A DNA stretch of 64,000 nucleotides from Eubacterium plexicaudatum ASF492. GTDB lineage: Bacteria > Bacillota > Clostridia > Lachnospirales > Lachnospiraceae. Below the pieces are notes generated by a model. That model searched no databases, was not told the origin of the DNA, and worked only from the letters and a program-made list of their open reading frames with translations. The position numbers and the translations under genes were made by a program. The stretch lies in NCBI RefSeq assembly GCF_000364225.2, contig NZ_AQFT02000001.1:434001-498000 (forward strand). The letters are read 5' to 3'. This document shows positions 1 to 64,000 of this stretch, in pieces. Each line of letters opens with the position of its first letter. Positions within the stretch are counted from its first letter, which is position 1.

Positions 1-1
1 A

Positions 2-418
2 GGCGTACTGCTTGCGCATTACACGCCGCAGTCGATAGCGGCTGCACTGCTGGAGCTTTTGGATCATCCGAAAAAGGCAAAACAAATGTCGCAAGGCGGA
101 CAGCGTTTTATGAAAGACCGCACACTTGCGTATGGTTTTGACCAGTTTTATGAAGCGGTTACGGACGTTTTATCCGACGGGAAAAGAAAGAACCGGCATG
201 GGATGAAGACGGTGGCATGCGCCGAACCGGTTAGAATGTACCGGCATGCGCCTGTAATTTCCTCCATGCGGGAAAACAAAGCGATGCAAAAATTATGTCG
301 TTGTAAAAATTTTTGGGTGGCGCAGTTGGGCGGTAAACCTCCCTGGTGGATCAGGCTTTTGAAAAACAGCCGCATAGTCCGTTCGATATACGGCAGGCTG
401 CAAGGGGATTCCTTATGA
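2..418 (+). CDS. Glycosyltransferase, C-terminal end (5' end outside window)
   Basis: The frame is open from the window edge and ends at TGA 416-418. The visible 138 residues have the look of the tail of a GT4-family (GT-B fold) glycosyltransferase: a 'TPQSIAAALLELLDHP' stretch followed by an amphipathic 'KAKQMSQGGQRFM' helix, which is where such enzymes list their terminal helices. The catalytic part is not in the window, so donor and acceptor are unknown. It overlaps the next gene by ATGA, so the two are probably co-translated. Family assignment is from resemblance only. Confidence 0.6.
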   Translation, partial: GVLLAHYTPQSIAAALLELLDHPKKAKQMSQGGQRFMKDRTLAYGFDQFYEAVTDVLSDGKRKNRHGMKTVACAEPVRMYRHAPVISSMRENKAMQKLCRCKNFWVAQLGGKPPWWIRLLKNSRIVRSIYGRLQGDSL

Positions 419-1551
419 AAAAAAGGTTTTCGGTATATGTGCGCAATGCGCAAAGCGGACCGGCATGTTATTACCGTATTATGCAGTATGTGGAAGAGCT
501 TGATAAAGGCCGGGCAGGAGTGGTTCACAGTGCATGGACGAAAAAAGAATTTGGCACAAACCTGAACTGTCCGGATGGAAGAAAGAAGAAGGTTTTGCAG
601 GGGATTTTGTATCTGCGCATTGTGCGCCGACGATTTGTGTCTTTGCTGGTGGATATGCTGCTGTATCGGCCGCAGGTGATTGTCATACAAAGAGAGGTCG
701 TCCCGCATATACTGCCGCCGTTTTTCGCAACTCTGATCAGACTTATCGGTAAAGGCGCAGATATTATATGGGATTTTGATGATGATATTTTTGAATCCGG
801 AGAGATTTCCGCGGCAGAGAGAAAAATACTGCTGGAACAGAGCAAAAAGATTGTTGTAGTAAGCGATTATTTAAAACAGCTTTTACCGGCAGAATATCAG
901 AAAAAAACGATCGTTTTGCCAACATCGGAGAAATGTTTTTTGAGAGAGTCTTTTTCCAATCTGTTGAAACGGCGCAGAAAGACATATCCGGATGCGGTAA
1001 GCCTTATATGGATAGGAACCTCGGGAAATTTAAAATATCTGGATCCGGTTATGGAAGAGCTGGATGCCGCCGCCGGAAGGATGAAAATGGAAGGCAAGAA
1101 ACAGATGAAACTGATGGTTGTATGCAATCGCAGCTACAAACCGCCATACAGGCTCAGATGTTTAAAAATGGCCAATATCCGATGGAGCAGAGAAAGTGCG
1201 CAGGCATGTATGAAAGAGGCACATATTGCGATCATGCCGCTGGAAGACACACGGTTTGCACAAGGAAAGGGCGGTTTTAAGCTGGTGCAGTGTATTGCGT
1301 CCGGCATGCCGGTCATCGCGTCGGACGTCGGATACAACAAAAACGTTGTGGATGGCAGAGCCGGTTATTTGATTCCAAACGGCAGCAGCGGTGGTTGGGA
1401 AAGGGCGGTTATGGAACTGGCCGGGAATATGGAATGCTGGGAGAATTGCAGCAGAGGAGCATATGCTGTGTACAGGGAAAAGTTTTATTTTATGGATAAT
1501 TTGATGGTGTGGAAAAGAATTTTGATAGGAAGACCGGAAAGAAAATGGTGA
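415..1551 (+). CDS. GT4-like glycosyltransferase
   Basis: A 378-residue cytosolic protein, probably a glycosyltransferase of surface-polysaccharide assembly. The ATG at 415 is chosen over an in-frame GTG at 346 because it overlaps the upstream stop (ATGA) and gives a normal N-terminus, 'MKKRFSVYVRNAQSGPACYYR'-like, typical of the first Rossmann half. 'IIWDFDDDIFESG' lies mid-N-domain. The C-half has 'IAIMPLEDTRFAQGKGGFKLVQCIASGMPVIASDVG', the GT-B region in which the acidic/KLVQ segment binds the nucleotide sugar. It is the second gene of an apparent operon. The substrate cannot be told from sequence. Confidence 0.75.
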   Translation: MKKRFSVYVRNAQSGPACYYRIMQYVEELDKGRAGVVHSAWTKKEFGTNLNCPDGRKKKVLQGILYLRIVRRRFVSLLVDMLLYRPQVIVIQREVVPHILPPFFATLIRLIGKGADIIWDFDDDIFESGEISAAERKILLEQSKKIVVVSDYLKQLLPAEYQKKTIVLPTSEKCFLRESFSNLLKRRRKTYPDAVSLIWIGTSGNLKYLDPVMEELDAAAGRMKMEGKKQMKLMVVCNRSYKPPYRLRCLKMANIRWSRESAQACMKEAHIAIMPLEDTRFAQGKGGFKLVQCIASGMPVIASDVGYNKNVVDGRAGYLIPNGSSGGWERAVMELAGNMECWENCSRGAYAVYREKFYFMDNLMVWKRILIGRPERKW

Positions 1552-1632
1552 AAAACTGAGATAGTAGAAGTTTAACTGCATCTTGTTTTTTAGAGGTTTT
1601 TACTTGAAGCGATTTTTTAGGAGAAAATAATA

Positions 1633-2331
1633 ATGAAGACTTTGATTATTATACCAGCCTACAATGAGCAGGAAAATATTCTGAATGTCATTAAGAGGTT
1701 GCAACAGAAAGTTCCGGAAATGGATTATTTAATCGTAGATGACTGTTCGATGGATAATACAGCTGGGATATGTAAGATGTATGGGTGTAGTTATCTTTCA
1801 CTTCCGATTAATTTGGGGATTGGCGGAGGGATGCAGGCCGGTTATAAATATGCTCTGGAAAATGGGTACGAAATTGCTGTACAGCATGATGGAGACGGGC
1901 AGCATGATCCGGCATATATCAGACAGGCAGTTGAACCGATTGTAAAAAACCGTGCAGATATTGTTATTGGATCCAGATTTCTTAAACAGGAGGGATTTCA
2001 GTCATCTACTACACGCAGAATAGGAATACGACTGCTGAGCACTCTGGTATATCTGTGCGGTAAAACAAGGATTAAGGATGTGACAAGTGGGTTTCGGGCT
2101 GTAAGTAAAGAGTATATTCGGTATTATGCAAAAGATTATCCTTCTGATTATCCGGAGCCGGAGGCAATTGTAATGGCAAGTCTACATGGGGCAAGGATTT
2201 GTGAGATTCCCGTAGTCATGTATGAAAGAGAAAGTGGAGTTAGTTCGATCAACCGAAAAAGAGCCATTTACTATATGGTAAAGGTATCAATTGCAATAGT
2301 ACTCAGCCGATTGGTGGGGAGGAGGAAATAG
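1633..2331 (+). CDS. GT2 family glycosyltransferase (dolichol-phosphate-mannose-synthase-like)
   Basis: A 232-residue single-domain GT-A enzyme. It opens with 'IIPAYNEQENI', then 'IVDDCSMDNTAGI' and the metal-binding acidic motif in 'VQHDGDGQHDP' (about residues 85-95), the GT2/DPM1 pattern. It lacks C-terminal membrane segments, so it probably acts at the membrane face, making a polyprenyl-phosphate sugar. The next gene starts directly after its stop (2332) and encodes a DUF2304 protein, a frequent partner of such GT2 enzymes. Base composition is clearly more AT-rich than in the genes upstream, as for the rest of this block up to 5.2 kb. Confidence 0.88.
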   Translation: MKTLIIIPAYNEQENILNVIKRLQQKVPEMDYLIVDDCSMDNTAGICKMYGCSYLSLPINLGIGGGMQAGYKYALENGYEIAVQHDGDGQHDPAYIRQAVEPIVKNRADIVIGSRFLKQEGFQSSTTRRIGIRLLSTLVYLCGKTRIKDVTSGFRAVSKEYIRYYAKDYPSDYPEPEAIVMASLHGARICEIPVVMYERESGVSSINRKRAIYYMVKVSIAIVLSRLVGRRK

Positions 2332-2706
2332 ATGCCTGTCTATTTAAGAATATCACTTGGGATTATGGTAGTATTGTATTTTTATCTGCTTTTATATTTT
2401 CTAAAGAGAAAAACACTGGCGTTAAAATATACGCTGTTATGGCTGTTTTCGGGATTTGCGATGGGAACCATGCTTTTAGTTCCCGGACTTCTTACTGTAG
2501 TCGTAGAAATAGTTGGGATTGAAACTCCGGTGTATGGACTGTTTTTGGCAGGAATATTTTTTCTGATAGTAATTTCCATGTCACTAACAGCGATTGTATC
2601 AAAACAAACAGAGCGGATTAAAGATTTAGCACAGAATAATGCTATGTTGGAAAAAAGAGTAAGGGAAATAGAGCAAAGACTTATGGAGTTGGAAGAGCTA
2701 GAATGA
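2332..2706 (+). CDS. DUF2304 family small membrane protein
   Basis: A 124-residue protein with three hydrophobic segments (about residues 3-25, 32-55, 65-85) and a charged coiled-coil-like tail rich in Glu/Arg ('MLEKRVREIEQRLMELEELE'). Size, topology and position directly behind a GT2 gene fit DUF2304. The role is not established. By neighbourhood it probably anchors or assists the preceding glycosyltransferase at the membrane. It starts immediately after the upstream stop, so translation is probably coupled. Confidence 0.75.
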   Translation: MPVYLRISLGIMVVLYFYLLLYFLKRKTLALKYTLLWLFSGFAMGTMLLVPGLLTVVVEIVGIETPVYGLFLAGIFFLIVISMSLTAIVSKQTERIKDLAQNNAMLEKRVREIEQRLMELEELE

Positions 2707-2758
2707 ATTAAAATTTATAACAGGTTTCAAAAAAATTAACAAGAAAAGAGAAATTATA

Positions 2759-3106
2759 ATGAAAATTATATTATTATACGTAATATTTTCTGTTTCTGGA
2801 TTGCTTATGTTGAAAATAGGAGCTGTGAAAGGGCTGGAATTACAGGTAGTAAGTGGAAAAATTCTGTTTACAATAAACGCATTTTTATTGATTGGTATAT
2901 GTTTTTATATAATCTCATTTATTATGTCCTTAATAGCAATGAAATCGACTGATTTAAGTGTATTTTATCCGATTTCAGCAGGATTAATATATGTATTAAT
3001 TTGTTTTTTTAGTTATGTATTGTTAAATGAGAAGATTACCATATCTCAGATTATAGGCATAGTATTTATTTTATCAGGTGTACTTTTAATAAATTTAAAT
3101 AAATAA
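2759..3106 (+). CDS. SMR/EamA-like four-helix membrane protein (putative lipid-linked sugar flippase subunit)
   Basis: 115 residues, almost entirely hydrophobic, with four predicted transmembrane helices and 'ISAGLIYVLICFFSYVLLNEKITISQIIGIVFILSGVLLI' at the end. The 'NEKIT..QIIGI..I..G' pattern is typical of the small multidrug resistance/EamA half-transporter fold. In glycan loci such proteins (ArnE/ArnF-like) often help to flip undecaprenyl-phosphate sugars, which would match the adjacent GT2 gene. That role is inferred from context, and drug export cannot be excluded. Confidence 0.6.
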   Translation: MKIILLYVIFSVSGLLMLKIGAVKGLELQVVSGKILFTINAFLLIGICFYIISFIMSLIAMKSTDLSVFYPISAGLIYVLICFFSYVLLNEKITISQIIGIVFILSGVLLINLNK

Positions 3107-3243
3107 AAACTTAAATGAGAATAGAGATTTTATCATGACATTGCCCCATTTCATTTGGATGCTCGTCTTTTCCGCTTCCTGTATTGATGGGGCTTTATAC
3201 AATTTTGTTTTATGATACGTTCCTAAAAAAGAGAGGCGGACAT

Positions 3244-5179
3244 ATGTTGAAATTTATGAAAGGATTTTTAAAAGAAAATAGAAAAATTGCAGTTGCTAAC
3301 TTCATTTTAACAATACTGCTGGTGCTGATGTTCCAACATATTATGGGACAAAGGCGGGAATATATTGACACAAGTAGGGAACCGGATAAAACAGAAAATA
3401 GTATTACCATAGAAGGGGAAAATGTTTTTTTACAGCAAGTAGTTTGTGAAAAGGATACCATTGATGGAATAATGGTATTGGGTGAGATGGAAACAGGGAT
3501 AGTGGGGACAGTGTCTGTACAGGTCTTTGAAGAATCAGGTAAGCTCCTTGCGCAGGCAACACAACAACTTCGGACAGACGGAGATTATACAATGATTCAA
3601 TTTGGAGAAAGCATAAGTGGATGTACAGGAAAAAAACTGGAATTGGTTTTATGTTCTTATAGTGGGGAAGCTATCGAACTAAAAAGCGGAATTTGTGAAG
3701 GGGTACTTGACAATGAAGGAGTAAATGCATGTATTAAGTTGGTATACCAGACATTGGATGTGAGGCTGTATAAAATATCCGTGTATCTTTGTGGTGGTAT
3801 CCTGTGGTTGGCTCTTTCCGTTTGTTTGGTAATTCTGCAGAAAAAAAATGGGAAGCCGGAATATCTGTTTGCCTTTTTGTATTTTTTTCTTGGGATACTT
3901 TATATGTTTATAAATCCATTGTATGCCATACCGGATGAAGCGGCGCATTTTGAAAGGATCTATGGGATATCGGAAGGTTATTTTATCTCAGAAGGACCGG
4001 ATGGCGGAATCGGAACAGGTAGCAGGCTACCGGAAAATCTTCTGTATGGAAACCGAGGAGCAAGTATGAAGATTATGGATATTTTTGATGGAAAGGATGT
4101 GAAACTGTCTGACAAGAAAGTATTTATGGATTATTGGGCTTCTGCTTTGTATTCTCCATTTACTTATACAGCACAGGTTCTCGGGGTGATGGTTGGGAAG
4201 TTGTTTAGTAGTAAAATATTTTTTATCGCTTATTGTGGGCGATTTGCGGCCTGGATGGCTGCAGGTTGTATTTTGTTTTTGGCGATCCGTTATATCCCGT
4301 TTGGAAAACATATTTTGGTAGCCGTCTCTCTTCTTCCAATGAATTTACATGAGGCCATTTCTTTAGCTGGGGATACATTTACATTTGCAGTGTCAGTAGC
4401 TTTTTTCATTTGTATTGTATTTGCGGTATACGAAGAAAGATACAATGGGTATAAAAGAATATGTTCTTTTATACGTTTTGTTATTTTTTATTGCATCTTG
4501 CAAGATTGTTTATGTACCTTTGTGCATGTTGGCATTTCTGATACCGGTGGAACGGTTTGGGTGCAGGAGGAATTATATTAAACATGTCACGATGTCTATA
4601 TTAGAAGTAGCATTGACATCCGGCATATGGCTGATAATCAGCATGTATATTTTGGATGGCCGGTCCGATGGAAAGTCGGTGGAACAGGTGCGATATCTGT
4701 TAAGTCATCCGTTGTCATATGTTGAGGCGATTGTAAATACTACGATCACATATGGGGAAGGGCTGGTGAAGACAATGCTGGGAGCGTCTCTGGGGTGGCT
4801 GAATATAGCGGTTAATTCAGGCATTATTGCAATGGTTGCGGTTAATCTTGCTTATATATGTATCCATGAAGAGGGTATTTGGAAAGATGAGGAAAGTAAG
4901 TGGCCGCGTATTTGTACGGCCGGATCGGTCGTATGTGCCATCCTTGTTATGTATACAAGTCTGTATGTTCAGTGGACAGAACTGGGAAAAAATATTATTG
5001 ACGGACTTCAGGGGAGATATTTTATTCCTGTATTGTTTCCGCTTCTTTTATCGTTAAAGAATAGCAGCCGGATGACGGATAATGGAGCAGATCGCCTGGG
5101 GCGTTATGTTTCTTATTTGCTATTGCTCATTACAAATATATTTACGCTGGTTACATTGTTAACGAATTATATTTTATAA
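3244..5179 (+). pseudogene. DUF2142 polytopic membrane protein, frameshifted
   Basis: The N-terminal part reads from ATG 3244 (preceded by GAGAGGCGG) to about 4436. The C-terminal part continues in the +1 frame to 5179. Restoring one A in the run at 4436-4438 gives one polypeptide of about 645 residues reading '...VYEEKDTMGIKEYV...'. The hallmark 'FINPLYAIPDEAAHFER' (about residue 220 on) is the DUF2142 signature, a multi-membrane protein of cell-envelope glycan clusters thought to resemble GT-C enzymes. There is an N-terminal TM helix, then an extracytoplasmic domain of about 150 residues, then many TM helices. The break may be a sequencing error (see findings). Confidence 0.75.
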
Positions 5180-5225
5180 ATGGAAAAGCAGGCTATAAAT
5201 TATTTATTTTGGAGAAGAGAACAAA

Positions 5226-5270
5226 ATGAATTTTATAAAAAAATGGTTGATTATCTCAAAAAAGCCTTGA
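5226..5270 (+). pseudogene. Truncated host gene start at the left edge of the mobile region
   Basis: An ATG preceded by GGAGAAGAG opens 'MNFIKKWLIISKKP' and then stops. The AT-rich style matches the glycan genes upstream, and the change to GC-rich, conjugative-element-type sequence follows at once. This is probably the 5' end of another glycan gene cut by integration around 5256-5270. The rest of that gene was not found in the window. Confidence 0.4.
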
Positions 5271-5330
5271 TTTACGGGCATACAAGCAGGATTTCAAGCT
5301 GAATTTACTACCAATTTACTACTTTTGAGG
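5256..5330 (+). other. Putative attachment-site region (left end of conjugative element)
   Basis: The sequence changes from host-like to element-like here. AAAAAAGCCTTGATTT is followed by two direct copies of ATTTACTAC 11 bp apart (about 5302-5321), an arrangement like the core and arm sites of tyrosine integrases. The first part resembles the reverse complement of the att-like segment at 15394-15418 (AAAAAAGCCT ... TTGATTTT). No matching right end or tyrosine integrase gene was seen in the window, so the assignment is tentative. Confidence 0.3.
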
Positions 5331-5401
5331 GAAAGAGCCTTGATATGCCGCCCGGAACCCTGCCAGCCCAGCCACCAGCACACAGCATTGAGAAAGAATA
5401 A

Positions 5402-5446
5402 ATGAAAACTGAATACGACGCAAACGCGGCGTTTCTCTATCCCTAA
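5402..5446 (+). promoter_or_regulatory. Possible 14-codon leader peptide overlapping a terminator
   Basis: ATG AAA ACT ... CCC TAA encodes MKTEYDANAAFLYP. Its last codons lie inside the left arm and loop of the terminator hairpin at 5426-5474, upstream of the DUF6017 gene. The arrangement would allow ribosome position to decide whether the terminator forms (attenuation). A weak ribosome site (GAGAAAG) precedes it. Expression is not shown by the sequence alone. Confidence 0.35.
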
Positions 5447-5474
5447 CCGGGAGAACAGGAACGCCGCTTTTTTT
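5426..5474 (+). terminator. Rho-independent terminator upstream of the DUF6017 gene
   Basis: GCGGCGTT (5426-5433) pairs with AACGCCGC (5460-5467) and is followed by seven T. Because it sits between a probable leader peptide and the first element gene, it may be an attenuator rather than a simple gene end. Confidence 0.75.
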
Positions 5475-5537
5475 ATGCCCTCATGTTACGCAGTAGGGGC
5501 AAAAAGAGCCTTGCTATATGCGGCTTTGCGGGCGCAC

Positions 5538-5577
5538 TTTTGCCGGGGACAGGGATTTATACCTAACCCCGGCAAAA
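5538..5577. repeat. 11-bp perfect inverted repeat before the DUF6017 gene
   Basis: TTTTGCCGGGG and CCCCGGCAAAA form a perfect stem with an 18-nt loop, 48 bp before the start codon. It has no T-run after it, so it is more likely an operator, an RNA structure or a processing site than a terminator. Confidence 0.5.
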
Positions 5578-5625
5578 TGGCGTTCTATCGCGTAACAAAT
5601 CCACAACCAAAGGAGTGATGAAGCT

Positions 5626-6603
5626 ATGGCAGTTTTCCGAGTGGAACGCAACAAGGGCTATACCGTTATGAGCAACCACCATTTACGCAACAAGGAGCTA
5701 ACCTTAAAGGCAAAGGGGCTTTTGTCGCAAATGCTTTCCCTTCCCGAAGATTGGGACTACACCCTTGCGGGGCTGTCACAGATCAACCGGGAAAAGATAG
5801 ACGCTATCCGGGAAGCCATAAAGGAGCTGGAACGCGCCGGGTATATCGTCCGATCACGGGAGCGCGACGAGAAAGGACGCTTGCGGGGAGCCGATTATGT
5901 AATCTATGAGCAGCCGCATACAGAACCTACGCCGGATTTACCTACATTGGAAAATCCAACATTGGATAATCCAATGCAGGAAAAACCAATGTTGGAAAAA
6001 CCTACGTTGGAAAATCCAATGCAATTAAATAAAGATATACAAAGAACTGACTTACCAACAAAAGAAAAAAGAAATACGGATTTACAAAGTACCCATTCCA
6101 TTCCTATCCTTTCCCCTAACCCCTCTCCTTTGGGGCAGGAAGCGGCTACGCCGCCGGAACGGAAACGAAAGGAAGCGGAAGCACAGACCGCTTTTGAGAT
6201 TTACCGGGAGATCATCAAGGAAAATATCGACTATGACATTCTCATACAGGATATGAAGTTTGACGGGGACAGGCTGAATGAAATTGTAGACCTCATGCTG
6301 GAAACCGTCTGTACCCGGAGAAAGACGATCCGCATTGCCGGGGACGACTACCCCGCCGAGCTGGTAAAAGCAAAGTTTATGAAGCTGGACGCTGAACATA
6401 TCCGCTTTGTGCTGGACTGCATGAAAGAGAACACAACCAAAATCCGCAACATCAAGCAGTATTTACGGGCGGTGCTTTTCAATGCCCCGTCCACAATCGG
6501 CAATTATTACACGTCCCTTGTGGCTCACGACATGGCAAGCGGCGCACTTGCGCCACAGGAGCCGCACGACCCCTATTCATTCAAACCGGGCGAAAGCCTG
6601 TAA
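5626..6603 (+). CDS. DUF6017 / RepA-N-like winged-helix protein of Tn1549-type elements
   Basis: 325 residues with a clear ribosome site (AAAGGAGTGATGAAGCT). Residues 1-100 form a winged-helix DNA-binding domain ('SNHHLRNKELTLKAKGLLSQMLSLPEDWDYTLAGLSQI', then 'IREAIKELERAGYI'), as in replication initiators and phage replisome organizers. A linker with tandem hexapeptides (ENPTLD/EKPMLE types, about 105-130) follows, then the conserved C-terminal DUF6017 region (about 190-300). The gene heads the conserved series of Tn1549-like conjugative elements and probably supports element replication or its regulation. No enzymatic motif is visible. Confidence 0.75.
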   Translation: MAVFRVERNKGYTVMSNHHLRNKELTLKAKGLLSQMLSLPEDWDYTLAGLSQINREKIDAIREAIKELERAGYIVRSRERDEKGRLRGADYVIYEQPHTEPTPDLPTLENPTLDNPMQEKPMLEKPTLENPMQLNKDIQRTDLPTKEKRNTDLQSTHSIPILSPNPSPLGQEAATPPERKRKEAEAQTAFEIYREIIKENIDYDILIQDMKFDGDRLNEIVDLMLETVCTRRKTIRIAGDDYPAELVKAKFMKLDAEHIRFVLDCMKENTTKIRNIKQYLRAVLFNAPSTIGNYYTSLVAHDMASGALAPQEPHDPYSFKPGESL

Positions 6604-6634
6604 CCACCCACAACCACAAAAGGAGGATTTTATT

Positions 6635-6862
6635 ATGGCACAGAAAATGACGGGAGCATTGGTATTTGACGAGCGCACAGACCGCTACGACATTCGCTTT
6701 GACCTTGCCAGCTATTACGGCGGGCTGCATTGCTGGGACTGTTTCGACGTGTTCACACGCGGCAAGTGGAAGCCGACCCGTATTGAAATGAATATGGCGC
6801 AGGAATGGTACTTGGTGGGTATCAGAGCCGACGACTTAAACGGGCTGCGGGTGCGTATCTGA
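6635..6862 (+). CDS. DUF5348 small protein
   Basis: 75 residues starting at ATG 6635 behind AAAGGAGGATTTTATT. The pattern 'TGALVFDERTDRYDIRFD...YGGLHCWDCFDV...W.PTRIEM...WYLVG' fits DUF5348, found between the repA-like gene and pcfB in Tn1549-type elements. The function is unknown. It looks like a small beta-rich soluble protein. Confidence 0.75.
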   Translation: MAQKMTGALVFDERTDRYDIRFDLASYYGGLHCWDCFDVFTRGKWKPTRIEMNMAQEWYLVGIRADDLNGLRVRI

Positions 6863-6903
6863 CCGCCGCCCCATAGACTACCCCGAAAGGAGGGACAGAC
6901 CCC

Positions 6904-7386
6904 ATGCAGGACGAAATCAACGAAAAAACCGTTGCCCTGTATATCAAGACCGGGAAGCTGACCGCCGAAGTGCTGCAAAAGGCAATCAAAAAGCTGCTCT
7001 CACAGGCAAAGAAAGAGCTTGACAGACAGGCAATCCCCCACGGGAAGCAGACCCTAAAGCAGCTTATGAAGCAGAATACAGGCGTTTCCAACATTGAGAT
7101 CACAAAGGACAACATCAAAGCCTTTGAGAGTACAGCGAAAAAATATGGCATCGACTTTGCGCTGAAAAAGGACGCGACGGAAACCCCGCCCCGCTACCTT
7201 GTATTCTTCAAGGGCAGGGACACGGACGCGCTGACCGCCGCTTTCAAGGAGTTTTCCGCAAAGAAGCTGACGCAGGATAAAAAGCCCTCAATCCGAAAGG
7301 CATTAGCCGCTTTCCGGGAAAAGGCAAAGGAGCTGAACGCCAGCCGCCAGCAGACCAAACACAAGGACAGGGAGGTATCGCTATGA
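6904..7386 (+). CDS. pcfB: PcfB family (DUF3801) conjugation accessory protein
   Basis: 160 residues, 'EINEKTVALYIKTGKLTAEVLQKAIKKLL' at the start, typical of PcfB/DUF3801. In enterococcal pCF10-type systems PcfB links the relaxosome to the coupling protein PcfC/VirD4. The role here is by homology. The basic, Lys-rich C-terminal half fits DNA or relaxosome contact. It overlaps the following virD4 start by 4 bp (ATGA), so the two were co-translated partners before virD4 was disrupted. Confidence 0.8.
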   Translation: MQDEINEKTVALYIKTGKLTAEVLQKAIKKLLSQAKKELDRQAIPHGKQTLKQLMKQNTGVSNIEITKDNIKAFESTAKKYGIDFALKKDATETPPRYLVFFKGRDTDALTAAFKEFSAKKLTQDKKPSIRKALAAFREKAKELNASRQQTKHKDREVSL

Positions 7387-7910
7387 AGCCGGAAATCAAG
7401 AAGCTGCTTATTCTCAATCTCCCGTATCTGCTCTTTGTGTACCTGTTCGACAAGGTGGGCGCGGCTGTCCGGCTTTCCCCCGGCATAGACGCAAGCCAAA
7501 AGATTTTACATCTTGGGGAGGGCTTCACAGCCGCCTTTGCCAGTGCCGCGCCCAGCTTCCACTCCGCCGACCTGCTGATCGGCGTTGCCGGGGCGGTGAT
7601 TATCCGGCTTGCCGTTTACCTAAAAGGCAAGAATGCGAAGAAATACCGCAAAGGCATTGAGTACGGTTCCGCGCGTTGGGGAACCGCCGACGATATAAAG
7701 CCGTACACCGACCCGGTATTTGAGAACAATATCCCCTTAACACAGACAGAACGGCTCACCATGAACAGCCGCCCGAAGCAGCCGAAATATGCAAGAAACA
7801 AAAATATCCTTGTGATCGGCGGTTCCGGCAGCGGCAAGACAAGGTTTTTCGTCAAACCGTCGCTTATGCAAATGCACAGCAGCTATGTTGTCACAGACCC
7901 GAACGGATAA
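7383..7910 (+). pseudogene. virD4: virD4/TraG-type coupling protein, N-terminal fragment (piece 1 of 4)
   Basis: 175 codons of a T4SS coupling ATPase: two N-terminal membrane helices (about 10-25 and 57-75), 'YGSARWG' and the Walker A loop 'VIGGSGSGKTRFF' (about 148-160), then 'VVTDPNG' and a stop. Intact relatives continue 'VVTDPKG...' for some 400 more residues, so the gene is cut at about 7900, where a serine-recombinase gene follows. Pieces matching the middle and C-terminal parts occur in order at 29951, 43897 and 50309. The stretch between this piece and the next (roughly 70 residues) is missing from the window. Confidence 0.85.
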
Positions 7911-7923
7911 CTACAATAAGGGT

Positions 7924-7946
7924 TGAGAGAAGTAGACATTCTCAAT
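7924..7946. repeat. Short inverted repeat upstream of serine recombinase 1
   Basis: TTGAGA and TCTCAA flank 11 nt, close to the junction where virD4 is cut (about 7900) and 18 bp before the recombinase start. It may be part of the recombinase binding (attL) site or its operator. Confidence 0.3.
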
Positions 7947-7963
7947 AAAGGAGGTTACACACT

Positions 7964-10003
7964 ATGAAGAAACAGACAGAGAAAGACAAACTCACAGCCC
8001 TTTACGAAAGATTATCCCATGACGACGAGCGAGCCGGGGAAAGCGTATCTATCGAGAACCAAAAGCGGATTTTAGAGGACTACGCAAGAAAGAACGGTTT
8101 TACCAATATCCGGCATTTTACGGACGACGGAATCCGGGGAACTACGTTCAAGCGTCCGGGGCTGGACGCTATGTTAGAGGAAATCCGGGCGGGGAACGTG
8201 GCAACGGTCATCATCAAAGACCAGAGCCGAATCGGGCGTGACGTGGTTGAAGTGGGGCTTTTGAAGCGCACTTTTGATGAATACCATGTGCGCTTTATCG
8301 CCGCCAATGACAACCTTGACACCGCCAACGGCTTTGATATTATGTCGATTTTCCGTGACGTGATAAACGAGTGGTATGTTGCCGACACCAGCCGGAAAAT
8401 CAAGACCGTTTTCAAGTCCAGAATGGAAAAGGGCTTGCGCTGCTCTGGTAGTGTCTGCTATGGCTACCGCGCTTCCAAAGAGGAAAAAGGCGAATGGATA
8501 ATTGACGAGGAAGCCGCCGCCGTTGTGCGCCGTATCTTTCAGAGCGTCCTTGCCGGGGAAACCATAGCCAGCATAGCAAAAGCACTCCGCGCCGAGAAAA
8601 TTCCTATCCCGTCCGAGCATTGGAAGCGGACAGGCGAGCCAGTCCGGGCGGCAAAGTACGCCGACCCCTACGCATGGTCAGCTACCACTATCGGCTACAT
8701 ACTGAAACGCCCGGAATACACAGGGCGCAAGGTATTGGGGAAAACCGTATGCGAGAACTACAAGACCAAAAGCACCCGCAAGACCACGCCGGAGGAACAG
8801 CACGTTTTTGAGGGCGCAATCCCCGCCATTGTGGACGAGGAAACATGGAGAACGGTACAGAAGATACTGGAAACCGTGCGCCGCGCCCCGAAGCGGCAGA
8901 ACGCCCCGAACCGCTTGACCGGGCTTCTCTACTGCGCCGACTGCGGCTCAAAACTCACACACCGCTACAACCTTGTGCAAGGGAAATGGATTGAGGACGC
9001 TTTTGTCTGCTCCGGCTACCGCCAGCTTACCCATGACTGCACCATACACTATATCCCCACAGCGAAGATAGAAGCCGCCATTCTTGCCGTTATCCAGCGC
9101 GTGAGCTGGTATGTGCGGCACAATGAAAAGGAGTTTACAGAGCGCGTCCGGGAAGCGTCCGACCAGAACCAAGAAAAGACCGTCAAGGAGTGCAAGCAGA
9201 AAATCAGCAAGGCACAGAAGCGGCACAAGGAGCTGGACGGGCTTGTGAAAAAGCTGTATGAGGGCAACGCCACGGGCAAGATACCCGACAAACATTTTAC
9301 CCGGCTGCTGAATGAATATGACGAGGAACAGACCGAACTGGAAACGTCCATAGCCGAATGGCAGAGGCAGATTGAAAACTGGAACGCCGACAGGCTGAAA
9401 ACAGACCAGTTTATCCAGCTTGTGAAACGCTATACCGACTTCTCCGAGCTTACAACGCCCATGCTCAATGAGTTTATTGAGAAAGTGGTTGTGCATGAGG
9501 GCGAGGGACGGGGGAATGACCGCCGCCAGCGGATAGACATCTACCTAAACTTTATCGGGGCTTTTGAAGTGCCGGAATATATTGTCACCCCGGCAGAGGT
9601 AGAGGAACAACGCCGCCAGCATGAGGAACAGGCGGCAAAGGAAGCCCGGTCAAAGGAGCTTGCAAAGGCGCGGTATGAGAAACGCAAGGCAGAAAAACGG
9701 GAATTTACCGCAAGGAAGAAAGCGGGGCTTCTCACCCCGGAAGAACTGGAAGCGGAGGAAAATCGGCTTGCACACAACCGGGAGTGGCAAAAGGAATGGC
9801 GGGAGAAACGAAAAGCCAGCGAGCCAGAGAAGCCGCCCAAGCAGAAATCCATAAAGGAGCTTATGGCGGTTGAAAAGACCGGGGCAGACCTCACGCCGGA
9901 GGAAACAGAACGGCTTGCGGCATACCGCCGGAAGAAAGCCGACCAGCAGAGGGCAAGGCGGGAGGGAAAGAAAAGCGACCAGCCGAAAAGAAAAGTCAGT
10001 TAG
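7964..10003 (+). CDS. Large serine recombinase 1 (TnpX/TndX-type)
   Basis: 679 residues. The N-terminal resolvase domain has catalytic Ser18 in 'LYERLSHDDE', 'DDGIRGTTFKRPG' and 'DQSRIGRDVVEVG'. It is followed by the recombinase domain and a zinc ribbon ('LLYCADCGSKL' ... 'FVCSGY...DCTIHYI', about 325-370), a long coiled coil (about 395-475) and a charged C-terminal tail. Such enzymes excise and integrate transposons through a circular intermediate using a dinucleotide core. It lies at the break in virD4, so it probably brought this insertion in, but the partner right end was not found, suggesting later loss. Confidence 0.92.
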   Translation: MKKQTEKDKLTALYERLSHDDERAGESVSIENQKRILEDYARKNGFTNIRHFTDDGIRGTTFKRPGLDAMLEEIRAGNVATVIIKDQSRIGRDVVEVGLLKRTFDEYHVRFIAANDNLDTANGFDIMSIFRDVINEWYVADTSRKIKTVFKSRMEKGLRCSGSVCYGYRASKEEKGEWIIDEEAAAVVRRIFQSVLAGETIASIAKALRAEKIPIPSEHWKRTGEPVRAAKYADPYAWSATTIGYILKRPEYTGRKVLGKTVCENYKTKSTRKTTPEEQHVFEGAIPAIVDEETWRTVQKILETVRRAPKRQNAPNRLTGLLYCADCGSKLTHRYNLVQGKWIEDAFVCSGYRQLTHDCTIHYIPTAKIEAAILAVIQRVSWYVRHNEKEFTERVREASDQNQEKTVKECKQKISKAQKRHKELDGLVKKLYEGNATGKIPDKHFTRLLNEYDEEQTELETSIAEWQRQIENWNADRLKTDQFIQLVKRYTDFSELTTPMLNEFIEKVVVHEGEGRGNDRRQRIDIYLNFIGAFEVPEYIVTPAEVEEQRRQHEEQAAKEARSKELAKARYEKRKAEKREFTARKKAGLLTPEELEAEENRLAHNREWQKEWREKRKASEPEKPPKQKSIKELMAVEKTGADLTPEETERLAAYRRKKADQQRARREGKKSDQPKRKVS

Positions 10004-10016
10004 TGGGGGAAGCCCC

Positions 10017-11316
10017 ATATGCACTAACTTTACTGCAAATTCATGAAATTCATGGTATACTCAAAAAGGGTGAATTTTTATGGATACAAATGATTTAGTA
10101 AAATTACTGCCGCCAGGCTATGAACAGGCGTGCTTTGATAAAAAAGCGATCACAAGAAAACGGACCATTAAAAATCCTTTGGATTTATTGCGGCTGATCT
10201 TATTTTATCTTTCCGGTAATAAGTCTTTGATTGATGTAACACATTTCGCTTTGTTAAGCGGCATTGGCAAATCAGTGATGTTGCTTTTATGAAAAAGTTC
10301 ATACAGTGCGGGGACTGGATCAAATGGCTGACGCAAAACATCCTTCCAAATCCTATCATGCACTATAAAAAGCCTGGCTGGCTTGAATCTTATCAGGTGC
10401 TTGCAGTGGATGCCTCTGATCTTGTGGAGAAAGGCGCGGTAAAACGACTATGGCATTTGCATTATGCTGTGGATTTATTTTCCCTGACCTGCAGCCAGTT
10501 CAAAATAACGGAACAATCTACAGGGGAAAGCCTTAAAAATTTTACGTTCAGCAAAGGCTGCCTGGTGATAGCAGACCGCGCGTATGGCACAATAAAAAGC
10601 ATAGGACACTGCCTGGATGCAGGAGCTGATTTTATTCTGCGGATCAAGAATAAGGCATTTAACATGTATGATAGAAGCGGACAGAAAATCATATTGGCTG
10701 ACTGGCTTTTGACAGTCGGTGAAAAAGCTGCTGAATGCACGGTATATATAAATGGGAGTGATAAAAAACGGACTGCTTTAAGGCTCTGTGCCATAAAGAA
10801 AACAAAAGAAGAAATACGGGCAGAAGAAAAACGGTTAAAGAAATTGGAAAGTAAAAAACAAAAACCTATAGTGAAGAAACAAAATTTACTCACCGGTATA
10901 TGTTTGTGATTACCTCTCTTCCAGCAGAAATTTCTGCGGAGGAAATCCTTGCATGCTACCGTTTACGCTGGCAGGTCGAGCTTGTGTTCAAAAGATTGAA
11001 ATCGCTGCTGCAGTTAGGAAACATCCCAACCAAAACAAAAGAATCCGGGGAAGTTTGGATCAGCGGGAAAATCCTGCTGTCGCTTCTTACAGAAAATATC
11101 TTGGGGATATTGATTTTTCCCCCACTTGGAACATCAGAAGAAAACCGGAGTATATGGAGGGAGACAAAACTGACGTCATTTATAATTTTTATGATGATAC
11201 TGCCCAATCAGGCGGCAATGTCCGTTGATATTCTGGAATTGATACAAATGTCATTTATTGAAAAACGAAAAATCCAAGACAGCAGCTTATTCGGTTTTTG
11301 TTAAGTTAGTGCATAT
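10017..11316 (+). mobile_element. IS4-family (IS231-like) insertion sequence
   Basis: A 1300-bp element with terminal inverted repeats ATATGCACTAACTT / AAGTTAGTGCATAT (10017-10030, 11303-11316) and a perfect 12-bp target duplication. It landed just past the stop codon of serine recombinase 1, leaving that gene intact. It holds one transposase gene. The exact ends and duplication suggest a recent insertion. Confidence 0.9.
10080..11304 (+). pseudogene. IS4-family transposase, two frameshifts
   Basis: Three successive open pieces (10080-10292, 10289-10909, 10900-11304) join into one transposase of about 407 residues if one A is restored at about 10270 and one at about 10862. DDE residues fit 'VLAVDASDLV', 'LVIADRAYG' and the C-terminal 'YRLRWQVELVFKRLKSLL' (the Y-(2)-R-(3)-E-(6)-K signature of IS4). 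The copy is otherwise complete and its ends are perfect, so the breaks may be base-calling errors and not inactivation. Confidence 0.8.
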
Positions 11317-11359
11317 GGGGGAAGCCCCGCGCCGGGAGGAACAAAAGAAGCATTGTGGA

Positions 11360-11489
11360 AATGTGCATAACTGGCTATGGAATCATGGATAACTCTATTC
11401 ACAGCACATGGAAAAGCTAAAGTGCAGCTTTCCCACGTCCTGCAAACAGAGTTACCCACAATTCCATAAGACAGCCAGTTATACACATT
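11360..11489. repeat. Long imperfect inverted repeat / hairpin region
   Basis: AATGTGCATAACTGGCT...AACTCT (11360-11396) matches in inverse orientation AGAGTT...AGCCAGTTATACACATT (11448-11489). The space between holds a second stem, GGAAAAGCT/AGCTTTCC. The 360 bp from 11329 to 11688 have no gene, only this structure and the promoter at 11548. A single-strand origin, a terminator array or a recombination site are all possible. Confidence 0.55.
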
Positions 11490-11547
11490 ACCAGCAATGC
11501 CGACTACTACGGAATCCCCCTCATTCCTACCTAGAAGATATTAAAAC

Positions 11548-11577
11548 TTGATTTGAGATAAAAAGATATGCTATAAT
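11548..11577 (+). promoter_or_regulatory. Sigma-A-type promoter for the sigma/anti-sigma pair
   Basis: TTGATT (11548-11553), 18-bp spacer, TATAAT (11572-11577), 111 bp before the sigma gene. The -10 box is perfect. The -35 box is moderate. Confidence 0.5.
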
Positions 11578-11688
11578 TCTTCTGCAAAACAAAAAATTTT
11601 ATTTTTTTTACAACCAAAATGACAAAATCCGTACTTAGTATAGTGGAGGCTGTTTATCTACAAAATAACAAGGAGGTGAAAACATACT

Positions 11689-12222
11689 ATGGATGACGAG
11701 ACGATTGTAAGTCTTTACTGGGCAAGAGATGAAAGTGCGATTGCAGAAACATCTTCAAAATATGGCGGGCTTTGTAATCATATCGCAAATAACATTCTCT
11801 CAAACTACCAAGACAGGGAAGAATGTCTCAACGATACTTACCTTGCAGTCTGGAACGCAATCCCGGATAAGCACCCAAACAGATTTTCCGTATTTTTGAG
11901 CAGGATTGTCAGAAATCTGGCTTTGAAGAAATATGAATATATTTCTGCTGCTAAAAGAAATCCGGCTGTTGTTACCTCATTAGAGGAATTAGGTGACTGC
12001 GTATCCGGGACAGACAGCATAGAGTCGGAAATCGAAAAAAAGCATATCGAAAGTACGATTGATAAGTTCCTCTGGCGGTTAGAGGAAGAAAAACGGACTG
12101 TATTTATACGGCGGTACTGGTATTTTGATTCAATCGAAACGATCTGTAAATATACAGGCTTCAGCCAGAGCAAGGTAAAATCCATGCTTTACGAAATGCG
12201 CCGCAAGTTAAAAAATATTTAG
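11689..12222 (+). CDS. Sigma-70 family RNA polymerase sigma factor (ECF-type)
   Basis: 177 residues, ribosome site AAGGAGGTGAAAACATACT. Region 2 covers about residues 10-75 ('YQDREECLNDTYLAVWNAIP', the core-polymerase-binding DxxQ/E pattern) and region 4 about 115-175 ('LEEEKRTVFIRRYWYFDSIETICKYTGFSQSKVKSMLYEMRRKLKNI'), with no region 3. This is the ECF layout. The next gene encodes a single-TM protein and begins 4 bp after the stop, so the two form a sigma/anti-sigma-like unit. Targets are unknown. The downstream lipoprotein and capA genes are candidates. Confidence 0.85.
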   Translation: MDDETIVSLYWARDESAIAETSSKYGGLCNHIANNILSNYQDREECLNDTYLAVWNAIPDKHPNRFSVFLSRIVRNLALKKYEYISAAKRNPAVVTSLEELGDCVSGTDSIESEIEKKHIESTIDKFLWRLEEEKRTVFIRRYWYFDSIETICKYTGFSQSKVKSMLYEMRRKLKNI

Positions 12223-12225
12223 AAA

Positions 12226-12852
12226 GTGAGGGTATCAAAGTATGAACAAAAACAGCTTTCCGAACATATTGGGAACATTGATGACCGGCTTGTTGAACAG
12301 GCAGAGAATATCCCAAATTACAGACAACTGCATCACCGTCAGACAATAAGACGCTTCCTTACTGCCGCCGCAGCTTTTGTGCTTATGGCTTGCAGCTTTA
12401 GTGCAGGCGCGTTTGCCTTTGCCCGTGAAACAGTGGTTGAAGTGCCAGTAGAACAGGAAATGATAAAGTTGGAAGAAATCAATCTTACACTGATCCTGCC
12501 CGATGATTGGAAAGGAAAATATTCTGTAGAAGCTAGTGGTCAGAATTATATTGTTTATCACACACAGGTCAGAGAAGATGTCAGTGCGGGGATAGACGCA
12601 TTTGACGGCGGTGTCCTGTTTTATATCGTCTGCTATGAGGAATCCATGACACCGGAACAATTCATAGAAAAGGGATATGATTTTGTCCAGTACCGTTATC
12701 TGTTTTCTACCAGCGATAAAACTTACATTCTCTGCTATCCAAGTGACGTACAGTGGAATCCCGAAAATTCAGAACAGGAAACGGAATATCTGGGAATGGA
12801 GGGAGAAATAAAAGATATTAAGTTTGTGGTTGACAATATCCTTGCGGACTGA
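12226..12852 (+). CDS. Putative anti-sigma-factor-like single-pass membrane protein
   Basis: 208 residues from GTG 12226. The N-terminal about 45 residues are cytoplasmic ('SEHIGNIDDRLVEQAENIPNYR'), a TM helix follows ('FLTAAAAFVLMACSFSAGAFAF', about 45-66), then an outside domain of about 140 residues rich in beta strands with a DUF4367-like feel ('YLFSTSDKTYILCYPSDV'). The tight coupling to an ECF sigma gene suggests it holds the sigma factor at the membrane and releases it on an envelope signal. No protease site or known sensor domain was recognised. Confidence 0.6.
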   Translation: MRVSKYEQKQLSEHIGNIDDRLVEQAENIPNYRQLHHRQTIRRFLTAAAAFVLMACSFSAGAFAFARETVVEVPVEQEMIKLEEINLTLILPDDWKGKYSVEASGQNYIVYHTQVREDVSAGIDAFDGGVLFYIVCYEESMTPEQFIEKGYDFVQYRYLFSTSDKTYILCYPSDVQWNPENSEQETEYLGMEGEIKDIKFVVDNILAD

Positions 12853-12877
12853 AAATGTTTTGAATCTTGAAACAGGC

Positions 12878-12909
12878 ATGGTGGGAATGCTGAACGTAAG
12901 GTATTTTTG
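12878..12909 (+). repeat. Inverted repeat arm, left of lipoprotein gene
   Basis: A 32-bp arm (ATGGTGGGAATGCTGAAC...) that matches 13511-13542 in inverse orientation at 29 of 32 positions. The pair encloses the complete lipoprotein gene. Confidence 0.8.
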
Positions 12910-12973
12910 TTCATAACCATATAGCTTTAACAGAAAAGTAAGTTTTAGTATCACAATTACATGGAGGTTAAAA

Positions 12974-13486
12974 ATGGGAAACACAAAACAGAAACTATGG
13001 AAAAATATTTTGGTAATTGGCATTTTATCCGCAATATTACTTTCCGGGTGCGGCAAAGAAAATGTGCCAAAGGAAGAACCACTTATGGGCAGCGGCAGTG
13101 AAAGTACAGTGGCAGAAAAAGACAGTGTGCCGGAAGAAAATAATGCAGAAGCCGAAAAGCCGACAGAAGATACTGCACCCAGTGAAAAGGTTATGGAGCA
13201 GGCTATAAGCGAATGGAAAGAAATGTACGCTTCGTTTTATGAGTATAAGGATTGTTCCGCAGTTCTTGTGGAACGTAAAGAAAATGACGGAACGGTGGAC
13301 GAGATATTCACACTGGATATTACATACTTGTCCGGGCAGCCGGAAAGCGATGAGCCGGAGCATTTCATTGCGGATATGAAAGCAAGCTATCCGGCGGATA
13401 ATCCAGAGGATATTACTTTATGGATGGATAACAGCGGCGGGGCAATGACTGATTTCACGCTGTTTAAAGAGTGTGGTCCCGGTTGA
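12974..13486 (+). CDS. Small lipoprotein, unknown function
   Basis: 170 residues with a type II signal peptide: 'KQKLWKNILVIGILSAILLSGCGKE', lipobox LSGC with Cys27 as the lipidated residue. An acidic, Pro/Ser/Glu-rich linker (about 30-70) leads to a globular domain of about 100 residues ('EWKEMYASFYEYKDCSAVLV...'). Ribosome site GGAGGTTAAAA. The gene is enclosed by an inverted repeat pair and lies behind the sigma/anti-sigma pair. No family was recognised. Confidence 0.75.
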   Translation: MGNTKQKLWKNILVIGILSAILLSGCGKENVPKEEPLMGSGSESTVAEKDSVPEENNAEAEKPTEDTAPSEKVMEQAISEWKEMYASFYEYKDCSAVLVERKENDGTVDEIFTLDITYLSGQPESDEPEHFIADMKASYPADNPEDITLWMDNSGGAMTDFTLFKECGPG

Positions 13487-13510
13487 CAGGTAATATCCCA
13501 CTGATATTTC

Positions 13511-13542
13511 CAAAGATACCTTATGTTCAGCATTCCCATCAT
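13511..13542 (-). repeat. Inverted repeat arm, right of lipoprotein gene
   Basis: The partner of 12878-12909 in inverse orientation, 29 of 32 identical. The arm starts 25 bp after the lipoprotein stop codon. Confidence 0.8.
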
Positions 13543-13651
13543 ATTTGAATGTTTAATCGGTATATATAAAAACTGCCAGTTGTGTCTGCTAAGGAAGCCG
13601 TAACATTGCTTTTGCATTGGCAAACTGGAAATATAATATTCAAAATTTGTA

Positions 13652-15135
13652 ATGGGTAACATTATGGAACATGATTTGCAGAAGAAACAGGAATTGGAAT
13701 TATGGAATATGGTTTCAAGCGGAAAACCAAGGCAGGGGGCAAAAACTCCGAGCAGAACACCGCAAAGAATGAAACAGGAAGTACCGAACCGAAATTACCA
13801 AACCATTTCCCGTTCAAAAAAAACAGCACAGGCAGTTAGACGAAAAAAGCACGAAAGCGCCGGATACGCTTTTATAGGTTAATGGCAATCATAAGGATAA
13901 TATTATGCCTTATAGGAGCGCATACAGTAGCAGACACCATATACGGATGGGTGCATAAACCGCCGGAAAAGGAAGAAGCAGTTGTCCAAGTAGTGTCTCT
14001 CCCGGCGCAAAATGATGAAATAGCTTTTGAAGAACACGATATTACGCTCATGGCAGTCGGTGATAATTTATTACATATGGGGATTGTAAATGCCGGGAAG
14101 CAGTCTGACGGAAGCCGGAATTATGACTTTTTATTTGACGGAATAGGCGCATTTCTGGAAAAAGCAGATATAAAGATAATCAATCAAGAAACAATATTTG
14201 GAGGTAATGAGCTTGATTTTCATGGTTATCCCAAATTTAACTCCCCAACAGAAGCGGGGGATGCCATAGCCGGGGCAGGATTTAATGTTGTCCTTCAAGC
14301 CACAAACCATACGGCAGACCAAGGAATGAGCGGAATGGAAAACTGCATTGATTTTTGGAAAACACACCCTGAAGTGCTTGTTACGGGTATTCACGAGCCA
14401 TTGACAGAAGAAACATATAAAAACCGCATTCCATTATTAAAAGTTGGTGATGATACGTTTGCAATTCTAAATTATACATATGGGGCAAACGGAGAAAGCA
14501 TATCATCTTCCATAAAAGACAGAATGAATATGCTATGTGATGTAGATGAATCAAATGGCAGGATTGATTTTGAAACACTTAACAAGCAAGTGCTGCTTGA
14601 TATTTCCGAAGCAAAAACACTGGCGGATATTGTTATTGTATGCCCGCATTGGGGAACAGAGTATTCAACAACCCCTTCAAGCACCCAAGAAAAGTTTGCA
14701 ATGCAAATGACAGAAGCGGGAGCAGATATTATTATTGGCACACACCCCCATGTTGTGCAGCCTGTAAAGTGGATTGAAGCCACAAACGGAAATCGGGCAT
14801 TATGCTATTATTCGCTCGGAAACTATGTGTCAACACAGAAAAATGGACAGAGTATGCTTGAAGGAATGGCATGGATAACATTCCATGTAACAAAAGACGG
14901 TATATCTGTTTCGGAAGATCAGACAGGCATTATCCCTTTGGTATGTCATTACACAAGTAATCCTACACGCTTTAAACAGGTATATTTGCTTGAAAATTAT
15001 ACAGAAGAACTTGCGTCCTCACATGGAATTATATCTTATGGCGGAATATCATTTCATTTGGACGACTGCTTAAAATGGAGTGACGAAATATTAGGCGACT
15101 GGGTACTTTCTGCTGATGAAGTCCTTAGCCCATAG
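13652..15135 (+). pseudogene. capA: CapA-family metallophosphatase-like protein, frameshifted near N-terminus
   Basis: The first 65 or so basic, Lys/Arg-rich codons (13652-13845) and the main frame (13882-15135, 417 codons) become one protein of about 494 residues if one A is restored in the run at 13843-13848; the join then reads 'KARKRRIRFYRLMAIIRIILCLIG', a basic flank plus TM anchor. The rest is the CapA fold: 'ITLMAVGDNLLHMG', 'IINQETIF', 'NVVLQATNHTADQG', 'VIVCPHWGTEYSTTPS', 'GADIIIGTHPHVVQP', 'YSLGNYVS', with metal-ligand Asp, Asn, His residues in place. CapA-like proteins take part in capsule or poly-glutamate display. The exact role here is unknown. Confidence 0.8.
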
Positions 15136-15211
15136 TCTATGATAATGAGCAGTATAAAATTGCAACTATAAACCAAGCACCGCCCCATGTGGGAGAAAGG
15201 GGGAAATTTCT

Positions 15212-15397
15212 ATGGATTGCACAGAAGCATACAGGGAACACATCATGTATTCTTTCAATGGCTTTTGCAAAGTCGTCATACGCTATGCCGCTATCAACGC
15301 ATGGCGCGACAGGAACAGGCGGCGGCAAAGAGAAATATCCCTTGATAAGTACATAGTGAAATCCATGTTGTTTCGTCTTTGTGTGAAAGTGGCTTAA
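15212..15397 (+). pseudogene. Truncated sigma-70-like regulator of conjugative elements
   Basis: About 45 codons, 'MDCTEAYREHIMYSFNGFCKVVIRYAAINAWRDRNRRRQREISLD', match the start of the short sigma-70-like proteins common in Tn1549-type elements. The likeness ends after 'EISLD' (about 15345), where AT-rich sequence with att-like features takes over, and the frame closes after 16 unrelated codons. The gene was probably cut by a recombination or insertion at this point. The remainder was not seen elsewhere in the window. Confidence 0.55.
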
Positions 15398-15523
15398 AAT
15401 CAAGGGATTTTAGGCTTTTTTCTTATTACTCAAAAGTTTTAGTTAGTGTCTTTATTTGTATTCTGTTTAAAAAAGTATGTCAAATAATATGTCATAGAAT
15501 GATGCTAATGGTAGGAGCAATAG

Positions 15524-16287
15524 TCAATTTTTGTCTAGGATTAGTTCATTTACTAATAAGTCAATATTTTCCATAATTGTTTGAGGTGTAAGTTTTACTA
15601 ATAGATATTCTTTATCATATGTAGCCATTAGTTTTTGTTTATTAATAATTATTTTTTCTACTATTTCTCTTCCTTCTGGATATTGAATGATTTTTTATCT
15701 TTTTGAATTTCGAGCAACAATTCTTTCTGTATATGGTATAACATTGCCTTTTCAGCAGATGGACGTTTTTCCTCATAAATATCATCAATTATTTGGCCAA
15801 ACACATCAGTCGTAGAAAATTTTAATATTTCACGATGTTTTCGGCCAGAGTATATAGTTTCTTTATCTTTTGGGTTTATCGGATTAGTTATAGTGATTTC
15901 TTTGTTGTGTGAATTTACATATTTTAGTATATAAAAAAGTAATGTTTCAATTCGAGGATGCTTTAATAAATCATTTAAAACTGAAACAAGAAGTTCATTT
16001 AAATTAACCAAAATCTCGGAAGCATCAGTATCTAATGATGTTACATCACAAATAGTCTGTTCTTGGTGTTTTTTGCAATCCTGTTCACCAAGTAAGTAAG
16101 CAACATCTACATTAAATATTTTTGCTATTTTCTTTGTGGTATCTAACGGAGGTAGTTTTGCCCCGCTTCTCAAATATTTTTTTATTGTATCAACGGAAAC
16201 ATTTAATTCCATAGCAACTCTATCTTGTGTCCAACCTTTATCTTGGTAACATTTCTTGAAACGTGTACTAAATATACTCTTATTCAT
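15524..16287 (-). pseudogene. XRE-family repressor of the satellite-like block, frameshifted
   Basis: The N-terminal helix-turn-helix ('KGWTQDRVAMELNVSVDTIKKYLRSGAKLPPLDTTKKIAKIFNV', about 16-60) is of Cro/CI type. The longest frame stops at 15661, but restoring one A at about 15693 continues it as 'KKIIQYPEGREIVEKIIINKQKLMATYDKEYLL...' to a stop at 15524-15526, giving about 254 residues. It is transcribed divergently from the excisionase-like gene, with a strong promoter between them, which is the usual layout of a lysogeny-type switch. The C-terminal domain may sense an inducer. That is inference. Confidence 0.75.
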
Positions 16288-16331
16288 TATATAACCTCCT
16301 GCAAATGGTATAAAGTTTATTTTCTATACAC

Positions 16332-16359
16332 ATTATAACATGATATTCTGTAATTGCAA
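16332..16359 (-). promoter_or_regulatory. Promoter of the XRE repressor gene
   Basis: On the minus strand TTGCAA, 16-bp spacer, perfect TATAAT (plus-strand positions 16354-16359 and 16332-16337). The start codon lies 45 bp further on behind AGGAGG. The divergent gene's own promoter must overlap this region, which suits mutual repression. Confidence 0.6.
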
Positions 16360-16389
16360 TAAATAATAACGAAACAGGAGGAACTTAAA

Positions 16390-16584
16390 ATGAATTTAGC
16401 AAAAAATCGTAATCAAGATGGCACGTTAATTACTTTAACACAAGCTTGCCAAGAATCTAATTTAGGGGCAACCGCAGTTAGGAAGATTGCAGAAGAAAGT
16501 GGAGCAGTGCGGAAGATAGGAAGAAGCTACAGAATAAAAAAGAGCATATTTTTTGATTATATTGAAAAAGTGTATGCTGAATGA
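16390..16584 (+). CDS. Excisionase/AlpA-like helix-turn-helix protein
   Basis: 64 residues: 'ITLTQACQESNLGATAVRKIAEESGAVRKIGRSYRIKKSIFFDYIEKVYAE' is a MerR/AlpA/Xis-type winged helix with the typical 'sY.I.K..F..YI' end. Ribosome site AGGAGGAAC. It is the first gene of the rightward satellite-like operon and overlaps the next by ATGA. In P4 and SaPI-like islands such proteins activate excision or replication. No integrase gene accompanies it here. Confidence 0.7.
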   Translation: MNLAKNRNQDGTLITLTQACQESNLGATAVRKIAEESGAVRKIGRSYRIKKSIFFDYIEKVYAE

Positions 16585-17465
16585 GTGGTGATAACATGGC
16601 AGATTTCTATATTCCCCCACAGATGAAGCAACGCAGCAATTTTATACTGTGGAAGTTAGAAACAGATGAGAAAGGGAAACAGCGTAAAATACCATATTCA
16701 GCTTTATACAATGGCAGGGCAAGCACAACTAACAGCAGGGCATGGACATCATATGAAAATGCTTTGCAAGGTCTTAAATCGGGCAAATACGGCGGTTTGG
16801 GCTTTGTTCTTGATAAAGATATTACATTCATTGATTTAGACCATTGTAGGAGCGATAACGGGGTTTTAACGCCATTAGCAAAGAACATAATTGATAATTT
16901 CAAAGATACATTTATTGAAGTATCGCAAAGCGGAAACGGATTGCATATTTTTGTTTTGGGAACAGTGAAAAAGGCAGTAAAGACAAAAGAAATTGAATTA
17001 TATTCCACAGGGCGGTATGCGGCTTTAACTGGTAATGCTGTCAATCCTGTAGATTTATCAGAAGCACAACAGAGAATTGATATACTTTACAATTATTGTA
17101 ACAGAGGAAAAAAGGAAAAAGAGAATACAAGGAGGCTTCCACAGTGTGGTTTGTTGCTGTCGGAGCGTGAAGTTATAGAAAAAGCTGAAAATGGCAGGAA
17201 TGGACAAGTATTTTCGGACTTATTAAATGGTAATTGGAAATGTCTTGGAATTGGTGACGGCACACAATCCAGCGCAGATTTAAAGTTTGCAAATATGCTT
17301 GCTTTTTGGTGCGGATGCAGTGAGGGCATTATGCGTGATATATTCAGAAGTTCGGGAATGTACAGGAATGAAAGAAAGATGAATCTGGCTATTAAAAAGC
17401 TATTTCGGATTGCCATACCGTATATCGGGGAGGTGGTGGGATGTGACAGAGGAAAGTATTGTTGA
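16581..17465 (+). CDS. Phage-type primase-polymerase-like protein
   Basis: 294 residues. 'RSNFILWKLETDEKGKQRKIPYS', 'GLGFVLDKDITFIDLDHCRSD' and 'FIEVSQSGNGLHIFVLG' give the ligands of the archaeo-eukaryotic primase fold used by phage and satellite primases (Asp-x-Asp, then S-x-S-x-x-G-x-H), and 'ELYSTGRYAALTGN' is the usual following strand. The gene is translationally coupled to the upstream HTH gene. It overlaps the helicase gene (GTG 17443) by 23 bp. Together with that helicase it should start replication of the block. Family call is from motifs only. Confidence 0.75.
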   Translation: MSGDNMADFYIPPQMKQRSNFILWKLETDEKGKQRKIPYSALYNGRASTTNSRAWTSYENALQGLKSGKYGGLGFVLDKDITFIDLDHCRSDNGVLTPLAKNIIDNFKDTFIEVSQSGNGLHIFVLGTVKKAVKTKEIELYSTGRYAALTGNAVNPVDLSEAQQRIDILYNYCNRGKKEKENTRRLPQCGLLLSEREVIEKAENGRNGQVFSDLLNGNWKCLGIGDGTQSSADLKFANMLAFWCGCSEGIMRDIFRSSGMYRNERKMNLAIKKLFRIAIPYIGEVVGCDRGKYC

Positions 17466-18892
17466 GTGGCTGAAAATGAAAAACGCAATCAGAACTTATT
17501 CGCATGATGACATAGGTTCCGCAAGGTTGTTGTCTGATATATTCAATAAAATGTGTAGATACAATGCTACGGCCAGTGAATGGTATGAATTTAACGGGAA
17601 GTATTGGGCGATTGATTTAGGCGGCTTGAAAGTGCGGAACATGACAAAGATTCTGGCGAAAGCACTTATCAAATATGCAGTGTCGGCATCAGAGGATGAT
17701 AATAAATATCTGAAATATGCGGCAACATGGAATGAACACCGAAAACGAAATACAATCATCCAGGATGCAAGGGATCTGAATTTTTTAAGAATGAAGATTG
17801 TGATATTGATATGTATATCCTGAATTGTCTGAATGGCGTTTTAGTGTTGCATCAAGATAGTGTTGAATTTATCAAGCATGACCCGGATTTGCTATTAACG
17901 CAGATTGCGAATGTTCGGTATGATCCGGACAAGCCATGTGAACGGTGGGAAAAATTTGTTGATGAAGTTATGGAGGGCAATCAAGAGAAAGTCCGTTATC
18001 TGCAAAAACTATTCGGCATTTGTCTAACTGGTGATACAAGGCTTGAAAAATGTGGTTTTTATTTGGCAGTACAACAAGAAACGGAAAATCTACAATGATT
18101 GAAACAATTTCAAATTTGCTAGGAACTTATGCTGTATCAGTCAGGGCAGAAACATTGGCAATTAAAAATAATACAGACAGCCGGACGGCAAGTCCAGATA
18201 TTGCAAAACTGGCAGGAAAACGGCTTGCAGTTGCATCAGAACCGCAAAAGAGAATGGCCTTAGATGTTGCGCTGCTAAAAAGTATGACTGGACGAGATAC
18301 CATATCGGCAAGATTTTTACATCAGTCCGAGTTCCAGTTTACGCCTTGCTTTAAACTGATTTGTAACACAAATTATCTTCCTATTGTCAGTGATACCACT
18401 ATTTTTAAGTCAGACCGGGTACAGGTTATTTCATTTGACCGACATTTTGCGGAGAGTGAACAGGATAAAACGCTAAAGAATAAATTATCTACAGGCAATG
18501 CATTAAGCGGAATCTTAAACTGGTGTATTTCTGGATGGTTACTTTTTTGTAAAGAGGGGTTGGACGAGCCGGAGAATATCCGGGCGGCTACAGTGGAATA
18601 CGCTAATTCCTCTGATAAAATGCAAAACTTTATCAATGACTGCCTTGTGGAGAAAAAAGGGTGCAATATTGCTATTAAGGATTTATATGAAAAATATGAG
18701 GAATGGTGCAACGATAACGGTTTTCATACAGAAAATAAGCGGAATTTTATTGATGATGTGAAGTCAAAGAACATTTACAAGGCATCCGGAACAGTGAACG
18801 GCAAAACGGTTCGCAACATTATTCGGGGGTATGATTTTGCAAGTGAAGATTTTATTGAAATTGATGAATCAGAGCCATTGCCATTTGATTAG
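17443..18892 (+). pseudogene. D5/P4-type replicative helicase (SF3), two frameshifts
   Basis: Three open pieces (17443-17823, 17811-18098, 18050-18892) become one protein of about 484 residues if one T is restored at 17781-17786 and one A at 18046-18050. The N-part is the D5_N region ('YEFNGKYW'). The centre holds Walker A 'LFGSTTRNGKSTMIETI' and the SF3 segments 'KLAGKRLAVASEPQKRM', 'LLKSMTGRDTISARFLHQSEFQFTPCFKLICNTNYLPIV'. The C-terminus is the winged-helix region ('KDLYEKYEEWCNDNGF'). The start is GTG 17443 with GGGGAGG 9 bp upstream. It is the replicative partner of the primase before it. Confidence 0.85.
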
Positions 18893-18907
18893 TGAGAGGT
18901 ACAGTAT

Positions 18908-19114
18908 ATGGACTATTTCGAGGTATATCGTGAAATTTGGCAGTTTCATAAGCAGTATATTGATAGAATTTGCAATGAGGATGAATTTTGGGAAGCGGTG
19001 ATTGCTGATGCGGACAAGCTGTACAAAAAGTACGATAATTCACGATTTGCAAAAGATTTGATACTAGCAGAATTGACAGAGTTTGAGCGGATTGGCAAGG
19101 AAGAAAAAACATAG
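18908..19114 (+). CDS. Small acidic protein, unknown
   Basis: 68 residues, helical, 'MDYFEVYREIWQFHKQYIDRICNEDEFWEAVIADADKLYKKYDNSRFAKDLILAELTEFERI'. Start ATG 18908 behind GAGAGGT. Its place directly after the helicase gene and its size are as in many phage and conjugative elements, but no function is known to me. Confidence 0.6.
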   Translation: MDYFEVYREIWQFHKQYIDRICNEDEFWEAVIADADKLYKKYDNSRFAKDLILAELTEFERIGKEEKT

Positions 19115-19214
19115 TTTGTGCGTGGTGTGCATTTCCTATGGGTTGTATAAAAAATAATTTCTTTAAGGGTTTTACATGGGAAATACATATTTGCACAAAT
19201 GCAGTAATGATAAG

Positions 19215-19300
19215 GCTTCCACGGTGTGTGTGATGGCTGCCCCCCTCTGTGGAAGCAATAAAGAGTAATGAAAGAGTAAGGAATAGGCTAAGTCACACAC
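19215..19300. repeat. Nested inverted repeats between helicase and TerS-like genes
   Basis: GCTTCCAC (19215-19222) pairs with GTGGAAGC (19249-19256). GTGTGTGA (19226-19233) pairs with TCACACAC (19293-19300). A copy of GGCTTCCACAGTGTG lies inside the primase gene near 17136. The gap 19115-19365 has no gene. In satellites the replication origin commonly follows the helicase gene, so this is a candidate origin or packaging site. Confidence 0.5.
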
Positions 19301-19365
19301 AAAGGTAACGTCAATTAAAAAAGATTGAATTTTATAATTTTTTTCAGAATGAGAGGTAATAAATT

Positions 19366-19914
19366 ATGGCAGGAAAAGCACCACAAGGACAACTAACAGA
19401 GATGAACCCGGTCAAGGTAAAAGCAATCATCCACAGTTTAAGGGAACTTTACGACATGGGGAAGCCGGAAACAAACTTAGAATTGAAAGAAAGGATTGAT
19501 ATGTTTTTCCAGTTTTGCGAGGATTCCAGTGTCAGACCGGGCGTTCAAGCACTTTGCACGGCATTACATATCAGCAGAACTACTTTATATCGCTGGTCAA
19601 ATGGGGAAGATTGCGACAGGGAGCGGCAGGAAATTGTATCAATGGCAAAAAGTTTCATTGACAGTTTTTTAGAACAAGTGACATTAAGCGGTCAAGTATC
19701 GCCGCCAGTTGGGATATTCCTCTTAAAGAACTGGTGTTCGTATAAAGACACAGTTTCTATTGAGGAAAATATACCAAATACGAAAACAACGCACGTTTTG
19801 ACAGCCGCACAGCTTCCAAAGTTGGGTAATATGGCAGAGGATAGCGGTAGTAATGCAACGCTTCCTTATCTGGCAGATACAAAGCTAAACACAATAGTGG
19901 AATATGACCATTAG
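19366..19914 (+). CDS. TerS-like (terminase small subunit) DNA-binding protein
   Basis: 182 residues, ribosome site GAGAGGT. 'ELKERIDMFFQFCEDSSVRPGVQALCTALHISRTTLYRWSNGEDCDRERQEIV' contains a helix-turn-helix as in phage small terminase subunits that start packaging, and 'VSPPVGIFLLKNWCSYKDTVSIE' matches the conserved C-terminal part of gp3-like TerS proteins. Large subunit, portal and capsid genes are absent. That is normal for satellites which redirect a helper phage's packaging, and it is the main reason to think of this block as a satellite. An unrelated HTH regulator remains possible. Confidence 0.6.
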   Translation: MAGKAPQGQLTEMNPVKVKAIIHSLRELYDMGKPETNLELKERIDMFFQFCEDSSVRPGVQALCTALHISRTTLYRWSNGEDCDRERQEIVSMAKSFIDSFLEQVTLSGQVSPPVGIFLLKNWCSYKDTVSIEENIPNTKTTHVLTAAQLPKLGNMAEDSGSNATLPYLADTKLNTIVEYDH

Positions 19915-19975
19915 ATCATGATAATTTGAGGGGATAGGGTGGGTTAAAGTAAGGAAAGAATGAGGTAGAAAATGT

Positions 19976-20326
19976 ATGGATAGAGAAATGGTTATAAACA
20001 ATCTGCTTATGAATTATGGCAAATATAGCGTTACTAGAGCAGAATTAGAGCCGATTATAGATGATGGCATACAAAACTATGATTTGTCATTAGAAGCTAT
20101 ATATAGCGGTTTAAGAATGAGCCTTGCATCTGCATTTAATGAGCATGAGTATTTCTCTTTAGATGATGTGATGGCGATAACTGGGAAGAGCCGGGAAGAA
20201 CTTTTACAGAGGATAGAGCAATGTCGGCAAGAATTGATAGAAGCTGGAGAAAACCCGGACGAGTATTTCAAGCCTATAGAGCCGCAGAGGGCAGCAGTCT
20301 ATTATTTCCCTGATGGGTTGTGCTGA
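19976..20326 (+). CDS. Hypothetical protein
   Basis: 116 residues from ATG 19976. It is helical in the first two thirds, with 'YFSLDDVMAITGKSREELLQRIEQCRQELIEAGENPDEYF' resembling a small HTH or ParB-like helical domain. It is the last gene before the right att-like site. I do not recognise the family. Confidence 0.6.
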   Translation: MDREMVINNLLMNYGKYSVTRAELEPIIDDGIQNYDLSLEAIYSGLRMSLASAFNEHEYFSLDDVMAITGKSREELLQRIEQCRQELIEAGENPDEYFKPIEPQRAAVYYFPDGLC

Positions 20327-20800
20327 TACAAAGCTATTTGCATCAAAGTCTTATAAGAAAATGGTTATTGTATGTCAATAAGTATGTCAAAGTATAAAAC
20401 CAGATGCGGAAACGCCTTGAAAATCAAGCGAATGTGATTGGTATAAGCACTAATTCATACTAAGTACATATCATTTTAGGCGTGAAATCTGGACAAGATT
20501 GTGGAGAATTTTTTCTGTGATTTATGGGATTAGACATTGAATCCTATTTAGAGGGATGCGCGATATTGATGAAATTGTACCTTGAAAACTGAATAATGCG
20601 TGTGTTTGAAATTTATATTTAAGCGATATATGGGGCGAATAGAGGGGGTGACGGGCATATTATACGCTACGGAAAGACCGTGGCGGGGTTTTATAGAGTG
20701 AACGTATGTTCTTCATTAAGCTACCAGAGTAAATTTTTAAAGAAAAAGGTTTTTCAAAATTAAAAAAATAAAAAAGGCAAAAGCCGGAAAGCAGGTAAAA
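20327..20800. other. Gene-free spacer with att-like site and hairpin
   Basis: 474 bp. It contains the paired TATGTCA boxes (20371-20389), the palindromic CTTGAAAATCAAG (20416-20428), and near the end a short stem CGCTACGG/CCGTGGCG (about 20666-20686) followed by GGGGTTTT, perhaps a terminator or RNA element before the next operon. No reading frame in it looks coding. Confidence 0.45.
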
Positions 20801-21868
20801 ATGATTAAAACAGAACTTGAAATTTTCACTATGGCAAAAATCACTATGGACACATACCAGGCGAGATATGAAAAAGCGAAAGAGAGACGGAAAGAACGTT
20901 TTAGAAACCTAAATGCCAATTACAAGCCGGGAAGTCCGTTGCTTCTGGAAGAACGAAATAAAATTGTGCCGGATTTTGAAGCGGAAATTGCAAAGGCAAG
21001 AAATGACTTAATGATGGAATTTGAGGATTCTTTGATGAAGCTAAGAGCCGTTGAAACGGCAAAAGTAGCGGTCATTTCCAACGAAACAAAAACCATGATG
21101 AGTGTTTTGGACTGTCTGGAAACTAAAACAGTAAGCGTTGACGAATACAAGGTGCTAGCTGAACATTATGGAGGCAAATTGTACTGGATTGACCGACTTC
21201 TTGAACGGGTTGCCGATAAGTGCGGGATAATGGACAGCATGGTACAGCCGCCATTGTCTGTAAAGCTGGAAATCCTGCAAACATTGGAACAGAATGTAAG
21301 AGAATATATTGACGGATATGACGGCGAAAATAAATGCTTCCCTGTTACATCTTCTGACAAGTATATTTACAAAATGGAAGAATCATATACAAATGGCTAC
21401 TCCGGTGTACGTCTGGACAGCCGGGAACAGGCAAAGCGGATGATTTCAAAAGCACTGAATGAAGGAAGTTCTTTAGACCGTAGTTTTGTGCTTGCTAATA
21501 TGCTTCGTACATCAACGCCGGATATACAGGATGAAATGCTTTCCATACTGGCAGAAAAAGACCCGGCGGCACTACATGACCCAACAATGCAATTTACAGG
21601 CGTTAAGAATGTTGTTGACAGGTTCATTAAAACGGATGGCGAACTTGTAAAGGCGGCAGGCGTGGCAATGAAGAAAGCCGACAATGCAAAATCCCATCAA
21701 GAGCGCATTGGTATTTTATGGGATAATTTTGACAACCGATATCTTAGAAAAAAGATAGAAGAAAGGATTGCTGCCACAAATGATGAAGAATTGAAAGACA
21801 GCTATGAGAATATGAAAGAAATCAAAGAAGAACAGAAACAGGAAAGCAGGGCGAATAAGGGGGAATGA
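20801..21868 (+). CDS. Unknown helical protein A (paralogue of the next gene)
   Basis: 355 residues. Start ATG 20801 has the better ribosome site (AGCAGGT); an in-frame ATG at 20831 is possible. The N-terminus is highly charged and helical ('YQARYEKAKERRKERFRNL'), then 'PGSPLLLEE..KIVPDFEAEIAKAR', 'VSVDEYKVLAEHYGGKLYWIDRLLERVADKCGI' and 'LSVKLEILQTLEQ'. The same landmarks recur in the same order in the protein encoded by the next gene, so the two arose by duplication. No signal peptide, membrane helix or catalytic motif is visible. The position after a TerS-like gene allows a structural or scaffold-like role. That is speculation. Confidence 0.7.
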   Translation: MIKTELEIFTMAKITMDTYQARYEKAKERRKERFRNLNANYKPGSPLLLEERNKIVPDFEAEIAKARNDLMMEFEDSLMKLRAVETAKVAVISNETKTMMSVLDCLETKTVSVDEYKVLAEHYGGKLYWIDRLLERVADKCGIMDSMVQPPLSVKLEILQTLEQNVREYIDGYDGENKCFPVTSSDKYIYKMEESYTNGYSGVRLDSREQAKRMISKALNEGSSLDRSFVLANMLRTSTPDIQDEMLSILAEKDPAALHDPTMQFTGVKNVVDRFIKTDGELVKAAGVAMKKADNAKSHQERIGILWDNFDNRYLRKKIEERIAATNDEELKDSYENMKEIKEEQKQESRANKGE

Positions 21869-21926
21869 AAAATTTTCCCCTTAAAAATAAAAAAAGGCTA
21901 TTAAAAGAAAGCGAGGTAATTTTATT

Positions 21927-23033
21927 ATGACAAATATTTACGATTTAACAAATTTATTGCGAGAGGTACGGAGCCGCTATCAGGCAGAATTTATTGACGC
22001 AACGGAAACAAAAAAGAAAGAATTGGAGCTTTTAAAGAGCGGCTATATCCCCGGTTCTAAGCCTTATTTAGAAAAAGAACAGGAGATTGAACTTAATTTT
22101 GATGTGGCGATTGTTGGGGCAAGGGAAAAAGCGGCAAAAAAGGCGGCAGAAGAAATTGAGAACATGAAAGAATGGGAGCGCACAGGCGTTGGAACTATCA
22201 ACACAGAAGCACTTGCAAGGGTAAACGCACTTCGGGGAATCCCGGTTACAACAGAAGAATTGAAGCAGATTCTTTCTAAACATGGTTCAAGCAATTATTG
22301 GGTACAACGTGCGGTTGCGGCACTGGCAGAAGAAAACGGAATCCCGGTTACTGATTTGCCGCTTGATTCTTCCTTAGATGTGAAATTAAACGTGCTTGAC
22401 CAGCTTAGCGGACAACTGGATTTACTGTTAGAGCATTACAGCTTGACAGAAAAGACAAGGGAAGCATCGGAAGCAAGGTTTTTGTATCTTAATGACAGCA
22501 TTTTAGATAATGCGGTAAGGATTTATAACAATGGAACAAAGGATTTATCAGAAGCAGACGCTGCCGAAAGAGCATATTATAAAATCCAGGCAATGTCCGG
22601 GCAGATGTCAAAGGCGTGTGCAATTTCCAACAGTTTGCGGAATCTGAAAAAGGAAGATACAAAAAATATGTTGCTTTACAGACTTGCCATAGATGACAGC
22701 ATAAGAAGCGAAGCCTATGAGGTTGCCGGAATTTCTGATGTGATGGCAGAATGGAAAGGCGGAAAAGCTGACCGCTACGCAAGGGCGGTAAAAATGATGA
22801 ATGGTATTAAGACAATGCAGGACACAGAGAATATAAAAACAAAGTTGCGAGAGTATATAAACCGTGTTGCTATGGGTTCAGAGCCGGAAAATGAGTTTTT
22901 ACGCCATGAAATCACGAAAACATATAAGAAAAATACCTTTATTGGGCGAGCATTGGAAGAAATGAGCGGAGCGGAGAAAAATACACTTTTCGGGAGCAGT
23001 GCAGAGCCGGAGGGTGGCACAACAGCGGAGTAA
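21927..23033 (+). CDS. Unknown helical protein B (paralogue of the previous gene)
   Basis: 368 residues, ribosome site GCGAGGT. Landmarks shared with protein A: 'YQAEFIDATETKKKELELLKSGYIPGSKPYLEKEQEIELNFDVAIVGAR', 'VTTEELKQILSKHGSSNYWVQRAVAALAEENGI', 'LDVKLNVLDQL'. Overall identity looks low, so the duplication is old and the two have diverged, perhaps as partners of one complex. The middle holds a helical repeat-like segment, and the C-terminus ends in an acidic, Gly-rich tail. It lies 58 bp after protein A, in the same direction. Unrecognised family. Confidence 0.7.
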   Translation: MTNIYDLTNLLREVRSRYQAEFIDATETKKKELELLKSGYIPGSKPYLEKEQEIELNFDVAIVGAREKAAKKAAEEIENMKEWERTGVGTINTEALARVNALRGIPVTTEELKQILSKHGSSNYWVQRAVAALAEENGIPVTDLPLDSSLDVKLNVLDQLSGQLDLLLEHYSLTEKTREASEARFLYLNDSILDNAVRIYNNGTKDLSEADAAERAYYKIQAMSGQMSKACAISNSLRNLKKEDTKNMLLYRLAIDDSIRSEAYEVAGISDVMAEWKGGKADRYARAVKMMNGIKTMQDTENIKTKLREYINRVAMGSEPENEFLRHEITKTYKKNTFIGRALEEMSGAEKNTLFGSSAEPEGGTTAE

Positions 23034-23050
23034 CCTTTTCCCTGGCAAAT

Positions 23051-23213
23051 TAAAAGGGAAGTAGCACTGAAAATGGTTCTTTCTGTACTTTGGGTATCAG
23101 CACATTCTCAAGATTTGCTATAAACCACTAAACTGGCTTAGTAAAGCAAAATGAGAATAGATGGAGTTACCCAAACATCAGAAAGAACCCTGAAAATACA
23201 TACTTCCCTTTTA
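23051..23213. repeat. 163-nt extended hairpin upstream of sigma-70 gene
   Basis: Successive paired segments: TAAAAGGGAAGTA (23051-23063) with 23201-23213 (13 bp perfect); GGTTCTTTCTG (23075-23085) with 23179-23189 (11 bp perfect); TTTGGGT with ACCCAAA; ATTCTCA with TGAGAAT; ATTTGCT with AGCAAA(A)T; ACTAA with TTAGT closing a 6-nt loop. It fills almost the whole 228-bp gap between protein B and the sigma gene. It could be a MITE, a structured RNA or a replication structure. Confidence 0.75.
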
Positions 23214-23261
23214 TCTCCTATACATCTACTCAAATTATAATCTAAAGGTAGGTGTATTACA

Positions 23262-24294
23262 ATGACGAATGAACAAATTGTTTCTGAAATCAGGAACGGT
23301 TTTTCCACAACAAATAATATGCAATTACTGTACGAAAGCAATCTGCCATTGATTAAAAAATTCATAAAGCCTTATACCGCCTATGAGTGTGAAGCCGACC
23401 TATTGCAAGAAAGCTACTTCGGATTACTGGAGGCAGTAAAACGCTATGAAACAGATAGAAACGTGCAATTTATGACTTTTGCACAATACTGGATAAAACA
23501 ATCAGTACAGCGGTATCTTGAAAATTGCGGTTCTACCGTCCGCATACCTACCCACACGAGGGCGAAAATGTCACGCATACGGAAAGCCACAAGCCAGTTA
23601 AGGCAGGAGCAAGGCAGAGAGCCAGTACCAACAGAGATAGCAGCTTTATCGGGCGTATCAGTGGAAGAAGTGCAGGAGATACAAGGCTATATGCAATCGG
23701 TAATAAGTTTAGATACGCCGATAGCAGAGGACAACAGCTTGACACTTGCGGATACGCTACAAGCCGATTTAAGCGTTGAAAATGATACAGTTGATAAAAT
23801 ACTCTGAATACTCTAAAAATGAATTATGGGGCATTGTGGAGCGTTACACAGCCACAAGGGAGAATGACATAATCAAAGAAATTTTCCTGCACAATAAAAC
23901 AATGTCGGCAGTTGCACGAGAACAAGGCGTAACCATAGACAGAATACGCCAGATAAAGGAAAAAGGACTGCGGCGGTTGCGGATGAGCAAGGCAAAGCGT
24001 GAACTATTGGAAAGGTTTGATATTGCTGAAGCCGGACTATTCCGAGGCGGCTTGAATAATTATCGGGAACACAAATTCACTTCCATTGTGGAGTATTTAG
24101 CAGAAAAACGAATTGAAGCAGAAAAACGATATAAAAGACATTTAGCGGAAATTGAGGAAATACACAGAAAAAGGCTTGAACGAAATTCGGAAAAGCCAGA
24201 CTTGCTTTCAAATGAAGGAGAGTGCAAAATTCAGCTTGTAGACCAAATGAACCACAAGCTGAAAATAGGTGTAGACCAAATGAACCACGCCTAA
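23262..24294 (+). pseudogene. Sigma-70 family sigma factor (regions 2-4), frameshifted
   Basis: Two frames (23262-23807 and 23776-24294) join into one protein if the A-run at 23796-23799 is one base shorter ('TVDKYSEYSKNELWG'). The first has region 2 ('AYECEADLLQESYFGLLEAVKRYETDRNVQFMTFAQYWIKQSVQRYL') and region 3 ('IRIPTHTRAKMSRI'-like). The second has region 4 with 'NKTMSAVAREQGVTIDRIRQIKEKGLRRLR'. It is a group 2/3-like factor, larger than the ECF type at 11689, with an unusual C-terminal extension of about 90 residues. It may control late genes of the surrounding element. Confidence 0.85.
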
Positions 24295-24429
24295 AAAGAT
24301 ATTGCCCGATAGAGAAATATGTGTTATATTGTCAATACGGAAAAGTCATAGAGCCAGGCGGCTTTACCCCTCTTATTTTTTCGGAGGGTTCAAAGTAGCC
24401 CTCCAGACGAAAGAAAGGAGGGCGATTCA

Positions 24430-24525
24430 ATGTACGTTACATATCAGGATTTAATTCAGATAGGTATACTCATTGTTGCCCTTGCGAATTTGCTTTATCA
24501 GATTTACAAGGGAAAAAAGAAATAG
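24430..24525 (+). CDS. Holin-like small toxin (type I toxin-antitoxin)
   Basis: 31 residues, MYVTYQDLIQIGILIVALANLLYQIYKGKKK: a single TM helix with a Lys-rich end, as in the Hol_Tox/BsrG/Fst-like membrane toxins. Start ATG 24430 behind AAAGGAGGGCG. It is followed directly by a hairpin that can end transcription from both sides, the standard place for the antisense antitoxin RNA. The upstream CGGAGGGTTCAAAGTAGCCC region can also fold. The antitoxin RNA itself is inferred. Confidence 0.65.
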   Translation: MYVTYQDLIQIGILIVALANLLYQIYKGKKK

Positions 24526-24551
24526 CCGCCACTACTGCCAATAGTGACGGC
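24525..24551. terminator. Hairpin after holin-like toxin (possible bidirectional terminator)
   Basis: GCCGCCACTA pairs with TAGTGACGGC (9 of 10) around a short loop, starting at the last base of the toxin stop codon. It probably ends the toxin mRNA and, on the other strand, the antitoxin RNA. Confidence 0.55.
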
Positions 24552-24682
24552 TTGCCTTTACAACGCAAATTGTAGAGGTAAGTAATTTGTTATTTGGAGG
24601 GGTAGCCGCTTCTATGGCTTTTCCCTTTTCTTATATCTAAGATAGCACATCCGGGAGCAGGACGCAAGTAATTTTTGTTTCC

Positions 24683-25084
24683 TCATTCTTCTTTATCTGG
24701 CGCATTGTTTTCTTTTTGGGTGTAACGTGGTATTTCGGTTAGTTCTTGTACCCTTTTATCTGCTTCACGTTTTCCTGTATCATTGAGTTTTGAATAATTA
24801 TCAAGTAGACTTGAGGGAAGTGTTGTTATTATACCGTTGTCAATTTGACGTTTTATTTGCGATTTTGTTTCAACGAGTTTATTAAATTCCTCTATACCCA
24901 TTATGTCAGATAAAGATACCTCTAGGGCGGTGGCTAATTTTTGCATCGTTTCTAAAGTTAAATTTGCTCTTGGGGATTCCCATTGTCCTATCATTTGTTG
25001 AGAAACACCAAGTAATGCCCCTAGTTCCTTTTGCGAAAGTCCTTTTTTTTGTCTGACATTTTTGATGCGTTCGCTAACGCCCAT
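24683..25084 (-). CDS. XRE-family transcriptional regulator
   Basis: 133 residues from ATG 25084 (behind GGAGGTGGTAAA, read on the minus strand). The HTH is 'QKKGLSQKELGALLGVSQQMIGQWESPRANLTLETMQKLATALEVSLSDIM' (residues 11-62). The C-terminal half is charged and helical and may dimerise. It is divergent from another XRE gene at 25230, with promoters between, so cross-regulation is likely. Confidence 0.8.
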   Translation of the reverse strand: MGVSERIKNVRQKKGLSQKELGALLGVSQQMIGQWESPRANLTLETMQKLATALEVSLSDIMGIEEFNKLVETKSQIKRQIDNGIITTLPSSLLDNYSKLNDTGKREADKRVQELTEIPRYTQKENNAPDKEE

Positions 25085-25151
25085 TTTACCACCTCCAAAA
25101 TCAATATAACACATTTCTACAATAATAACAAGAAAATACTTGTTTTTGACA

Positions 25152-25180
25152 TTGACACCAGTTATATGTTGTGATATTGT
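25152..25180 (+). promoter_or_regulatory. Promoter for the small XRE gene
   Basis: TTGACA (25152-25157, preceded by a second TTGACA at 25146), 17-bp spacer, TATTGT (25175-25180), 50 bp before the start codon. It lies in the divergent gap between two XRE genes. Confidence 0.5.
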
Positions 25181-25229
25181 GTTTATACAATATAAAACTT
25201 GTGAAGTTAAAGAAAACGGAGGTAGAACA

Positions 25230-25439
25230 ATGAAAATGAGGTTAGACAAAAGGAAAATCTACCTTGCAATGGCTGAAAAAGGCTTGACGGCTACAGAGAT
25301 AGCCAAGCAAGGCGGCGTAAGCCAACAGGCAATATCTAATGCGCTGAATGGTAACGGAATGGGGAGAGTAAAAGTTGTTCCTGCTATCTGTAAAGCATTG
25401 GACTTATCGGCAAAGGATATTGTGATTATTGAAGATTAG
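25230..25439 (+). CDS. Small XRE-family HTH protein
   Basis: 69 residues from ATG 25230 (ribosome site ACGGAGGT), essentially one HTH domain: 'YLAMAEKGLTATEIAKQGGVSQQAISNALNGNGMGRVKVVPAICKALDLSAKDIVI'. It resembles phage Cro-like proteins and the short regulators of integrative elements. It probably acts against the divergent XRE repressor. Confidence 0.75.
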   Translation: MKMRLDKRKIYLAMAEKGLTATEIAKQGGVSQQAISNALNGNGMGRVKVVPAICKALDLSAKDIVIIED

Positions 25440-25561
25440 GTATTTTGAAAATTACTTTTCATCCCATTTTCTTGTGGGATAACATCTATTCTCTTATCTG
25501 GCTATCTGACAGCCTAAAACAATGCTTTGTATGTTTTTCGGACAAAGCAAGGAACCGTAAA

Positions 25562-25696
25562 CAATGCCATTCGTCATAGATGGCGAGCCACAGAAAGGAA
25601 GTGTATGCAGACCAGAGAAAATAAAAAATGCCCTCACAGAGCCGCAACCTCTGACAAGGGCAAGTAACCCGGAAATCACAAAAGCCGGATACTGAA
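25562..25696 (+). CDS. Small hypothetical protein (weak support)
   Basis: 44 codons, 'MPFVIDGEPQKGSVCRPEKIKNALTEPQPLTRASNPEITKAGY'. The composition looks protein-like and the frame ends inside the hairpin at 25683-25716. No clear ribosome site was seen. The rest of the 25440-25809 gap holds a short TCCCA/TGGGA stem and no other convincing gene. Confidence 0.3.
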
Positions 25697-25716
25697 ATAT
25701 TGTATCATATCCGGCT
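25683..25716 (+). terminator. Hairpin terminator
   Basis: AGCCGGATA (25683-25691) pairs perfectly with TATCCGGCT (25708-25716). The downstream tract is A-rich, so termination would be stronger on the minus strand, but the stem is good. Confidence 0.45.
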
Positions 25717-25809
25717 GAAAAATAAAAGAAATGGCAAAAAAATCTTAAAACAAAAGGAACAACACAGACGTTACACAATCAACAGTTTTTAAAGAAAGGA
25801 CATGATTTT

Positions 25810-26265
25810 ATGGGAATTTTTAAGAAAAAAAGAAAACAGCCAACAAAGGAAGAACTGCAAAGCATCCTTGCCAGCTACAAACGCCAGACGGCAGAAATTA
25901 CGGACGAAACGGCAATAGACATGATGGACACTGAAAAGAAAAATGATTTTTTCCTGCTTTTGAAAGTAGCCGACTATGCACAGATGGGAAAATCGCGGGC
26001 GATACTGACCGATTTCAAGCTGGGGTATCTGAAAGGGAAAACAAAGCAGGAGCCGGATGTGCATAATCTGGAATTTCAGGATGTTATTTCAGAAGCAGCA
26101 TTAAAACTGGAAAAGGCATCAACCGTGCTGCGGACAACGATAGAAGCTAATTCCCTGAGCAAGACAGGCCTTACAAGGGATGAAATAGTTGCAATCGGCG
26201 GCTGTGCGTCCAATATCTGCGATATGATGTTTGTTGCGGATGATTATTTATACCTGAATCCGTGA
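25810..26265 (+). CDS. Hypothetical protein
   Basis: 151 residues, ribosome site AAAGAAAGGACATGATTTT. A Lys-rich start 'MGIFKKKRKQPTKEEL' is followed by a helical soluble protein. The sequence 'RDEIVAIGGCASNICDMMFVADDYLYLNP' ends it. I do not recognise a family. The IS1380-type element lies directly downstream. Confidence 0.6.
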   Translation: MGIFKKKRKQPTKEELQSILASYKRQTAEITDETAIDMMDTEKKNDFFLLLKVADYAQMGKSRAILTDFKLGYLKGKTKQEPDVHNLEFQDVISEAALKLEKASTVLRTTIEANSLSKTGLTRDEIVAIGGCASNICDMMFVADDYLYLNP

Positions 26266-26378
26266 ACCCAGCCTCGCATTTCCAAATCCAAAGCTAGTAC
26301 TTATGCTGTTTTGCTGAGCATTTGCGTATTTCAAGTATTTAACCCAATGGGTTATGGCAAATATTTCATTTTTTAATG

Positions 26379-26437
26379 CATTGCAGTACCATATCCTGTA
26401 TAATAAAGGTATCAATTTATACGGAAGTACTGCAATG
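26379..26437 (+). promoter_or_regulatory. Hairpin that buries the IS1380-type transposase start codon
   Basis: CATTGCAGTAC (26379-26389) pairs perfectly with GTACTGCAATG (26427-26437), whose last three bases are the start codon. Read-through RNA from outside would fold and block translation, while RNA started inside at a promoter near the loop would lack the left arm. This is a known way for insertion elements to stay quiet. Confidence 0.5.
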
Positions 26438-27805
26438 AAAACCATACATATAGAGTTCAGTGATGAACGATTAATTACACCCAGCGGACTTGTGTTTGTG
26501 GGACAGATTCTTGGCAAAAGCAACTTTGTCAAAAAGATTAATCGGGCACCTATATCGAATGAGTATCTGCAAAAGCAGATAAAAAATGGTGACATTCTCC
26601 TGACTTATATTGGTATGCTCTGTCAGGGCAAACCGCAGTACGAAGCCGTCCGCGAAATGATGGATGATCCCGACTATTACAAATATGCCCTTGGAATCGC
26701 ATATGCGATTCCATCCGCAGAAACCCTCCGCCAGCGTTTCGATATGATTGGCGATTCCCTGCGTGGAGATATCCTTCAGGCAAATATCGACATGCTGCGT
26801 GAGATGAAGATCGAACCTGCCGCACTTGAAAATGGCTATGTGCCGGTGGACATTGACGTCACTCCGTTTGATAATTCAAAGACCAAAAAGGAGGGCGTTT
26901 CCCGTACCTATAAAGGATTTGATGGTTATGCACCAATCATGGCTTATATAGGAACAGAAGGTTATTTTGTCAATACGCAGCTCCGCGTTGGGAAACAGCA
27001 CTGCCAGAAAGAAACACCGGATTTCCTGCGCGAGACAATTGAGCTGTGCCGCCAGCTGACCGATAAACCATTACTCATCCGGCTTGATTCCGGCAATGAT
27101 GCATCCGAGAACATTGGCATCTTTATGGAAGAGAGTTACAGGTACAACAATGTGTCTTTCATCATCAAGCGTAATCCACGGCAGGAAAGCAAGGAGGAAT
27201 GGCTTGCATCTGTGAAGGACTGCTGTACGAATATCCAAAAACCGAGGGATGGAAAGACCGTTTACATCGGGCAGACATTCCGCGATGTAACCTACACGCT
27301 TCCTAATAAAACAGAGAAGACGGCAGGCATACGCACCATCTATGAAATCACCGAACGTACTATTGATAAGCATGGACAGTATTTCATTGTTCCGGATATT
27401 GAGCTTGACACATATTGGACAAATCTGCCTTTGTCAGACCAGAACATTATAGATCTTTACCACGCACACGGCGAAAGTGAGCAGTACCACAGCGAGATAA
27501 AGACAGATATGGATGTGGAAAGACTTCCATCGGGAAAATTTGACAGCAACAAGCTTGTGCTTGAACTTACAATCATTGCTTATAATATCCTGAGAATTGT
27601 AGGCCAGGAATCGCTGAAAAAGCGTGATGACCCGGGACGGAAGAAAGTCCGCCGACGCAGGATACGCACAATCATCAGTAACCTGATGCAGTTTGCAGGC
27701 CATTTAACTGAGCATGCAGGACGTCTGGTACTGTCCATAGGCAGAAGCAACCGATGGCGGTTCACATTCAAGCGGATTTACGACAGTTTCGCTTCCGTGT
27801 CTTAA
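26435..27805 (+). CDS. IS1380-family transposase
   Basis: 456 residues from ATG 26435 ('MKTIHIEFSDERLI', the usual family start; a longer in-frame ATG at 26354 is less likely). DDE core: 'VPVDIDVTPFDNS' (first Asp), 'LLIRLDSGNDASENI' (second Asp) and 'HAHGESEQYHSEIKTDMDVERLPSGKF' (Glu region). Complete and uninterrupted. I could not define the terminal repeats or target duplication. It separates the XRE/hypothetical region from the 5'-truncated group II intron. Confidence 0.85.
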   Translation: MKTIHIEFSDERLITPSGLVFVGQILGKSNFVKKINRAPISNEYLQKQIKNGDILLTYIGMLCQGKPQYEAVREMMDDPDYYKYALGIAYAIPSAETLRQRFDMIGDSLRGDILQANIDMLREMKIEPAALENGYVPVDIDVTPFDNSKTKKEGVSRTYKGFDGYAPIMAYIGTEGYFVNTQLRVGKQHCQKETPDFLRETIELCRQLTDKPLLIRLDSGNDASENIGIFMEESYRYNNVSFIIKRNPRQESKEEWLASVKDCCTNIQKPRDGKTVYIGQTFRDVTYTLPNKTEKTAGIRTIYEITERTIDKHGQYFIVPDIELDTYWTNLPLSDQNIIDLYHAHGESEQYHSEIKTDMDVERLPSGKFDSNKLVLELTIIAYNILRIVGQESLKKRDDPGRKKVRRRRIRTIISNLMQFAGHLTEHAGRLVLSIGRSNRWRFTFKRIYDSFASVS

Positions 27806-27879
27806 TAGTCAATAACTGAATAAGCTGATACAGCACAGGCATATGCACTGTGGTCTGTTTGCCGACCTCTAATATATAT

Positions 27880-29950
27880 GATTTTCAAGGTACAATGCTA
27901 AAACGGAACTATCAACGATGACAAAACAACGTGCCTCATATATTCGCGGCGATGTTCACGGATTCAGGTTATATGCAAAAGCTGCAAAAGGCGAAGCATT
28001 TGACAGTCTGATGGGTTTGATATTCAGTAAAGACAACATCTTACTTGCCTATCGGAACATCAAGGGAAACGGCGGAAGCGTGACACCTGGCACAGATGGG
28101 CTGACCATCCGAGCTGTCGAAAAGTGTACCCCGGAAATGTTAGTCCAAAAGGTTCTCAACATTACCAAGAATTACAGCCCACGGGCTGTACGGAGAAAAG
28201 AGATTCCAAAGCAAAGTGACCCAAGCAAGACCCGTCCGCTGGGTATTCCATGTATCTGGGACAGGTTGATACAGCAATGTATTCTCCAGGTTCTGGAGCC
28301 AATCTGTGAGGCAAAATTCAGCGAGAATAGCTACGGGTTCCGGCCCAACCGAGACTGTGAACAAGCCATAGCCGCGTCCTACCGGCATATGCAGCAATCT
28401 CATTTGCACTATGTTGCCGAGTTTGACATCAAAGGATTTTTCGATAACGTAGACCACTCGAAACTGATTAAGCAGATGTGGGCGCTGGGAATACGTGACA
28501 AACGACTGATTTACATTGTCAAGCGCATATTAAAAGCCCCTATCCAGTTAGAGAACGGCACAACGGTGGCCCCGTTAAAGGTACGCCTCAGGGCGGTATT
28601 ATCTCGCCTCTGTTGGCAAATATCGTGCTGAACGAACTGGATTGGTGGGTAGAAAGCCAATGGGCAGACAACCCGATGGCTGTGGCGCGGGGCAGAAACA
28701 GACAGTTAGGCGGCAACACCGTATTCGACAAAAGCCATGGGTACCGCGCTATGCGTACAACCCGCTTGAAAGAAATGCACATTGTTCGATATGCTGATGA
28801 TTTTCGTATATTCTGTCAGAATAAGGACAGCGCAGAGCGGACGCTGATTGCGGTCACCAAATGGCTGAAAGAACGGCTGAGGCTGGACGTATCCCCGGAA
28901 AAGACACGGGTGGTAAATCTCAATAAGCATTACTCCGAGTTTCTTGGTATCAAAATGAGGCTCACGAAGAAAAAGAACAAGCTGGTGGTTCAATCGCGCG
29001 TTAGCGAAAAAGCCGTCAAGAGGATTAAAACCGAGGCCAAACAGAAAATCAAGAATATAGCCCGTCCGCCAAAGGGCATGACGGAGGCAAGAGCGATTTT
29101 GAATTATAATGCTTTCGTCATGGGTGAACACAATTACTACCAGATGGCAACAGGGGTCAGTCTTGATTTTCGTGACATAGGCTACGAGGTCACCCGGACT
29201 ATGAAGCGTCTGGGCGACAGGCTGAAAAAGGAGCCGAAAGATAATATTGGTGGTGCTGTCGTAGACCGCTATAGCTCCTCTAAATTGATGCGTTACATCA
29301 AAAATCTTCCTGTTGCTCCCATCAGCTATGTTCGTACTAAGGCCCCTATGTGCAAGAAAAGGTCTATTCAGAAATACACGCCGGAAGGCAGAGCGGAAAT
29401 CCATGAAAACCTTGGTTTTGATACCAAGATGCTCAGGGCACTTTTGCGGCAGGAAGTCCACGAGCAAAGTGCCGCGTATGCGGATAACCGTCTATCGCTC
29501 TTTTGTGCGCAATATGGAAAGTGTGCGGTTACTGGTCAAGTGTTTGAATCTTTGGGAGATATTCATTGCCACCATAAGTTACCGAAGAACAGGGGTGGCA
29601 GGGATAACTACCAAAATCTGATTATTGTCCGGGAAAGCGTACATATTTTAATCCACGCTACATCTGAATCGACCATAGCAAAACATCTATCTGAATTGAG
29701 CCTCAACAAACGCCAACTTGCAAAACTCAATAAACTCCGCAAAGAAGCGGGAAATCCGCCTGTTTCTGCCTAATCGGTTTCGGCAGAAACAGGTGCAGAC
29801 CACTTTAAAAAAATGTTCATGGTAATAACTTGTGATAACGTGTGCGAATTGTTGTTGATGGAGCGCCGTGTGACGGGAAAGCCGTCATGCACGGTGCGGG
29901 GTGGGGGAAAAGCCGGAAACATTAGAAACTGTAGGCTTACCTATCACCAT
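27880..29950 (+). mobile_element. Group II intron 1, 5' end missing
   Basis: The intron-encoded protein and the 3' ribozyme are present. Domain V is GAGCGCCGTGTGACGG-GAAA-CCGTCATGCACGGTGC-like at about 29861-29900, with the AGC triad and GAAA loop. Domain VI ends in CCTATCACCAT at 29950. The following virD4 codons run on in frame. The roughly 600 nt of domains I-III normally found before the protein gene are absent: only about 110 nt separate it from the IS1380-type gene. The intron was therefore truncated by insertion or deletion and cannot splice. The left limit is approximate. Confidence 0.8.
27918..29773 (+). pseudogene. ltrA: Group II intron reverse transcriptase/maturase 1, frameshifted
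   Basis: One frame gives RT blocks 0-4 (27918-about 28577), another the rest (to 29773). Restoring one A at 28577-28579 gives 'APLKGTPQGGIISPLLANIVLNELD' and about 618 residues. The active site is 'IVRYADDFRIF'. The X/maturase domain follows, and the C-terminal HNH endonuclease reads 'GKCAVTGQVF...DIHCHHKLPKNRGGRDNYQNLI'. This protein would splice and home its own intron, but the ribozyme's 5' part is gone. Confidence 0.9.
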
Positions 29951-30176
29951 AAGCCGAGAAGCTGTATTATACGGCGCTTATCGCCTACATCTGGTATGAG
30001 GCCCCGGAGGAAGAACAGAATTTCGCAATGCTGATTGATATGATTGACGCAAGCGAGGCAAGGGAAGATGACGAGAATTTCAAGAACGCCGTTGACCTTC
30101 TGTTTGACGAACCGGAGGAAAAAGACCCGGATCATTTCGCTGTCCGCCAGTATAAGAAGTATAAACTTGCGGCGGG
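29951..30176 (+). pseudogene. virD4: virD4 coupling protein, middle fragment (piece 2 of 4)
   Basis: Starting with the first base after intron 1, the frame reads 'AEKLYYTALIAYIWYEAPEEEQNF...DPDHFAVRQYKKYKLAAG', a well-conserved central part of Tn1549-type VirD4. The identity stops at GCG GCG GG(T), where the 13.7-kb serine-recombinase element begins. The next codons, GGC AAG ACA GCT, are found again at 43897, directly at the other end of that element. Confidence 0.9.
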
Positions 30177-30180
30177 TGAT

Positions 30181-30249
30181 ATATGCTCTAAATGACTTCT
30201 TAATCACGAGATTTTCTCATGGTTAGTGAAGGACACATTTAGAGCATAT
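30181..30249. repeat. 14-bp inverted repeat at the left end of the IME
   Basis: ATATGCTCTAAATG (30181-30194) and CATTTAGAGCATAT (30236-30249), perfect arms 41 nt apart, lying 4 bp inside the GG core and 22 bp before the recombinase start. Probably the recombinase binding site and/or an operator for its own gene. Confidence 0.7.
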
Positions 30250-30271
30250 TTCATGTAAGGAGGCAGACGCT

Positions 30272-32152
30272 ATGACAAAACCCCAAATCACTCCATTATA
30301 CGAGAGGTTGAGCCGTGACGATGAATTGAATGGGGAATCCAACTCCATCAGCAACCAGAAATCCATGCTGGAAGATTACGCCCGCCGCAACGGTTTTCCC
30401 AACCCGACCCATTTCACGGACGATGGAATCTCCGGAACCCGGTTCGACCGCCCCGGATTCACCGCCATGATGGAGGAAGTGGAGGCCGGAAACGTGGAGG
30501 CAATCATCATCAAAGACATGAGCCGCCTGGGGCGTGACTATCTCAAAGTCGGCCAGGTCATGGAAATCCTGCGGCAGAGAGGCGTCCGGCTGATCGCCAT
30601 CAATGACGGAGTGGACAGCGCCAACGGAGAGAATGATTTTACCCCGTTCTTGAATATCATGTATGAATTTTACGCCAGAGATACCAGCCGCAAGATTAAA
30701 TCCGTGTTCAAGGCAAAAGGCATGAGCGGCAAGCACCTGACCGGCACGGTTATTTACGGTTACTTGTGGGACGAAAAGCGGGAACACTGGATTGTGGACG
30801 AAGAAGCCGCTGACGTGGTGCGCCGGATATTCGCTATGACTTTGGAAGGATACGGCCCCTACCAGATTGCGAACCGGCTGTCACGGGAAAAGATTGAGAT
30901 ACCTTCCCTGCACCTCTCCCATTACGGGGAGGGCGTGAATCAGTCCAAGACGTTTAAAGACCCTTATGGCTGGGGCTCTTCTACTATTGTCAATATCATG
31001 AAAAAACGTGAGTATTTAGGCCATACCATCAACTTCAAGACCCGCAAGCACTTCAAGGACAAGAAAAGCCACTACGTTGACGAAAATGAATGGGTAATCT
31101 TCGAGGACACCCACACCGCCATTATCGCCCCGGAAACCTTTGAGAATGTGCAGAGAATCCGTTCCAATGTGAAGCGTTACCCGGACGGCTGGGGAGAAGC
31201 CGCCCCGCTCACCGGCCTGCTCTACTGTGCCGACTGCGGCGGCAAGATGTACGTCCACCGCACCAACAACGGCAAGCGTATCTCACAGTATACCTGTTCC
31301 CAATATAGCAAGGTTCCGGTTGGCGTTCTCTGCTCCACACAGCACCGAATCAACGAAAGCGCCGTCCTGACACTGATTTCCGATATGCTCCGGGCGATTG
31401 CGGAGTATTCCAGAAATGACCGGGCAGAGTTTATCAAAGCGGTTCAGGAAACCCAGGCCGAGCAGCAGGCCAGTGACATCACCAGAAAGCGGAAACGGTT
31501 GGCGGCGGCACAGAAACGGGCCGGGGAACTGGAAAAACTGATATGCAAGATTTATGAGGACAATGTGCTGGGCAAGCTGCCAGACGCAAGATATGCCGCC
31601 CTGGACGCACAGTACGCAAAGGAGCAGGAATCCCTTTCCGGCGAGATTGCCGAACTGGAAAAGACAATCGCCGGATATGAGCAGAGCCGGAAATCAGCGG
31701 AGAAATTTATCGCCCTTGTTGACAAGTATGAGAATTTTGACAACCTGACTACCACCATGCTGAATGAGTTTGTGGAGAAAATCCTTGTCCATGAGCGTGA
31801 CCGGAAAGGCAGTATTGAAACCACGCAGGAGGTTGAGATTTACTTCAATTTTGTCGGGAGGTACATACCGCCCCATTTCGGGGAAGTGAACCTTACGCCG
31901 GAGGAACTGGAAGCCCTGCGGAAGAAAGAGGAACGCAAGGACAAGCTGCACCAGGCGTATCTCCGGCGAAAGGCCAACGGGACGCAGAAACGGTACGAGG
32001 ATAAAATCAAAGCAAAGAAAAAGGCTGAAATCGAGGCGAAAAAAGCCGCTATCCATGCCGAGGATATGGAAAAAGGCGTGTTTATCCCGGCCAGCAGCCT
32101 GCCAAAGAAAGAACCCCAAAAAGCACCAATGCCAGCCAGAGCCGCTATGTAG
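30272..32152 (+). CDS. Large serine recombinase 2 of the IME
   Basis: 626 residues, ribosome site AAGGAGGCAGACGCT. Catalytic Ser14 in 'PLYERLSRDDE', 'DDGISGTRFDRPGF', 'DMSRLGRDYLKVG'. Then the recombinase domain, zinc ribbon ('LLYCADCGGKMYVHR'...'YTCSQYSK...CSTQHRI'), a coiled coil (about 390-480) and a basic tail. It resembles recombinase 1 in layout but differs clearly in sequence. It sits at the left border of an element whose GG core ends can be read, so it is the enzyme that put the element into virD4. Confidence 0.94.
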   Translation: MTKPQITPLYERLSRDDELNGESNSISNQKSMLEDYARRNGFPNPTHFTDDGISGTRFDRPGFTAMMEEVEAGNVEAIIIKDMSRLGRDYLKVGQVMEILRQRGVRLIAINDGVDSANGENDFTPFLNIMYEFYARDTSRKIKSVFKAKGMSGKHLTGTVIYGYLWDEKREHWIVDEEAADVVRRIFAMTLEGYGPYQIANRLSREKIEIPSLHLSHYGEGVNQSKTFKDPYGWGSSTIVNIMKKREYLGHTINFKTRKHFKDKKSHYVDENEWVIFEDTHTAIIAPETFENVQRIRSNVKRYPDGWGEAAPLTGLLYCADCGGKMYVHRTNNGKRISQYTCSQYSKVPVGVLCSTQHRINESAVLTLISDMLRAIAEYSRNDRAEFIKAVQETQAEQQASDITRKRKRLAAAQKRAGELEKLICKIYEDNVLGKLPDARYAALDAQYAKEQESLSGEIAELEKTIAGYEQSRKSAEKFIALVDKYENFDNLTTTMLNEFVEKILVHERDRKGSIETTQEVEIYFNFVGRYIPPHFGEVNLTPEELEALRKKEERKDKLHQAYLRRKANGTQKRYEDKIKAKKKAEIEAKKAAIHAEDMEKGVFIPASSLPKKEPQKAPMPARAAM

Positions 32153-32191
32153 GCGGCGGGCATACCACAGAAAAGACAAGGAGGCATACAC

Positions 32192-32393
32192 ATGAATGGA
32201 CTGACTTATACAAAAGTTGGAGATTGACGAGGCGGCCAATAAGCGAATGGATATTCTTATGCCGCAGCTGATGAAGGCCGCCGGTGTGACCGAGGAACTG
32301 AAAGCAGCCGAACAGATGAAATGGGTAGGGCTGGCTAATAACTGTAAGGCGCAGGCAGAGGAAATCATTCTGTATGAACTGATTTACAATTAA
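32192..32393 (+). pseudogene. TnpV-like protein remnant (internal deletion)
   Basis: 'MNGLTYTKVGD' is the start and 'EIDEAANKRMDILMPQLMKAAGVTEELKAAEQMKWVGLANNCKAQAEEIILYELIYN' the end of a TnpV-type transposon protein. The middle (about 40 residues in relatives) is missing and the two parts are in different frames. Ribosome site AAGGAGGCATACAC. The deletion joint lies at 32210-32225. The function of TnpV is unclear. Confidence 0.6.
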
Positions 32394-32403
32394 ACAGGGA
32401 ACA

Positions 32404-32446
32404 ACAAAGAGAGGCAGAAGAAAGGTATCCTTCCGCCTCTCTTTGT
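32404..32446. terminator. Bidirectional hairpin terminator
   Basis: ACAAAGAGAGGC (32404-32415) pairs with GCCTCTCTTTGT (32435-32446), a 12-bp perfect stem between two convergent genes (TnpV remnant and PadR). Confidence 0.65.
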
Positions 32447-32461
32447 CTGGCGCTGATAAAA

Positions 32462-33016
32462 TCATGTTTCTGTATTATCCAGGCCGGAATTACCGTCATT
32501 TTTTTTCAGAGAAGAAATCCATGTTTCGATTGCCCTGGCAAGAATAAGCTGTTGCTGCAGAACTGCCATTCCGTTTTCAGGAACGTCCGGTATATTTTCC
32601 TTTGCAAGAAAGTTTTCTTCCAGATAGGATTTTAATTGCTTGATGTTGTTCTCAATATTTGCCAGACATACATTCTGTTTTTCTTGTGAGAGGCTGTTCA
32701 GGTTTACAATCACAGCATTAAAATCCAGATAAATGTTGATGGACTTTGCGGCAATTTCCAGCATAAGTTTTTCAAATTCCTGCTCTCCCTGCCGGGTTAG
32801 AGAATAGACGGCTTTTTCCGGCATTTTTCCCTCTTTTTCAATACGGCTTTTAATGAATCCTTTTTCTTCCAGTTGAAGGACTTTTTTATAAATTGAGGGA
32901 GTGCTGATTTTTACCCATTTGGATATGTTACGGTACTCAACCAGTTTTTGAATATCGTAGGCGCTTAAAGATTCCCTTTTTAAAATTCCCAGTACAATTA
33001 GGTCGATTGTGGCCAT
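32462..33016 (-). CDS. PadR-family repressor
   Basis: 184 residues. The winged helix 'IDLIVLGILKRESLSAYDIQKLVEYRNISKWVKISTPSIYKKVLQLEEKGFIKSRIEKEGKMPEKAVYSLTRQGEQEFEKLM' (4-87) is typical PadR, and the C-terminal helices (Vir_act_alpha_C-like) complete the dimerisation part. It is divergent from the MATE gene. Two AT-rich palindromic sequences in the shared gap overlap the pump promoter, so it probably represses the pump until a ligand binds. Confidence 0.88.
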   Translation of the reverse strand: MATIDLIVLGILKRESLSAYDIQKLVEYRNISKWVKISTPSIYKKVLQLEEKGFIKSRIEKEGKMPEKAVYSLTRQGEQEFEKLMLEIAAKSINIYLDFNAVIVNLNSLSQEKQNVCLANIENNIKQLKSYLEENFLAKENIPDVPENGMAVLQQQLILARAIETWISSLKKNDGNSGLDNTET

Positions 33017-33035
33017 ATTCGCTCTCCTTTAACAC

Positions 33036-33098
33036 TTGACAGATACTATAAATTATAGTAATATATTCCCTGTTGCGCAACTGTTATAATTTATAGTA
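33036..33098 (+). promoter_or_regulatory. MATE promoter with PadR-type operators
   Basis: TTGACA (33036-33041), 17 bp, TAATAT (33059-33064). Within the spacer lies the palindrome ACTATAAATTATAGT (33045-33059). A second, partly matching inverted copy (TTATAATTTATAGTA) is at 33084-33098. A bound repressor would cover the -10/-35 region. Confidence 0.65.
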
Positions 33099-33139
33099 GT
33101 ATAAATAATAGCATTAGTCAAGCGAAAGGAGAAAACGAC

Positions 33140-34524
33140 ATGAACGAGCAAAGCAAGAAAATGGAACTTCTGGGGCTGTGCCAATACCAAAGGCTCTTTT
33201 GGCACTGGGACTGCCAACCATGATAGGTATGCTGATTAACGCACTTTATAATCTGGCAGATACCTACTTTGTCGGTGGATTAGGTACGGATCAGATGGGG
33301 GCGGTTACAGTAGCTTTTCCTTTGGGGCAGATTGTTGTCGGCCTGGGGCTGCTTTTCGGGAACGGGGCGGCGGCATATCTTTCCAGGCTGTTGGGGCGAG
33401 GGGATAAAGATACCGCTGATAAGGTAGCCAGTACAGCTTTATACAGCAGTGTATTGATTGGAGCGATTGTTATTATAGGCTCCGTCATATTTCTGAAACC
33501 AATATTAAATCAGATAGGCGCATTGGAAAGCGTTATGCCTTATGCGATTACCTATACCAGCATTTACATCACGTTTTCCATTTTTAATGTTTTCAATGTC
33601 ACAATGAATAATATCGTGTCCAGTGAGGGAGCTGCAAAGACAGCCATGTGTGCGTTAATGGCAGGCGCTGTCCTGAATGTGATATTAGACCCCATTTTTA
33701 TCTACGTCCTGAATCTTGGAGTTGCCGGCGCAGCCATTGCCACGGCTATTTCTCAGGTGATTTCCACGGTGGTTTACCTGTGCTATATCTTCCGGAAAAA
33801 GAGCATATTCCATTTTCGCATGAAAGACTGCTGTTTTTCAAAGGAAATAATGTCTGAAATTTTGAAAATAGGGATTCCCACATTACTCTTTCAAGTTCTG
33901 ACCAGTATGTCTATCAGTATGATAAACAATGGGGCAAAAGAATATGGCGGCTCTGCCCTTGCCGCCATGGGGCCGCTTACAAAAATTATGTCTATGGGAA
34001 CTTTGATTGTTTTCGGTTTCTTGAAAGGATTCCAGCCAATCGCCGGATTCAGCTACGGAGCAAAAAAGTTTGACCGCTTGTATGAAGCGATTAAAACCTC
34101 TGTTCTGTGGTCAACCATATTCTGTGTGGCTTTTGGTTTGATAGCCGCTGTATTCCCGTCACAGATTATGGCATTGTTTACAAAAGGAGATACTGAAATG
34201 ATTCGGATTGGTGCGGCGGCGTTACGGGCAAATGGTCTGTCATTTATCCTTTTTGGATTTTATACCGTGTACTCTTTCCTGTTTCTTGTAATGGGAAAGG
34301 CAAAAGAGGGGTGCTTTCTTGGCGCTTGCCGACAGGGAATCTGCTTTGTGCCGGTTATCTGGTTCCTGCCAGGGATTTTAGGATTAAACGGTGTCATTTA
34401 CGCCCAGCCGGTTGCTGATGTCCTGGCTGCCATTATCACCGTATTTATGGCTTTGAATCTTCACAAAAAACTGTCCATTGAAGAATCCCATATGGCTTTG
34501 CAGTCAGGAACACCGGAAAAATAG
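33140..34524 (+). pseudogene. MATE-family multidrug efflux protein, frameshifted at N-terminus
   Basis: The natural start is ATG 33140 (AAAGGAG upstream, 'MNEQSKKMELLG'). One missing G in the run 33172-33175 shifts the frame, and the remaining 449 codons are open from GTG 33178 to 34524. Twelve TM helices in two related halves, with 'LGLPTMIGMLINALYNLADTYFVGGLG' and 'AVTVAFPLGQIVVGLGLLFGNGAAAYLSRLLGRG' as in NorM/DinF-type Na+ or H+ drug antiporters. It is cargo of the IME and controlled by the divergent PadR gene. If the frameshift is a base-calling error, the pump is intact. Confidence 0.88.
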
Positions 34525-34612
34525 GAACTGTCATGAATGGGTAAGGTATGCTGATTTCTAAAACCAGACGCAAGCCGCAGAGTAGGAATTGGTATCAAGA
34601 AAGTGTGATGTA

Positions 34613-34789
34613 ATGAAAAATAAATCCTTATGGATTCACTGTCCGGCTTGTGGCGGTAAGACAAGGACGAAGGTGTATGGGGATACAGTACTTTTGAATT
34701 TTCCGCTTTTCTGCCCGAAATGCAGGAAGGAAATCAAAATTAATGTAGTACAGCTAAAAATGACGTTAAGCAAAGAGCCAGACGCATAA
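34613..34789 (+). CDS. Cysteine-rich KTR-type zinc ribbon protein
   Basis: 58 residues, 'MKNKSLWIHCPACGGKTRTKVYGDTVLLNFPLFCPKCRKEIKINVVQL'. Two CPxC pairs (CPAC, CPKC) form a zinc ribbon, and the 'GGKTRTKVYGDT' and 'FCPKCRKE' segments are typical of the short 'cysteine-rich KTR' proteins found beside resistance cargo in Firmicutes. The molecular role is unknown. Confidence 0.7.
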   Translation: MKNKSLWIHCPACGGKTRTKVYGDTVLLNFPLFCPKCRKEIKINVVQLKMTLSKEPDA

Positions 34790-34838
34790 TGCGGAGAGCC
34801 TGCTTCCTTTGGTACGGGAATGCAGGCTCTCTCTCATG

Positions 34839-35198
34839 TTATGTATCAGATTCAATTTCAATGGCTCCTTTTGCCCTTAGTACAGATAAAACGGATTCAA
34901 TGATTGGGATAAGGGCGGCAGACTCTTGTTCGCTGCATTCCTCAATCATAAATCGAAGCTGGCGGATTGCAGGGCTTTCCCTTTTCATTTCAGGATTGAA
35001 AATCTCTCTGGAATCCAGTTTGAGCGCACGAACCAAAGGATATAGGACTTCCATTTTAGGATTTCCCTTGTAGTTCTCTATGTTCATTACGGTACGTGCG
35101 TCAATGCCGCTTTTTTCAGCTACCTGGCTTTGCGTCAGTCCCAGCTCTCCCCGTGCCCTTTTAATGGCATCCCCCAATGGATAAGAAAATTCTTGCAT
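34839..35198 (-). CDS. XRE-family regulator
   Basis: 119 residues. HTH 'YPLGDAIKRARGELGLTQSQVAEKSGIDARTVMNIENYKGNPKMEVLYPLVRALKLDSREIF' (6-66), then an acidic helical tail. Ribosome site ATGAGGTGAACC read on the minus strand. It is the common regulator next to sigma-like genes in mobilizable transposons. The target is probably the adjacent rightward operon. Confidence 0.8.
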   Translation of the reverse strand: MQEFSYPLGDAIKRARGELGLTQSQVAEKSGIDARTVMNIENYKGNPKMEVLYPLVRALKLDSREIFNPEMKRESPAIRQLRFMIEECSEQESAALIPIIESVLSVLRAKGAIEIESDT

Positions 35199-35553
35199 GG
35201 CGGTTCACCTCATAAGTATTTTACAATACACTTTACCTCATTTGAACTCAACACGGTTCCGCAGTTATATGAACTAAGATACATATCTTCCGAAGGAGAT
35301 GTGATTTGAAAGACAGGACAATTTTAAAAATTGATATACCCGGTATGAATTTCAGTGTTTAGCTGAAAACCACCACGGGATTGTAAGTGAATTACAGTTC
35401 ACCATAAGGATTTATCTTAAAGGCATACTTGCAGATTACTTTATCTGCTTGAGTGCCTTTTTCTATTTCCGATTGAAACAGTCAGCGAGCTGCCGTTCCC
35501 CGCCCTACTCCGTTCAGAAATCTTTGCAAAAAATCTGAACGGAGGAAAGGAAG
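35199..35553. other. Gene-poor spacer with a possible gene remnant and terminator
   Basis: 355 bp. GAAGGAGATGTGATTTG opens an 18-codon frame ('LKDRTILKIDIPGMNFSV') that stops at once, perhaps the start of a lost cargo gene. A terminator-like stem follows at 35419-35465. I see no other coding frame. Confidence 0.4.
35419..35465 (+). terminator. Rho-independent terminator
   Basis: AAAGGCA (35419-35425) and GCAGAT (35431-35436) pair with ATCTGC (35443-35448) and TGCCTTT (35454-35460), followed by more T. It isolates the sigma-like operon from upstream transcription. Confidence 0.6.
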
Positions 35554-35949
35554 ATGGAAGTCATCATCAACATAGACGGACAAGCCCTGTCCGTGGAGGT
35601 CACAGTCGAAGTATACGAGTACCTGGACAAAGCCGACCACAAGGAAGAAAACCTTGCCCATGAGAAACGGAGGCACTGGGACAGCCGGGAGTTTGACGAG
35701 TACATAGTCCTCACCGAAGGGCGCTCCTGCTACTACCAGACGCCGGAACAGTGGGTGTGCAGGAAAGAAACCATGCTGGAGATTAAAGCCGCCCTTGCGC
35801 TCTGCACCGAGGCACAGCGCCACCGGTTCCTGCTCTACGCACTGGACGGTTTGAGCTATGCCGAGATTGCCGGGCTTTGTCGCTGCTCCAAAGCTGCCAT
35901 ACAGGACAGCATTGAGGCGGTACGGAAGAAAATCAAAAAATTTTTCTGA
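35554..35949 (+). CDS. Sigma-70 region-4-like regulator (1 of 3)
   Basis: 131 residues, ribosome site ACGGAGGAAAGGAAG. The first half is element-specific ('MEVIINIDGQALSVEVTVEVYEYLDKADHKEENLAHEKRRHWDSREFDEYI'). The second half is a region-4 HTH ('LCTEAQRHRFLLYALDGLSYAEIAGLCRCSKAAIQDSIEAVRKKIKKFF'). There is no region 2, so it can bind DNA but is unlikely to bind core polymerase as a normal sigma does. Such proteins are usual in Tn4451/Tn1549-type elements, perhaps as transcription switches. Confidence 0.75.
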   Translation: MEVIINIDGQALSVEVTVEVYEYLDKADHKEENLAHEKRRHWDSREFDEYIVLTEGRSCYYQTPEQWVCRKETMLEIKAALALCTEAQRHRFLLYALDGLSYAEIAGLCRCSKAAIQDSIEAVRKKIKKFF

Positions 35950-36072
35950 TACGGACCCTACGATTGGCTGATTTCAGGCTAACCAGTGAAGGGAATTTTT
36001 TCCCTATCACATTATCGGGGAGGACAAGCAGGAAACCGCTGCCTGTCCTCTCCGCATTTTAGGAGGTCAGCC

Positions 36073-36522
36073 ATGAAAACAATCAATCTAAGGTACTGTT
36101 ACCCCTACTACACCGGGGACGTGTTTGTGGAGGTATCGGACGAAGTGGCCGAGGTCATGGTGCAGTCTGCCCGGGAGATGTACAACTATGACCGCCGGAC
36201 ACGCTACCACAAAGCATTTTACTCCCTGGACGCTTTTGACTGGACAGAGAAATACGCACTGGAACACAGCCCGTCAGCGGAAGAAATTATCCTGATGAAA
36301 GAGGAACAGGCTACCTATGAAAAGCTGCTTGCCATGCTAGACGAGGCGTTTTCCGTTATCACTCCCATGCAGGCAAGGCGTGTGAAAGGCTACTACATCA
36401 GAGGGTTAGATTTCACCCGGATCGCAAGAGAGGAAGGCGTTGACAAGAGCGTGGTGAACCGTTCCGTACACCGTGGGCTGAAATATATGCGTGAGTTTTA
36501 CAGCCGCCAGCAGATGGAATGA
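36073..36522 (+). CDS. Sigma-70 region-4-like regulator (2 of 3)
   Basis: 149 residues from ATG 36073 (TAGGAGGTCAGCC upstream). 'MKTINLRYCYPYYTGDVFVEVSDEVAEVMVQSAREMYNYDRRTRYHKAFYSLD' is followed by a charged helix and region-4-like 'SVITPMQARRVKGYYIRGLDFTRIAREEGVDKSVVNRSVHRGLKYMREFY'. It is clearly a tandem paralogue of the next gene (same 'TINL..YYP', 'EVSDEVAE', 'YHKA.YSLD' landmarks). Confidence 0.75.
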   Translation: MKTINLRYCYPYYTGDVFVEVSDEVAEVMVQSAREMYNYDRRTRYHKAFYSLDAFDWTEKYALEHSPSAEEIILMKEEQATYEKLLAMLDEAFSVITPMQARRVKGYYIRGLDFTRIAREEGVDKSVVNRSVHRGLKYMREFYSRQQME

Positions 36523-36532
36523 GGTGCGGCCT

Positions 36533-36990
36533 ATGCAGACAATCAACCTGAAAAAGTATTATTACCCGCTTTTTGCCACGGACACATTGATTGAGGTATC
36601 GGACGAGGTGGCCGAGGCTCTGCTGCTTATGCGGAGGGAGGAAAACAACCGAACCCATAAAATCTGGTATCACAAGGCGTACTATTCCCTTGACTGTGAG
36701 GACGGGATTGAAAACTGTGCCTTTGATTTTACCGCCAAGTCCCCGGAGGAGATTCTGCTGGAACAGGAGGAAGAACAGCTTTTCCTTGCTACACTGGAAC
36801 ATCTGTCCGAAGCTATGGATAATCTGACCGATACACAGGCGAGGCGTATCCATGCCCGCTACATACTCGGCAAAAAGCTGATTGAGATTGCCGCAGAGGA
36901 AGGCGTGAGCGTATCTGTGGTACAGCAGACCGTTAAGAGTGGCTTAAAGCGAATGCGAAACTATTTTGAGAAAAGAAGTGGAGGGAATAG
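36533..36990 (+). pseudogene. Sigma-70 region-4-like regulator (3 of 3), frameshifted at its end
   Basis: About 152 residues starting ATG 36533 ('MQTINLKKYYYPLFATDTLIEVSDEVAEALLLMRREENNRTHKIWYHKAYYSLD'), with the region-4-like end 'NLTDTQARRIHARYILGKKLIEIAAEEGVSVSVVQQTVKSGLKRMRNYFEK'. As written the frame runs on into the next gene. With one more A at 36971-36974 it would stop at TAG 36988-36990, and the next gene would start at ATG 36995 with its own ribosome site. The fusion is therefore probably artificial. Confidence 0.65.
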
Positions 36991-36994
36991 GCAA

Positions 36995-37528
36995 ATGAAT
37001 TTTACCAGAAGCGAACTGGAAATGCTCTACCAGTATGCCGCGCCAACGAAGGAAGAAACCCTTGCCGGGCTGAAAGAGATTGTGCCGGTTCTGGAACGGA
37101 AGGACGATTTACTCTCAAAAGTGATTGTCGAGAATGCCATACGGAAACTGAAAAAACTGGCGGAGCCGGAGTGCAGCCGGTTTATTGCGGATAACCGGGC
37201 CGCCTTTATCGAAAAGCGGGATCATTCTATCCGCCAGAGGCTTGCCGCCGCCAAATCCGGGAAGGGGGAGCCGGTTCTGCAGGGGCATGACCTGGCAGGC
37301 ATGGAGCGGTTCCTGCCGGAAACAAGGCACATGGTAACGGTGGATATCCTGAACAGTGACAGCCCGGTGGGATTCCACGGAGAGCGATACCGCTTTTTCC
37401 TCTCTGACGAGGGATACAAAAACGCCAGAGCCAGCGAGAAACGGGGAGAAATCAAAATCAGGAACCATGCCGCTGTCATGGCCGGTAAACTCTACCCGGA
37501 CAAGAAGCCGCTGGTGCAGGAACGGTGA
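36995..37528 (+). CDS. TTRAP-like (transposon-transfer-assisting) protein with C-terminal extra domain
   Basis: 177 residues from ATG 36995 (GGAGGGAAT upstream). The first about 70 ('MNFTRSELEMLYQYAAPTKEETLAGLKEIVPVLER...VIVENAIRKLKKLAEPECSRFI') resemble the small TTRAP family of mobilizable elements. The rest, from 'EKRDHSIRQRLAAAK' on ('GHDLAGMERFLPETRHMVTVDILNSDSPVGFHGERYRFFLSDEGY'), looks like a second conserved element protein, which may be separate in relatives. Functions are unknown. Position just before the relaxase unit suggests a part in transfer. Confidence 0.55.
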   Translation: MNFTRSELEMLYQYAAPTKEETLAGLKEIVPVLERKDDLLSKVIVENAIRKLKKLAEPECSRFIADNRAAFIEKRDHSIRQRLAAAKSGKGEPVLQGHDLAGMERFLPETRHMVTVDILNSDSPVGFHGERYRFFLSDEGYKNARASEKRGEIKIRNHAAVMAGKLYPDKKPLVQER

Positions 37529-37604
37529 CAGACAACAGAATCCAAATCACAGCAGGGCAACCGGAAACGGCTGTCTTTTTGCCGCCCGAAAGGAGGTGAT
37601 TACA

Positions 37605-37891
37605 ATGCCAGATATCGGCAAGCTGAAAAACCAGCAGGAAAAAGTAAAGACGGAAATCCGCCAGCTAGAGAACCGCCAGAAGATTCTCCTGAACCGGAAA
37701 ACGGACGCAGAACGGAAAGCCAGGACACGCCGCCTGATTGAGCATGGGGCAATTCTGGAAAGTATCTTCCCTGCTGCTACCGCCATGACCGGCGAGGAAA
37801 TCAAAGCATTTTTATCCGCCATTTCCTGCCTGCCGGAAGTCGTGCGGCTGCTAAAAACAAGCCTAAAAGCCAAGATATGCAGCAGCCTTAA
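37605..37891 (+). pseudogene. DUF3847 small mobilization-locus protein, frameshifted at its end
   Basis: Starts ATG 37605 behind AAAGGAGGTGATTACA. 'MPDIGKLKNQQEKVKTEIRQLENRQKILLNRKTDAERKARTRRLIEHGAILES...MTGEEIKAFL' is a basic coiled coil plus 'RTRRL..HGAILES', the DUF3847 pattern. As given, the frame runs straight into the relaxase. With one more G at about 37874 it would end 'KAKDMQQP' with TAA at 37889-37891, the normal size (about 96 residues). It probably binds DNA near oriT as a relaxosome accessory. Confidence 0.65.
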
Positions 37892-37901
37892 AAATCCAAC
37901 G

Positions 37902-37945
37902 GCGCACTTATACACCGTTCCGGTGCGTGCGCCCTGCCGGGAGCG
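37902..37945 (+). other. Candidate origin of transfer (MobQ-type nic region)
   Basis: Between the DUF3847 and relaxase genes lies GCGCACTTATACACCG TT followed by CCGGTGCGTGCGCCCTGC. The 8-mer TGCGCCCT (37928-37935) is the conserved nic core of RSF1010/MobQ-type origins, and the GCGCAC/GTGCGT segments form a short inverted repeat just before it, as in that family. The neighbouring relaxase is of the MobA/MobL type that uses such sites. The nick position is not proven. Confidence 0.6.
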
Positions 37946-38093
37946 TGGCGTCCTCTGGACGCAATGGGGAGCTACACTCCCCAAACCCCTTGTGCGCTCC
38001 GCCAGAGAGGACACCCGCTTTGCCTCTGCCCTTTCCAGCGAAGCCAATCTATCCCCACCCGAAAGGAGGCGAACCGCCATAGCCATATTCCAT

Positions 38094-39521
38094 ATGCCCG
38101 TCCAGATTATCAAGCGTAGCAAGGCCAAGTCTGCCGTAGGCGCTGCCGCTTACCGAAGCGGAACCAAAATGACCAACGAATGGGACGGTCTTACCCATGA
38201 TTACACCCGGAAACGTTGCGTAGTCCACTCTGAAATCATATTGCCACCCCATGCCCAACCGGAATTTCAAGACCGAAACACTCTCTGGAACAGTGTGGAG
38301 ATGGTTGAAAAAACCCGTGACGCACAGCTTGCCCGTGAGATAGAAATTTCCCTGCCGGTAGAACTGAACCGGGAGGAACAATTACAGCTTGCCCGCTCTT
38401 TCATCAGAGATACTTTTGTCGCTGCCGGTATGTGTGCGGATTTCTCTATCCATGACAAGAAAGACGGCAACCCCCACTTCCATGTCATGCTCACTATCAG
38501 GCCTCTAAAGGAGGACGGACAGTGGGGAGCGAAATGCCGGAAGGTCTACGAATTGGACGAAAACGGCCAGCGAATCCCCAATGGCAAAGGCGGCTGGAAG
38601 AACCACCGGGAGGACACCACTGACTGGAATGATAAAGGAAATGTAGAAAAGTGGAGGGCTGCCTGGGCTACCTACGCCAACAAAGCGTTGGAGGCAGCGG
38701 GCAGGCCGGAACGGATTGACCACCGCTCCTACGAGCGTCAGGGCATTGACAAGATACCTTCTATCCATCTGGGAGTTGCCGCCAGCCAGATGGAGCGGAA
38801 AGGCATTGCCACAGAGAAAGGAAACATCAACCGCCAGATTGCCGCCGACAATAAGCTGCTGAAAGAAATTAAGGCACGGATTACCCGGATCTATAAATGG
38901 ACGAAAGAGCAGGCAGAGAAATCGGAAGGAAAAGACAGTATCATGGCGCAGTTTTACGAGGCACAGCTGTTAACAGGGAAACCCGGCTCCCGGTATGGGA
39001 AGATAAGGAACCTGAAAGAAAGCGCCGCCTTGTTCAATTTCCTGAACGGCAACCACATTACTTCCATGGAGCAGCTTTATGAAAAAGTGGCCGCCATGAA
39101 CAAAGATTACTATTCCCTTCGTGGGAAGATTGTCACCGCCGAGCGGCGTATCAAAGTGCTGGGCGAACATCTCTCCATGTGGGAGAAATACGAGAGGAAC
39201 AAAGGAACCCGCCGCCAGCTTGACAAGATGAAGCCGGGAAAGAAAAAGGAGCAGTTTGAGCAGAAGCACGGTGCGGAACTGGCGTTATATGAGGCCGCCG
39301 TCCGGTATCTGGAAAAGCTGAAAGCTAACGGCGAAGAAATCCCCCCGAAGAAATGGCAGGCCGAAGCCGACCGCCTGAAAGCGGAGAAATCGGTACAGTA
39401 TCAGAAAATGAAAGCCATGCGGGAGGACATCAAGGCGGTGGAGAATCTGAAAAAGACAGCGGAACAGTTGGCCAGGACGGAAAATGAACCAGCCAGAAAG
39501 AAGGAGGAACAGGAATTATGA
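38094..39521 (+). CDS. mobA: MobA/MobL (MobQ) relaxase
   Basis: 475 residues. 'MPVQIIKRSKAKSAVGAAAYRSGTKMTNEWDGLTHDYTRKR' carries the early catalytic Tyr region, and 'FSIHDKKDGNPHFHVMLTIRPL' the HUH metal site, followed by 'KVYELDENGQRIPNGKGGWKN' and a long helical C-terminus. It nicks oriT and leads the strand into a helper T4SS. The ribosome site GGAGG (38065-38069) is spaced for 38079, where relatives would have ATG but this sequence has ATA; the in-frame ATG 38094 is the first standard start. The open frame extends upstream through oriT, probably only because of a base error at 37874. Confidence 0.9.
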   Translation: MPVQIIKRSKAKSAVGAAAYRSGTKMTNEWDGLTHDYTRKRCVVHSEIILPPHAQPEFQDRNTLWNSVEMVEKTRDAQLAREIEISLPVELNREEQLQLARSFIRDTFVAAGMCADFSIHDKKDGNPHFHVMLTIRPLKEDGQWGAKCRKVYELDENGQRIPNGKGGWKNHREDTTDWNDKGNVEKWRAAWATYANKALEAAGRPERIDHRSYERQGIDKIPSIHLGVAASQMERKGIATEKGNINRQIAADNKLLKEIKARITRIYKWTKEQAEKSEGKDSIMAQFYEAQLLTGKPGSRYGKIRNLKESAALFNFLNGNHITSMEQLYEKVAAMNKDYYSLRGKIVTAERRIKVLGEHLSMWEKYERNKGTRRQLDKMKPGKKKEQFEQKHGAELALYEAAVRYLEKLKANGEEIPPKKWQAEADRLKAEKSVQYQKMKAMREDIKAVENLKKTAEQLARTENEPARKKEEQEL

Positions 39522-39687
39522 CACAGCAGTTTATCACCATGACAATCACCATCACCATAATGATACCCGTGCCGCCCACGCCGCCAGCGCCTACGGGGCG
39601 AAAGCGCCGGAGCCGGTTTTCCTTTTCAGGGAGGGGCAGCCGCCTTTGTGCCGCTGCAAGGTGAGATATGGGAAACAGGCGGCATGA
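39518..39687 (+). pseudogene. Small hypothetical protein after the relaxase, frameshifted
   Basis: ATG 39518 overlaps the relaxase stop (ATGA). 'MTQQFITMTITITIMIPVPPTPPAP' continues after a one-base shift at about 39590 as 'YGAKAPEPVFLFREGQPPLCRCKVRYGKQAA' to TGA 39685-39687. The Pro-rich first part and the Cys pair in 'PLCRCKV' suggest a conserved small protein. Function unknown. Confidence 0.45.
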
Positions 39688-40065
39688 GCGAATCCCGGCC
39701 ATGGACTACCGGCAGTACCGCAGGGCGAGGCGGCTGGTGCGTGAGTGCTGCAACTACGACAATGGCCAGTGTATCGTGCTTGACGAGGGGGAGGGTACGT
39801 CTGTGTCCAGAGCATTTCCCACTCCCTGCTCTGCCACTGGTTCCGTGTGGCGGTGTTGCCCTTAGACCACCAGCTGGAAACGGCGCTTTACCACCGGCTG
39901 GAAAGCAGACGGTGCAGCGAGTGCGGCGCTCTTTTCCTGCCCGGCTCCAACCGGGCGAAATACTGTAAGGATTGTGCCGCCAGGGTGCGCCGGAGGAAAG
40001 AGGCAGAACGACAGCGGAAAAGATACCATGATCCTACGCATTTAGGAGCGGAAAAAGCCTTGTAA
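39668..40065 (+). pseudogene. Cysteine-rich VLP-type protein, frameshifted
   Basis: 'MDYRQYRRARRLVRECCNYDNGQCIVLDEGEG' and, after a one-base shift in the G-rich run 39787-39795, 'YVCVQSISHSLLCHWFRVAVLPLDHQLETALYHRLESRRCSECGALFLPGSNRAKYCKDCAARVRRRKEAE'. The Cys spacing (CC..C, C, C..C, C..C) is that of the 'cysteine-rich VLP' family in mobilizable transposons, presumably binding zinc. Role unknown. Start 39668 or 39701. Confidence 0.7.
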
Positions 40066-40186
40066 ATCAAGCACTTTAGGAGCGTGTCGGGGGGGGGAGG
40101 CAATACTTTTTATCACCGACACTCCCAAAGCCCCTTTAAAATGCGTACAGAGTAAAAAAGCTATTCAGAACAAAAGGAGCAACTAA

Positions 40187-40939
40187 ATGACAGAGAACCG
40201 ACGATTTTATTACCTCAAGCTGAAAGAGAATTTTTATAACAGCGAAACCATGGTCATCCTGGAGAGTATGCAGGACGGCCTTCTGTACTCCAATCTCCTG
40301 CTCAAGATGTATTTAATGTCGCTGAAAAGCAGCGGCGTACTCCTGCTGAATAACTGCCTGCCCCATACCGTGCAGACCATAGCCACCTTTACCCGGCATC
40401 AGGTAGGCACGGTGGAGCGGGCTTTGAAGATATTCCAGGAGTTTGGCCTTGTGGAGATACTGACGGACGGGGCCTATTACATGAGCGACATCCAGCTGCT
40501 GATCGGCCAGTCGTCCAGCGAGGGGGAGCGGAAGAAAAAGGAGCGCATGAGGCTGAAACGCCAGAACCTGCTCCCGTCCGGGGAAACGGACATTTGTCCG
40601 TCCAATGGCCGGGTGGACAAATGTCCGCCTATATTAGAGTATAGAGATAAAGAGATTAGAGATAAGAGTATAGAGAATAGAGAGGGGGATATGGCACACG
40701 CCTATGGGAGATACCGGAATGTGTTTCTGTCTTCTGCGGAACTGGCAGAACTCCAGACGGAACTTCCCTCTCTTTGGGAACAGTACATTGAGCGGCTGTC
40801 CGAGTACATGGAATCCAGCGGAAAAGGATATAAAAACCATGCGGCCACAATCCGGCGCTGGGCGAACGCCGACAAAAAGAAGGAGGAACCGCCTGCCCGG
40901 AACCGGGATTACAGCGTAGAGGAAGGAGAAACCATATGA
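40187..40939 (+). CDS. RepA-like replication initiator (phage replisome organizer N-terminal domain)
   Basis: 250 residues. The N-terminal winged helix is 'RRFYYLKLKENFYNSETMVILESMQDGLLYSNLLLKMYLMSLKSSGVLLLN...TRHQVGTVERALKIFQEFGLVEIL' (4-105). A linker and a C-terminal DnaD-like helical part follow ('LWEQYIERLSEYMESSGKGYKNHAATIRRWANAD'). It overlaps the DnaC-like gene by 4 bp, the standard initiator/helicase-loader pair. They would let the excised circle replicate. A G-rich stem (about 40085-40128) lies just upstream. Confidence 0.82.
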   Translation: MTENRRFYYLKLKENFYNSETMVILESMQDGLLYSNLLLKMYLMSLKSSGVLLLNNCLPHTVQTIATFTRHQVGTVERALKIFQEFGLVEILTDGAYYMSDIQLLIGQSSSEGERKKKERMRLKRQNLLPSGETDICPSNGRVDKCPPILEYRDKEIRDKSIENREGDMAHAYGRYRNVFLSSAELAELQTELPSLWEQYIERLSEYMESSGKGYKNHAATIRRWANADKKKEEPPARNRDYSVEEGETI

Positions 40940-41793
40940 TTGAGATTACCGCAGAAGTCCGGGCGGCCATTGATCGGGCCGCCGGGGATATGGAGCTTGC
41001 CGGGGACGAATACATAGAACCGGCTGACGGGCTTATCCACTGTAAGAAATGCCGTGGCAGCCGCCAGACTGTTGTGCCCAGGTTCGGAGGCTCCGGCTAT
41101 TTCATGCCCCGCTGTCTCTGCTCCTGCCAGCAGAAGGCGCAGGAGGAACGGAAAGCCATGGAGGAACAGAGGGAACGCATGGAGCGTGTCAAACGCCGGA
41201 AGGCGCAGGGACTTCAAGACCGATACCTTTATGATTACACTTTCTCCAACGATAACGGCCAGAATCCTATCATGGAGAAAGCGCACGCCTATGTGGAGCA
41301 TTGGAAGGAGGCATACCGTGACAATATCGGCCTTCTGCTCTTTGGTGATGTGGGAACCGGGAAATCCTTTTTTGCCGGCTGTATCGCCAATGCTCTGCTT
41401 GACCGTGACGTGCCGGTGTTGATGACAAATTTCCCGTCTATTCTGAACCGGCTGACCGGCGTGTTTGCCGAGGACAGGGCAGCCTTTATCGCCAGCCTGG
41501 ACGATTACAGCCTGCTTGTCATTGACGATTTAGGCGTGGAGCGCAGTACCGAGTATGCCATGGAGCAGATGTTCACCGTTATTGACAGCCGGTATCGGAG
41601 TAAGAAGCCGCTGATTGTCACGACAAACCTGAAACTGGAAGAAATCAAGAACCCGCCAGACATTGCCCACGCAAGGGTTTATGACCGCATACTGGAACGG
41701 TGTGCGCCGGTTCTCTTTTCCGGAAAGAATTTCCGGGAGGAAGGAGCTATGGCGACCAAAGCGGCGGCGAAGGAGATTGTAAGTAAGGAATAA
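40936..41793 (+). CDS. DnaC/IstB-like AAA+ helicase loader
   Basis: 285 residues. A zinc-binding N-terminal segment ('CKKCRGSRQTVV...CLCSCQQKAQEE', 37-75) precedes an AAA+ domain with Walker A 'LLLFGDVGTGKSFFAGCIANALL' (about 135-157), Walker B 'YSLLVIDDLGVE', sensor 'KKPLIVTTNL' and the Arg finger region 'ARVYDRILERCAPVLF'. It is partner of the RepA-like protein encoded just before and should load the host replicative helicase. Confidence 0.88.
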   Translation: MIEITAEVRAAIDRAAGDMELAGDEYIEPADGLIHCKKCRGSRQTVVPRFGGSGYFMPRCLCSCQQKAQEERKAMEEQRERMERVKRRKAQGLQDRYLYDYTFSNDNGQNPIMEKAHAYVEHWKEAYRDNIGLLLFGDVGTGKSFFAGCIANALLDRDVPVLMTNFPSILNRLTGVFAEDRAAFIASLDDYSLLVIDDLGVERSTEYAMEQMFTVIDSRYRSKKPLIVTTNLKLEEIKNPPDIAHARVYDRILERCAPVLFSGKNFREEGAMATKAAAKEIVSKE

Positions 41794-41823
41794 CAAAACC
41801 TGATTGCATGAAAAGGAGAATTT

Positions 41824-42006
41824 ATGGGCAGCGAGAAAATTACAGAGAACACTACCACCACAGCACCGGCTAAGGACGCTCCCGCACTGGTGAAGAAGAT
41901 TGGCCGGACTACCTACATTGTGAGGGTTCATTTCAGTAAGACCAGCAGGGAAACCATGAGCGACAAAATCAAGCGTATGCTGAAAAATGAGATACAGCAG
42001 ATGTAA
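41824..42006 (+). CDS. tnpW: TnpW-like small protein
   Basis: 60 residues, ribosome site AAAAGGAGAATTT. 'MGSEKITENTTTTAPAKDAPALVKKIGRTTYIVRVHFSKTSRETMSDKIKRMLKNEIQQM' matches the TnpW family of Tn4451-like mobilizable transposons (unstructured start, then a compact 'KKIG.TTY.V.VHFS.TS.ET..DKI.R'). Function unknown. Confidence 0.8.
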   Translation: MGSEKITENTTTTAPAKDAPALVKKIGRTTYIVRVHFSKTSRETMSDKIKRMLKNEIQQM

Positions 42007-42022
42007 AAACGATAATAGAAAC

Positions 42023-42059
42023 AGGCCGGGAATCAGAAATGCGCTGGCTCCCGGCTTGT
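42023..42059 (+). terminator. Hairpin after tnpW
   Basis: GCCGGGA and TCCCGGC arms enclose about 18 nt, followed by TTGTAAAAT. It probably ends the rep/dnaC/tnpW transcript. Confidence 0.5.
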
Positions 42060-42082
42060 AAAATCAGGAGGTTTATGGTAGT

Positions 42083-42936
42083 ATGGAGATACGAAAACAG
42101 AAGGGAAAGCAGGTGGGAAGATTGACAGTGACGGAACAGATAGACCAGAAACATCAGGAAGATTTACAGAGGCTAAGAGGCTTTCGCCTGCTTGATGATG
42201 ATTTCCTCACAAAGTGTTTTGAGGGAGATACGGCAAGCATAGAACTGGTATTGCAGATTGTTCTGGAAAAACCGGATTTAAAGGTGCTGGACGTCCGCAC
42301 CCAGGTATTTGTGGAGAACCTGCTGAACCGTTCAGTGAGGTTGGATATTCTGGCTACAGACAGCACAGGGGCAAAACTGAACGTGGAGGTACAGCGCTCC
42401 GACAAAGGAGCCGGGAGAAAAAGAGCCAGGTACAACAGCAGCATGATGGACGCAAACCTTTTGAAAAAGGCGAGGACTTCGACAAGCTGCCGGAAACGTG
42501 GGTAATCTTTATTACAGAGAATGACGTAATGGGAAAAGGGCTGCCGCTCTATCCGATTGAGCGGTGCTTTTTAGGAACCGGGGAAAGATTTGAGGACGGT
42601 TCGCACATACTGTATGTAAATGGCGCTTACCGTGGAGATACGCCAATCGGGAAGTTAATGCATGACTTCTCCTGTACGGACGCAAAAGATATGTACTACG
42701 GAATCCTGGCAAGCAGGGTGAAATTTTTCAAGGAAAGCAAGGAGGGAATCGAGATTATGTGTAAGGCCATGGAAGATATGAGAAACGAATCCTTACAGGA
42801 AGGCATCCGTGAAGGCATGAAAGCTACGGCACGCCGTATGCTGGCAGCTGGCAAATATGCGTTGGAGGAAATCGTTAATATTTCAGGACTTTCTCTTGAA
42901 GAAGTAAAACAACTGAAAGCTGATAGAAGTGCATAG
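42083..42936 (+). pseudogene. Rpn-family PD-(D/E)XK nuclease (recombination-promoting), frameshifted
   Basis: Frames 42083-42467 and about 42470-42936 join to about 285 residues if one G is added in GG 42469-42470 ('LLKKGEDFDKLPETWVIFITENDVMGKGLPLYPIERCF'). 'TKCFEGDTASIELVLQIVLEKPDLKVLDVRTQ', 'VRLDILATDSTGAKLNVEVQRSDKGAGRKRARYNSSMMDA' contain the nuclease core (D-...-EVQ). The C-terminal 'EGIREGMKATARRMLAAGKYALEEIVNISGLSLEEVKQLK' is the usual tail. The family is linked to RecA-independent recombination and phage defence. Its role as IME cargo is unknown. Confidence 0.82.
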
Positions 42937-42945
42937 ACAAAACTG

Positions 42946-42985
42946 TAGGCTGGGAATCTAAAGACAGGTTCCCAGTCTATAATTT
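42946..42985 (+). terminator. Terminator after the Rpn gene
   Basis: GGCTGGGAATCT and AGGTTCCCAGTC pair around a short loop, followed by TATAATTTTT. Confidence 0.65.
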
Positions 42986-43033
42986 TTACGATTATACAAG
43001 ACACTATTTATAAAATGTGAATTTGTCAAAAAA

Positions 43034-43673
43034 TTATTTTGTTTTAATGGGCATGTATACCTGAGACATAATTTTAATATCGGGTTCATCCGCATTTTCG
43101 ACTTGTGTATCCAAGACTTTTCTCATTAGTGCCATGCAAAACTTCATGCCAGCATCTTCAGAAATTATGTCTTTCAAATAAATATCATTTTGATTATAGA
43201 CCTCAGGAAAATGTATTGAAAAGTATGTCATTTTTTCTTTCTTAACTTCCCAAATTCGATATTGAAGGATTCCACTACCATCAATTTTTATTTGAGTACA
43301 TTTATGCAGAAATTTATCAATTTGTCCTTTTTACTCCATGTAGCTAAATTTTTATTTACATATACTTCATCCCAGGTTTTAAAAATAGGAAAGTGTAATA
43401 ATAAATTTCGTATAAAGCTAAATAGACCATCTGCGATAATACCTTCAAGAGGGGGTCTTCCACCTCTTTTCATCCATTCAAGATAGCTTTTTATTGGCTC
43501 ATAGCTTAATAATTCTTTGTATATCGAAAATGCTTCTCTCAATTTAAAAAAGCGTAATTGAGCATTTTCTTTAAAAAATTATCATTAGTAATTTCTTCAT
43601 ACAAATCATAAAATCTATTATAAAATAACGTTAAAACTTCTAATTCCTTATCATTAGGTAAAGACTTCTCCAT
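43034..43673 (-). pseudogene. Hypothetical AT-rich cargo gene, disrupted
   Basis: On the minus strand ATG 43673 (AAAGGATATG upstream) opens 'MEKSLPNDKELEVLTLFYNRFYDLYEEITNDNFLKKMLNYAF'. After a one-base shift at 43546-43551 comes 'LREAFSIYKELLSYEPIKSYLEWMKRGGRPPLEGIIADGLFSFIRNLLLHFPIFKTWDEVYVNKNLATWSKKDKLINFC', a stop near 43288, and a third part 'MTYFSIHFPEVYNQNDIYLKDIISEDAGMKFCMALMRKVLDTQV' to 43034. About 210 residues in all if repaired. Its AT content differs sharply from the IME backbone, so it is a later gain. Function unknown. Confidence 0.5.
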
Positions 43674-43896
43674 TACAATCATATCCTTTCAAATGTTAAT
43701 AATTTACCAGAACTTGTAAGTATGATTCTAGCATAATTATAAACATAATTTCAATAAAATTCTCTTAACCATCAGGTTATTTTGTATGTTGAAACGGGTT
43801 CTATTATATGACGGGAAAACTATTATCTAAAAATAAAGATGGATAAATGTAAACTTTTTGTGAATTTGATTAAAAAGTCCTTTACAAAACGTCACT
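43674..43896. other. AT-rich right end of the IME
   Basis: 223 bp without a gene. The last bases TTTACAAAACGTCACT directly precede the GG core and virD4 codons. This is the right attachment half-site of serine recombinase 2. No long similarity to the left end is evident, as is normal for attL/attR of these enzymes. Confidence 0.5.
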
Positions 43897-43954
43897 GGCA
43901 AGACAGCTAAATCTATCCTGATTAGCTGCGGCGCAAGGTTAGCGCCATTTGACA
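43897..43954 (+). pseudogene. virD4: virD4 coupling protein, 58-bp fragment (piece 3 of 4)
   Basis: GGC AAG ACA GCT AAA ... GAC A encodes 'GKTAKSILISCGARLAPFD', a conserved run of VirD4, and follows directly on piece 2 ('...KYKLAAG'). It is bounded on the left by the IME (GG core) and on the right by the first base of group II intron 2 at 43955. The codon split by the intron is completed at 50309 (A+TA = Ile). Confidence 0.9.
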
Positions 43955-44728
43955 GTGCAGCGACACGTTGTCGCATATAAACTTTGCGTAGGATTTTCCT
44001 GCAAAGAGGTAAAAGTGACGGAAAGGTAACAGCCTTTCTAACTGATATTCCGAGAAGTGGAATGACGGGGTAACGCCCTGAAACGCTTCCCTTGATACTG
44101 CGTTGGAAGAAACGGGACGTATTTCCCACAACTGACACAGCACGCTGAAGTCGGCTGTCTGCACCTGCGACTGTCCCTTTTGGGGATAAAGCAAAACCGA
44201 GCCAGAGGTGGCCGGGGGTGTTAGGCCGGAGGTCTATAAAGTACCTATGTCCAGAATGCGGCTGACTACCGCTGACAAAAGCCCGAATGTACAGGTCTAT
44301 AACGGGATATGGTAGAAATGCCATAGCCGTGAAAACGGCGTATGTGGGGGAAAGTAAGATTTGTCGATATGAAATTCCCTATGGTGTTACAGGCATCATC
44401 AAGCATACAGGCCTAAAGGGCAGGGTTAAGGGTATTATGCACAGATAGGAATATCGGAACGTGGAAAGCCCCGGATGTGGAGTGGATACGCACGATGAAG
44501 CACTGAACGGGAAAATCGTGTCGCCCTTATGGGAGGTGCGGTATAACCGTTCTTAATCCGGGAGGAAAGAGCAGCCATGCTACCTGTGAAGCCGTGAACA
44601 AAGTAAGCGGTGGAGGGACGGGCTGTAGTCAGGAACAGAAATAAAATCATAATCAATAAACACGCATAGGTTCGAGTAGGACTAAGAAAGGCGAAAATCC
44701 AAACGAAAGTGAGGACAAGTAACCGACT

Positions 44729-46416
44729 ATGGCAACAGGAAAGGCACAAAAGAAAGATAAGTTAAGGCACGCCGAGTATTATGACTTTCAGGAAATTCAA
44801 GATAAGCTGTACGCCGACAGCAGTAAGGGTAAAGTTTTCAAACATCTGGTTGAAATCATTGCATTGCCCGAAAATATACGGCTGGCATACCGCAACATCA
44901 AGAAAAATCATGGGAGCATGACACCCGGCACAGATGGAAAAACAATTACAGAATTAGCAACACTCTCTGATGAACAGCTAATTTCTTCCGTACAGCACAA
45001 GTTAGACTGGTACGTTCCGCAAAGTGTCCGGCGGGTAGAGATTCCGAAAGGAAATGACCCAACAAAGAAACGCCCTCTTGGAATACCGACAATTATGGAC
45101 AGGCTGATACAACAGTGCGTATTGCAGGTCATGGAGCCGATATGTGAGGCTAAATTCCACGACCATAGCTATGGATTCCGCCCTAACAGGAACCAACAGC
45201 ACGCAATCGCTCAGGTTCATAAGGATATGCAGAGAAGCAATCTCCACTATGTCGTAGATATAGACATCAAGGGGTTCTTCGACAACGTGAACCACGGAAA
45301 ACTGCTGAAACAGCTCTGGACAATGGGAATCCATGACAAAAAGCTGCTCTGTATCCTATCCGCTATGTTAAAAGCGGAGGTGGCCGGGATTGGATTCCCG
45401 GAAGTCGGGACGCCGCAGGGCGGTATTATCTCGCCCCTGCTCTCCAATGTAGTTCTGAATGAATTAGATTGGTGGCTTGCCAGTCAATGGGAAGAAATAC
45501 CGACAGAGTTCCCGTATAAGGAAACAGTCAATCCGAATGGAAGCGTGAGTAAAAGCCATAAGTTTTCCGCACTGCGGAGGACAAAACTGAAAGAAGTTAC
45601 CTGCGTCCGATATGCTGATGATTTTAAGATATTTACAAACAGCTATCAAAATGCAGTGAAGCTATTCCACGCAACCAAAAGCTGGCTCCATGAAAGGCTC
45701 GCTCTTGAAATCAGCCCTGAAAAATCGAAGGTGATTAACCTGAAAGAGCAGTATTCAGAGTTTCTCGGTTTCAAGCTAAAGGTTATCCCCCGTGGGAAAC
45801 GGAGCGACGGACGCACCAAATATGTAGTGGAGAGCCATATCAGAGAGAAATCTATCGCGAAAATAAAACCAAACTTAAAACGGCTGATTTACGACATTGA
45901 GTTCCCGTCACAAGGCAAGCGTACTGAATATCAGGCGATTTGCCGCTACAACGTTTATGTAATGGGAATCCATGACTACTATCAATTAGCCACAAAGGTC
46001 TGCGACGACCTTACGCCATTCGCCTTATCTGTCCACAAGAGCCTGCGGGCAAGACTGAAAGAACGGGTTAAAACTGCAAAACAGGTCAGGAAAAGGAAAC
46101 TTCCGTGTGAAGTCCCAAAAGTTATCAGGGAACGGTATGGGAAGAGCAAACAGCTCCGATATGTAGCCGGACACGCAGTTGTCCCGGTAGGTTACATACG
46201 GCACAAGTCCCAAAGTCCATGAACCGCAAAATCAATTCTTATACGCCCGAGGGCAGAGCCGAAATCCATAAGAATCTGGACAGAATCGATATGACGGTTC
46301 TTCATTACCTGATGAGGAACCCGGTTCTATACCGTACTATCGAATACAACGATAACAGGCTTTCACTATATTCGGCCCAAATGGGAAAATGTGCCGTATC
46401 TGGCAAAGTGCTTTCT
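44729..46416 (+). pseudogene. ltrA: Group II intron reverse transcriptase/maturase 2 (main part), frameshifted and split
   Basis: Residues 1-497 hold RT domains ('LAYRNIKKNHGSMTPGTDGKTI', 'EVGTPQGGIISPLLSNVVLNELDWW', active site 'CVRYADDFKIF') and the X domain. At CCC 46209-46211 one base is missing; with it restored the frame goes on 'KSMNRKINSYTPEGRAEIHKNLD...GKCAVSGKVLS' and is then cut at 46416 by the transposon. The HNH end resumes at 49983. It is related to, but clearly different from, the protein of intron 1. Confidence 0.9.
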
Positions 46417-46608
46417 GTCGGACGGCAAATTGATGGAAACGCAAACAGCGAATTATTTTTCCGACATTTATCCTATTGACTGCGCAGTGCTGTCTGCAAA
46501 TGCATAGTCCTGTCAAAAATGCTGCACGTTGTTGTCGGTATTGTTTTTCCGCCTGAAATGCAAAAGGCCATGGATCCCATCATGAGACACACGGCCCATA
46601 TGAAAAAT

Positions 46609-46932
46609 TTAGTTTTTCTCCTGCTTGTCGGCCAGAACAGGAAGATGAACCAGGCCGGTGGCGACAGTCACTGCATCCACCTTCCGCATCAGGGAGCCGA
46701 TCCTTTCTTCATTCCAAAAGATATCGGAGAAATCGGAGAGCTCGCACCCTACATCATGGTTAGGGATGCACAGGTAGTTCCCATATTTATGCCGTCCGGC
46801 GAGGATGTGGAAGTAAGTCCCCCGCCCATTGATCTCAGCTTCATACCATCCGTTCCCCGTGCTCAGCAGGATGATCTGCCCCGTCCAGGTCTCCTTGCGG
46901 GAACCGCTTTTCAGGATACAGGTATAATTCAT
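46609..46932 (-). CDS. DUF6618-like accessory protein of transposon 1
   Basis: 107 residues: 'MNYTCILKSGSRKETWTGQIILLSTGNGWYEAEINGRGTYFHILAGRHKYGNYLCIPNHDVGCELSDFSDIFWNEERIGSLM...VDAVTVATGLVHLPVL'. It is small, beta-rich and soluble, with ribosome site GGAGGAATGGAAC before ATG 46932. It lies 12 bp after the ATPase gene in the same direction. I take it as the DUF6618 family. Its role in transposition is unknown. Confidence 0.6.
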   Translation of the reverse strand: MNYTCILKSGSRKETWTGQIILLSTGNGWYEAEINGRGTYFHILAGRHKYGNYLCIPNHDVGCELSDFSDIFWNEERIGSLMRKVDAVTVATGLVHLPVLADKQEKN

Positions 46933-46944
46933 GTTCCATTCCTC

Positions 46945-47751
46945 CTATCCGAGATTCTGGCTGCTGACAGAAGCCAGGATGACATCCGTATCGATCACTT
47001 TCTTGTCCATCTGTGCCCCTAGAGTCAGCGCGTCGGTCATCAGGTTGTCCACCAGGCGGGGGCTCCCCTGGGAGTGACTGTGGACGGCAGAAAGCGCCGC
47101 CTGGTCGATGATGGAGGCTGCGCCTCCGGCACAGGCGATCTTGTGGAGGATGTACTGCGCCACTTCGGAGTCTGAGAGCCCGGAAAAGTTGTAGTGCACT
47201 GTGATCCTCTGGCGCAGGGCCTCATGGACGGGCTTTTTCAGGGTGCTGTTCAGGTGGGGCTCGCCGCAGAGGATGAGCGTGAAGCAGTTCAGGGAGTCAT
47301 ACCCATAGTTCATGAGCATCTTGATGTCCTCCAGGATGCCGGTAGAGAGGTATTGTGCCTCATCGACGGCCAGGAGGAGGGGCTGCTTCTTGTCCTTGTA
47401 AAGGTAGAGGATCTGCTCCTGTACGGCGCGGAACATCCCAGGCTTGCCGCCCCTTGGCTCTAGCCCCAGGACAGAGCAGAGCTGGCGGTAGAATTCCATG
47501 ACGCTGACGGTGGAGAGGCAGATGTACTCCATGTGGTAGAGGTTTGGATTGAGGTTCTTTGCAAAGCAGCGCAGGGCGAAGGATTTGCCCATGCCGGGGC
47601 GTGCGGTAAAGAGTCCTATACCCCTTGTGTCCTTTAAGTAGTCCAGGCGGGACGTCATCTCGGAGATGTCCTTTGAGAGGAACCGGTCCTTTTCTCTTGC
47701 GTTCTGTTTGTCAAAGGGATTGAAGGAAAACCCATAGTAGGAACGGAACAT
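46945..47751 (-). CDS. ExeA/TniB-like AAA+ ATPase of transposon 1
   Basis: 268 residues. 'MFRSYYGFSFNPFDKQ' (ExeA-like start), Walker A 'LFTARPGMGKSFALRCF' (about 43-59), Walker B 'PLLLAVDEAQYLSTGILEDIKMLMN' and sensor 'FTLILCGEPHLNSTLKK', then 'ALRQRITVHYNFSGLSDSEVAQYI'. Such ATPases select targets and activate the DDE transposase, as TniB, IstB or TnsC do. Its start overlaps the transposase stop (ATGA-type), so the two are co-translated. Confidence 0.85.
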   Translation of the reverse strand: MFRSYYGFSFNPFDKQNAREKDRFLSKDISEMTSRLDYLKDTRGIGLFTARPGMGKSFALRCFAKNLNPNLYHMEYICLSTVSVMEFYRQLCSVLGLEPRGGKPGMFRAVQEQILYLYKDKKQPLLLAVDEAQYLSTGILEDIKMLMNYGYDSLNCFTLILCGEPHLNSTLKKPVHEALRQRITVHYNFSGLSDSEVAQYILHKIACAGGAASIIDQAALSAVHSHSQGSPRLVDNLMTDALTLGAQMDKKVIDTDVILASVSSQNLG

Positions 47752-49019
47752 CAGACCTCACCCCCGATCCTTGAATAATCGATGGAGGGCGTGTTGTTGC
47801 GTTTCGTCCTGCAGTTCTCGTTCTTATCCGTAGGCCGGATGGGGTAATGCGCCCCCTCACAAAGGATGAAGGCGGAGGACATGTCGTCCGGCAGGAAACG
47901 GATCTCCACTTTTGAAGAAATGAACTGCATGGGAACGTCATAGGACACCTTGTCGATGGAGACGGTAGAGTCCTTGTTCACCTTCCTGGTGATGCGGTTC
48001 AGGAAACATTCCTCCAGCCACTCCCTGGACTTAGGGCTTCGGATGGAGGAGCGTGTCTGCTGGTAGCGTTGCATGGGCGTGGTGCCAATACCGGAATGGA
48101 CAGACGTATTGTAGGTGCGCATATAGTCCTTAAGCAGCCCGTTAAACTGCGCCAGCGAGGTGATGGAATCCATGTCTAGTGTATAGAGCCAGGTTTCTTT
48201 CAGCGTCCTGAACTGGCGTTCTATCTTAGCCTTGGAAGCGCCGTCACGAATTTTTGTATGCAAAAGGACCGTCCCGATGGAGCCGCAGATGAGGGAGAGC
48301 TGCTCATTTGAATAGCTGCATCCGTTGTCGACATAGAGCTTCGCCGGGATTCCATGGGCGGCCACGGCATCCCTCAACACCTTCTGGAAGTTATAGGCAT
48401 TATCGTTATAGAAGAGGCCGCCGCCCACCAGAAAACGGGAATGGTCATCAATAATCATAATGCAGTAGACTCTCCTGCGCCGTCCGTCCTCCGTGATAAA
48501 AGGCAGGTAACAGGTATCGGCCTGCCACATCTTCCCAAAGGCATCTTCTTCAAATGCCTTCCTGTCCCGCATGCCGGGGTTGCGTGCCGATTTCAGGTCA
48601 TGTTTCCTGACGAAGCGCTGGACGGCGCAGACGCTGACTGTGGCAGGGATGAAGGCTTCTTCAACGAGGTGCCGGTGGATCTGTGTAGCGTTCAGCCGTG
48701 GGAAGGCCTCCTTGAGGCGGTAGATCTCCTCGATGGCCGTGTCTGGGAGTACCCGTGTGGAGCCCTTATCGGAACGCTCCTGCGGCATGAGGGCGTCGAT
48801 GCCGCCGTTCTGGTAGAGGGACACCCATTTGCTGAGGGTCTTGGGGCTGTACTGGAACACGGAGCCGTCAGGCAGGGCGAGGGGCTTTTCCGTGACTCTC
48901 TGGTAATAGGCGTTCCTGGACGCATCCGGATAAAGGCCATGGATGACCGACGCTATGAGAGCGAGGCGGAACTGCGCCATGGCGGCTGCGTCTGAAAGTT
49001 TTTTTTGATTGTTGTCCAT
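47751..49019 (-). CDS. DDE (rve-type) transposase of transposon 1
   Basis: 422 residues from ATG 49019 (TTAAGGAGGACATTTCT upstream, minus strand). N-terminal HTH ('YSPKTLSKWVSLYQNGGIDALMPQERSDKGSTRVLP', then 'LNATQIHRHLVEEAFIPATVSVCAVQRFVRKHDL'). Catalytic core 'FGKMWQADTCYLPFI' (Asp), 'PAKLYVDNGCSYSNEQL' (Asp), 'GASKAKIERQFRTLKETWL' (Glu). C-terminal Mu/IstA-like beta barrel 'KVNKDSTVSIDKVSYDVP'. It belongs to the retroviral-integrase-like transposases that work with an AAA+ partner. Confidence 0.9.
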   Translation of the reverse strand: MDNNQKKLSDAAAMAQFRLALIASVIHGLYPDASRNAYYQRVTEKPLALPDGSVFQYSPKTLSKWVSLYQNGGIDALMPQERSDKGSTRVLPDTAIEEIYRLKEAFPRLNATQIHRHLVEEAFIPATVSVCAVQRFVRKHDLKSARNPGMRDRKAFEEDAFGKMWQADTCYLPFITEDGRRRRVYCIMIIDDHSRFLVGGGLFYNDNAYNFQKVLRDAVAAHGIPAKLYVDNGCSYSNEQLSLICGSIGTVLLHTKIRDGASKAKIERQFRTLKETWLYTLDMDSITSLAQFNGLLKDYMRTYNTSVHSGIGTTPMQRYQQTRSSIRSPKSREWLEECFLNRITRKVNKDSTVSIDKVSYDVPMQFISSKVEIRFLPDDMSSAFILCEGAHYPIRPTDKNENCRTKRNNTPSIDYSRIGGEV

Positions 49020-49109
49020 AGAAATGTCCTCCTTAAGTGGTTTTCCCCCATTATGGGGCAGAAACGGGAGGAAAGCCATGCCCATGGCGTGTGGTTGGAG
49101 GAAAACAGT

Positions 49110-49703
49110 TCATGGGCCGAACACCTGTTGGCAGTAAGGCGCCGGATTTTTATGGGACTGGAGGAAGGACTTTGTAAAACGGCGGACAAAGGCGGAGGCG
49201 AAATCCGAATAAGCCGGCTGCGTGAGCAGGGACTTAAGGAAGGAAAGGCCGGAAACCTCCATGGAGGAAAGCACGCCGAGCCAATCTTCCTTCTGCACCC
49301 GAAAGAGCTGCAGCCACCGGCGCAGCTGGGAAAGGGTGATGCCGAAGCGTTCGCATAGCCTTTCCACAGTGGAAAGGCGCAGGAAATACTCCGCCAGGAC
49401 ACGTAGAAGGAAGAACAGGCCGTAGCCGGAGTAGGGAATGATGAAGTCCGGGAGGATGGCATGGGTATGGCCACAGGTACAGATAAGGCGCATGATGCAG
49501 AGGCTGTGGCGGACCTGGGTGCCGCCTATAAAGTCCACCAGGGAGCGGTCATAGTAGGCATGGATGCGGCAGGATCCCTTTCCCCCACAGCAGGGACAGG
49601 TCTGCAGTTCCGAACGGAATCCGGCCATAAAGGAATCGAACAGGATCTTTGATGAACTTTTTATACGAACCAGCTTGCAAAACAGGGAATTTTCTCTTAT
49701 CAT
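49110..49703 (-). CDS. DUF6431-like zinc-ribbon protein of transposon 1
   Basis: 197 residues from ATG 49703 (an upstream extension to 49889 is less likely). 'QTCPCCGGKGSCRIHAYYDRSLVDFIGG...RLICTCGHTHAILPDFIIPYSGYGLFF' contains two Cys pairs of a zinc ribbon and the 'HA.L....PYS' signature. A helical C-terminus follows with an HTH-like 'STVERLCERFGITLSQLRRWL'. A homologue with the same motif occurs in transposon 2 (60025-60510). It is probably a DNA-binding transposition factor. Inferred from context. Confidence 0.7.
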   Translation of the reverse strand: MIRENSLFCKLVRIKSSSKILFDSFMAGFRSELQTCPCCGGKGSCRIHAYYDRSLVDFIGGTQVRHSLCIMRLICTCGHTHAILPDFIIPYSGYGLFFLLRVLAEYFLRLSTVERLCERFGITLSQLRRWLQLFRVQKEDWLGVLSSMEVSGLSFLKSLLTQPAYSDFASAFVRRFTKSFLQSHKNPAPYCQQVFGP

Positions 49704-49982
49704 AATATATGTCGGTGGTGCCGGAGCCTCATGAGAGGGACATGATCCCGTATAAGGCAGGCACACTGGTATGCGAGAGAAAGAACGAACTGTGGAAGGG
49801 GCTGTTCTTTCTCTTTTTTTTGTTCCATAAAAACTATATCGGAATGACATGGGATGGTCAAGAGGAAAACGTGCCGCCTCCTGTAGCACACTTTTATAGA
49901 CAGTGTATAAAAATTGAGATTATAATTTGACGTTTTTGTGCGGGAGATAGGAACTTTAATTTGCTGGGCTACAGTGCTTTCT

Positions 49983-50198
49983 ATTGGCGATATTCATTGC
50001 CATCACAAAGTGCCACGGTATTTAGGCGGCAAGGACAACTATCAAAATCTGGTGTTGGTATGTGAAGATGTACATCATCTGATTCATGCCACAAACCCTG
50101 ATATTATCAGAAAGTATATGGAAATCCTAGGCCTTGACCAAAAGCAGAAAGAAAAACTCAATAAGTTAAGAAGCCTTGTCCACGTTGAGAGTTATTGA
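49983..50198 (+). pseudogene. ltrA: Group II intron maturase 2, HNH endonuclease end
   Basis: After the right target duplication the frame resumes 'IGDIHCHHKVPRYLGGKDNYQNLVLVCEDVHHLIHATNPDIIRKYMEILGLDQKQKEKLNKLRSLVHVESY' and stops at 50198. H-H-N residues of the HNH nuclease are intact. Before the transposon came in, this was continuous with 'GKCAVSGKVLS' at 46416. Confidence 0.88.
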
Positions 50199-50308
50199 GA
50201 TGAAATAAAATCTGTTCCTGATGGCAAGCCGGGTGAGCTGAAAGGTTCACGCCCGGTTTAGGGCGGGGGAAAATCCGGAGATAACATCAAAGGATTACCT
50301 ATCGCTAT

Positions 50309-50778
50309 TAAAGGAGCTGCGTGACCTTATGGAGTATGACGATCTGGAACTTGACACGCTTGGGGAACAGAAAACAGCATTGTTCGTCATTATTTCAGAT
50401 ACGGACGCCACCTTTAATTTCGTGGTGTCAATCATGTATTCACAGCTCTTTAATCTACTCTGTGACAAGGCAGATGATGTCTATAACGGCAGGCTTCCGG
50501 TTCATGTGAGGATGCTGTTGGACGAGTTTGCGAATATCGGTCAGATTCCGCAGTTTGAGAAGCTGATCGCCACAATCCGGAGCCGTGAAATATCGGCTTC
50601 CATTATTTTGCAGTCCAAATCTCAGCTAAAGGCAATTTATAAGGACAACGCTGACACGATTGAGGGGGATTGTGACACCGCCTTGTTCCTCGGAGGGAAG
50701 GAAAAGACCACTCTGAAAGAGCTGGAAGATGTTTTAGGAAAGGAGACCATCGTGCGCCCGTTAGGGTGTATGCCATAA
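50309..50778 (+). pseudogene. virD4: virD4 coupling protein, C-terminal-half fragment (piece 4 of 4)
   Basis: Reads 'KELRDLMEYDDLELDTLGEQKTALFVIISDTDATFNFVVSIMYSQLFNLLCDKADDVYNGRLPVHVRMLLDEFANIGQIPQFEKLIATIRSREISASIILQSKSQLKAIYKDNADTIEGDCDTALFLGGKEKTTLKELEDVLGKET', including Walker B 'VRMLLDEFANIG' and the hexamer-contact region. The likeness ends at about 50752 ('ETI' then 'VRPLGCMP' and stop), where a minus-strand block begins. The last about 100 residues of VirD4 are absent. Confidence 0.9.
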
Positions 50779-50785
50779 ACCGCCT

Positions 50786-51007
50786 TTAGCAAGCGGTAGA
50801 CAAAGATATCAAAGATCGGATGACCGGAATCTGTCTGACCTTTTTTCCAATGGTCCGGCGTTCTAACGCAAAAACCATATCGCTGGTGCGCTCAAAAAAT
50901 CCGATGTCCTTTTTCCAGCTCATCCCGCATTTACAATGCTGTAAGCCGATAAACTGCTGTTTCATTTTTCTGCCGCAGACGGGGCAGACTTTATTACTGG
51001 TTCCCAT
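50786..51007 (-). CDS. Small zinc-ribbon protein
   Basis: 73 residues, 'MGTSNKVCPVCGRKMKQQFIGLQHCKCGMSWKKDIGFFERTSDMVFALERRTIGKKVRQIPVIRSLISLSTAC'. CPVC and CKC form a zinc knuckle. It starts 2 bp after the PDDEXK gene stop (on the minus strand), so the two are probably one operon. It has no recognised family. The C-terminal end may be read-through into the junction with virD4. Confidence 0.55.
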   Translation of the reverse strand: MGTSNKVCPVCGRKMKQQFIGLQHCKCGMSWKKDIGFFERTSDMVFALERRTIGKKVRQIPVIRSLISLSTAC

Positions 51008-51009
51008 AT

Positions 51010-52029
51010 TTATTCTTCCATCTTATAAAAGCTGTCCAAGTTCAGCTCCCGTTTCAGTTCTTCTTCGGATGGCAGATAAGTAAAATACTTCGACGCGAAT
51101 ATCTGGCGGTTATCTTCCGGCAGCGTGTATTTTACAATGGAATCTCCTTTGTCCGCGCAAAGGACAATGCCAATCGGCGGCGTATCACCGTCATTCATCA
51201 TCTCACGAGTGTAATAATTCACATACATCTGCATCTGGCCCAAATCCTGATGGGTCAGCTTGCCCATTTTCAAATCTATGAGGACAAAGCATTTCAGAAT
51301 ATAATTATAAAAAACCAGGTCGATGAAAAAGTCCTGCCCATCCAGTGTAAACCGTTTTTGGCGCGCCACAAATGAAAAGCCGCGTCCAAGCTCTAAAAGG
51401 AAGTGCTGAAGATGGTCGATCAGGGCTTGCTCCAGTTCGCCCTCATACACATGAGTGTCCGGCTGGATCTGCAAAAATTCCATTACATAAGGGTCCTTGA
51501 TTATTTTTTCATATTCCGGTTTTGGCTCGGTAGTCTGGATTTCTTTTGCCACAAGCGATTTATCCTGACTTGCTAAAATGCGCTGGTAGTACATGGTGTT
51601 AATCTGCCGTTCCAGCTGCCGGACACTCCACGCAGATTTTGCACATTCTTCTGCATAAAAAGTCCTTGCCTGTTCATCCTGGACACGCATTAAAAGCCGA
51701 TAATGGGACCAGCTCAATTCGGCACACAGTGTGTGCCGAATCGGAAACAAGCAATAAAACTGGCGCATTGCCCGAAGATTACGGACGGTAAAACCCTTTC
51801 CAAACTCAACAGTCAGCTGTTCAGATAAATAATCCAGAAGTTTTTTTCCATACTCGGCCCGGTCATTTTCTCCACACGCTTTATAGATTTGTTCTCCTAT
51901 TTCCCAGTAGGTGATTACCATTGTGGAATTTACCGCCGCGCTTAAACGGTGTTGCGCGGAAACAATCGAATTGCGGATAGAATGATAGGTCTGTTCCGCA
52001 TTTTGATTGATTTGCAAATCGTGATTCAA
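51010..52029 (-). CDS. YhcG-type PDDEXK nuclease (DUF1016)
   Basis: 339 residues. TTG 52029 is chosen as start because AAGGAGG lies 8 bp before it and the -10 box of a promoter (TATAAT) overlaps the longer frame. The N-terminal DUF1016_N is 'LSAAVNSTMVITYWEIGEQIYKACGENDRAEYGKKLLDYLSEQLTVEFGKGFTVRNLRAMRQFY...ELSWSHYRLLMRVQD'. The C-terminal nuclease is 'GRGFSFVARQKRFTLDGQDFFIDLVFYNYILKCFVLIDLKMGKLTHQDLGQMQMYVNYY', with D and the D-L-K catalytic pair in place. Solitary relatives occur in mobile DNA and defence islands. The physiological target is unknown. Confidence 0.88.
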   Translation of the reverse strand: MNHDLQINQNAEQTYHSIRNSIVSAQHRLSAAVNSTMVITYWEIGEQIYKACGENDRAEYGKKLLDYLSEQLTVEFGKGFTVRNLRAMRQFYCLFPIRHTLCAELSWSHYRLLMRVQDEQARTFYAEECAKSAWSVRQLERQINTMYYQRILASQDKSLVAKEIQTTEPKPEYEKIIKDPYVMEFLQIQPDTHVYEGELEQALIDHLQHFLLELGRGFSFVARQKRFTLDGQDFFIDLVFYNYILKCFVLIDLKMGKLTHQDLGQMQMYVNYYTREMMNDGDTPPIGIVLCADKGDSIVKYTLPEDNRQIFASKYFTYLPSEEELKRELNLDSFYKMEE

Positions 52030-52054
52030 TTTTGCTCCCTCCTTGCCTATGGAC

Positions 52055-52082
52055 ATTATACCACGCAATCACAAAAAAACAA
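52055..52082 (-). promoter_or_regulatory. Promoter of the PDDEXK gene
   Basis: On the minus strand TTGTTT, 16 bp, perfect TATAAT (plus-strand 52077-52082 and 52055-52060), 25 bp before the TTG start codon. Confidence 0.5.
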
Positions 52083-52303
52083 ATGCCCCAAAAATCTTGC
52101 TGTCTTTTTCATAAAAGCTGCGCTTTCTCTCATCAGAGATTGTAAAAAACTTGAAATAATGTGACCACACCAATTTAACAGACGGTGTCTGGCATTTTCC
52201 ATATACTCACTCCTCTATGAAAAGACCCGCCCGTTTGCGGGACTGTCTGCGCTATGACCTTTATCAGTATATCCTATTTCATGCCGAAAGTAAATCGCCA
52301 AAG

Positions 52304-52618
52304 CTATCTGGCGTTTCCTTTTTCCCACCTCTCCAAATGGGATTGGCACAGTGCGGCAATTTCGTTTTTATCTTCCTCCGTCACATTCCTGCATCCCTTT
52401 GTCCGCTGGATTTCCAGATAGCTTTCATAATCGGAAAGCAGAAGGTCAAAAAGCTCCTTTGGGGTATGGCAGACCATGCCGCTGCAATAGCCGGGTAATT
52501 CCCCTGTCCCATGAAACTCCACCCGGATATACCCATACCGGCTTTTGCAGACTTCCATTTCTGTATCCAATGCCAGATAGTCCCCAAAAATGTCTATCAC
52601 CTGTTCAAATGACATCAT
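52304..52618 (-). CDS. Hypothetical protein
   Basis: 104 residues, ribosome site AAAGGAGTGGACTGCT on the minus strand. 'MMSFEQVIDIFGDYLALDTEMEVCKSRYGYIRVEFHGTGELPGYCSGMVCHTPKELFDLLLSDYESYLEIQRTKGCRNVTEEDKNEI': small, mixed alpha/beta, with 'TPKELFDLLLSDYESYLE' near the middle. I do not recognise it. It lies between the PDDEXK gene and IS66. Confidence 0.6.
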   Translation of the reverse strand: MMSFEQVIDIFGDYLALDTEMEVCKSRYGYIRVEFHGTGELPGYCSGMVCHTPKELFDLLLSDYESYLEIQRTKGCRNVTEEDKNEIAALCQSHLERWEKGNAR

Positions 52619-52868
52619 AGCAGTCCACTCCTTTCGTAAAACCCTGTTCTGCCGCTATTATCCATGATTCCGGCACATCCGGCAAGTTTACCGTAAGCGA
52701 TGAATAACCCACCGTTCCACAGGAACTTGATTTTGCTCTATAATGGTATCAGCTTGGAGCGGATGTCCACATCAGTTCTTGATAAAGTAGCCCGGCAGCC
52801 GTTTATTGCTTTTCCTGCGGCTCCACTACTGCCATCCATTCCAAAAATAATAATCAGGAGATGATGCT

Positions 52869-53264
52869 ATGTCAGAGAAAAAGAAAACCCGCAGTGACCA
52901 GGAATGGCTGGAGCTGATCCAGGAATGCCGCACGAGCGGCCTGCCTGACAGAGAATGGTGCCGGCTGCATTCCATATCCATAAAAACATTTCATAACAAA
53001 GTTTCAGACCTAAAGAAAAAATCCTGTATCATACCAGATCCGCAGGCGGCCCCATCCAGGCAGGTGCACGAAGTGGTTCCACTGGAGCTGGGCAGCAGCC
53101 CTGTCCCTGATCCAGGCTGCGCTGCAAGTGATACGCTGCCGGTTCCAGCAGCCCATGCTGCCATCACGGTCAGGATGCCGGGGTACAGCATTGAAATTGC
53201 AGACGGTGCTTCAGAAGATACCATACGGAATACGCTTCTGGCGCTGGGGAGGCTGTGCTGTTAG
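52869..53264 (+). CDS. tnpA: IS66 TnpA
   Basis: 131 residues, ribosome site CAGGAGATGATGCT. HTH-type start 'KTRSDQEWLELIQECRTSGLPDREWCRLHSISIKTFHNKVSDL', then a Pro-rich linker. Overlaps tnpB by 10 bp. TnpA is needed with TnpB for IS66 transposition; its exact function is unclear. Confidence 0.85.
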   Translation: MSEKKKTRSDQEWLELIQECRTSGLPDREWCRLHSISIKTFHNKVSDLKKKSCIIPDPQAAPSRQVHEVVPLELGSSPVPDPGCAASDTLPVPAAHAAITVRMPGYSIEIADGASEDTIRNTLLALGRLCC

Positions 53265-53611
53265 GTGCATTGTCCAGTGACACGAAAGTTTATATCGTCA
53301 CTGGATGCACCGATATGCGGCGCAGTTTTGACGGCCTTATGTCCCTTATCCGGGACACTTACCAGATGGACCCTTATGCGGACGCCCTTTATCTGTTTTG
53401 CGGCCGGAAAAGAAATACGCTAAAGGCCTTGTACTTTGACCAGACGGGTTTCGTGCTTTGCACAAAACGCCTGGACAATGGAAAATTCCAGTGGCCGAGG
53501 GACGCTTCGCAAGTAAGGCCGCTTACCCGCCAGCAGCTGCGATGGCTTCTGGAGGGACTCTCCACCTGCCAGCCAAAGGCGGTGCAGCCTTCCGGCAGGA
53601 AGGACTTCTGA
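53255..53611 (+). CDS. tnpB: IS66 TnpB (Orf2-like)
   Basis: 118 residues. 'VYIVTGCTDMRRSFDGLMSLIRDTYQMDPYADALYLFCGRKRNTLKALYFDQTGFVLCTKRLDNGKFQWPR' is the unmistakable IS66 Orf2 pattern. Start (53255) lies within the end of tnpA, so coupled translation is likely. The 286 bp between its stop and tnpC have no gene. Confidence 0.93.
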   Translation: MLLGALSSDTKVYIVTGCTDMRRSFDGLMSLIRDTYQMDPYADALYLFCGRKRNTLKALYFDQTGFVLCTKRLDNGKFQWPRDASQVRPLTRQQLRWLLEGLSTCQPKAVQPSGRKDF

Positions 53612-53897
53612 ATTTTTGTGCATTATGTAGAAATTTAAAAATTTTTTCCAGCGCTGCAAGCCGCCAGGGAATGTTGTCCACGACGCTGTTTTTTTCCGGG
53701 ATGCTGTCCACGCATAACGCAGCGCCAGGCCGCAAAACTGTGGATAACCTGCCTGAAAAATGCTGTTTTTAAGCCTTTTTCCTGTATTTGGCGGCAGTTT
53801 CCAGTCCGTCATTGTGCCTATCGCGCAGGTATGGGCGGTTTGATTTCATCCCCGCGTTTCCTTATAATGTAAGTAAATGGAAACGAGGAGGGCGCAC

Positions 53898-55610
53898 ATG
53901 CCAGTTAATATGGAAGATTATATCCGGCTGCTGGAAACAATGGTGGAGCAGCAGAAAATGCAGATACAGTCCCAGGACGCACGCATCCTGGAGCAGGAAC
54001 AGACCATAGCACAACTGCGCGCCCTTGTGGATGAACTGCGCCTTTTAAAGTCCGGCCTGGAGGAAACGCTTGAAGAATTTAAGCGCCAGCTGTTCGGCAC
54101 AAAAAGCGAGAAGACAAAAACTCCGCCAGCCAGTGCCGGGGATGAACCGGAAAACCCGCCTGCAAAAACAACGGTGAAGGAACACACCCGGACGAAAAAG
54201 AAGAAAGCCACGAGGGATGAGCGTTATGCGGACATCCCTGTCCGCGATGTCATAATCCCTGTCCCGGGTAAAGACCGACTCTGCCCGTACTGCAATGCGG
54301 AAATGATCCTGCTTGGATATAAACAAGTCCGCACAGAGCTGCGTATAACCCCGGCAAAAGTGGAGCGTGTCCGCTATATGCAGGAAGAACTGATCTGCCC
54401 GGAATGCCGTAAAGACGGCGACGGCACAATCGTGCAGGCGCAGACGCCTGTACCGCTTATGGCGCACAGTCCGGCGTCGCCGTCTGTTGTTGCGTACGTC
54501 ATGTTTGAAAAAAGTTTTGTAAGCGTCCCATACTACCGCCAGGAGGCCTGCATGGCCCAGCTTGGATTGGAGCTGCCGCGTGAAACCATGGCAAACTGGT
54601 ATATAAAATGTGCCATGGAATATTTCCAGCCGGTATATGACCAAATGCACCGGCTCCTCCTGCAAAGGGATATTATCCATGCGGATGAAACAACCTGCCA
54701 GGTGCTGCACGAAAAGGGGAAAGCCGCGGAATCTATATCATACATGTGGATGTATTTAAGCGGGAGCGACGGCCTGGCGCCAATCGTGCTCTATGAATAC
54801 CAGGCGGGGCGCAGCGGCGTTTTCCCAAAAGCTTTCCTGGAGGGTTTTTCCGGCATCGTGCAGTGCGATGGGTACAGCGGCTATAACCAGGTGGAGGATG
54901 TGGTCCTTGCCGTATGCTCTGCGCACTGCCGCAGAAAATTTTACGAAGCCCTCCCGGCAGAACGGCGGAAAAAGCTGAAGCTGCTGGACATAAATTCAGA
55001 AACGGATGTAAAAGACATCCCGCTTCCGGATCCGGAACAGATGGAAAACATGATCCCGGCTGAGATCGGCCTCGTGTTTTTCAACAAGCTCTTTTTCATT
55101 GAAAAAGGGCTGAAAGGCATGGGCCCAGAAAAGCGCCAGGAAAAACGGCTGGAAAAGGAGGCACCTGTCTGGGAAAAGTTCTGGTCATGGATTGAAGCCC
55201 TAAAACCGCTTGGCGGCAGCAAGCTGGAAAAAGCCGTCAATTATTCAATAAACCACAGAGAGACACTACAGAGCTATATGCTGGACGGCAGATGCGAACT
55301 TTCTAATAATAGAGCCGAACGCTGCGCAAAATCGTATGCTATTGGCAGGAAGAACTCGCTGTTCCACACATCTGCGGCTGGGGCAGAAGCAAGTGCGCTT
55401 GTTTACAGTATAATAGAAACCGCAAAAGCCAATAAGCTGAATGTATTCCAATACCTTTATGTCCTGCTGCTGTACATGCCTGAGCATAAAGATGATCCTA
55501 ATGCAGTTAAAACGCTTCTTCCGTGGAGTGATTTTATCAAAGAGCGCTGCACAGGACTGATCGATGTTGAAACGATAACACCTGAAAACAAGCCTCAATT
55601 GCCAATATAG
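53898..55610 (+). CDS. tnpC: IS66 TnpC transposase
   Basis: 570 residues from ATG 53898 (GAGGAGGGCGCAC upstream; an in-frame ATG at 53877 is less likely). N-terminal leucine-rich coiled coil ('MEDYIRLLETMVEQQKMQIQ'), 'FKRQLFGTKSEKT', zinc site 'CPYCNAEM...CPECRKDGDG', then the DDE domain: 'IIHADETTCQVL' (Asp), 'VQCDGYSGYNQV' (Asp) and 'LSNNRAERCAKSYAIGRKNSLFH' (Glu). Full family length. Confidence 0.95.
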   Translation: MPVNMEDYIRLLETMVEQQKMQIQSQDARILEQEQTIAQLRALVDELRLLKSGLEETLEEFKRQLFGTKSEKTKTPPASAGDEPENPPAKTTVKEHTRTKKKKATRDERYADIPVRDVIIPVPGKDRLCPYCNAEMILLGYKQVRTELRITPAKVERVRYMQEELICPECRKDGDGTIVQAQTPVPLMAHSPASPSVVAYVMFEKSFVSVPYYRQEACMAQLGLELPRETMANWYIKCAMEYFQPVYDQMHRLLLQRDIIHADETTCQVLHEKGKAAESISYMWMYLSGSDGLAPIVLYEYQAGRSGVFPKAFLEGFSGIVQCDGYSGYNQVEDVVLAVCSAHCRRKFYEALPAERRKKLKLLDINSETDVKDIPLPDPEQMENMIPAEIGLVFFNKLFFIEKGLKGMGPEKRQEKRLEKEAPVWEKFWSWIEALKPLGGSKLEKAVNYSINHRETLQSYMLDGRCELSNNRAERCAKSYAIGRKNSLFHTSAAGAEASALVYSIIETAKANKLNVFQYLYVLLLYMPEHKDDPNAVKTLLPWSDFIKERCTGLIDVETITPENKPQLPI

Positions 55611-55680
55611 ACTATTTTACACCTAAACGGAACATATGTGGAACGGTAGGTTATTCATCGCTTACAGTTTACCGTCAAAA

Positions 55681-55726
55681 AGAAAAAGCGGAGGAAGGCG
55701 CGGCGAAGAACGCCGTTCCTCCCTCC
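55681..55726 (-). terminator. Terminator of the mobC operon
   Basis: GGAGGAAGGCG (55690-55700) and CGCCGTTCCTCC (55711-55722) pair. Read on the minus strand the stem is followed by GCTTTTTCTTTTT. IS66 inserted 8-15 bp beyond this T-run. Confidence 0.75.
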
Positions 55727-55748
55727 GCAGATGGAGCAAACTATCCGG

Positions 55749-56093
55749 TCAGGAGAGCTTGGAAAGCTGGGCCAGTATCTTCTGCACACCCTCCCAAAGC
55801 TGTTCCTGCCGCTGGGATATATCTTCCAAATCAGCGTTATAAACCCGCTCGGTTTCATGCACTTTACGGGTCAGCTGGTTTAAGTTGTTGCTGGAATAGC
55901 GCATCAGGGACACCAGCTCCTTCAGTTCCGGCAAATCCAGCTTTACCACATACCCGTCCAGCGCCATTTTCCGCAGGTAGGCTTCCCGGTTGACGGTTCC
56001 AAGCTGGGACATTTTCTGCTCAATCAGGGCCAGCTCCTCCGGGGAAACCCGGAAATTCACCTGTACCTCCCGTTTCCGCTTTGCCGCGCTCAT
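55749..56093 (-). CDS. mobC: MobC-type relaxosome protein
   Basis: 114 residues. A ribbon-helix-helix start 'KREVQVNFRVSPEELALIEQKMSQLGTVNREAYLRKMALDGYVVKLDLPELKELVSLMRYSSNNLNQLTRKVHET' matches MobC/NikA-like oriT accessory proteins. It overlaps the DUF3849 gene by 4 bp. In intact relatives a relaxase gene follows mobC. Here a terminator and IS66 follow instead, so its relaxase is missing from the window. Confidence 0.85.
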   Translation of the reverse strand: MSAAKRKREVQVNFRVSPEELALIEQKMSQLGTVNREAYLRKMALDGYVVKLDLPELKELVSLMRYSSNNLNQLTRKVHETERVYNADLEDISQRQEQLWEGVQKILAQLSKLS

Positions 56094-56896
56094 CGTTCCG
56101 GTTCCCGTTTCTTAGGGGCGGCGGGTCTGCGTTCCGGCGGCTCCTGTTTGAGTTTTTCCAGGACGGAGCCTTTCTCCGGGGCTTGAAGGACTTTCCGCGC
56201 CTGCTTCAAGAACAGGTCGGTCAGGCCGGGGTTGACCTTATCCACCACCAGGGCATAGCTGTGGCGGGGATCGCCGCCATCCTCCGGCATGGGGATTGTT
56301 TTCGCCCAGGCTTTGTTATCGCGGGAGATACGCCCGTCATGCTCCTTTTTCAGCACCGTATTGGCAAGGATAACCTGCATACGCTCCGGCCCGAACTGTT
56401 CCAGCACTTCTTTGACAGCGGCCTCGGTATTCAAGCGGTTATCCCCATAGTGGGCGCTGATGGCCTGCCGGGTGACTTCTTTGCAGGCAAGACTGGCTTG
56501 CAGGGAGGCGCGGTACTGCGCCATCTCCCCATGCTCGGACGCATAGGCGGCGGAGTGGGGATAGATTGGGGCGGCTCTCTGTTCCTCTTTTGCCTTGTGC
56601 ATCTCATTGGCCCGTTCCTCAATGCTTTCCCGGATCACATCCATATAGCCGGTTTCCAGTTTTTCAAAATGCCGGTACACATCAGCCAGCGGGGAGGGGG
56701 AATCCAGAAGCGCCTGTGCCTGTGCATCGGAGAGTTCCAGTTCCTCCATCGCCATCACAATGTCCTCCCGGACGGTGTACTCATAGGCATGGTTTAAGAC
56801 CTCCTCCGGGGACTGGCTTTTCAGCCAATCCCGGAAGGTATCCTGTTCAGCGGCCATCTTCTCATAAAGGGCCGTATTCTTTTCGTTGCTGTTCAT
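56090..56896 (-). CDS. DUF3849 protein of Tn1549-type elements
   Basis: 268 residues. N-terminal helical part ('FRDWLKSQSPEEVLNHAYEYTVREDIVMAMEELELSDAQAQALL', a DUF3848-like helical segment), then the DUF3849 domain from about residue 108 ('IYPHSAAYASEHGEMAQYRASLQASLACKEVTRQAISAHYGDNRLNTEAAVKEVLEQFGPERMQVILANTVLKKEHDGRISRDNKAWAKTI'), and a Pro/Glu-rich tail. It sits between mobC and the SNF2-like gene as in conjugative elements of gut Firmicutes. Function unknown. Confidence 0.8.
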   Translation of the reverse strand: MNSNEKNTALYEKMAAEQDTFRDWLKSQSPEEVLNHAYEYTVREDIVMAMEELELSDAQAQALLDSPSPLADVYRHFEKLETGYMDVIRESIEERANEMHKAKEEQRAAPIYPHSAAYASEHGEMAQYRASLQASLACKEVTRQAISAHYGDNRLNTEAAVKEVLEQFGPERMQVILANTVLKKEHDGRISRDNKAWAKTIPMPEDGGDPRHSYALVVDKVNPGLTDLFLKQARKVLQAPEKGSVLEKLKQEPPERRPAAPKKREPER

Positions 56897-56897
56897 A

Positions 56898-58340
56898 TTA
56901 TCTTGCCTCCTGTTCCTGTTGTTTGGGTTTCTTTTCCATGCTGCGGGGCGGGATGGGGCGTTTCAGCCCTTCCAGCACCGAGGGCCTTTCGCGCTTGGCA
57001 ATCGCCGCTTCTGGACGGGACTGGCCCTTGCTGTCCATGTTCAGCTCCATATCCAGCTCCACCAGACGGGCGTTCTTGACCCGCAATTCCTCCTCATAGG
57101 GGAAGGCTTTGCCCACTTCCTCCTTCGCGGCGGCCTGCTGCTGGTAAAGGTTATCCAGCTGGACTTTGACGCTTTCCAACCGCTGGGGCATCTGGGAAAG
57201 GGCGTTGTCAATCCGGGTCAGGTTGCCGCGCGGGTCCGCGCCCAGGGCGGTACGGTGGGTCATGCGGCCTTTCAGTTGGAGCATATATTCCTTCTGAAAA
57301 GCGTCAAAGGTTACAAACATAGCAAATCCCCGGTAGCTGCCGACCTGCACCGGATCGGAGCCTTTAACCTCCTTGCAGGCGTCCAAAAGGGCGGCTCCGG
57401 CGTTCTCTTTGTCGGTGAGCGTATCGCCCCGGACTTCCATGCCGGTAAATCCGTCTGTCGGGTGGGGGTGTGCCGCCAGGGTTTCCATATCCGTTTCCAG
57501 TCCCTGGATAAAGCCTTTGTGTTTCTCGATCTCCTCCGGGAAGTGCTTTAACAGCTGATCTTCCAGCCGGTACTGCTTGCTCTGGTGGTCGGCCTTCATC
57601 AGCTTTAAGCGGGATACCTCCACATCCAAATCCATACGCTCCTTGATGCGGGGGTCCCCGGCGCACAGGGCCTTGATCTCCGCAAAGGACAGGGCGGTTT
57701 CGTCCACATCGTCACAGCTGCGGACCGGGGATTTTGAGGTCATGATCTGGGAGATGAATTTCTGCTTGTTCTCCACCGTCTGCCAGAGGTATGCGTCGAA
57801 GGTCCCTTCGGTCACATAGCGGTAAACATGGACCAACGGGTTCTGGTTGCCCTGGCGCTCGATCCGACCTTTTCGCTGGGCCAGATCTCCGGGCCTCCAG
57901 GGGCAGTCCAGATCGTGAAGCGCCACCAGCAAATCCTGCACGTTGGTCCCGGCCCCCATCTTCTGGGTGGAGCCTAACAGGACGCGCACCTGGCCGGAGC
58001 GGACTTTGGAGAACAGCTCCTTTTTGCGGACTTCGGTATTGGCCTCATGGATAAAAGCGATCTGGCTGGCGGGCATACCCTGTGCGATGAGTTTCTGCCG
58101 GATGTCCTCATAGACCGTAAAGGCCAGCGGTTTCTCCGGCTCTGGAACCGCTTGTTCCAAAGCGTGAAGTATCGGGTTATCCAGCGTTTTAGCCACCTTT
58201 TTGGAGCCAGCCGCCTGGGGTGTGGAAATGTCGCAAAACACCAGCTGGGTCAGCTTTTCCGGCTGTCCGTCCCGCCAGATTTGCAGGATATTGTCCACGC
58301 ACTGGTTGACTTTTGTGCCGGGTTCGTCCGGCAGCAACAT
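56898..58340 (-). pseudogene. SNF2-type helicase / DNA methylase-like giant protein, C-terminal fragment
   Basis: About 480 codons, starting at the junction with 'MLLPDEPGTKVNQCVDNILQIWRDG', then the helicase C domain ('EDIRQKLIAQGMPASQIAFIHEANTEVRKKELFSKVRSGQVRVLLGSTQKMGAGTNVQDLLVALHDLDCPWRPGDLAQRKGRIERQGNQN') with motif V/VI 'GAGTNVQ' and 'QRKGRIERQG', and a coiled-coil end. In Tn1549-type elements this is the tail of a protein of over 2000 residues with methylase and helicase parts; all of that N-terminal part is missing, replaced at about 58340 by transposon 2. Confidence 0.85.
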
Positions 58341-58709
58341 CAATAAAAAGCCTTGTGATTTCTTCCTGTATTGCCCGGAAGTTGTCTGACTTGCGCAATG
58401 CAGGCTCCATACCCAGTTCCGCTGCAAGGTTCCGGTAAAAATCATTTGCTGTCAGTGAAGAAAGGCAGGAATACACCACTTGATACAGCGCCGGGTTCAG
58501 GGAGGATGCCCATGCCCTTATGGCAGTTGTCTTTCCCTTGCCGGATGCCCCGGTCAGGATGCCGAATCCTTTTAGTTTTGCCAGGTAATCCAGGCGGGTA
58601 ACGGCTTCCCTGTGTTCTTTCGTCTTTATGAGTATCTCCTTGGAATTTTTAGGAATGGGTTGAATTCCAGGCCGTAACGCGTGGTATAGTCAATGGCTCC
58701 AGGGTTCAT
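58340..58709 (-). pseudogene. TniB/ExeA-like AAA+ ATPase of transposon 2, truncated and frameshifted
   Basis: On the minus strand ATG 58709 overlaps the transposase stop (ATGA). 'MNPGAIDYTTRYGLEFNPFLK' then, after restoring one A (run 58646-58650), 'NSKEILIKTKEHREAVTRLDYLAKLKGFGILTGASGKGKTTAIRAWASSLNPALYQVVYSCLSSLTANDFYRNLAAELGMEPALRKSDNFRAIQEEITRLFIDVAA'. Walker A is 'GASGKGKTT'. The protein breaks off before Walker B at the fusion with the SNF2 fragment, so transposon 2 has lost its left end. Confidence 0.82.
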
Positions 58710-59962
58710 GCTTGCTCACCGCCTTTATATAAATATATTTTTTTGCGTTTTACGGATGCATTTTCCTGCTTGTCCAAAAGCCGGACTGGGGTAAGTGTGC
58801 CATCCGCTTCCACTATAAAAACCTCTTCCATGTCTGGTGAATACCGGAGTGTGATGCGCTGCCTTGCAAACCGGCAATCCACTTCGTATTCCACCTGCCC
58901 AATGACAATGACGCTATCCGCAGAAACGCGCCGTTCTATTTCAAGTAGAAAAAAATCTGAAATTTCCCGCCCGGTGAGCCGGCGGATGCATTCCGGCTCG
59001 GAAAAGAATCTCTCCTGCGGGGACTTCCCCTTAAGGGATGAGTGGGCTGTCTGGTTGTAGTTGTGCACATAAGCCAGAAGATTTCCGCGCAATTCGTCAA
59101 GGGTATTGAATCCACTGATGTCAAGGGACGCCAGCCACTGGTCCTTCATGGTGCGGAACCACCGTTCAATTTTTGCTTTCGCAGTCGGCGTATACGGCTT
59201 GCAGTAATTCAGCGCAGAACCGATGCGGGCGGCAAGCAGCTCCATCTGCTTATTTTTATAAGAACTTCCATTATCGAAATTAAACGTCTTTGGCCGGCCA
59301 TACTTTGCCACTGCTGATTTCATGACAGACATCAGGTTCACAAAGTTATCATGAAAAAACACATCAACGCCAGTTATGAACCGGCTTGCGTCATCAATCA
59401 GTGCAATGACATAGACCCGGCGCTTCTTCCCATCCGGTGTTCTCAAATAAGGGCCCGCACTGGAATCGCCGCACCAGACCTCGTTGATATGCGGCCTTTC
59501 ATAGCGGCGCATGTCCCGGCACGCTGTATGTTTTTCCTGGAATTCGATCTGGTTGATGAACCGGTTGATGGTAGCTTGGGACACTTCACCGTTCCGAATG
59601 CTGCCATCCTCTTTCAACTGGCAAAAGATTGCCGCGGCGGACATGCGAGGATAGTTGTTTTTCAGATACCTGACCTGTTCCTGCAGTGCGTCATCCAGCC
59701 TGCGCGGCTTACCGGCATCGTTACGGCCTGCGGGGAGCAGCGTTTCAAAGCCGCCCTGTTTGTAGGAACGGTACCATCTCTCGATTGTAACGGGTGCAAA
59801 ATGCCGGAGTGTTCCATCCGGGGCGGTGACTCCTTTGGCAGAAACATCGCGGAAAAATGCCTTCAGGGACGGATAGTCTTCTTTCAGGCCGGTGACCAGA
59901 GGTGCAATTGCGGAATAACGCATGAGGGCGATATCCTGTTTTCTTTCCTTATCCATAGTCAT
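58706..59962 (-). CDS. DDE (rve-type) transposase of transposon 2
   Basis: 418 residues from ATG 59962 (AAAGGAGGCATCC upstream). HTH region 'FAPVTIERWYRSYKQGGFETLLPAGRNDAGKPRRLDDALQEQVRYLKNNYPRMSAAAIFCQL'. Core 'NEVWCGDSSAGPYL' (Asp), 'PKTFNFDNGSSYKNKQM' (Asp), 'PTAKAKIERWFRTMKDQWLASL' (Glu). C-terminal barrel 'RRVSADSVIVIGQVEYEVDCRFARQRITLRYSP'. Same architecture as the transposase of transposon 1, but distant in sequence. Its ATPase partner is truncated, so this copy is probably immobile unless helped. Confidence 0.9.
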   Translation of the reverse strand: MTMDKERKQDIALMRYSAIAPLVTGLKEDYPSLKAFFRDVSAKGVTAPDGTLRHFAPVTIERWYRSYKQGGFETLLPAGRNDAGKPRRLDDALQEQVRYLKNNYPRMSAAAIFCQLKEDGSIRNGEVSQATINRFINQIEFQEKHTACRDMRRYERPHINEVWCGDSSAGPYLRTPDGKKRRVYVIALIDDASRFITGVDVFFHDNFVNLMSVMKSAVAKYGRPKTFNFDNGSSYKNKQMELLAARIGSALNYCKPYTPTAKAKIERWFRTMKDQWLASLDISGFNTLDELRGNLLAYVHNYNQTAHSSLKGKSPQERFFSEPECIRRLTGREISDFFLLEIERRVSADSVIVIGQVEYEVDCRFARQRITLRYSPDMEEVFIVEADGTLTPVRLLDKQENASVKRKKIYLYKGGEQA

Positions 59963-60024
59963 GGATGCCTCCTTTTCTTGTTTTTCTATAGTATAAAGAA
60001 TGGGGCAGGGCGTGTCGTGTAAGG

Positions 60025-60510
60025 TTATGTTGGTCTTAAAAAGAGGACGTTGGGAGTTCTTTTTATCTGCATGAACTGGCGGTTCATAAAGGAAAAGCAT
60101 GCTGTCACAAGGATGCGGAGGGGATGGAAAGGGATGTCAGCAGCCAGCAGAACCTGTTTCCAATGCTTTTTAAACTGGCGGAGAATGGAACGAACGCAGC
60201 TTTCATCAATCAGTGGGTTGCGCTCCATGACAGTGGCAGGGCATCCTGAAATAAGGTCCGTCTGGTCTTTCAGCAGGGTACGGGAATACGGAACAATTTC
60301 CGAAAGCAGCAATGCGTGGGTGGATCTGCATTCGCTGCAGATCACCCTGCGGATGTGCAGTTCCACCAATTCCCCATCCTGTTTTACAGACCGGACATAC
60401 CTGCCATAAAAAGCCAAGCGGGCGGCTTTGCCGCAGCATGGGCAGGAGAGCTGGTGCAGCTGGAGGCTGGAAATCAAGTCGTCATATTTTTTTGTGAAAT
60501 GGGATTGCAA
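60025..60510 (-). CDS. DUF6431-like zinc-ribbon protein of transposon 2
   Basis: 161 residues. 'LHQLSCPCCGKAARLAFYGRYVRSVKQDGELVELHIRRVICSECRSTHALLLSEIVPYSRTLLKDQ' carries the CPCC...CSEC ribbon and the 'HALL...VPYS' signature shared with 49110-49703, then a helical end 'SCVRSILRQFKKHWKQVLLAADIPF'. Same place, directly before the transposase gene, as in transposon 1. It is a shared third component of this type of transposon. Confidence 0.75.
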   Translation of the reverse strand: MQSHFTKKYDDLISSLQLHQLSCPCCGKAARLAFYGRYVRSVKQDGELVELHIRRVICSECRSTHALLLSEIVPYSRTLLKDQTDLISGCPATVMERNPLIDESCVRSILRQFKKHWKQVLLAADIPFHPLRILVTACFSFMNRQFMQIKRTPNVLFLRPT

Positions 60511-60673
60511 GAATCAACAAAAATAGTTATCATAAATATAAGCGTATGGGTTGCATATGCCGCGAACTATACAAAGACCTGCGGCATTCCCCAAGCGTAT
60601 GTGATACAGCAGGAAGCCAAACTTTGGTCGGGGAGGTTCCTGCTGCTATTTATTTTACAGTTACACAAGAATG

Positions 60674-60746
60674 ATAACAGAAGGCACAGCATAAAACAAT
60701 CTGCTGCAAAATGTAACAGATTAATTTATGCTGTGCCTTCTGTTAT
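60674..60746. repeat. 22-bp perfect hairpin
   Basis: ATAACAGAAGGCACAGCATAAA (60674-60695, written in parts: ATAACAGAAGG, CACAGCATAAA) and its exact complement at 60725-60746, with a further AATCTG/CAGATT pairing in the loop. The right arm is followed by TTTTGACTG. It may be a terminator, a transposon end structure or a MITE. Confidence 0.7.
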
Positions 60747-60830
60747 TTTGACTGAAATTCAAAAAAACAATCCTAATTAATCTATCGAATAACATAACCG
60801 GCAGAAGGGCTGGGAACGGGCGGAGCCGCC

Positions 60831-61133
60831 TGACAACGGAGGGCATGGGAAATCGGGTTTCCAGCCTTTGCCCGAAGGGGAAGCCGTCCAGCTTGGGCTG
60901 CCGGAGGAATGGCTGGAAGGAGAAAAGCCATAGCCGGTTGCCGGCTGGTTGCCCCTCCCGTTGTCAAGCCCGTTGCCGGGAAGAGAGCCTGCAAATGCCG
61001 TATTTCCGGGCTTTTTCTTTTCCTGACAACGAAAGCAACGGAAAAATAGAAAGAAAATCAATCAGGACAGGAAACGGGAAGCCGGGTTTTGTGTGCGGGG
61101 TTTTTTAACGTCCGTTGTCAGACCCCGTTGTCA
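60831..61133. repeat. Five copies of CCGTTGTCA / TGACAACGG
   Basis: Inverse copies at 60831-60839 and 61024-61031 (last base differs), direct copies at 60958-60966, 61112-61120 and 61125-61133, the last two 13 bp apart. They lie in the 420-bp gene-free stretch before the serine recombinase 3 unit, which fits binding sites of a recombinase, a relaxosome protein or a regulator. Confidence 0.55.
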
Positions 61134-61203
61134 GGCTCCCACCTGCCCGGCAGCACACGACACACGCCCGGACGAAGCCGTCCGGGTATCTTTATGGAGG
61201 TAA

Positions 61204-61383
61204 ATGCCTATGGCAAAACAAGCAGACCGCCCGGCGCAGAGCCGGAACAAAAAGAAAAAGGTGCAGTTTATCGTGTCCCGTGAGTTTGCGGGCAGCCAGA
61301 CCATGCAGGAAGCTTTTGAGCAGCTTATCGAGAGGCAGACCTGTGAGCGGTTCGAGGAATGGCAGAAACGGCAGGCAGGCTAA
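61204..61383 (+). CDS. Small basic protein upstream of serine recombinase 3
   Basis: 59 residues (or 57 from ATG 61210, better spaced from TATGGAGG). 'MAKQADRPAQSRNKKKKVQFIVSREFAGSQTMQEAFEQLIERQTCERFEEWQKRQAG': a Lys-rich start, then 'VSREF.G.QT..EAF..LI'. Short proteins like this regularly precede recombinases in gut Firmicutes elements. Possibly a directionality or DNA-binding factor. Not established. Confidence 0.6.
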   Translation: MPMAKQADRPAQSRNKKKKVQFIVSREFAGSQTMQEAFEQLIERQTCERFEEWQKRQAG

Positions 61384-61492
61384 AGGGCGGAAACCGGAGA
61401 AAAACCGGGAATCTTGCAGAAAACAGTTGAACAAATGGCGGGGGCATGGTATTATCATGGTATCGTGTCCCTGTTCATAGAAGGAGAAGCCT

Positions 61493-63148
61493 ATGAGCAG
61501 GAAAAATCATCTATCGAATCAGAAAATAACCGCCCTCTATTGCAGGATTTCCCTTGATGACGGCAGCCAGAATGAAAGCATGAGCATCTCCAACCAGAAA
61601 CTTATGCTCAAAGATTACGCTGAAAAGAACGGTATGTCCCGGTACGAGTATTACGTGGATGACGGGTATACAGGAAGGAATTTCAACCGCCCTTCGTTTA
61701 AGCGTCTGATTGCCGACATTGAAGCGGGGAAAATCGGCTGCGTGATAACCAAAGACCTTTCAAGGCTTGGGAGGAACTATATTGAAGCGGGCAGTTATAT
61801 CGAAATCTTTTTCCCGAAACACAATGTAAGGTATATAGCGGTCACGGACGGCGTGGACAGCCTGACAAGGCAGGAAATGGATATAACGCCGTTCAAAAAT
61901 ATCCTGAATGATATGTACAGCCGGGATATTTCAAAGAAAGTGCTGGCCGGGCGCATGACACGCTCCCGTCAGGGGAAGTTTTGCGGCGGGCAGCCGCCCC
62001 TTGGCTTGATGCGTGACCCGGAGGAAAGGGGACACCTTATCCTTGACCCGGACACTGCGCCGACTATCCGAAGAATCTATGACCTTGCCTTAAACGGCTG
62101 GGGGTGTATGCGGATAGCCAAACAGCTTATGGAGGATAAAATCCCCATCACACGGGTAAAAAGCAATACGGAATGTGACGTGAATTATTATTCGTGGGGG
62201 AGCGCAAGGATTAGCCATATCCTGCGGAACCCGTTTTACAAGGGCGCACATCTTGTCTGCCGGACGCACCAGAAGGGAATCCGCTCCAATGCCTATGACA
62301 TCATTCCCCGTGAGGAATGGGAAGTCCTTGAGGGCTGCCATGAAGCCATTGTAAGCCCGGAGGACTGGGAGAAGGTGCAGGAACTGATTGACCGCCGCCC
62401 TCCCATCATGGAGGGGAACGCCTGCCCCTTCTACAACCTGTTCCACGGCATTATCTACTGCGCCACCTGCGGGAAGTCCATGCAGGTACGCTATGAGAAG
62501 GTAGGCAGAACCGGGAAGAACCGCTTTACCGGCGAGGAACGGGAGCCGATAGACAAGGCGTATTATATCTGCCAGACGTATAACCGGCTGGGGAAGAACG
62601 CCTGCACCAGCCATAAGGTGGAAGCCAGGGATTTATACAATCTTGTGTTGAGGGACATTCAGGAACTTGTGGCAATGGCGTTGAAAGACGTGGAATCGTT
62701 CTACCAGCGGATTAGCAGCCGCATGGAGCGGCGGTATCTGGCGGACGCTTCGGAGATGGAGAAGGAGCGGGAACGGCTGGAAGCAAGGAACCGGGAGATT
62801 GACGATATGTTTTTGAACCTGTATACCGACAAGGCGAAGGGAATCCTGTCAGAGCAGCGGTTTGTGAAGCTGACGGCGGCGATGGAGCGGGAACAGGAGG
62901 AAAACCAGAAGCAGCTAAAAGAATTGACCCTCTCCTTGCGCCGTTCCAATGAGCAGGAAAGCGATGTCCGCACCTTTATCCGGGAAATCCGGCAGTACGC
63001 CGCAGTCCGGGAACTGGACGAGGGTATCTTGAACCGCCTTATCAGCCGGATTCTGGTGGGGGAGGTGAAAAAGGTTGACGGGGAGAAGTTTCAGAAAATC
63101 AAAATCATTTATAACTTTGTCGGGGAGATACCAGCGGCAACAGAATAA
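61493..63148 (+). CDS. Large serine recombinase 3
   Basis: 551 residues, ribosome site AGAAGGAGAAGCCT. Catalytic Ser20 in 'ALYCRISLDDG', 'DDGYTGRNFNRPSF', 'KDLSRLGRNYIEAG'; recombinase domain; zinc ribbon 'FHGIIYCATCGKSMQV...YICQTYNRLGKNACTSHKV' (about 325-380); coiled coil (400-490). Shorter than recombinases 1 and 2, without the long basic tail. It lies at the right edge of the mobile region, just before lipoprotein genes of chromosomal character, so it may be the integrase of the whole right-hand element. Confidence 0.93.
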   Translation: MSRKNHLSNQKITALYCRISLDDGSQNESMSISNQKLMLKDYAEKNGMSRYEYYVDDGYTGRNFNRPSFKRLIADIEAGKIGCVITKDLSRLGRNYIEAGSYIEIFFPKHNVRYIAVTDGVDSLTRQEMDITPFKNILNDMYSRDISKKVLAGRMTRSRQGKFCGGQPPLGLMRDPEERGHLILDPDTAPTIRRIYDLALNGWGCMRIAKQLMEDKIPITRVKSNTECDVNYYSWGSARISHILRNPFYKGAHLVCRTHQKGIRSNAYDIIPREEWEVLEGCHEAIVSPEDWEKVQELIDRRPPIMEGNACPFYNLFHGIIYCATCGKSMQVRYEKVGRTGKNRFTGEEREPIDKAYYICQTYNRLGKNACTSHKVEARDLYNLVLRDIQELVAMALKDVESFYQRISSRMERRYLADASEMEKERERLEARNREIDDMFLNLYTDKAKGILSEQRFVKLTAAMEREQEENQKQLKELTLSLRRSNEQESDVRTFIREIRQYAAVRELDEGILNRLISRILVGEVKKVDGEKFQKIKIIYNFVGEIPAATE

Positions 63149-63167
63149 TGTGAGATTATAGAAAGTC

Positions 63168-63198
63168 AGGAGGAATCCAACTTTTTAAGATTCCTCCT
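63168..63198. terminator. Hairpin after serine recombinase 3
   Basis: AGGAGGAATC (63168-63177) and GATTCCTCCT (63189-63198) form a perfect 10-bp stem 19 bp after the stop. No long T-run follows on the plus strand, so termination may be partial. Confidence 0.45.
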
Positions 63199-63266
63199 GT
63201 GCATTGGCGCTGTTTTTTTGCAGCTTCTTTTGGACTTAACCGTGAATACACAATAATTTTGCAAAA

Positions 63267-63826
63267 TTATTCACCTGTGATTATTACAATTTTCACAGCT
63301 TGAGTTGGATGTTCTTCATCATCAAGTGTCCCCCGGTAACTGATCTCAACTTTATCGCCCACAGCAATCGTGGAACCTCCTTTTGCCTCATGGGCACTTT
63401 CCGTGGAATACCCTTCTAATATCGGGGTATTTTCCATAAAAAAATAATAGAGCATATCGTCCTCCGGAGTCCTGAGTGTAAGTATGTTTTCTTCATACTT
63501 TTCAATAATTCCTGCTATGGGATCGCCCGCTGGGATTTCTTCGACCGGGATTTCTTCGAGCGGAATTTCTTCGGCTTCCGAAGTGGTTTTTTGGTTTCTT
63601 CTGTAATCTCTGACTTTGACGATTCTGTAACTTTTGCTTCTGTTTCTGTAGTTTTTGCATCTACAGTTTTTACATCTGCTACTTCTTCCTGAACCGTTTC
63701 TTTCGGGGAATCATTCTCCACAGATATTTCATCCTTTTTTTGTTCCGATGAGCATCCGATCATCCCCATAGTTAAAGCTATCATAAATATCAGTATCAAT
63801 TTCCTTTTCATAATCTTTCCCATCAC
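63267..63826 (-). pseudogene. Lipoprotein with EIPxE repeats, frameshifted
   Basis: On the minus strand 'MMGKIMKRKLILIFMIALTMGMIGCSSEQKK' is a lipoprotein signal with lipobox MIGC. An acidic Thr/Glu/Lys-rich linker follows. One A restored in the run at 63587-63592 turns the basic-looking tail into 'SEAEEIPLEEIPVEEIPAGDPIAGIIEKYEENILTLRTPEDDMLYYFFMENTPILEGYS...GDKVEISYRGTLDDEEHPTQAVKIVIITGE', about 187 residues. The C-terminal part is a small beta domain, presumably outside the cell. Unknown function; probably chromosomal. Confidence 0.7.
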
Positions 63827-63829
63827 TTT

Positions 63830-64000
63830 CTAAAAGAATCGTATTTCCTTGGCATAAAATTTATCATTTTTAAAGCTGCCCTTCATTTCAACAGACATAT
63901 GTACCTTCAAGTCCTGAAATTCAGCCTTTGTGTCCTCATAGCTTTCTCCATTTCCATCAGTGGTTTTTAAATAAAAACGGGTATCATCTTCCAAAATCAC
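63830..64000 (-). CDS. Partial protein at the window edge (C-terminal end)
   Basis: The minus-strand frame is open from the window end to TAG at 63830-63832: 'VILEDDTRFYLKTTDGNGESYEDTKAEFQDLKVHMSVEMKGSFKNDKFYAKEIRFF'. It directly precedes the lipoprotein gene in the same direction. The strand-rich pattern and closeness to the lipoprotein suggest a related envelope protein. The family is not recognisable from this piece. Confidence 0.55.
   Translation of the reverse strand: MILEDDTRFYLKTTDGNGESYEDTKAEFQDLKVHMSVEMKGSFKNDKFYAKEIRFF

Follow-up and report, generated by a model that had tools for sequence, protein, structure and literature searches.

What lies in the 5-kb block that a sequence-only reading had flagged at 15396-20428? 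The window analysed here is a stretch of 64,000 nt from Eubacterium plexicaudatum ASF492 (GCF_000364225.2, NZ_AQFT02000001.1 positions 434,001 to 498,000, forward strand), and all unprefixed coordinates are window positions. Among the relatives, L085 is a locus of Lachnospiraceae strain 526-35; the others are L082, L083, L086, L088, L090, L145, L146, L148, and L149. The divergent repressor, excisionase-like HTH protein, and AEP-type primase named by that reading all carry HMM support from Pfam or PHROG (Table 1). Its D5 helicase is correct in identity (D5_N, TIGR01613) but is split over three frames (pieces at about 17443-17823, 17811-18098, and 18050-18892, with frame shifts near 17.78 and 18.05 kb in the translations), whereas the L085 helicase is one 494-aa open reading frame. 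The nested repeats it had singled out appear unremarkable, being short, imperfect families of two and three copies. The 116-aa protein is 90-94% identical in L146, L085, and L082 (partial in L146 and L082) and 49% identical in L148. As had been claimed, no structural or lysis gene was recognised in family scans of 15342-26265, where two right-module proteins have no family, and no integrase was recognised either by family scans of the block or by tblastn of 15342-26300 with seven integrases.

Table 1. Features of the satellite, its insertion site, and the adjoining debris (window positions)
Feature	Position	Strand	Basis or remark
ICE sigma-factor gene, 5' part	15212-15345	+	Cut by satellite after about residue 47 of 148
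Satellite left end up to TATGTCA pair	15342-15494	+	L085 homology starts at 15342; pair at 15476, 15488
Cro/CI-type repressor, divergent	15661-16287	-	HTH_3 PF01381 8e-8; phrog_8 4e-16
Excisionase-like HTH protein	16390-16584	+	DUF6462 3e-9; phrog_16129 excisionase 1.3e-9
Primase (AEP, NrS-1-like)	16581-17465	+	phrog_1829 2.6e-64; NrS-1 HBD PF22763 7e-11; PDB primases to 3e-24
D5/P4-type helicase, three frames	17443-18892	+	D5_N, DUF5906, Pox_D5; TIGR01613 above cut-off
68-aa protein before TerS	18908-19114	+	blastp matches in L085, L082, L083, L090, L145, L146, L148
P22 gp3-type terminase small subunit (predicted)	19366-19914	+	PF16677 GP3_package; phrog_606 TerS 1e-5
116-aa protein, no assigned function	19976-20326	+	Common to L082, L085, L146, L148
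Internal att-like site	20371-20467	+	TATGTCA pair 20371, 20383; AAAATCAAG 20420; core-like 24-mer 20444
Two proteins of unassigned function (355 and 368 aa), opening the right module	20801-23033	+	Relatives' homologues
Sigma-70-family factor with a frame break near 23.80 kb	23262-24294	+	Sigma70_r2/r3/r4; phrog_351 6e-37
Further right-module DNA, last recognisable satellite DNA	24302-26265	+	blastn to L085 15145-16541
HTH_3 gene	24683-25249	-	HTH_3 match
HTH_3 gene	25140-25439	+	HTH_3 match
151-aa gene	25810-26265	+	29% to 87-aa L085 protein, E 1e-5
Debris in place of integrase end	26354-32152	+	Pfam DDE_Tnp_1_4, RVT_1, Resolvase/Recombinase; translations

The TerS-like protein was called from sequence with an HMM search of 19366-19914 as the proposed check, and that search bears the call out. 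The PF16677 score is 30.8 bits against a cut-off of 29.4, a PHROG TerS family also matches, and P22 TerS (3p9a) heads the VIA-align list at Z 9.3, with the remaining matches lower (5.7). HTH-type matches are also present in the Pfam scan; a sequence-profile search of the PDB with this protein retrieved no TerS chain, and by itself the Foldseek result is nonsignificant (E 2.6). The gene is split in L085. Queried against 72,556 plasmid records, the protein gave zero matches, and against 50,697 phage records it gave one, to an unannotated fecal contig (28%).

Where does the mobile unit begin and end? In L085 the element is 13.9 kb long and lies between 35-bp direct repeats (5907-5941 and 19750-19784) beside a clpB-like gene; its integrase (18433-19617) is at the far right, adjoining the right repeat, and the next gene has a Clp_N domain. 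Window 16587-21916 matches L085 7216-12552 continuously at 91% DNA identity, with further blastn blocks to 25691. Because this homology crosses 20428 uninterrupted, the mobile unit does not stop at that point; the right border proposed there marks a special att-like site conserved in both genomes but not the end of homologous DNA. The unit that moved was larger than 5 kb, since the window and L085 have the same right neighbour in different insertion sites (an ICE sigma-factor gene and the clpB-like gene, respectively). The ASF492 genome has its own clpB-like gene, with one uninterrupted core-like copy ahead of it.

The left end, common to the window and L085, is real, although it lies nearer 15342 than the proposed 15396. 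Homology to L085 starts there, and each of the four longest DNA alignments with further sigma-gene copies of ASF492 breaks off at 15345. Residues 1-47 of the interrupted gene match at 81% in a search of the genome with a typical ICE sigma factor sequence. The junction falls within 3-4 bp of the point where the L085 35-bp repeat stops; since it thus coincides with the left end of the element, the satellite entered the ICE sigma-factor gene probably through Int acting at a secondary site. When the window and genome were searched for a repeat of the window's left flank that might serve as a right att, no second junction appeared; the hits were confined to further copies of the ICE sigma gene and brief matches to a 15-bp motif.

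To the right, the 355-aa protein is 90% identical in L085 and 54% in L090, and the 368-aa protein is 58% identical in L083 and 34% to the L085 protein at the corresponding place. Neither has a Pfam or PHROG family. The 355-aa model is all-helical; searched against viral models, its fold gave nothing at E <= 0.001, in a list led by two uncharacterised siphovirus proteins. The satellite spans at least 10.9 kb of the window (15342 to 26265 or beyond) vs. 13.9 kb in L085. The integrase end is missing: neither the L085 integrase nor any of the three proteins preceding it there (o156, o223, and o111b) finds a significant match in the window. In its place are a DDE transposase, a reverse transcriptase in two frames (presumably of group II intron type), a coupling-protein fragment recognised by eye, and a large serine recombinase. 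Errors in the assembly may account for the broken helicase and sigma-factor frames, as rpoB is frameshifted in it too and so, by eye, is rplJ. We therefore dropped the argument that frameshifts prove decay—essential genes share them—and base the case for decay on the loss of the integrase end.

How does this locus compare with its relatives? Among 15 loci with this TerS, the window included, 10 carry an integrase (tyrosine) and 9 a sigma factor, and this lineage, in Lachnospiraceae wherever a host is named, is one of PICI-like satellites. The search proposed earlier, for the same block with and without an integrase gene, thus found integrase-bearing versions and the block by itself in none. 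Four complete integrated relatives (L085, L086, L145, and L149) measure 9.6-13.9 kb and have an integrase and terminal att repeats of 23-43 bp; the integrase occupies the end farther from the repressor in L085, L086, and L149 and lies next to it in L145. No sigma factor was seen in L090 and L149, two unbroken-looking members, and a tape measure protein occurs in two relatives, L088 and L090. No relative was found in which the block ends at 20428, and no surviving right junction turned up. The window copy has the divergent repressor with excisionase and primase genes, the replication module, and a TerS predicted from sequence and fold, and it lacks the integrase and att repeats at its ends. We call it PICI-like rather than a PICI because the integrase is missing and induction by a helper is a prediction from its genes. 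With moderate confidence, we read the block as the left module—control, replication, and packaging—of a truncated variant PICI-like phage satellite inside an ICE. The satellite character proposed by the sequence-only reading holds, as does its TerS call, but the 5-kb unit ending at 20428 does not. Because its integrase-bearing right end was cut away, the copy is probably stranded, and a new minimal mobile island is less likely.

What, then, is the site at 20371-20467? The 64 kb contains exactly 2 TATGTCA pairs (spacers of 3-7 allowed; 0 expected from 100 shuffles), one inside each proposed border and both with 12-bp spacing as described, and L085 has pairs at the same two places. The motif AAAATCAAG is indeed present at both borders but is weak evidence for them: the window has 8 copies vs. 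1.55 expected, and the left copy sits in the 15-bp motif, which the ASF492 genome contains 5 times (0 for a reversed control). We rejected AAAATCAAG as the att core; the core set by the L085 35-bp repeat precedes the left copy and follows the right one. Within L085, a 24-mer query taken from its left end is matched at 20/24 or better three times in all, once at each end and once at the mid site; 100 shuffles gave no such match. The mid copy scores 20/24 in L085 and 17/24 in the window, the latter weak by itself (shuffles: mean 0.23, largest 2). The whole mid-site arrangement is repeated at L085 11004-11100, and the stretch is 79-83% identical between the two genomes (300-bp bins), below most surrounding coding DNA. 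Most likely, it is a scar or worn join left by two elements that once lay in tandem, of which one would have kept the repressor, replication, and TerS genes and the other the sigma-factor and integrase genes. This history rests on two copies, as a close homologue occurs in just one other genome. TATGTCA is, from its position, a candidate integrase arm site. A scan of viral contigs found no close relatives of the L085 integrase, and the 8 viral contigs in which TATGTCA-N5-TATGTCAAAG was detected do not match any of the seven integrases.

Could the block nonetheless be a unit in its own right? It might be an att-flanked, integrase-less satellite unit still moving in cis or trans, a satellite counterpart of the CIMEs (cis-mobilisable elements) of ICEs, for which the Int of the neighbour or of a related element would recombine the left end with 20371-20467 into a 5.1-kb circle. 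TATGTCA pairs at both block ends, the att-like core at the right one in both genomes, and the set of repressor, excisionase-like, replication, and TerS genes suit such a unit, as does the order in L085, where an integrase-less unit is distal and an integrase-bearing unit adjoins the target gene; the same order is reported for CIME arrays of Streptococcus salivarius (PMC7563491). We consider it unlikely, however, as the mid core is unlike the end core, the mid stretch is less conserved than most neighbouring coding DNA, the block occurs by itself in no genome, and the five best matches to the L085 integrase in ASF492 are 33-40% identical, with no paired TATGTCA near the four that were checked (5.5-7 kb stretches). 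Similarly doubtful is a two-part satellite, in which the integrase-less, att-flanked unit travels by tandem joining to an integrase-bearing partner at one att site; that the partner would itself have lost repressor, replication, and TerS genes, splitting the labour between units, is just as tentative.

The least probable reading is a self-contained 5-kb satellite of minimal size, with AAAATCAAG at its borders and mobilised in trans. Its gene set is compact, its borders resemble each other, and a satellite of 6110 bp exists (PICMI115), although that one carries an integrase (PMC10803314). Against it stand the same right neighbour at a different locus in a second genome and the commonness of AAAATCAAG, with its left copy part of the wider motif. 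Of the two origins offered earlier, a relic that lost its integrase fits better than a minimal satellite mobilised in trans, as the L085 block is joined to an integrase-bearing right module. It is also very improbable that the block is a phage or ICE replication/regulation fragment whose "TerS" is a transcription regulator rather than a packaging protein. The HTH-type matches, the location inside ICE debris, the modest PHROG and Foldseek matches, and the PDB profile without TerS would agree with a regulator; the Pfam gp3 score above cut-off and the lead of P22 TerS in VIA-align argue against one, as does the gene's presence in ~10-kb direct-repeat-flanked elements with integrase and repressor and no recognised structural gene.

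For the truncated PICI-like satellite that we favour, the gene content suggests a life cycle in which a helper phage would lift the repressor, Int and Xis would excise the satellite as a circle, and the primase-helicase would copy it. The P22-type TerS would then direct the helper's large terminase onto satellite DNA, and late-gene timing may fall to the right-module sigma factor. TerL occurs at four places in the ASF492 genome, which are candidate helpers. On this reading, the window copy, once inserted into the ICE gene, lost its integrase end through transposon and ICE rearrangement and, with that end lost, is unable to excise by its own enzyme.

The features of Gram-positive PICIs and SaPIs used for comparison come partly from PMC13376191 and PMC11389934 and are otherwise general background. 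The window's relatives resemble these islands in being direct-repeat-flanked, about 10-14 kb long, and equipped with an integrase. The window shares the divergent repressor, excisionase-like gene, primase-helicase, and TerS, and like them has no recognised capsid gene. Unlike them, TerS here is P22-gp3-like, 9 of 15 loci have a sigma factor, and the integrase is at the other end from the repressor in L085, L086, and L149 and missing in the window. PICMI, the minimalist Vibrio satellites, are likewise small and without capsid-remodelling genes; they carry int, alpA, and primase, and the main text of PMC10803314 makes no use of the word "terminase". The window differs in having no integrase and an xis-like gene that matches DUF6462, with AlpA absent from its matches. 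P4-like satellites share the P4-family primase/helicase domain (TIGR01613) but, unlike them, TerS is present here, and general family scans recognised no P4 capsid-size or polarity-suppression gene.

CIMEs of ICEs and IMEs are resembled by L085, where att-type sites flank an integrase-less unit and an integrase-bearing unit follows it in tandem beside the target gene; the window has the left end and an att-like mid site with a diverged core, and its neighbouring unit has lost the integrase end. In contrast to CIMEs, satellite replication and packaging genes are carried, the mid site is worn, and mobilisation is a prediction from sequence. We found no description of a Lachnospiraceae TerS/sigma satellite family in the open-access papers searched, most subscription journals lying outside the search. 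What replaces the claim of a satellite without integrase is a satellite lineage whose TerS is of P22 type and whose members often have a sigma factor and in some cases a tape measure protein, together with one array (L085) in which att-type sites flank an integrase-less unit. Cis-mobilisation, if true, would mean that the CIME concept, known from conjugative elements, applies to phage satellites as well. The satellite sits inside ICE debris, and an ICE-lodged satellite could also travel via conjugation.

Is the 5-kb block at window positions 15396-20428, described in the sequence-only reading as a phage-satellite-like island, a mobile unit in its own right? A related locus in Lachnospiraceae bacterium 526-35 (QXWV01000021.1; L085) holds the block joined to the same right neighbour at a different insertion site, so the free-standing unit is not upheld. 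Window positions 16587-21916 match L085 as continuous DNA (91%), crossing 20428, with more blocks up to 25691, and a separate match at 15342-15419 marks the left end of homology. The L085 element is flanked by 35-bp direct repeats (5907-5941 and 19750-19784; 97%), the right one directly preceding a Clp_N gene, and encodes a full-length, 394-aa tyrosine integrase (18433-19617) followed by three TATGTCA sites. The window's left junction equals the left end of this element within 3-4 bp, but abuts a sigma-factor gene of an integrative conjugative element (ICE), of which residues 1-47 of 148 are left. Aligned with the further copies of that gene in the genome, the window's DNA matches only as far as 15345 in each of the four longest alignments. 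The genome's own clpB-like gene has a single, uninterrupted core-like copy in front. Because one element thus occupies two insertion sites with the same right neighbour, the mobile unit was longer than 5 kb and did not end at 20428.

What, then, lies at the proposed borders? Within the 64-kb window, TATGTCA pairs occur in just two places, 15476/15488 and 20371/20383 (0 expected). As a border mark AAAATCAAG is weak evidence, with 8 copies observed versus 1.55 expected; its left copy lies within GGCTTAAAATCAAGG. This 15-bp motif occurs at five genome sites (window 15391-15405 and contig positions 276189, 693373, 4130756 and 4936923) and in 3 of 40 relatives (reversed control, 0). A 24-bp att core taken from the left end of L085 reaches ≥20/24 in exactly three places of that locus: its two ends and position 11077, which follows the middle TATGTCA pair. 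The same score is reached by 0 of 100 dinucleotide shuffles. At ≥17/24 the window holds it in a single place, 20444, beside the right TATGTCA pair; since shuffles average 0.23 such hits (maximum 2), this copy is suggestive only in combination with its position. Judged by sequence, the right border is a putative att-like site in both genomes.

Identity between window and L085 at this mid site (20371-20467) is 79-83% in 300-bp bins, below most surrounding coding DNA. The site is probably where two elements once lay joined in tandem, a junction now worn; the first would have retained repressor, replication and terminase small subunit (TerS) genes and the second sigma factor and integrase. The L085 locus looks like an array of elements, because a truncated integrase ORF (4998-5909) ends at its left repeat; further left lies a second terminase-like HTH protein (1965-2354), and the two are perhaps remains of a third element. 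The TerS of L085 is itself split (10001-10213, 10277-10540). In composite islands of Streptococcus salivarius, integrase-less cis-mobilisable elements (CIMEs) are reported to occupy the position most distant from the target gene (PMC7563491), and the L085 array has the same order, its integrase-less unit distal to the target gene. The anatomy of the locus would also suit a satellite unit that has no integrase and relies on a partner for movement in cis, which we consider improbable. Our verdict is that the window element is a truncated copy from a satellite lineage resembling phage-inducible chromosomal islands (PICIs), with a mechanism predicted from its modules and with putative packaging and mobility.

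The truncation is on the right. Still present in the right module (window positions 20801-26265) are a sigma factor, two HTH_3 genes and two proteins to which no function is assigned, together with a 151-aa gene whose product is a distant relative of an 87-aa L085 protein (29%, E 1e-5); the next four L085 proteins (o156, o223, o111b and the integrase) gave no significant match in the window. Where the integrase end should lie, the window instead encodes a DDE transposase and a reverse transcriptase split over two frames, as well as a fragment of a coupling protein (by eye) and a large serine recombinase. That fragment lies at ~29900-30140, before the recombinase. A coupling-protein N-part at 7383-7910 (NF045973, a CD1115-type model, 1e-20, under the cut-off as expected for a fragment) is directly followed by another serine recombinase. 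Since both fragments precede a large serine recombinase, elements of that type seem to have inserted in the ICE coupling-protein gene; the satellite is therefore embedded in nested ICE debris. The genome has 29 integrase matches, the best five 33-40% identical; no paired TATGTCA was found near the four of these five that were checked (L132-L135; the fifth, at 4993296, was left out).

The repressor, excisionase-like HTH, primase, D5 helicase and TerS-like gene of the sequence-only reading are all supported by Pfam, PHROGs and NCBIfam. Its observation that an integrase is missing also held: none was recognised in the block, and seven integrases as tblastn queries had zero matches across 15342-26300.

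Genes of the block
Feature	Position	Strand	Support
Cro/CI repressor	15661-16287	minus	Pfam/PHROGs/NCBIfam
Excisionase-like DUF6462 protein	16390-16584	plus	Pfam/PHROGs/NCBIfam
Primase	16581-17465	plus	phrog_1829 3e-64; PDB primases to 3e-24
D5/P4 helicase (three frames)	after primase	plus	Pfam/PHROGs/NCBIfam
68-aa protein	after helicase, before TerS-like gene	plus	
TerS-like protein	19366-19914	plus	
116-aa protein	after TerS-like gene	plus	

The TerS call has profile support: the protein scores 30.8 bits against Pfam GP3_package (cut-off 29.4) and matches the terminase small subunit family PHROG 606 at 1e-5, a family that its L002 homologue matches at 3e-12. In its AlphaFold model (9-row alignment; mean pLDDT 66) the core, about residues 21-120, is fair to confident and the tail low-confidence. 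Foldseek alone gave a match without significance, and no TerS chain came up when PDB sequences were searched with a profile. The top VIA-align match was the P22 small terminase 3p9a (Z 9.3, 90 residues, 3.8 A; runner-up 5.7), which supports, but does not prove, a P22-type identity, because the tool warns that helical bundles may score up to a Z of ~13 trivially.

The helicase frames correspond to a single 494-aa ORF in L085. The breaks cannot be read as a sign of decay: rpoB and (by eye) rplJ are likewise frameshifted in this assembly (6.74 Mb, 6 contigs; L162 10900-13500, from translations; the window is C1:434001-498000). Frameshifted essential genes show that indel errors are present in the assembly, and any split ORF in the window should be treated with caution.

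How widespread is this satellite family? Close TerS relatives occur at 15 loci including the window, a count that excludes four distant ones (L091, L150, L151 and L152; 25-30%). A tyrosine integrase is carried by 10 of the 15 (L002, L082, L083, L085, L089, L145, L146 and L149, together with L086, which is the same contig as L147, and L003, where the contig end truncates it), and five have none (L087 and L148, on short contigs; L090, a circle; L088, none in the stretch covered; and the window, where it is lost). Nine have the sigma factor (window, L002, L003, L083, L085, L086, L088, L145 and L146); it was not seen in the other six, including the unbroken-looking L090 and L149. Four integrated elements are complete. 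That of L085 measures 13.9 kb and that of L149 9.6 kb, with 23-bp repeats. Those of L086 and L145 both measure 10.2 kb; the former has 34-bp repeats and lies where a class II tRNA synthetase gene ends, the latter has 43-bp repeats and lies at a GGGtGRT gene. L083 and L090 have exact terminal repeats (70 and 77 bp), as circular contigs have. A survey of 397 genomes from the family detected TerS in 9, including the window's own, three of the nine being distant; an earlier search of 61 genomes found it in the window's own genome only.

Both L088 and L090 encode a tape measure protein. L090 (1-15654), a circular-looking 15.6-kb contig with a ParA-type ATPase, a DUF6017 protein and a P22-type TerS, had no match to the seven integrases queried and is a plasmid-like relative of the satellites. 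The satellite-like stretch of L088 (4999-12660) encodes TerS, a 327-aa protein, the tape measure protein (1028 aa), a small serine recombinase and the sigma factor. In the window (23262-24294) and in L085 (13855-14819) the frame of the satellite's sigma factor breaks at almost the same spot; in L146 it is split elsewhere, while L083 and L145 each have one ORF.
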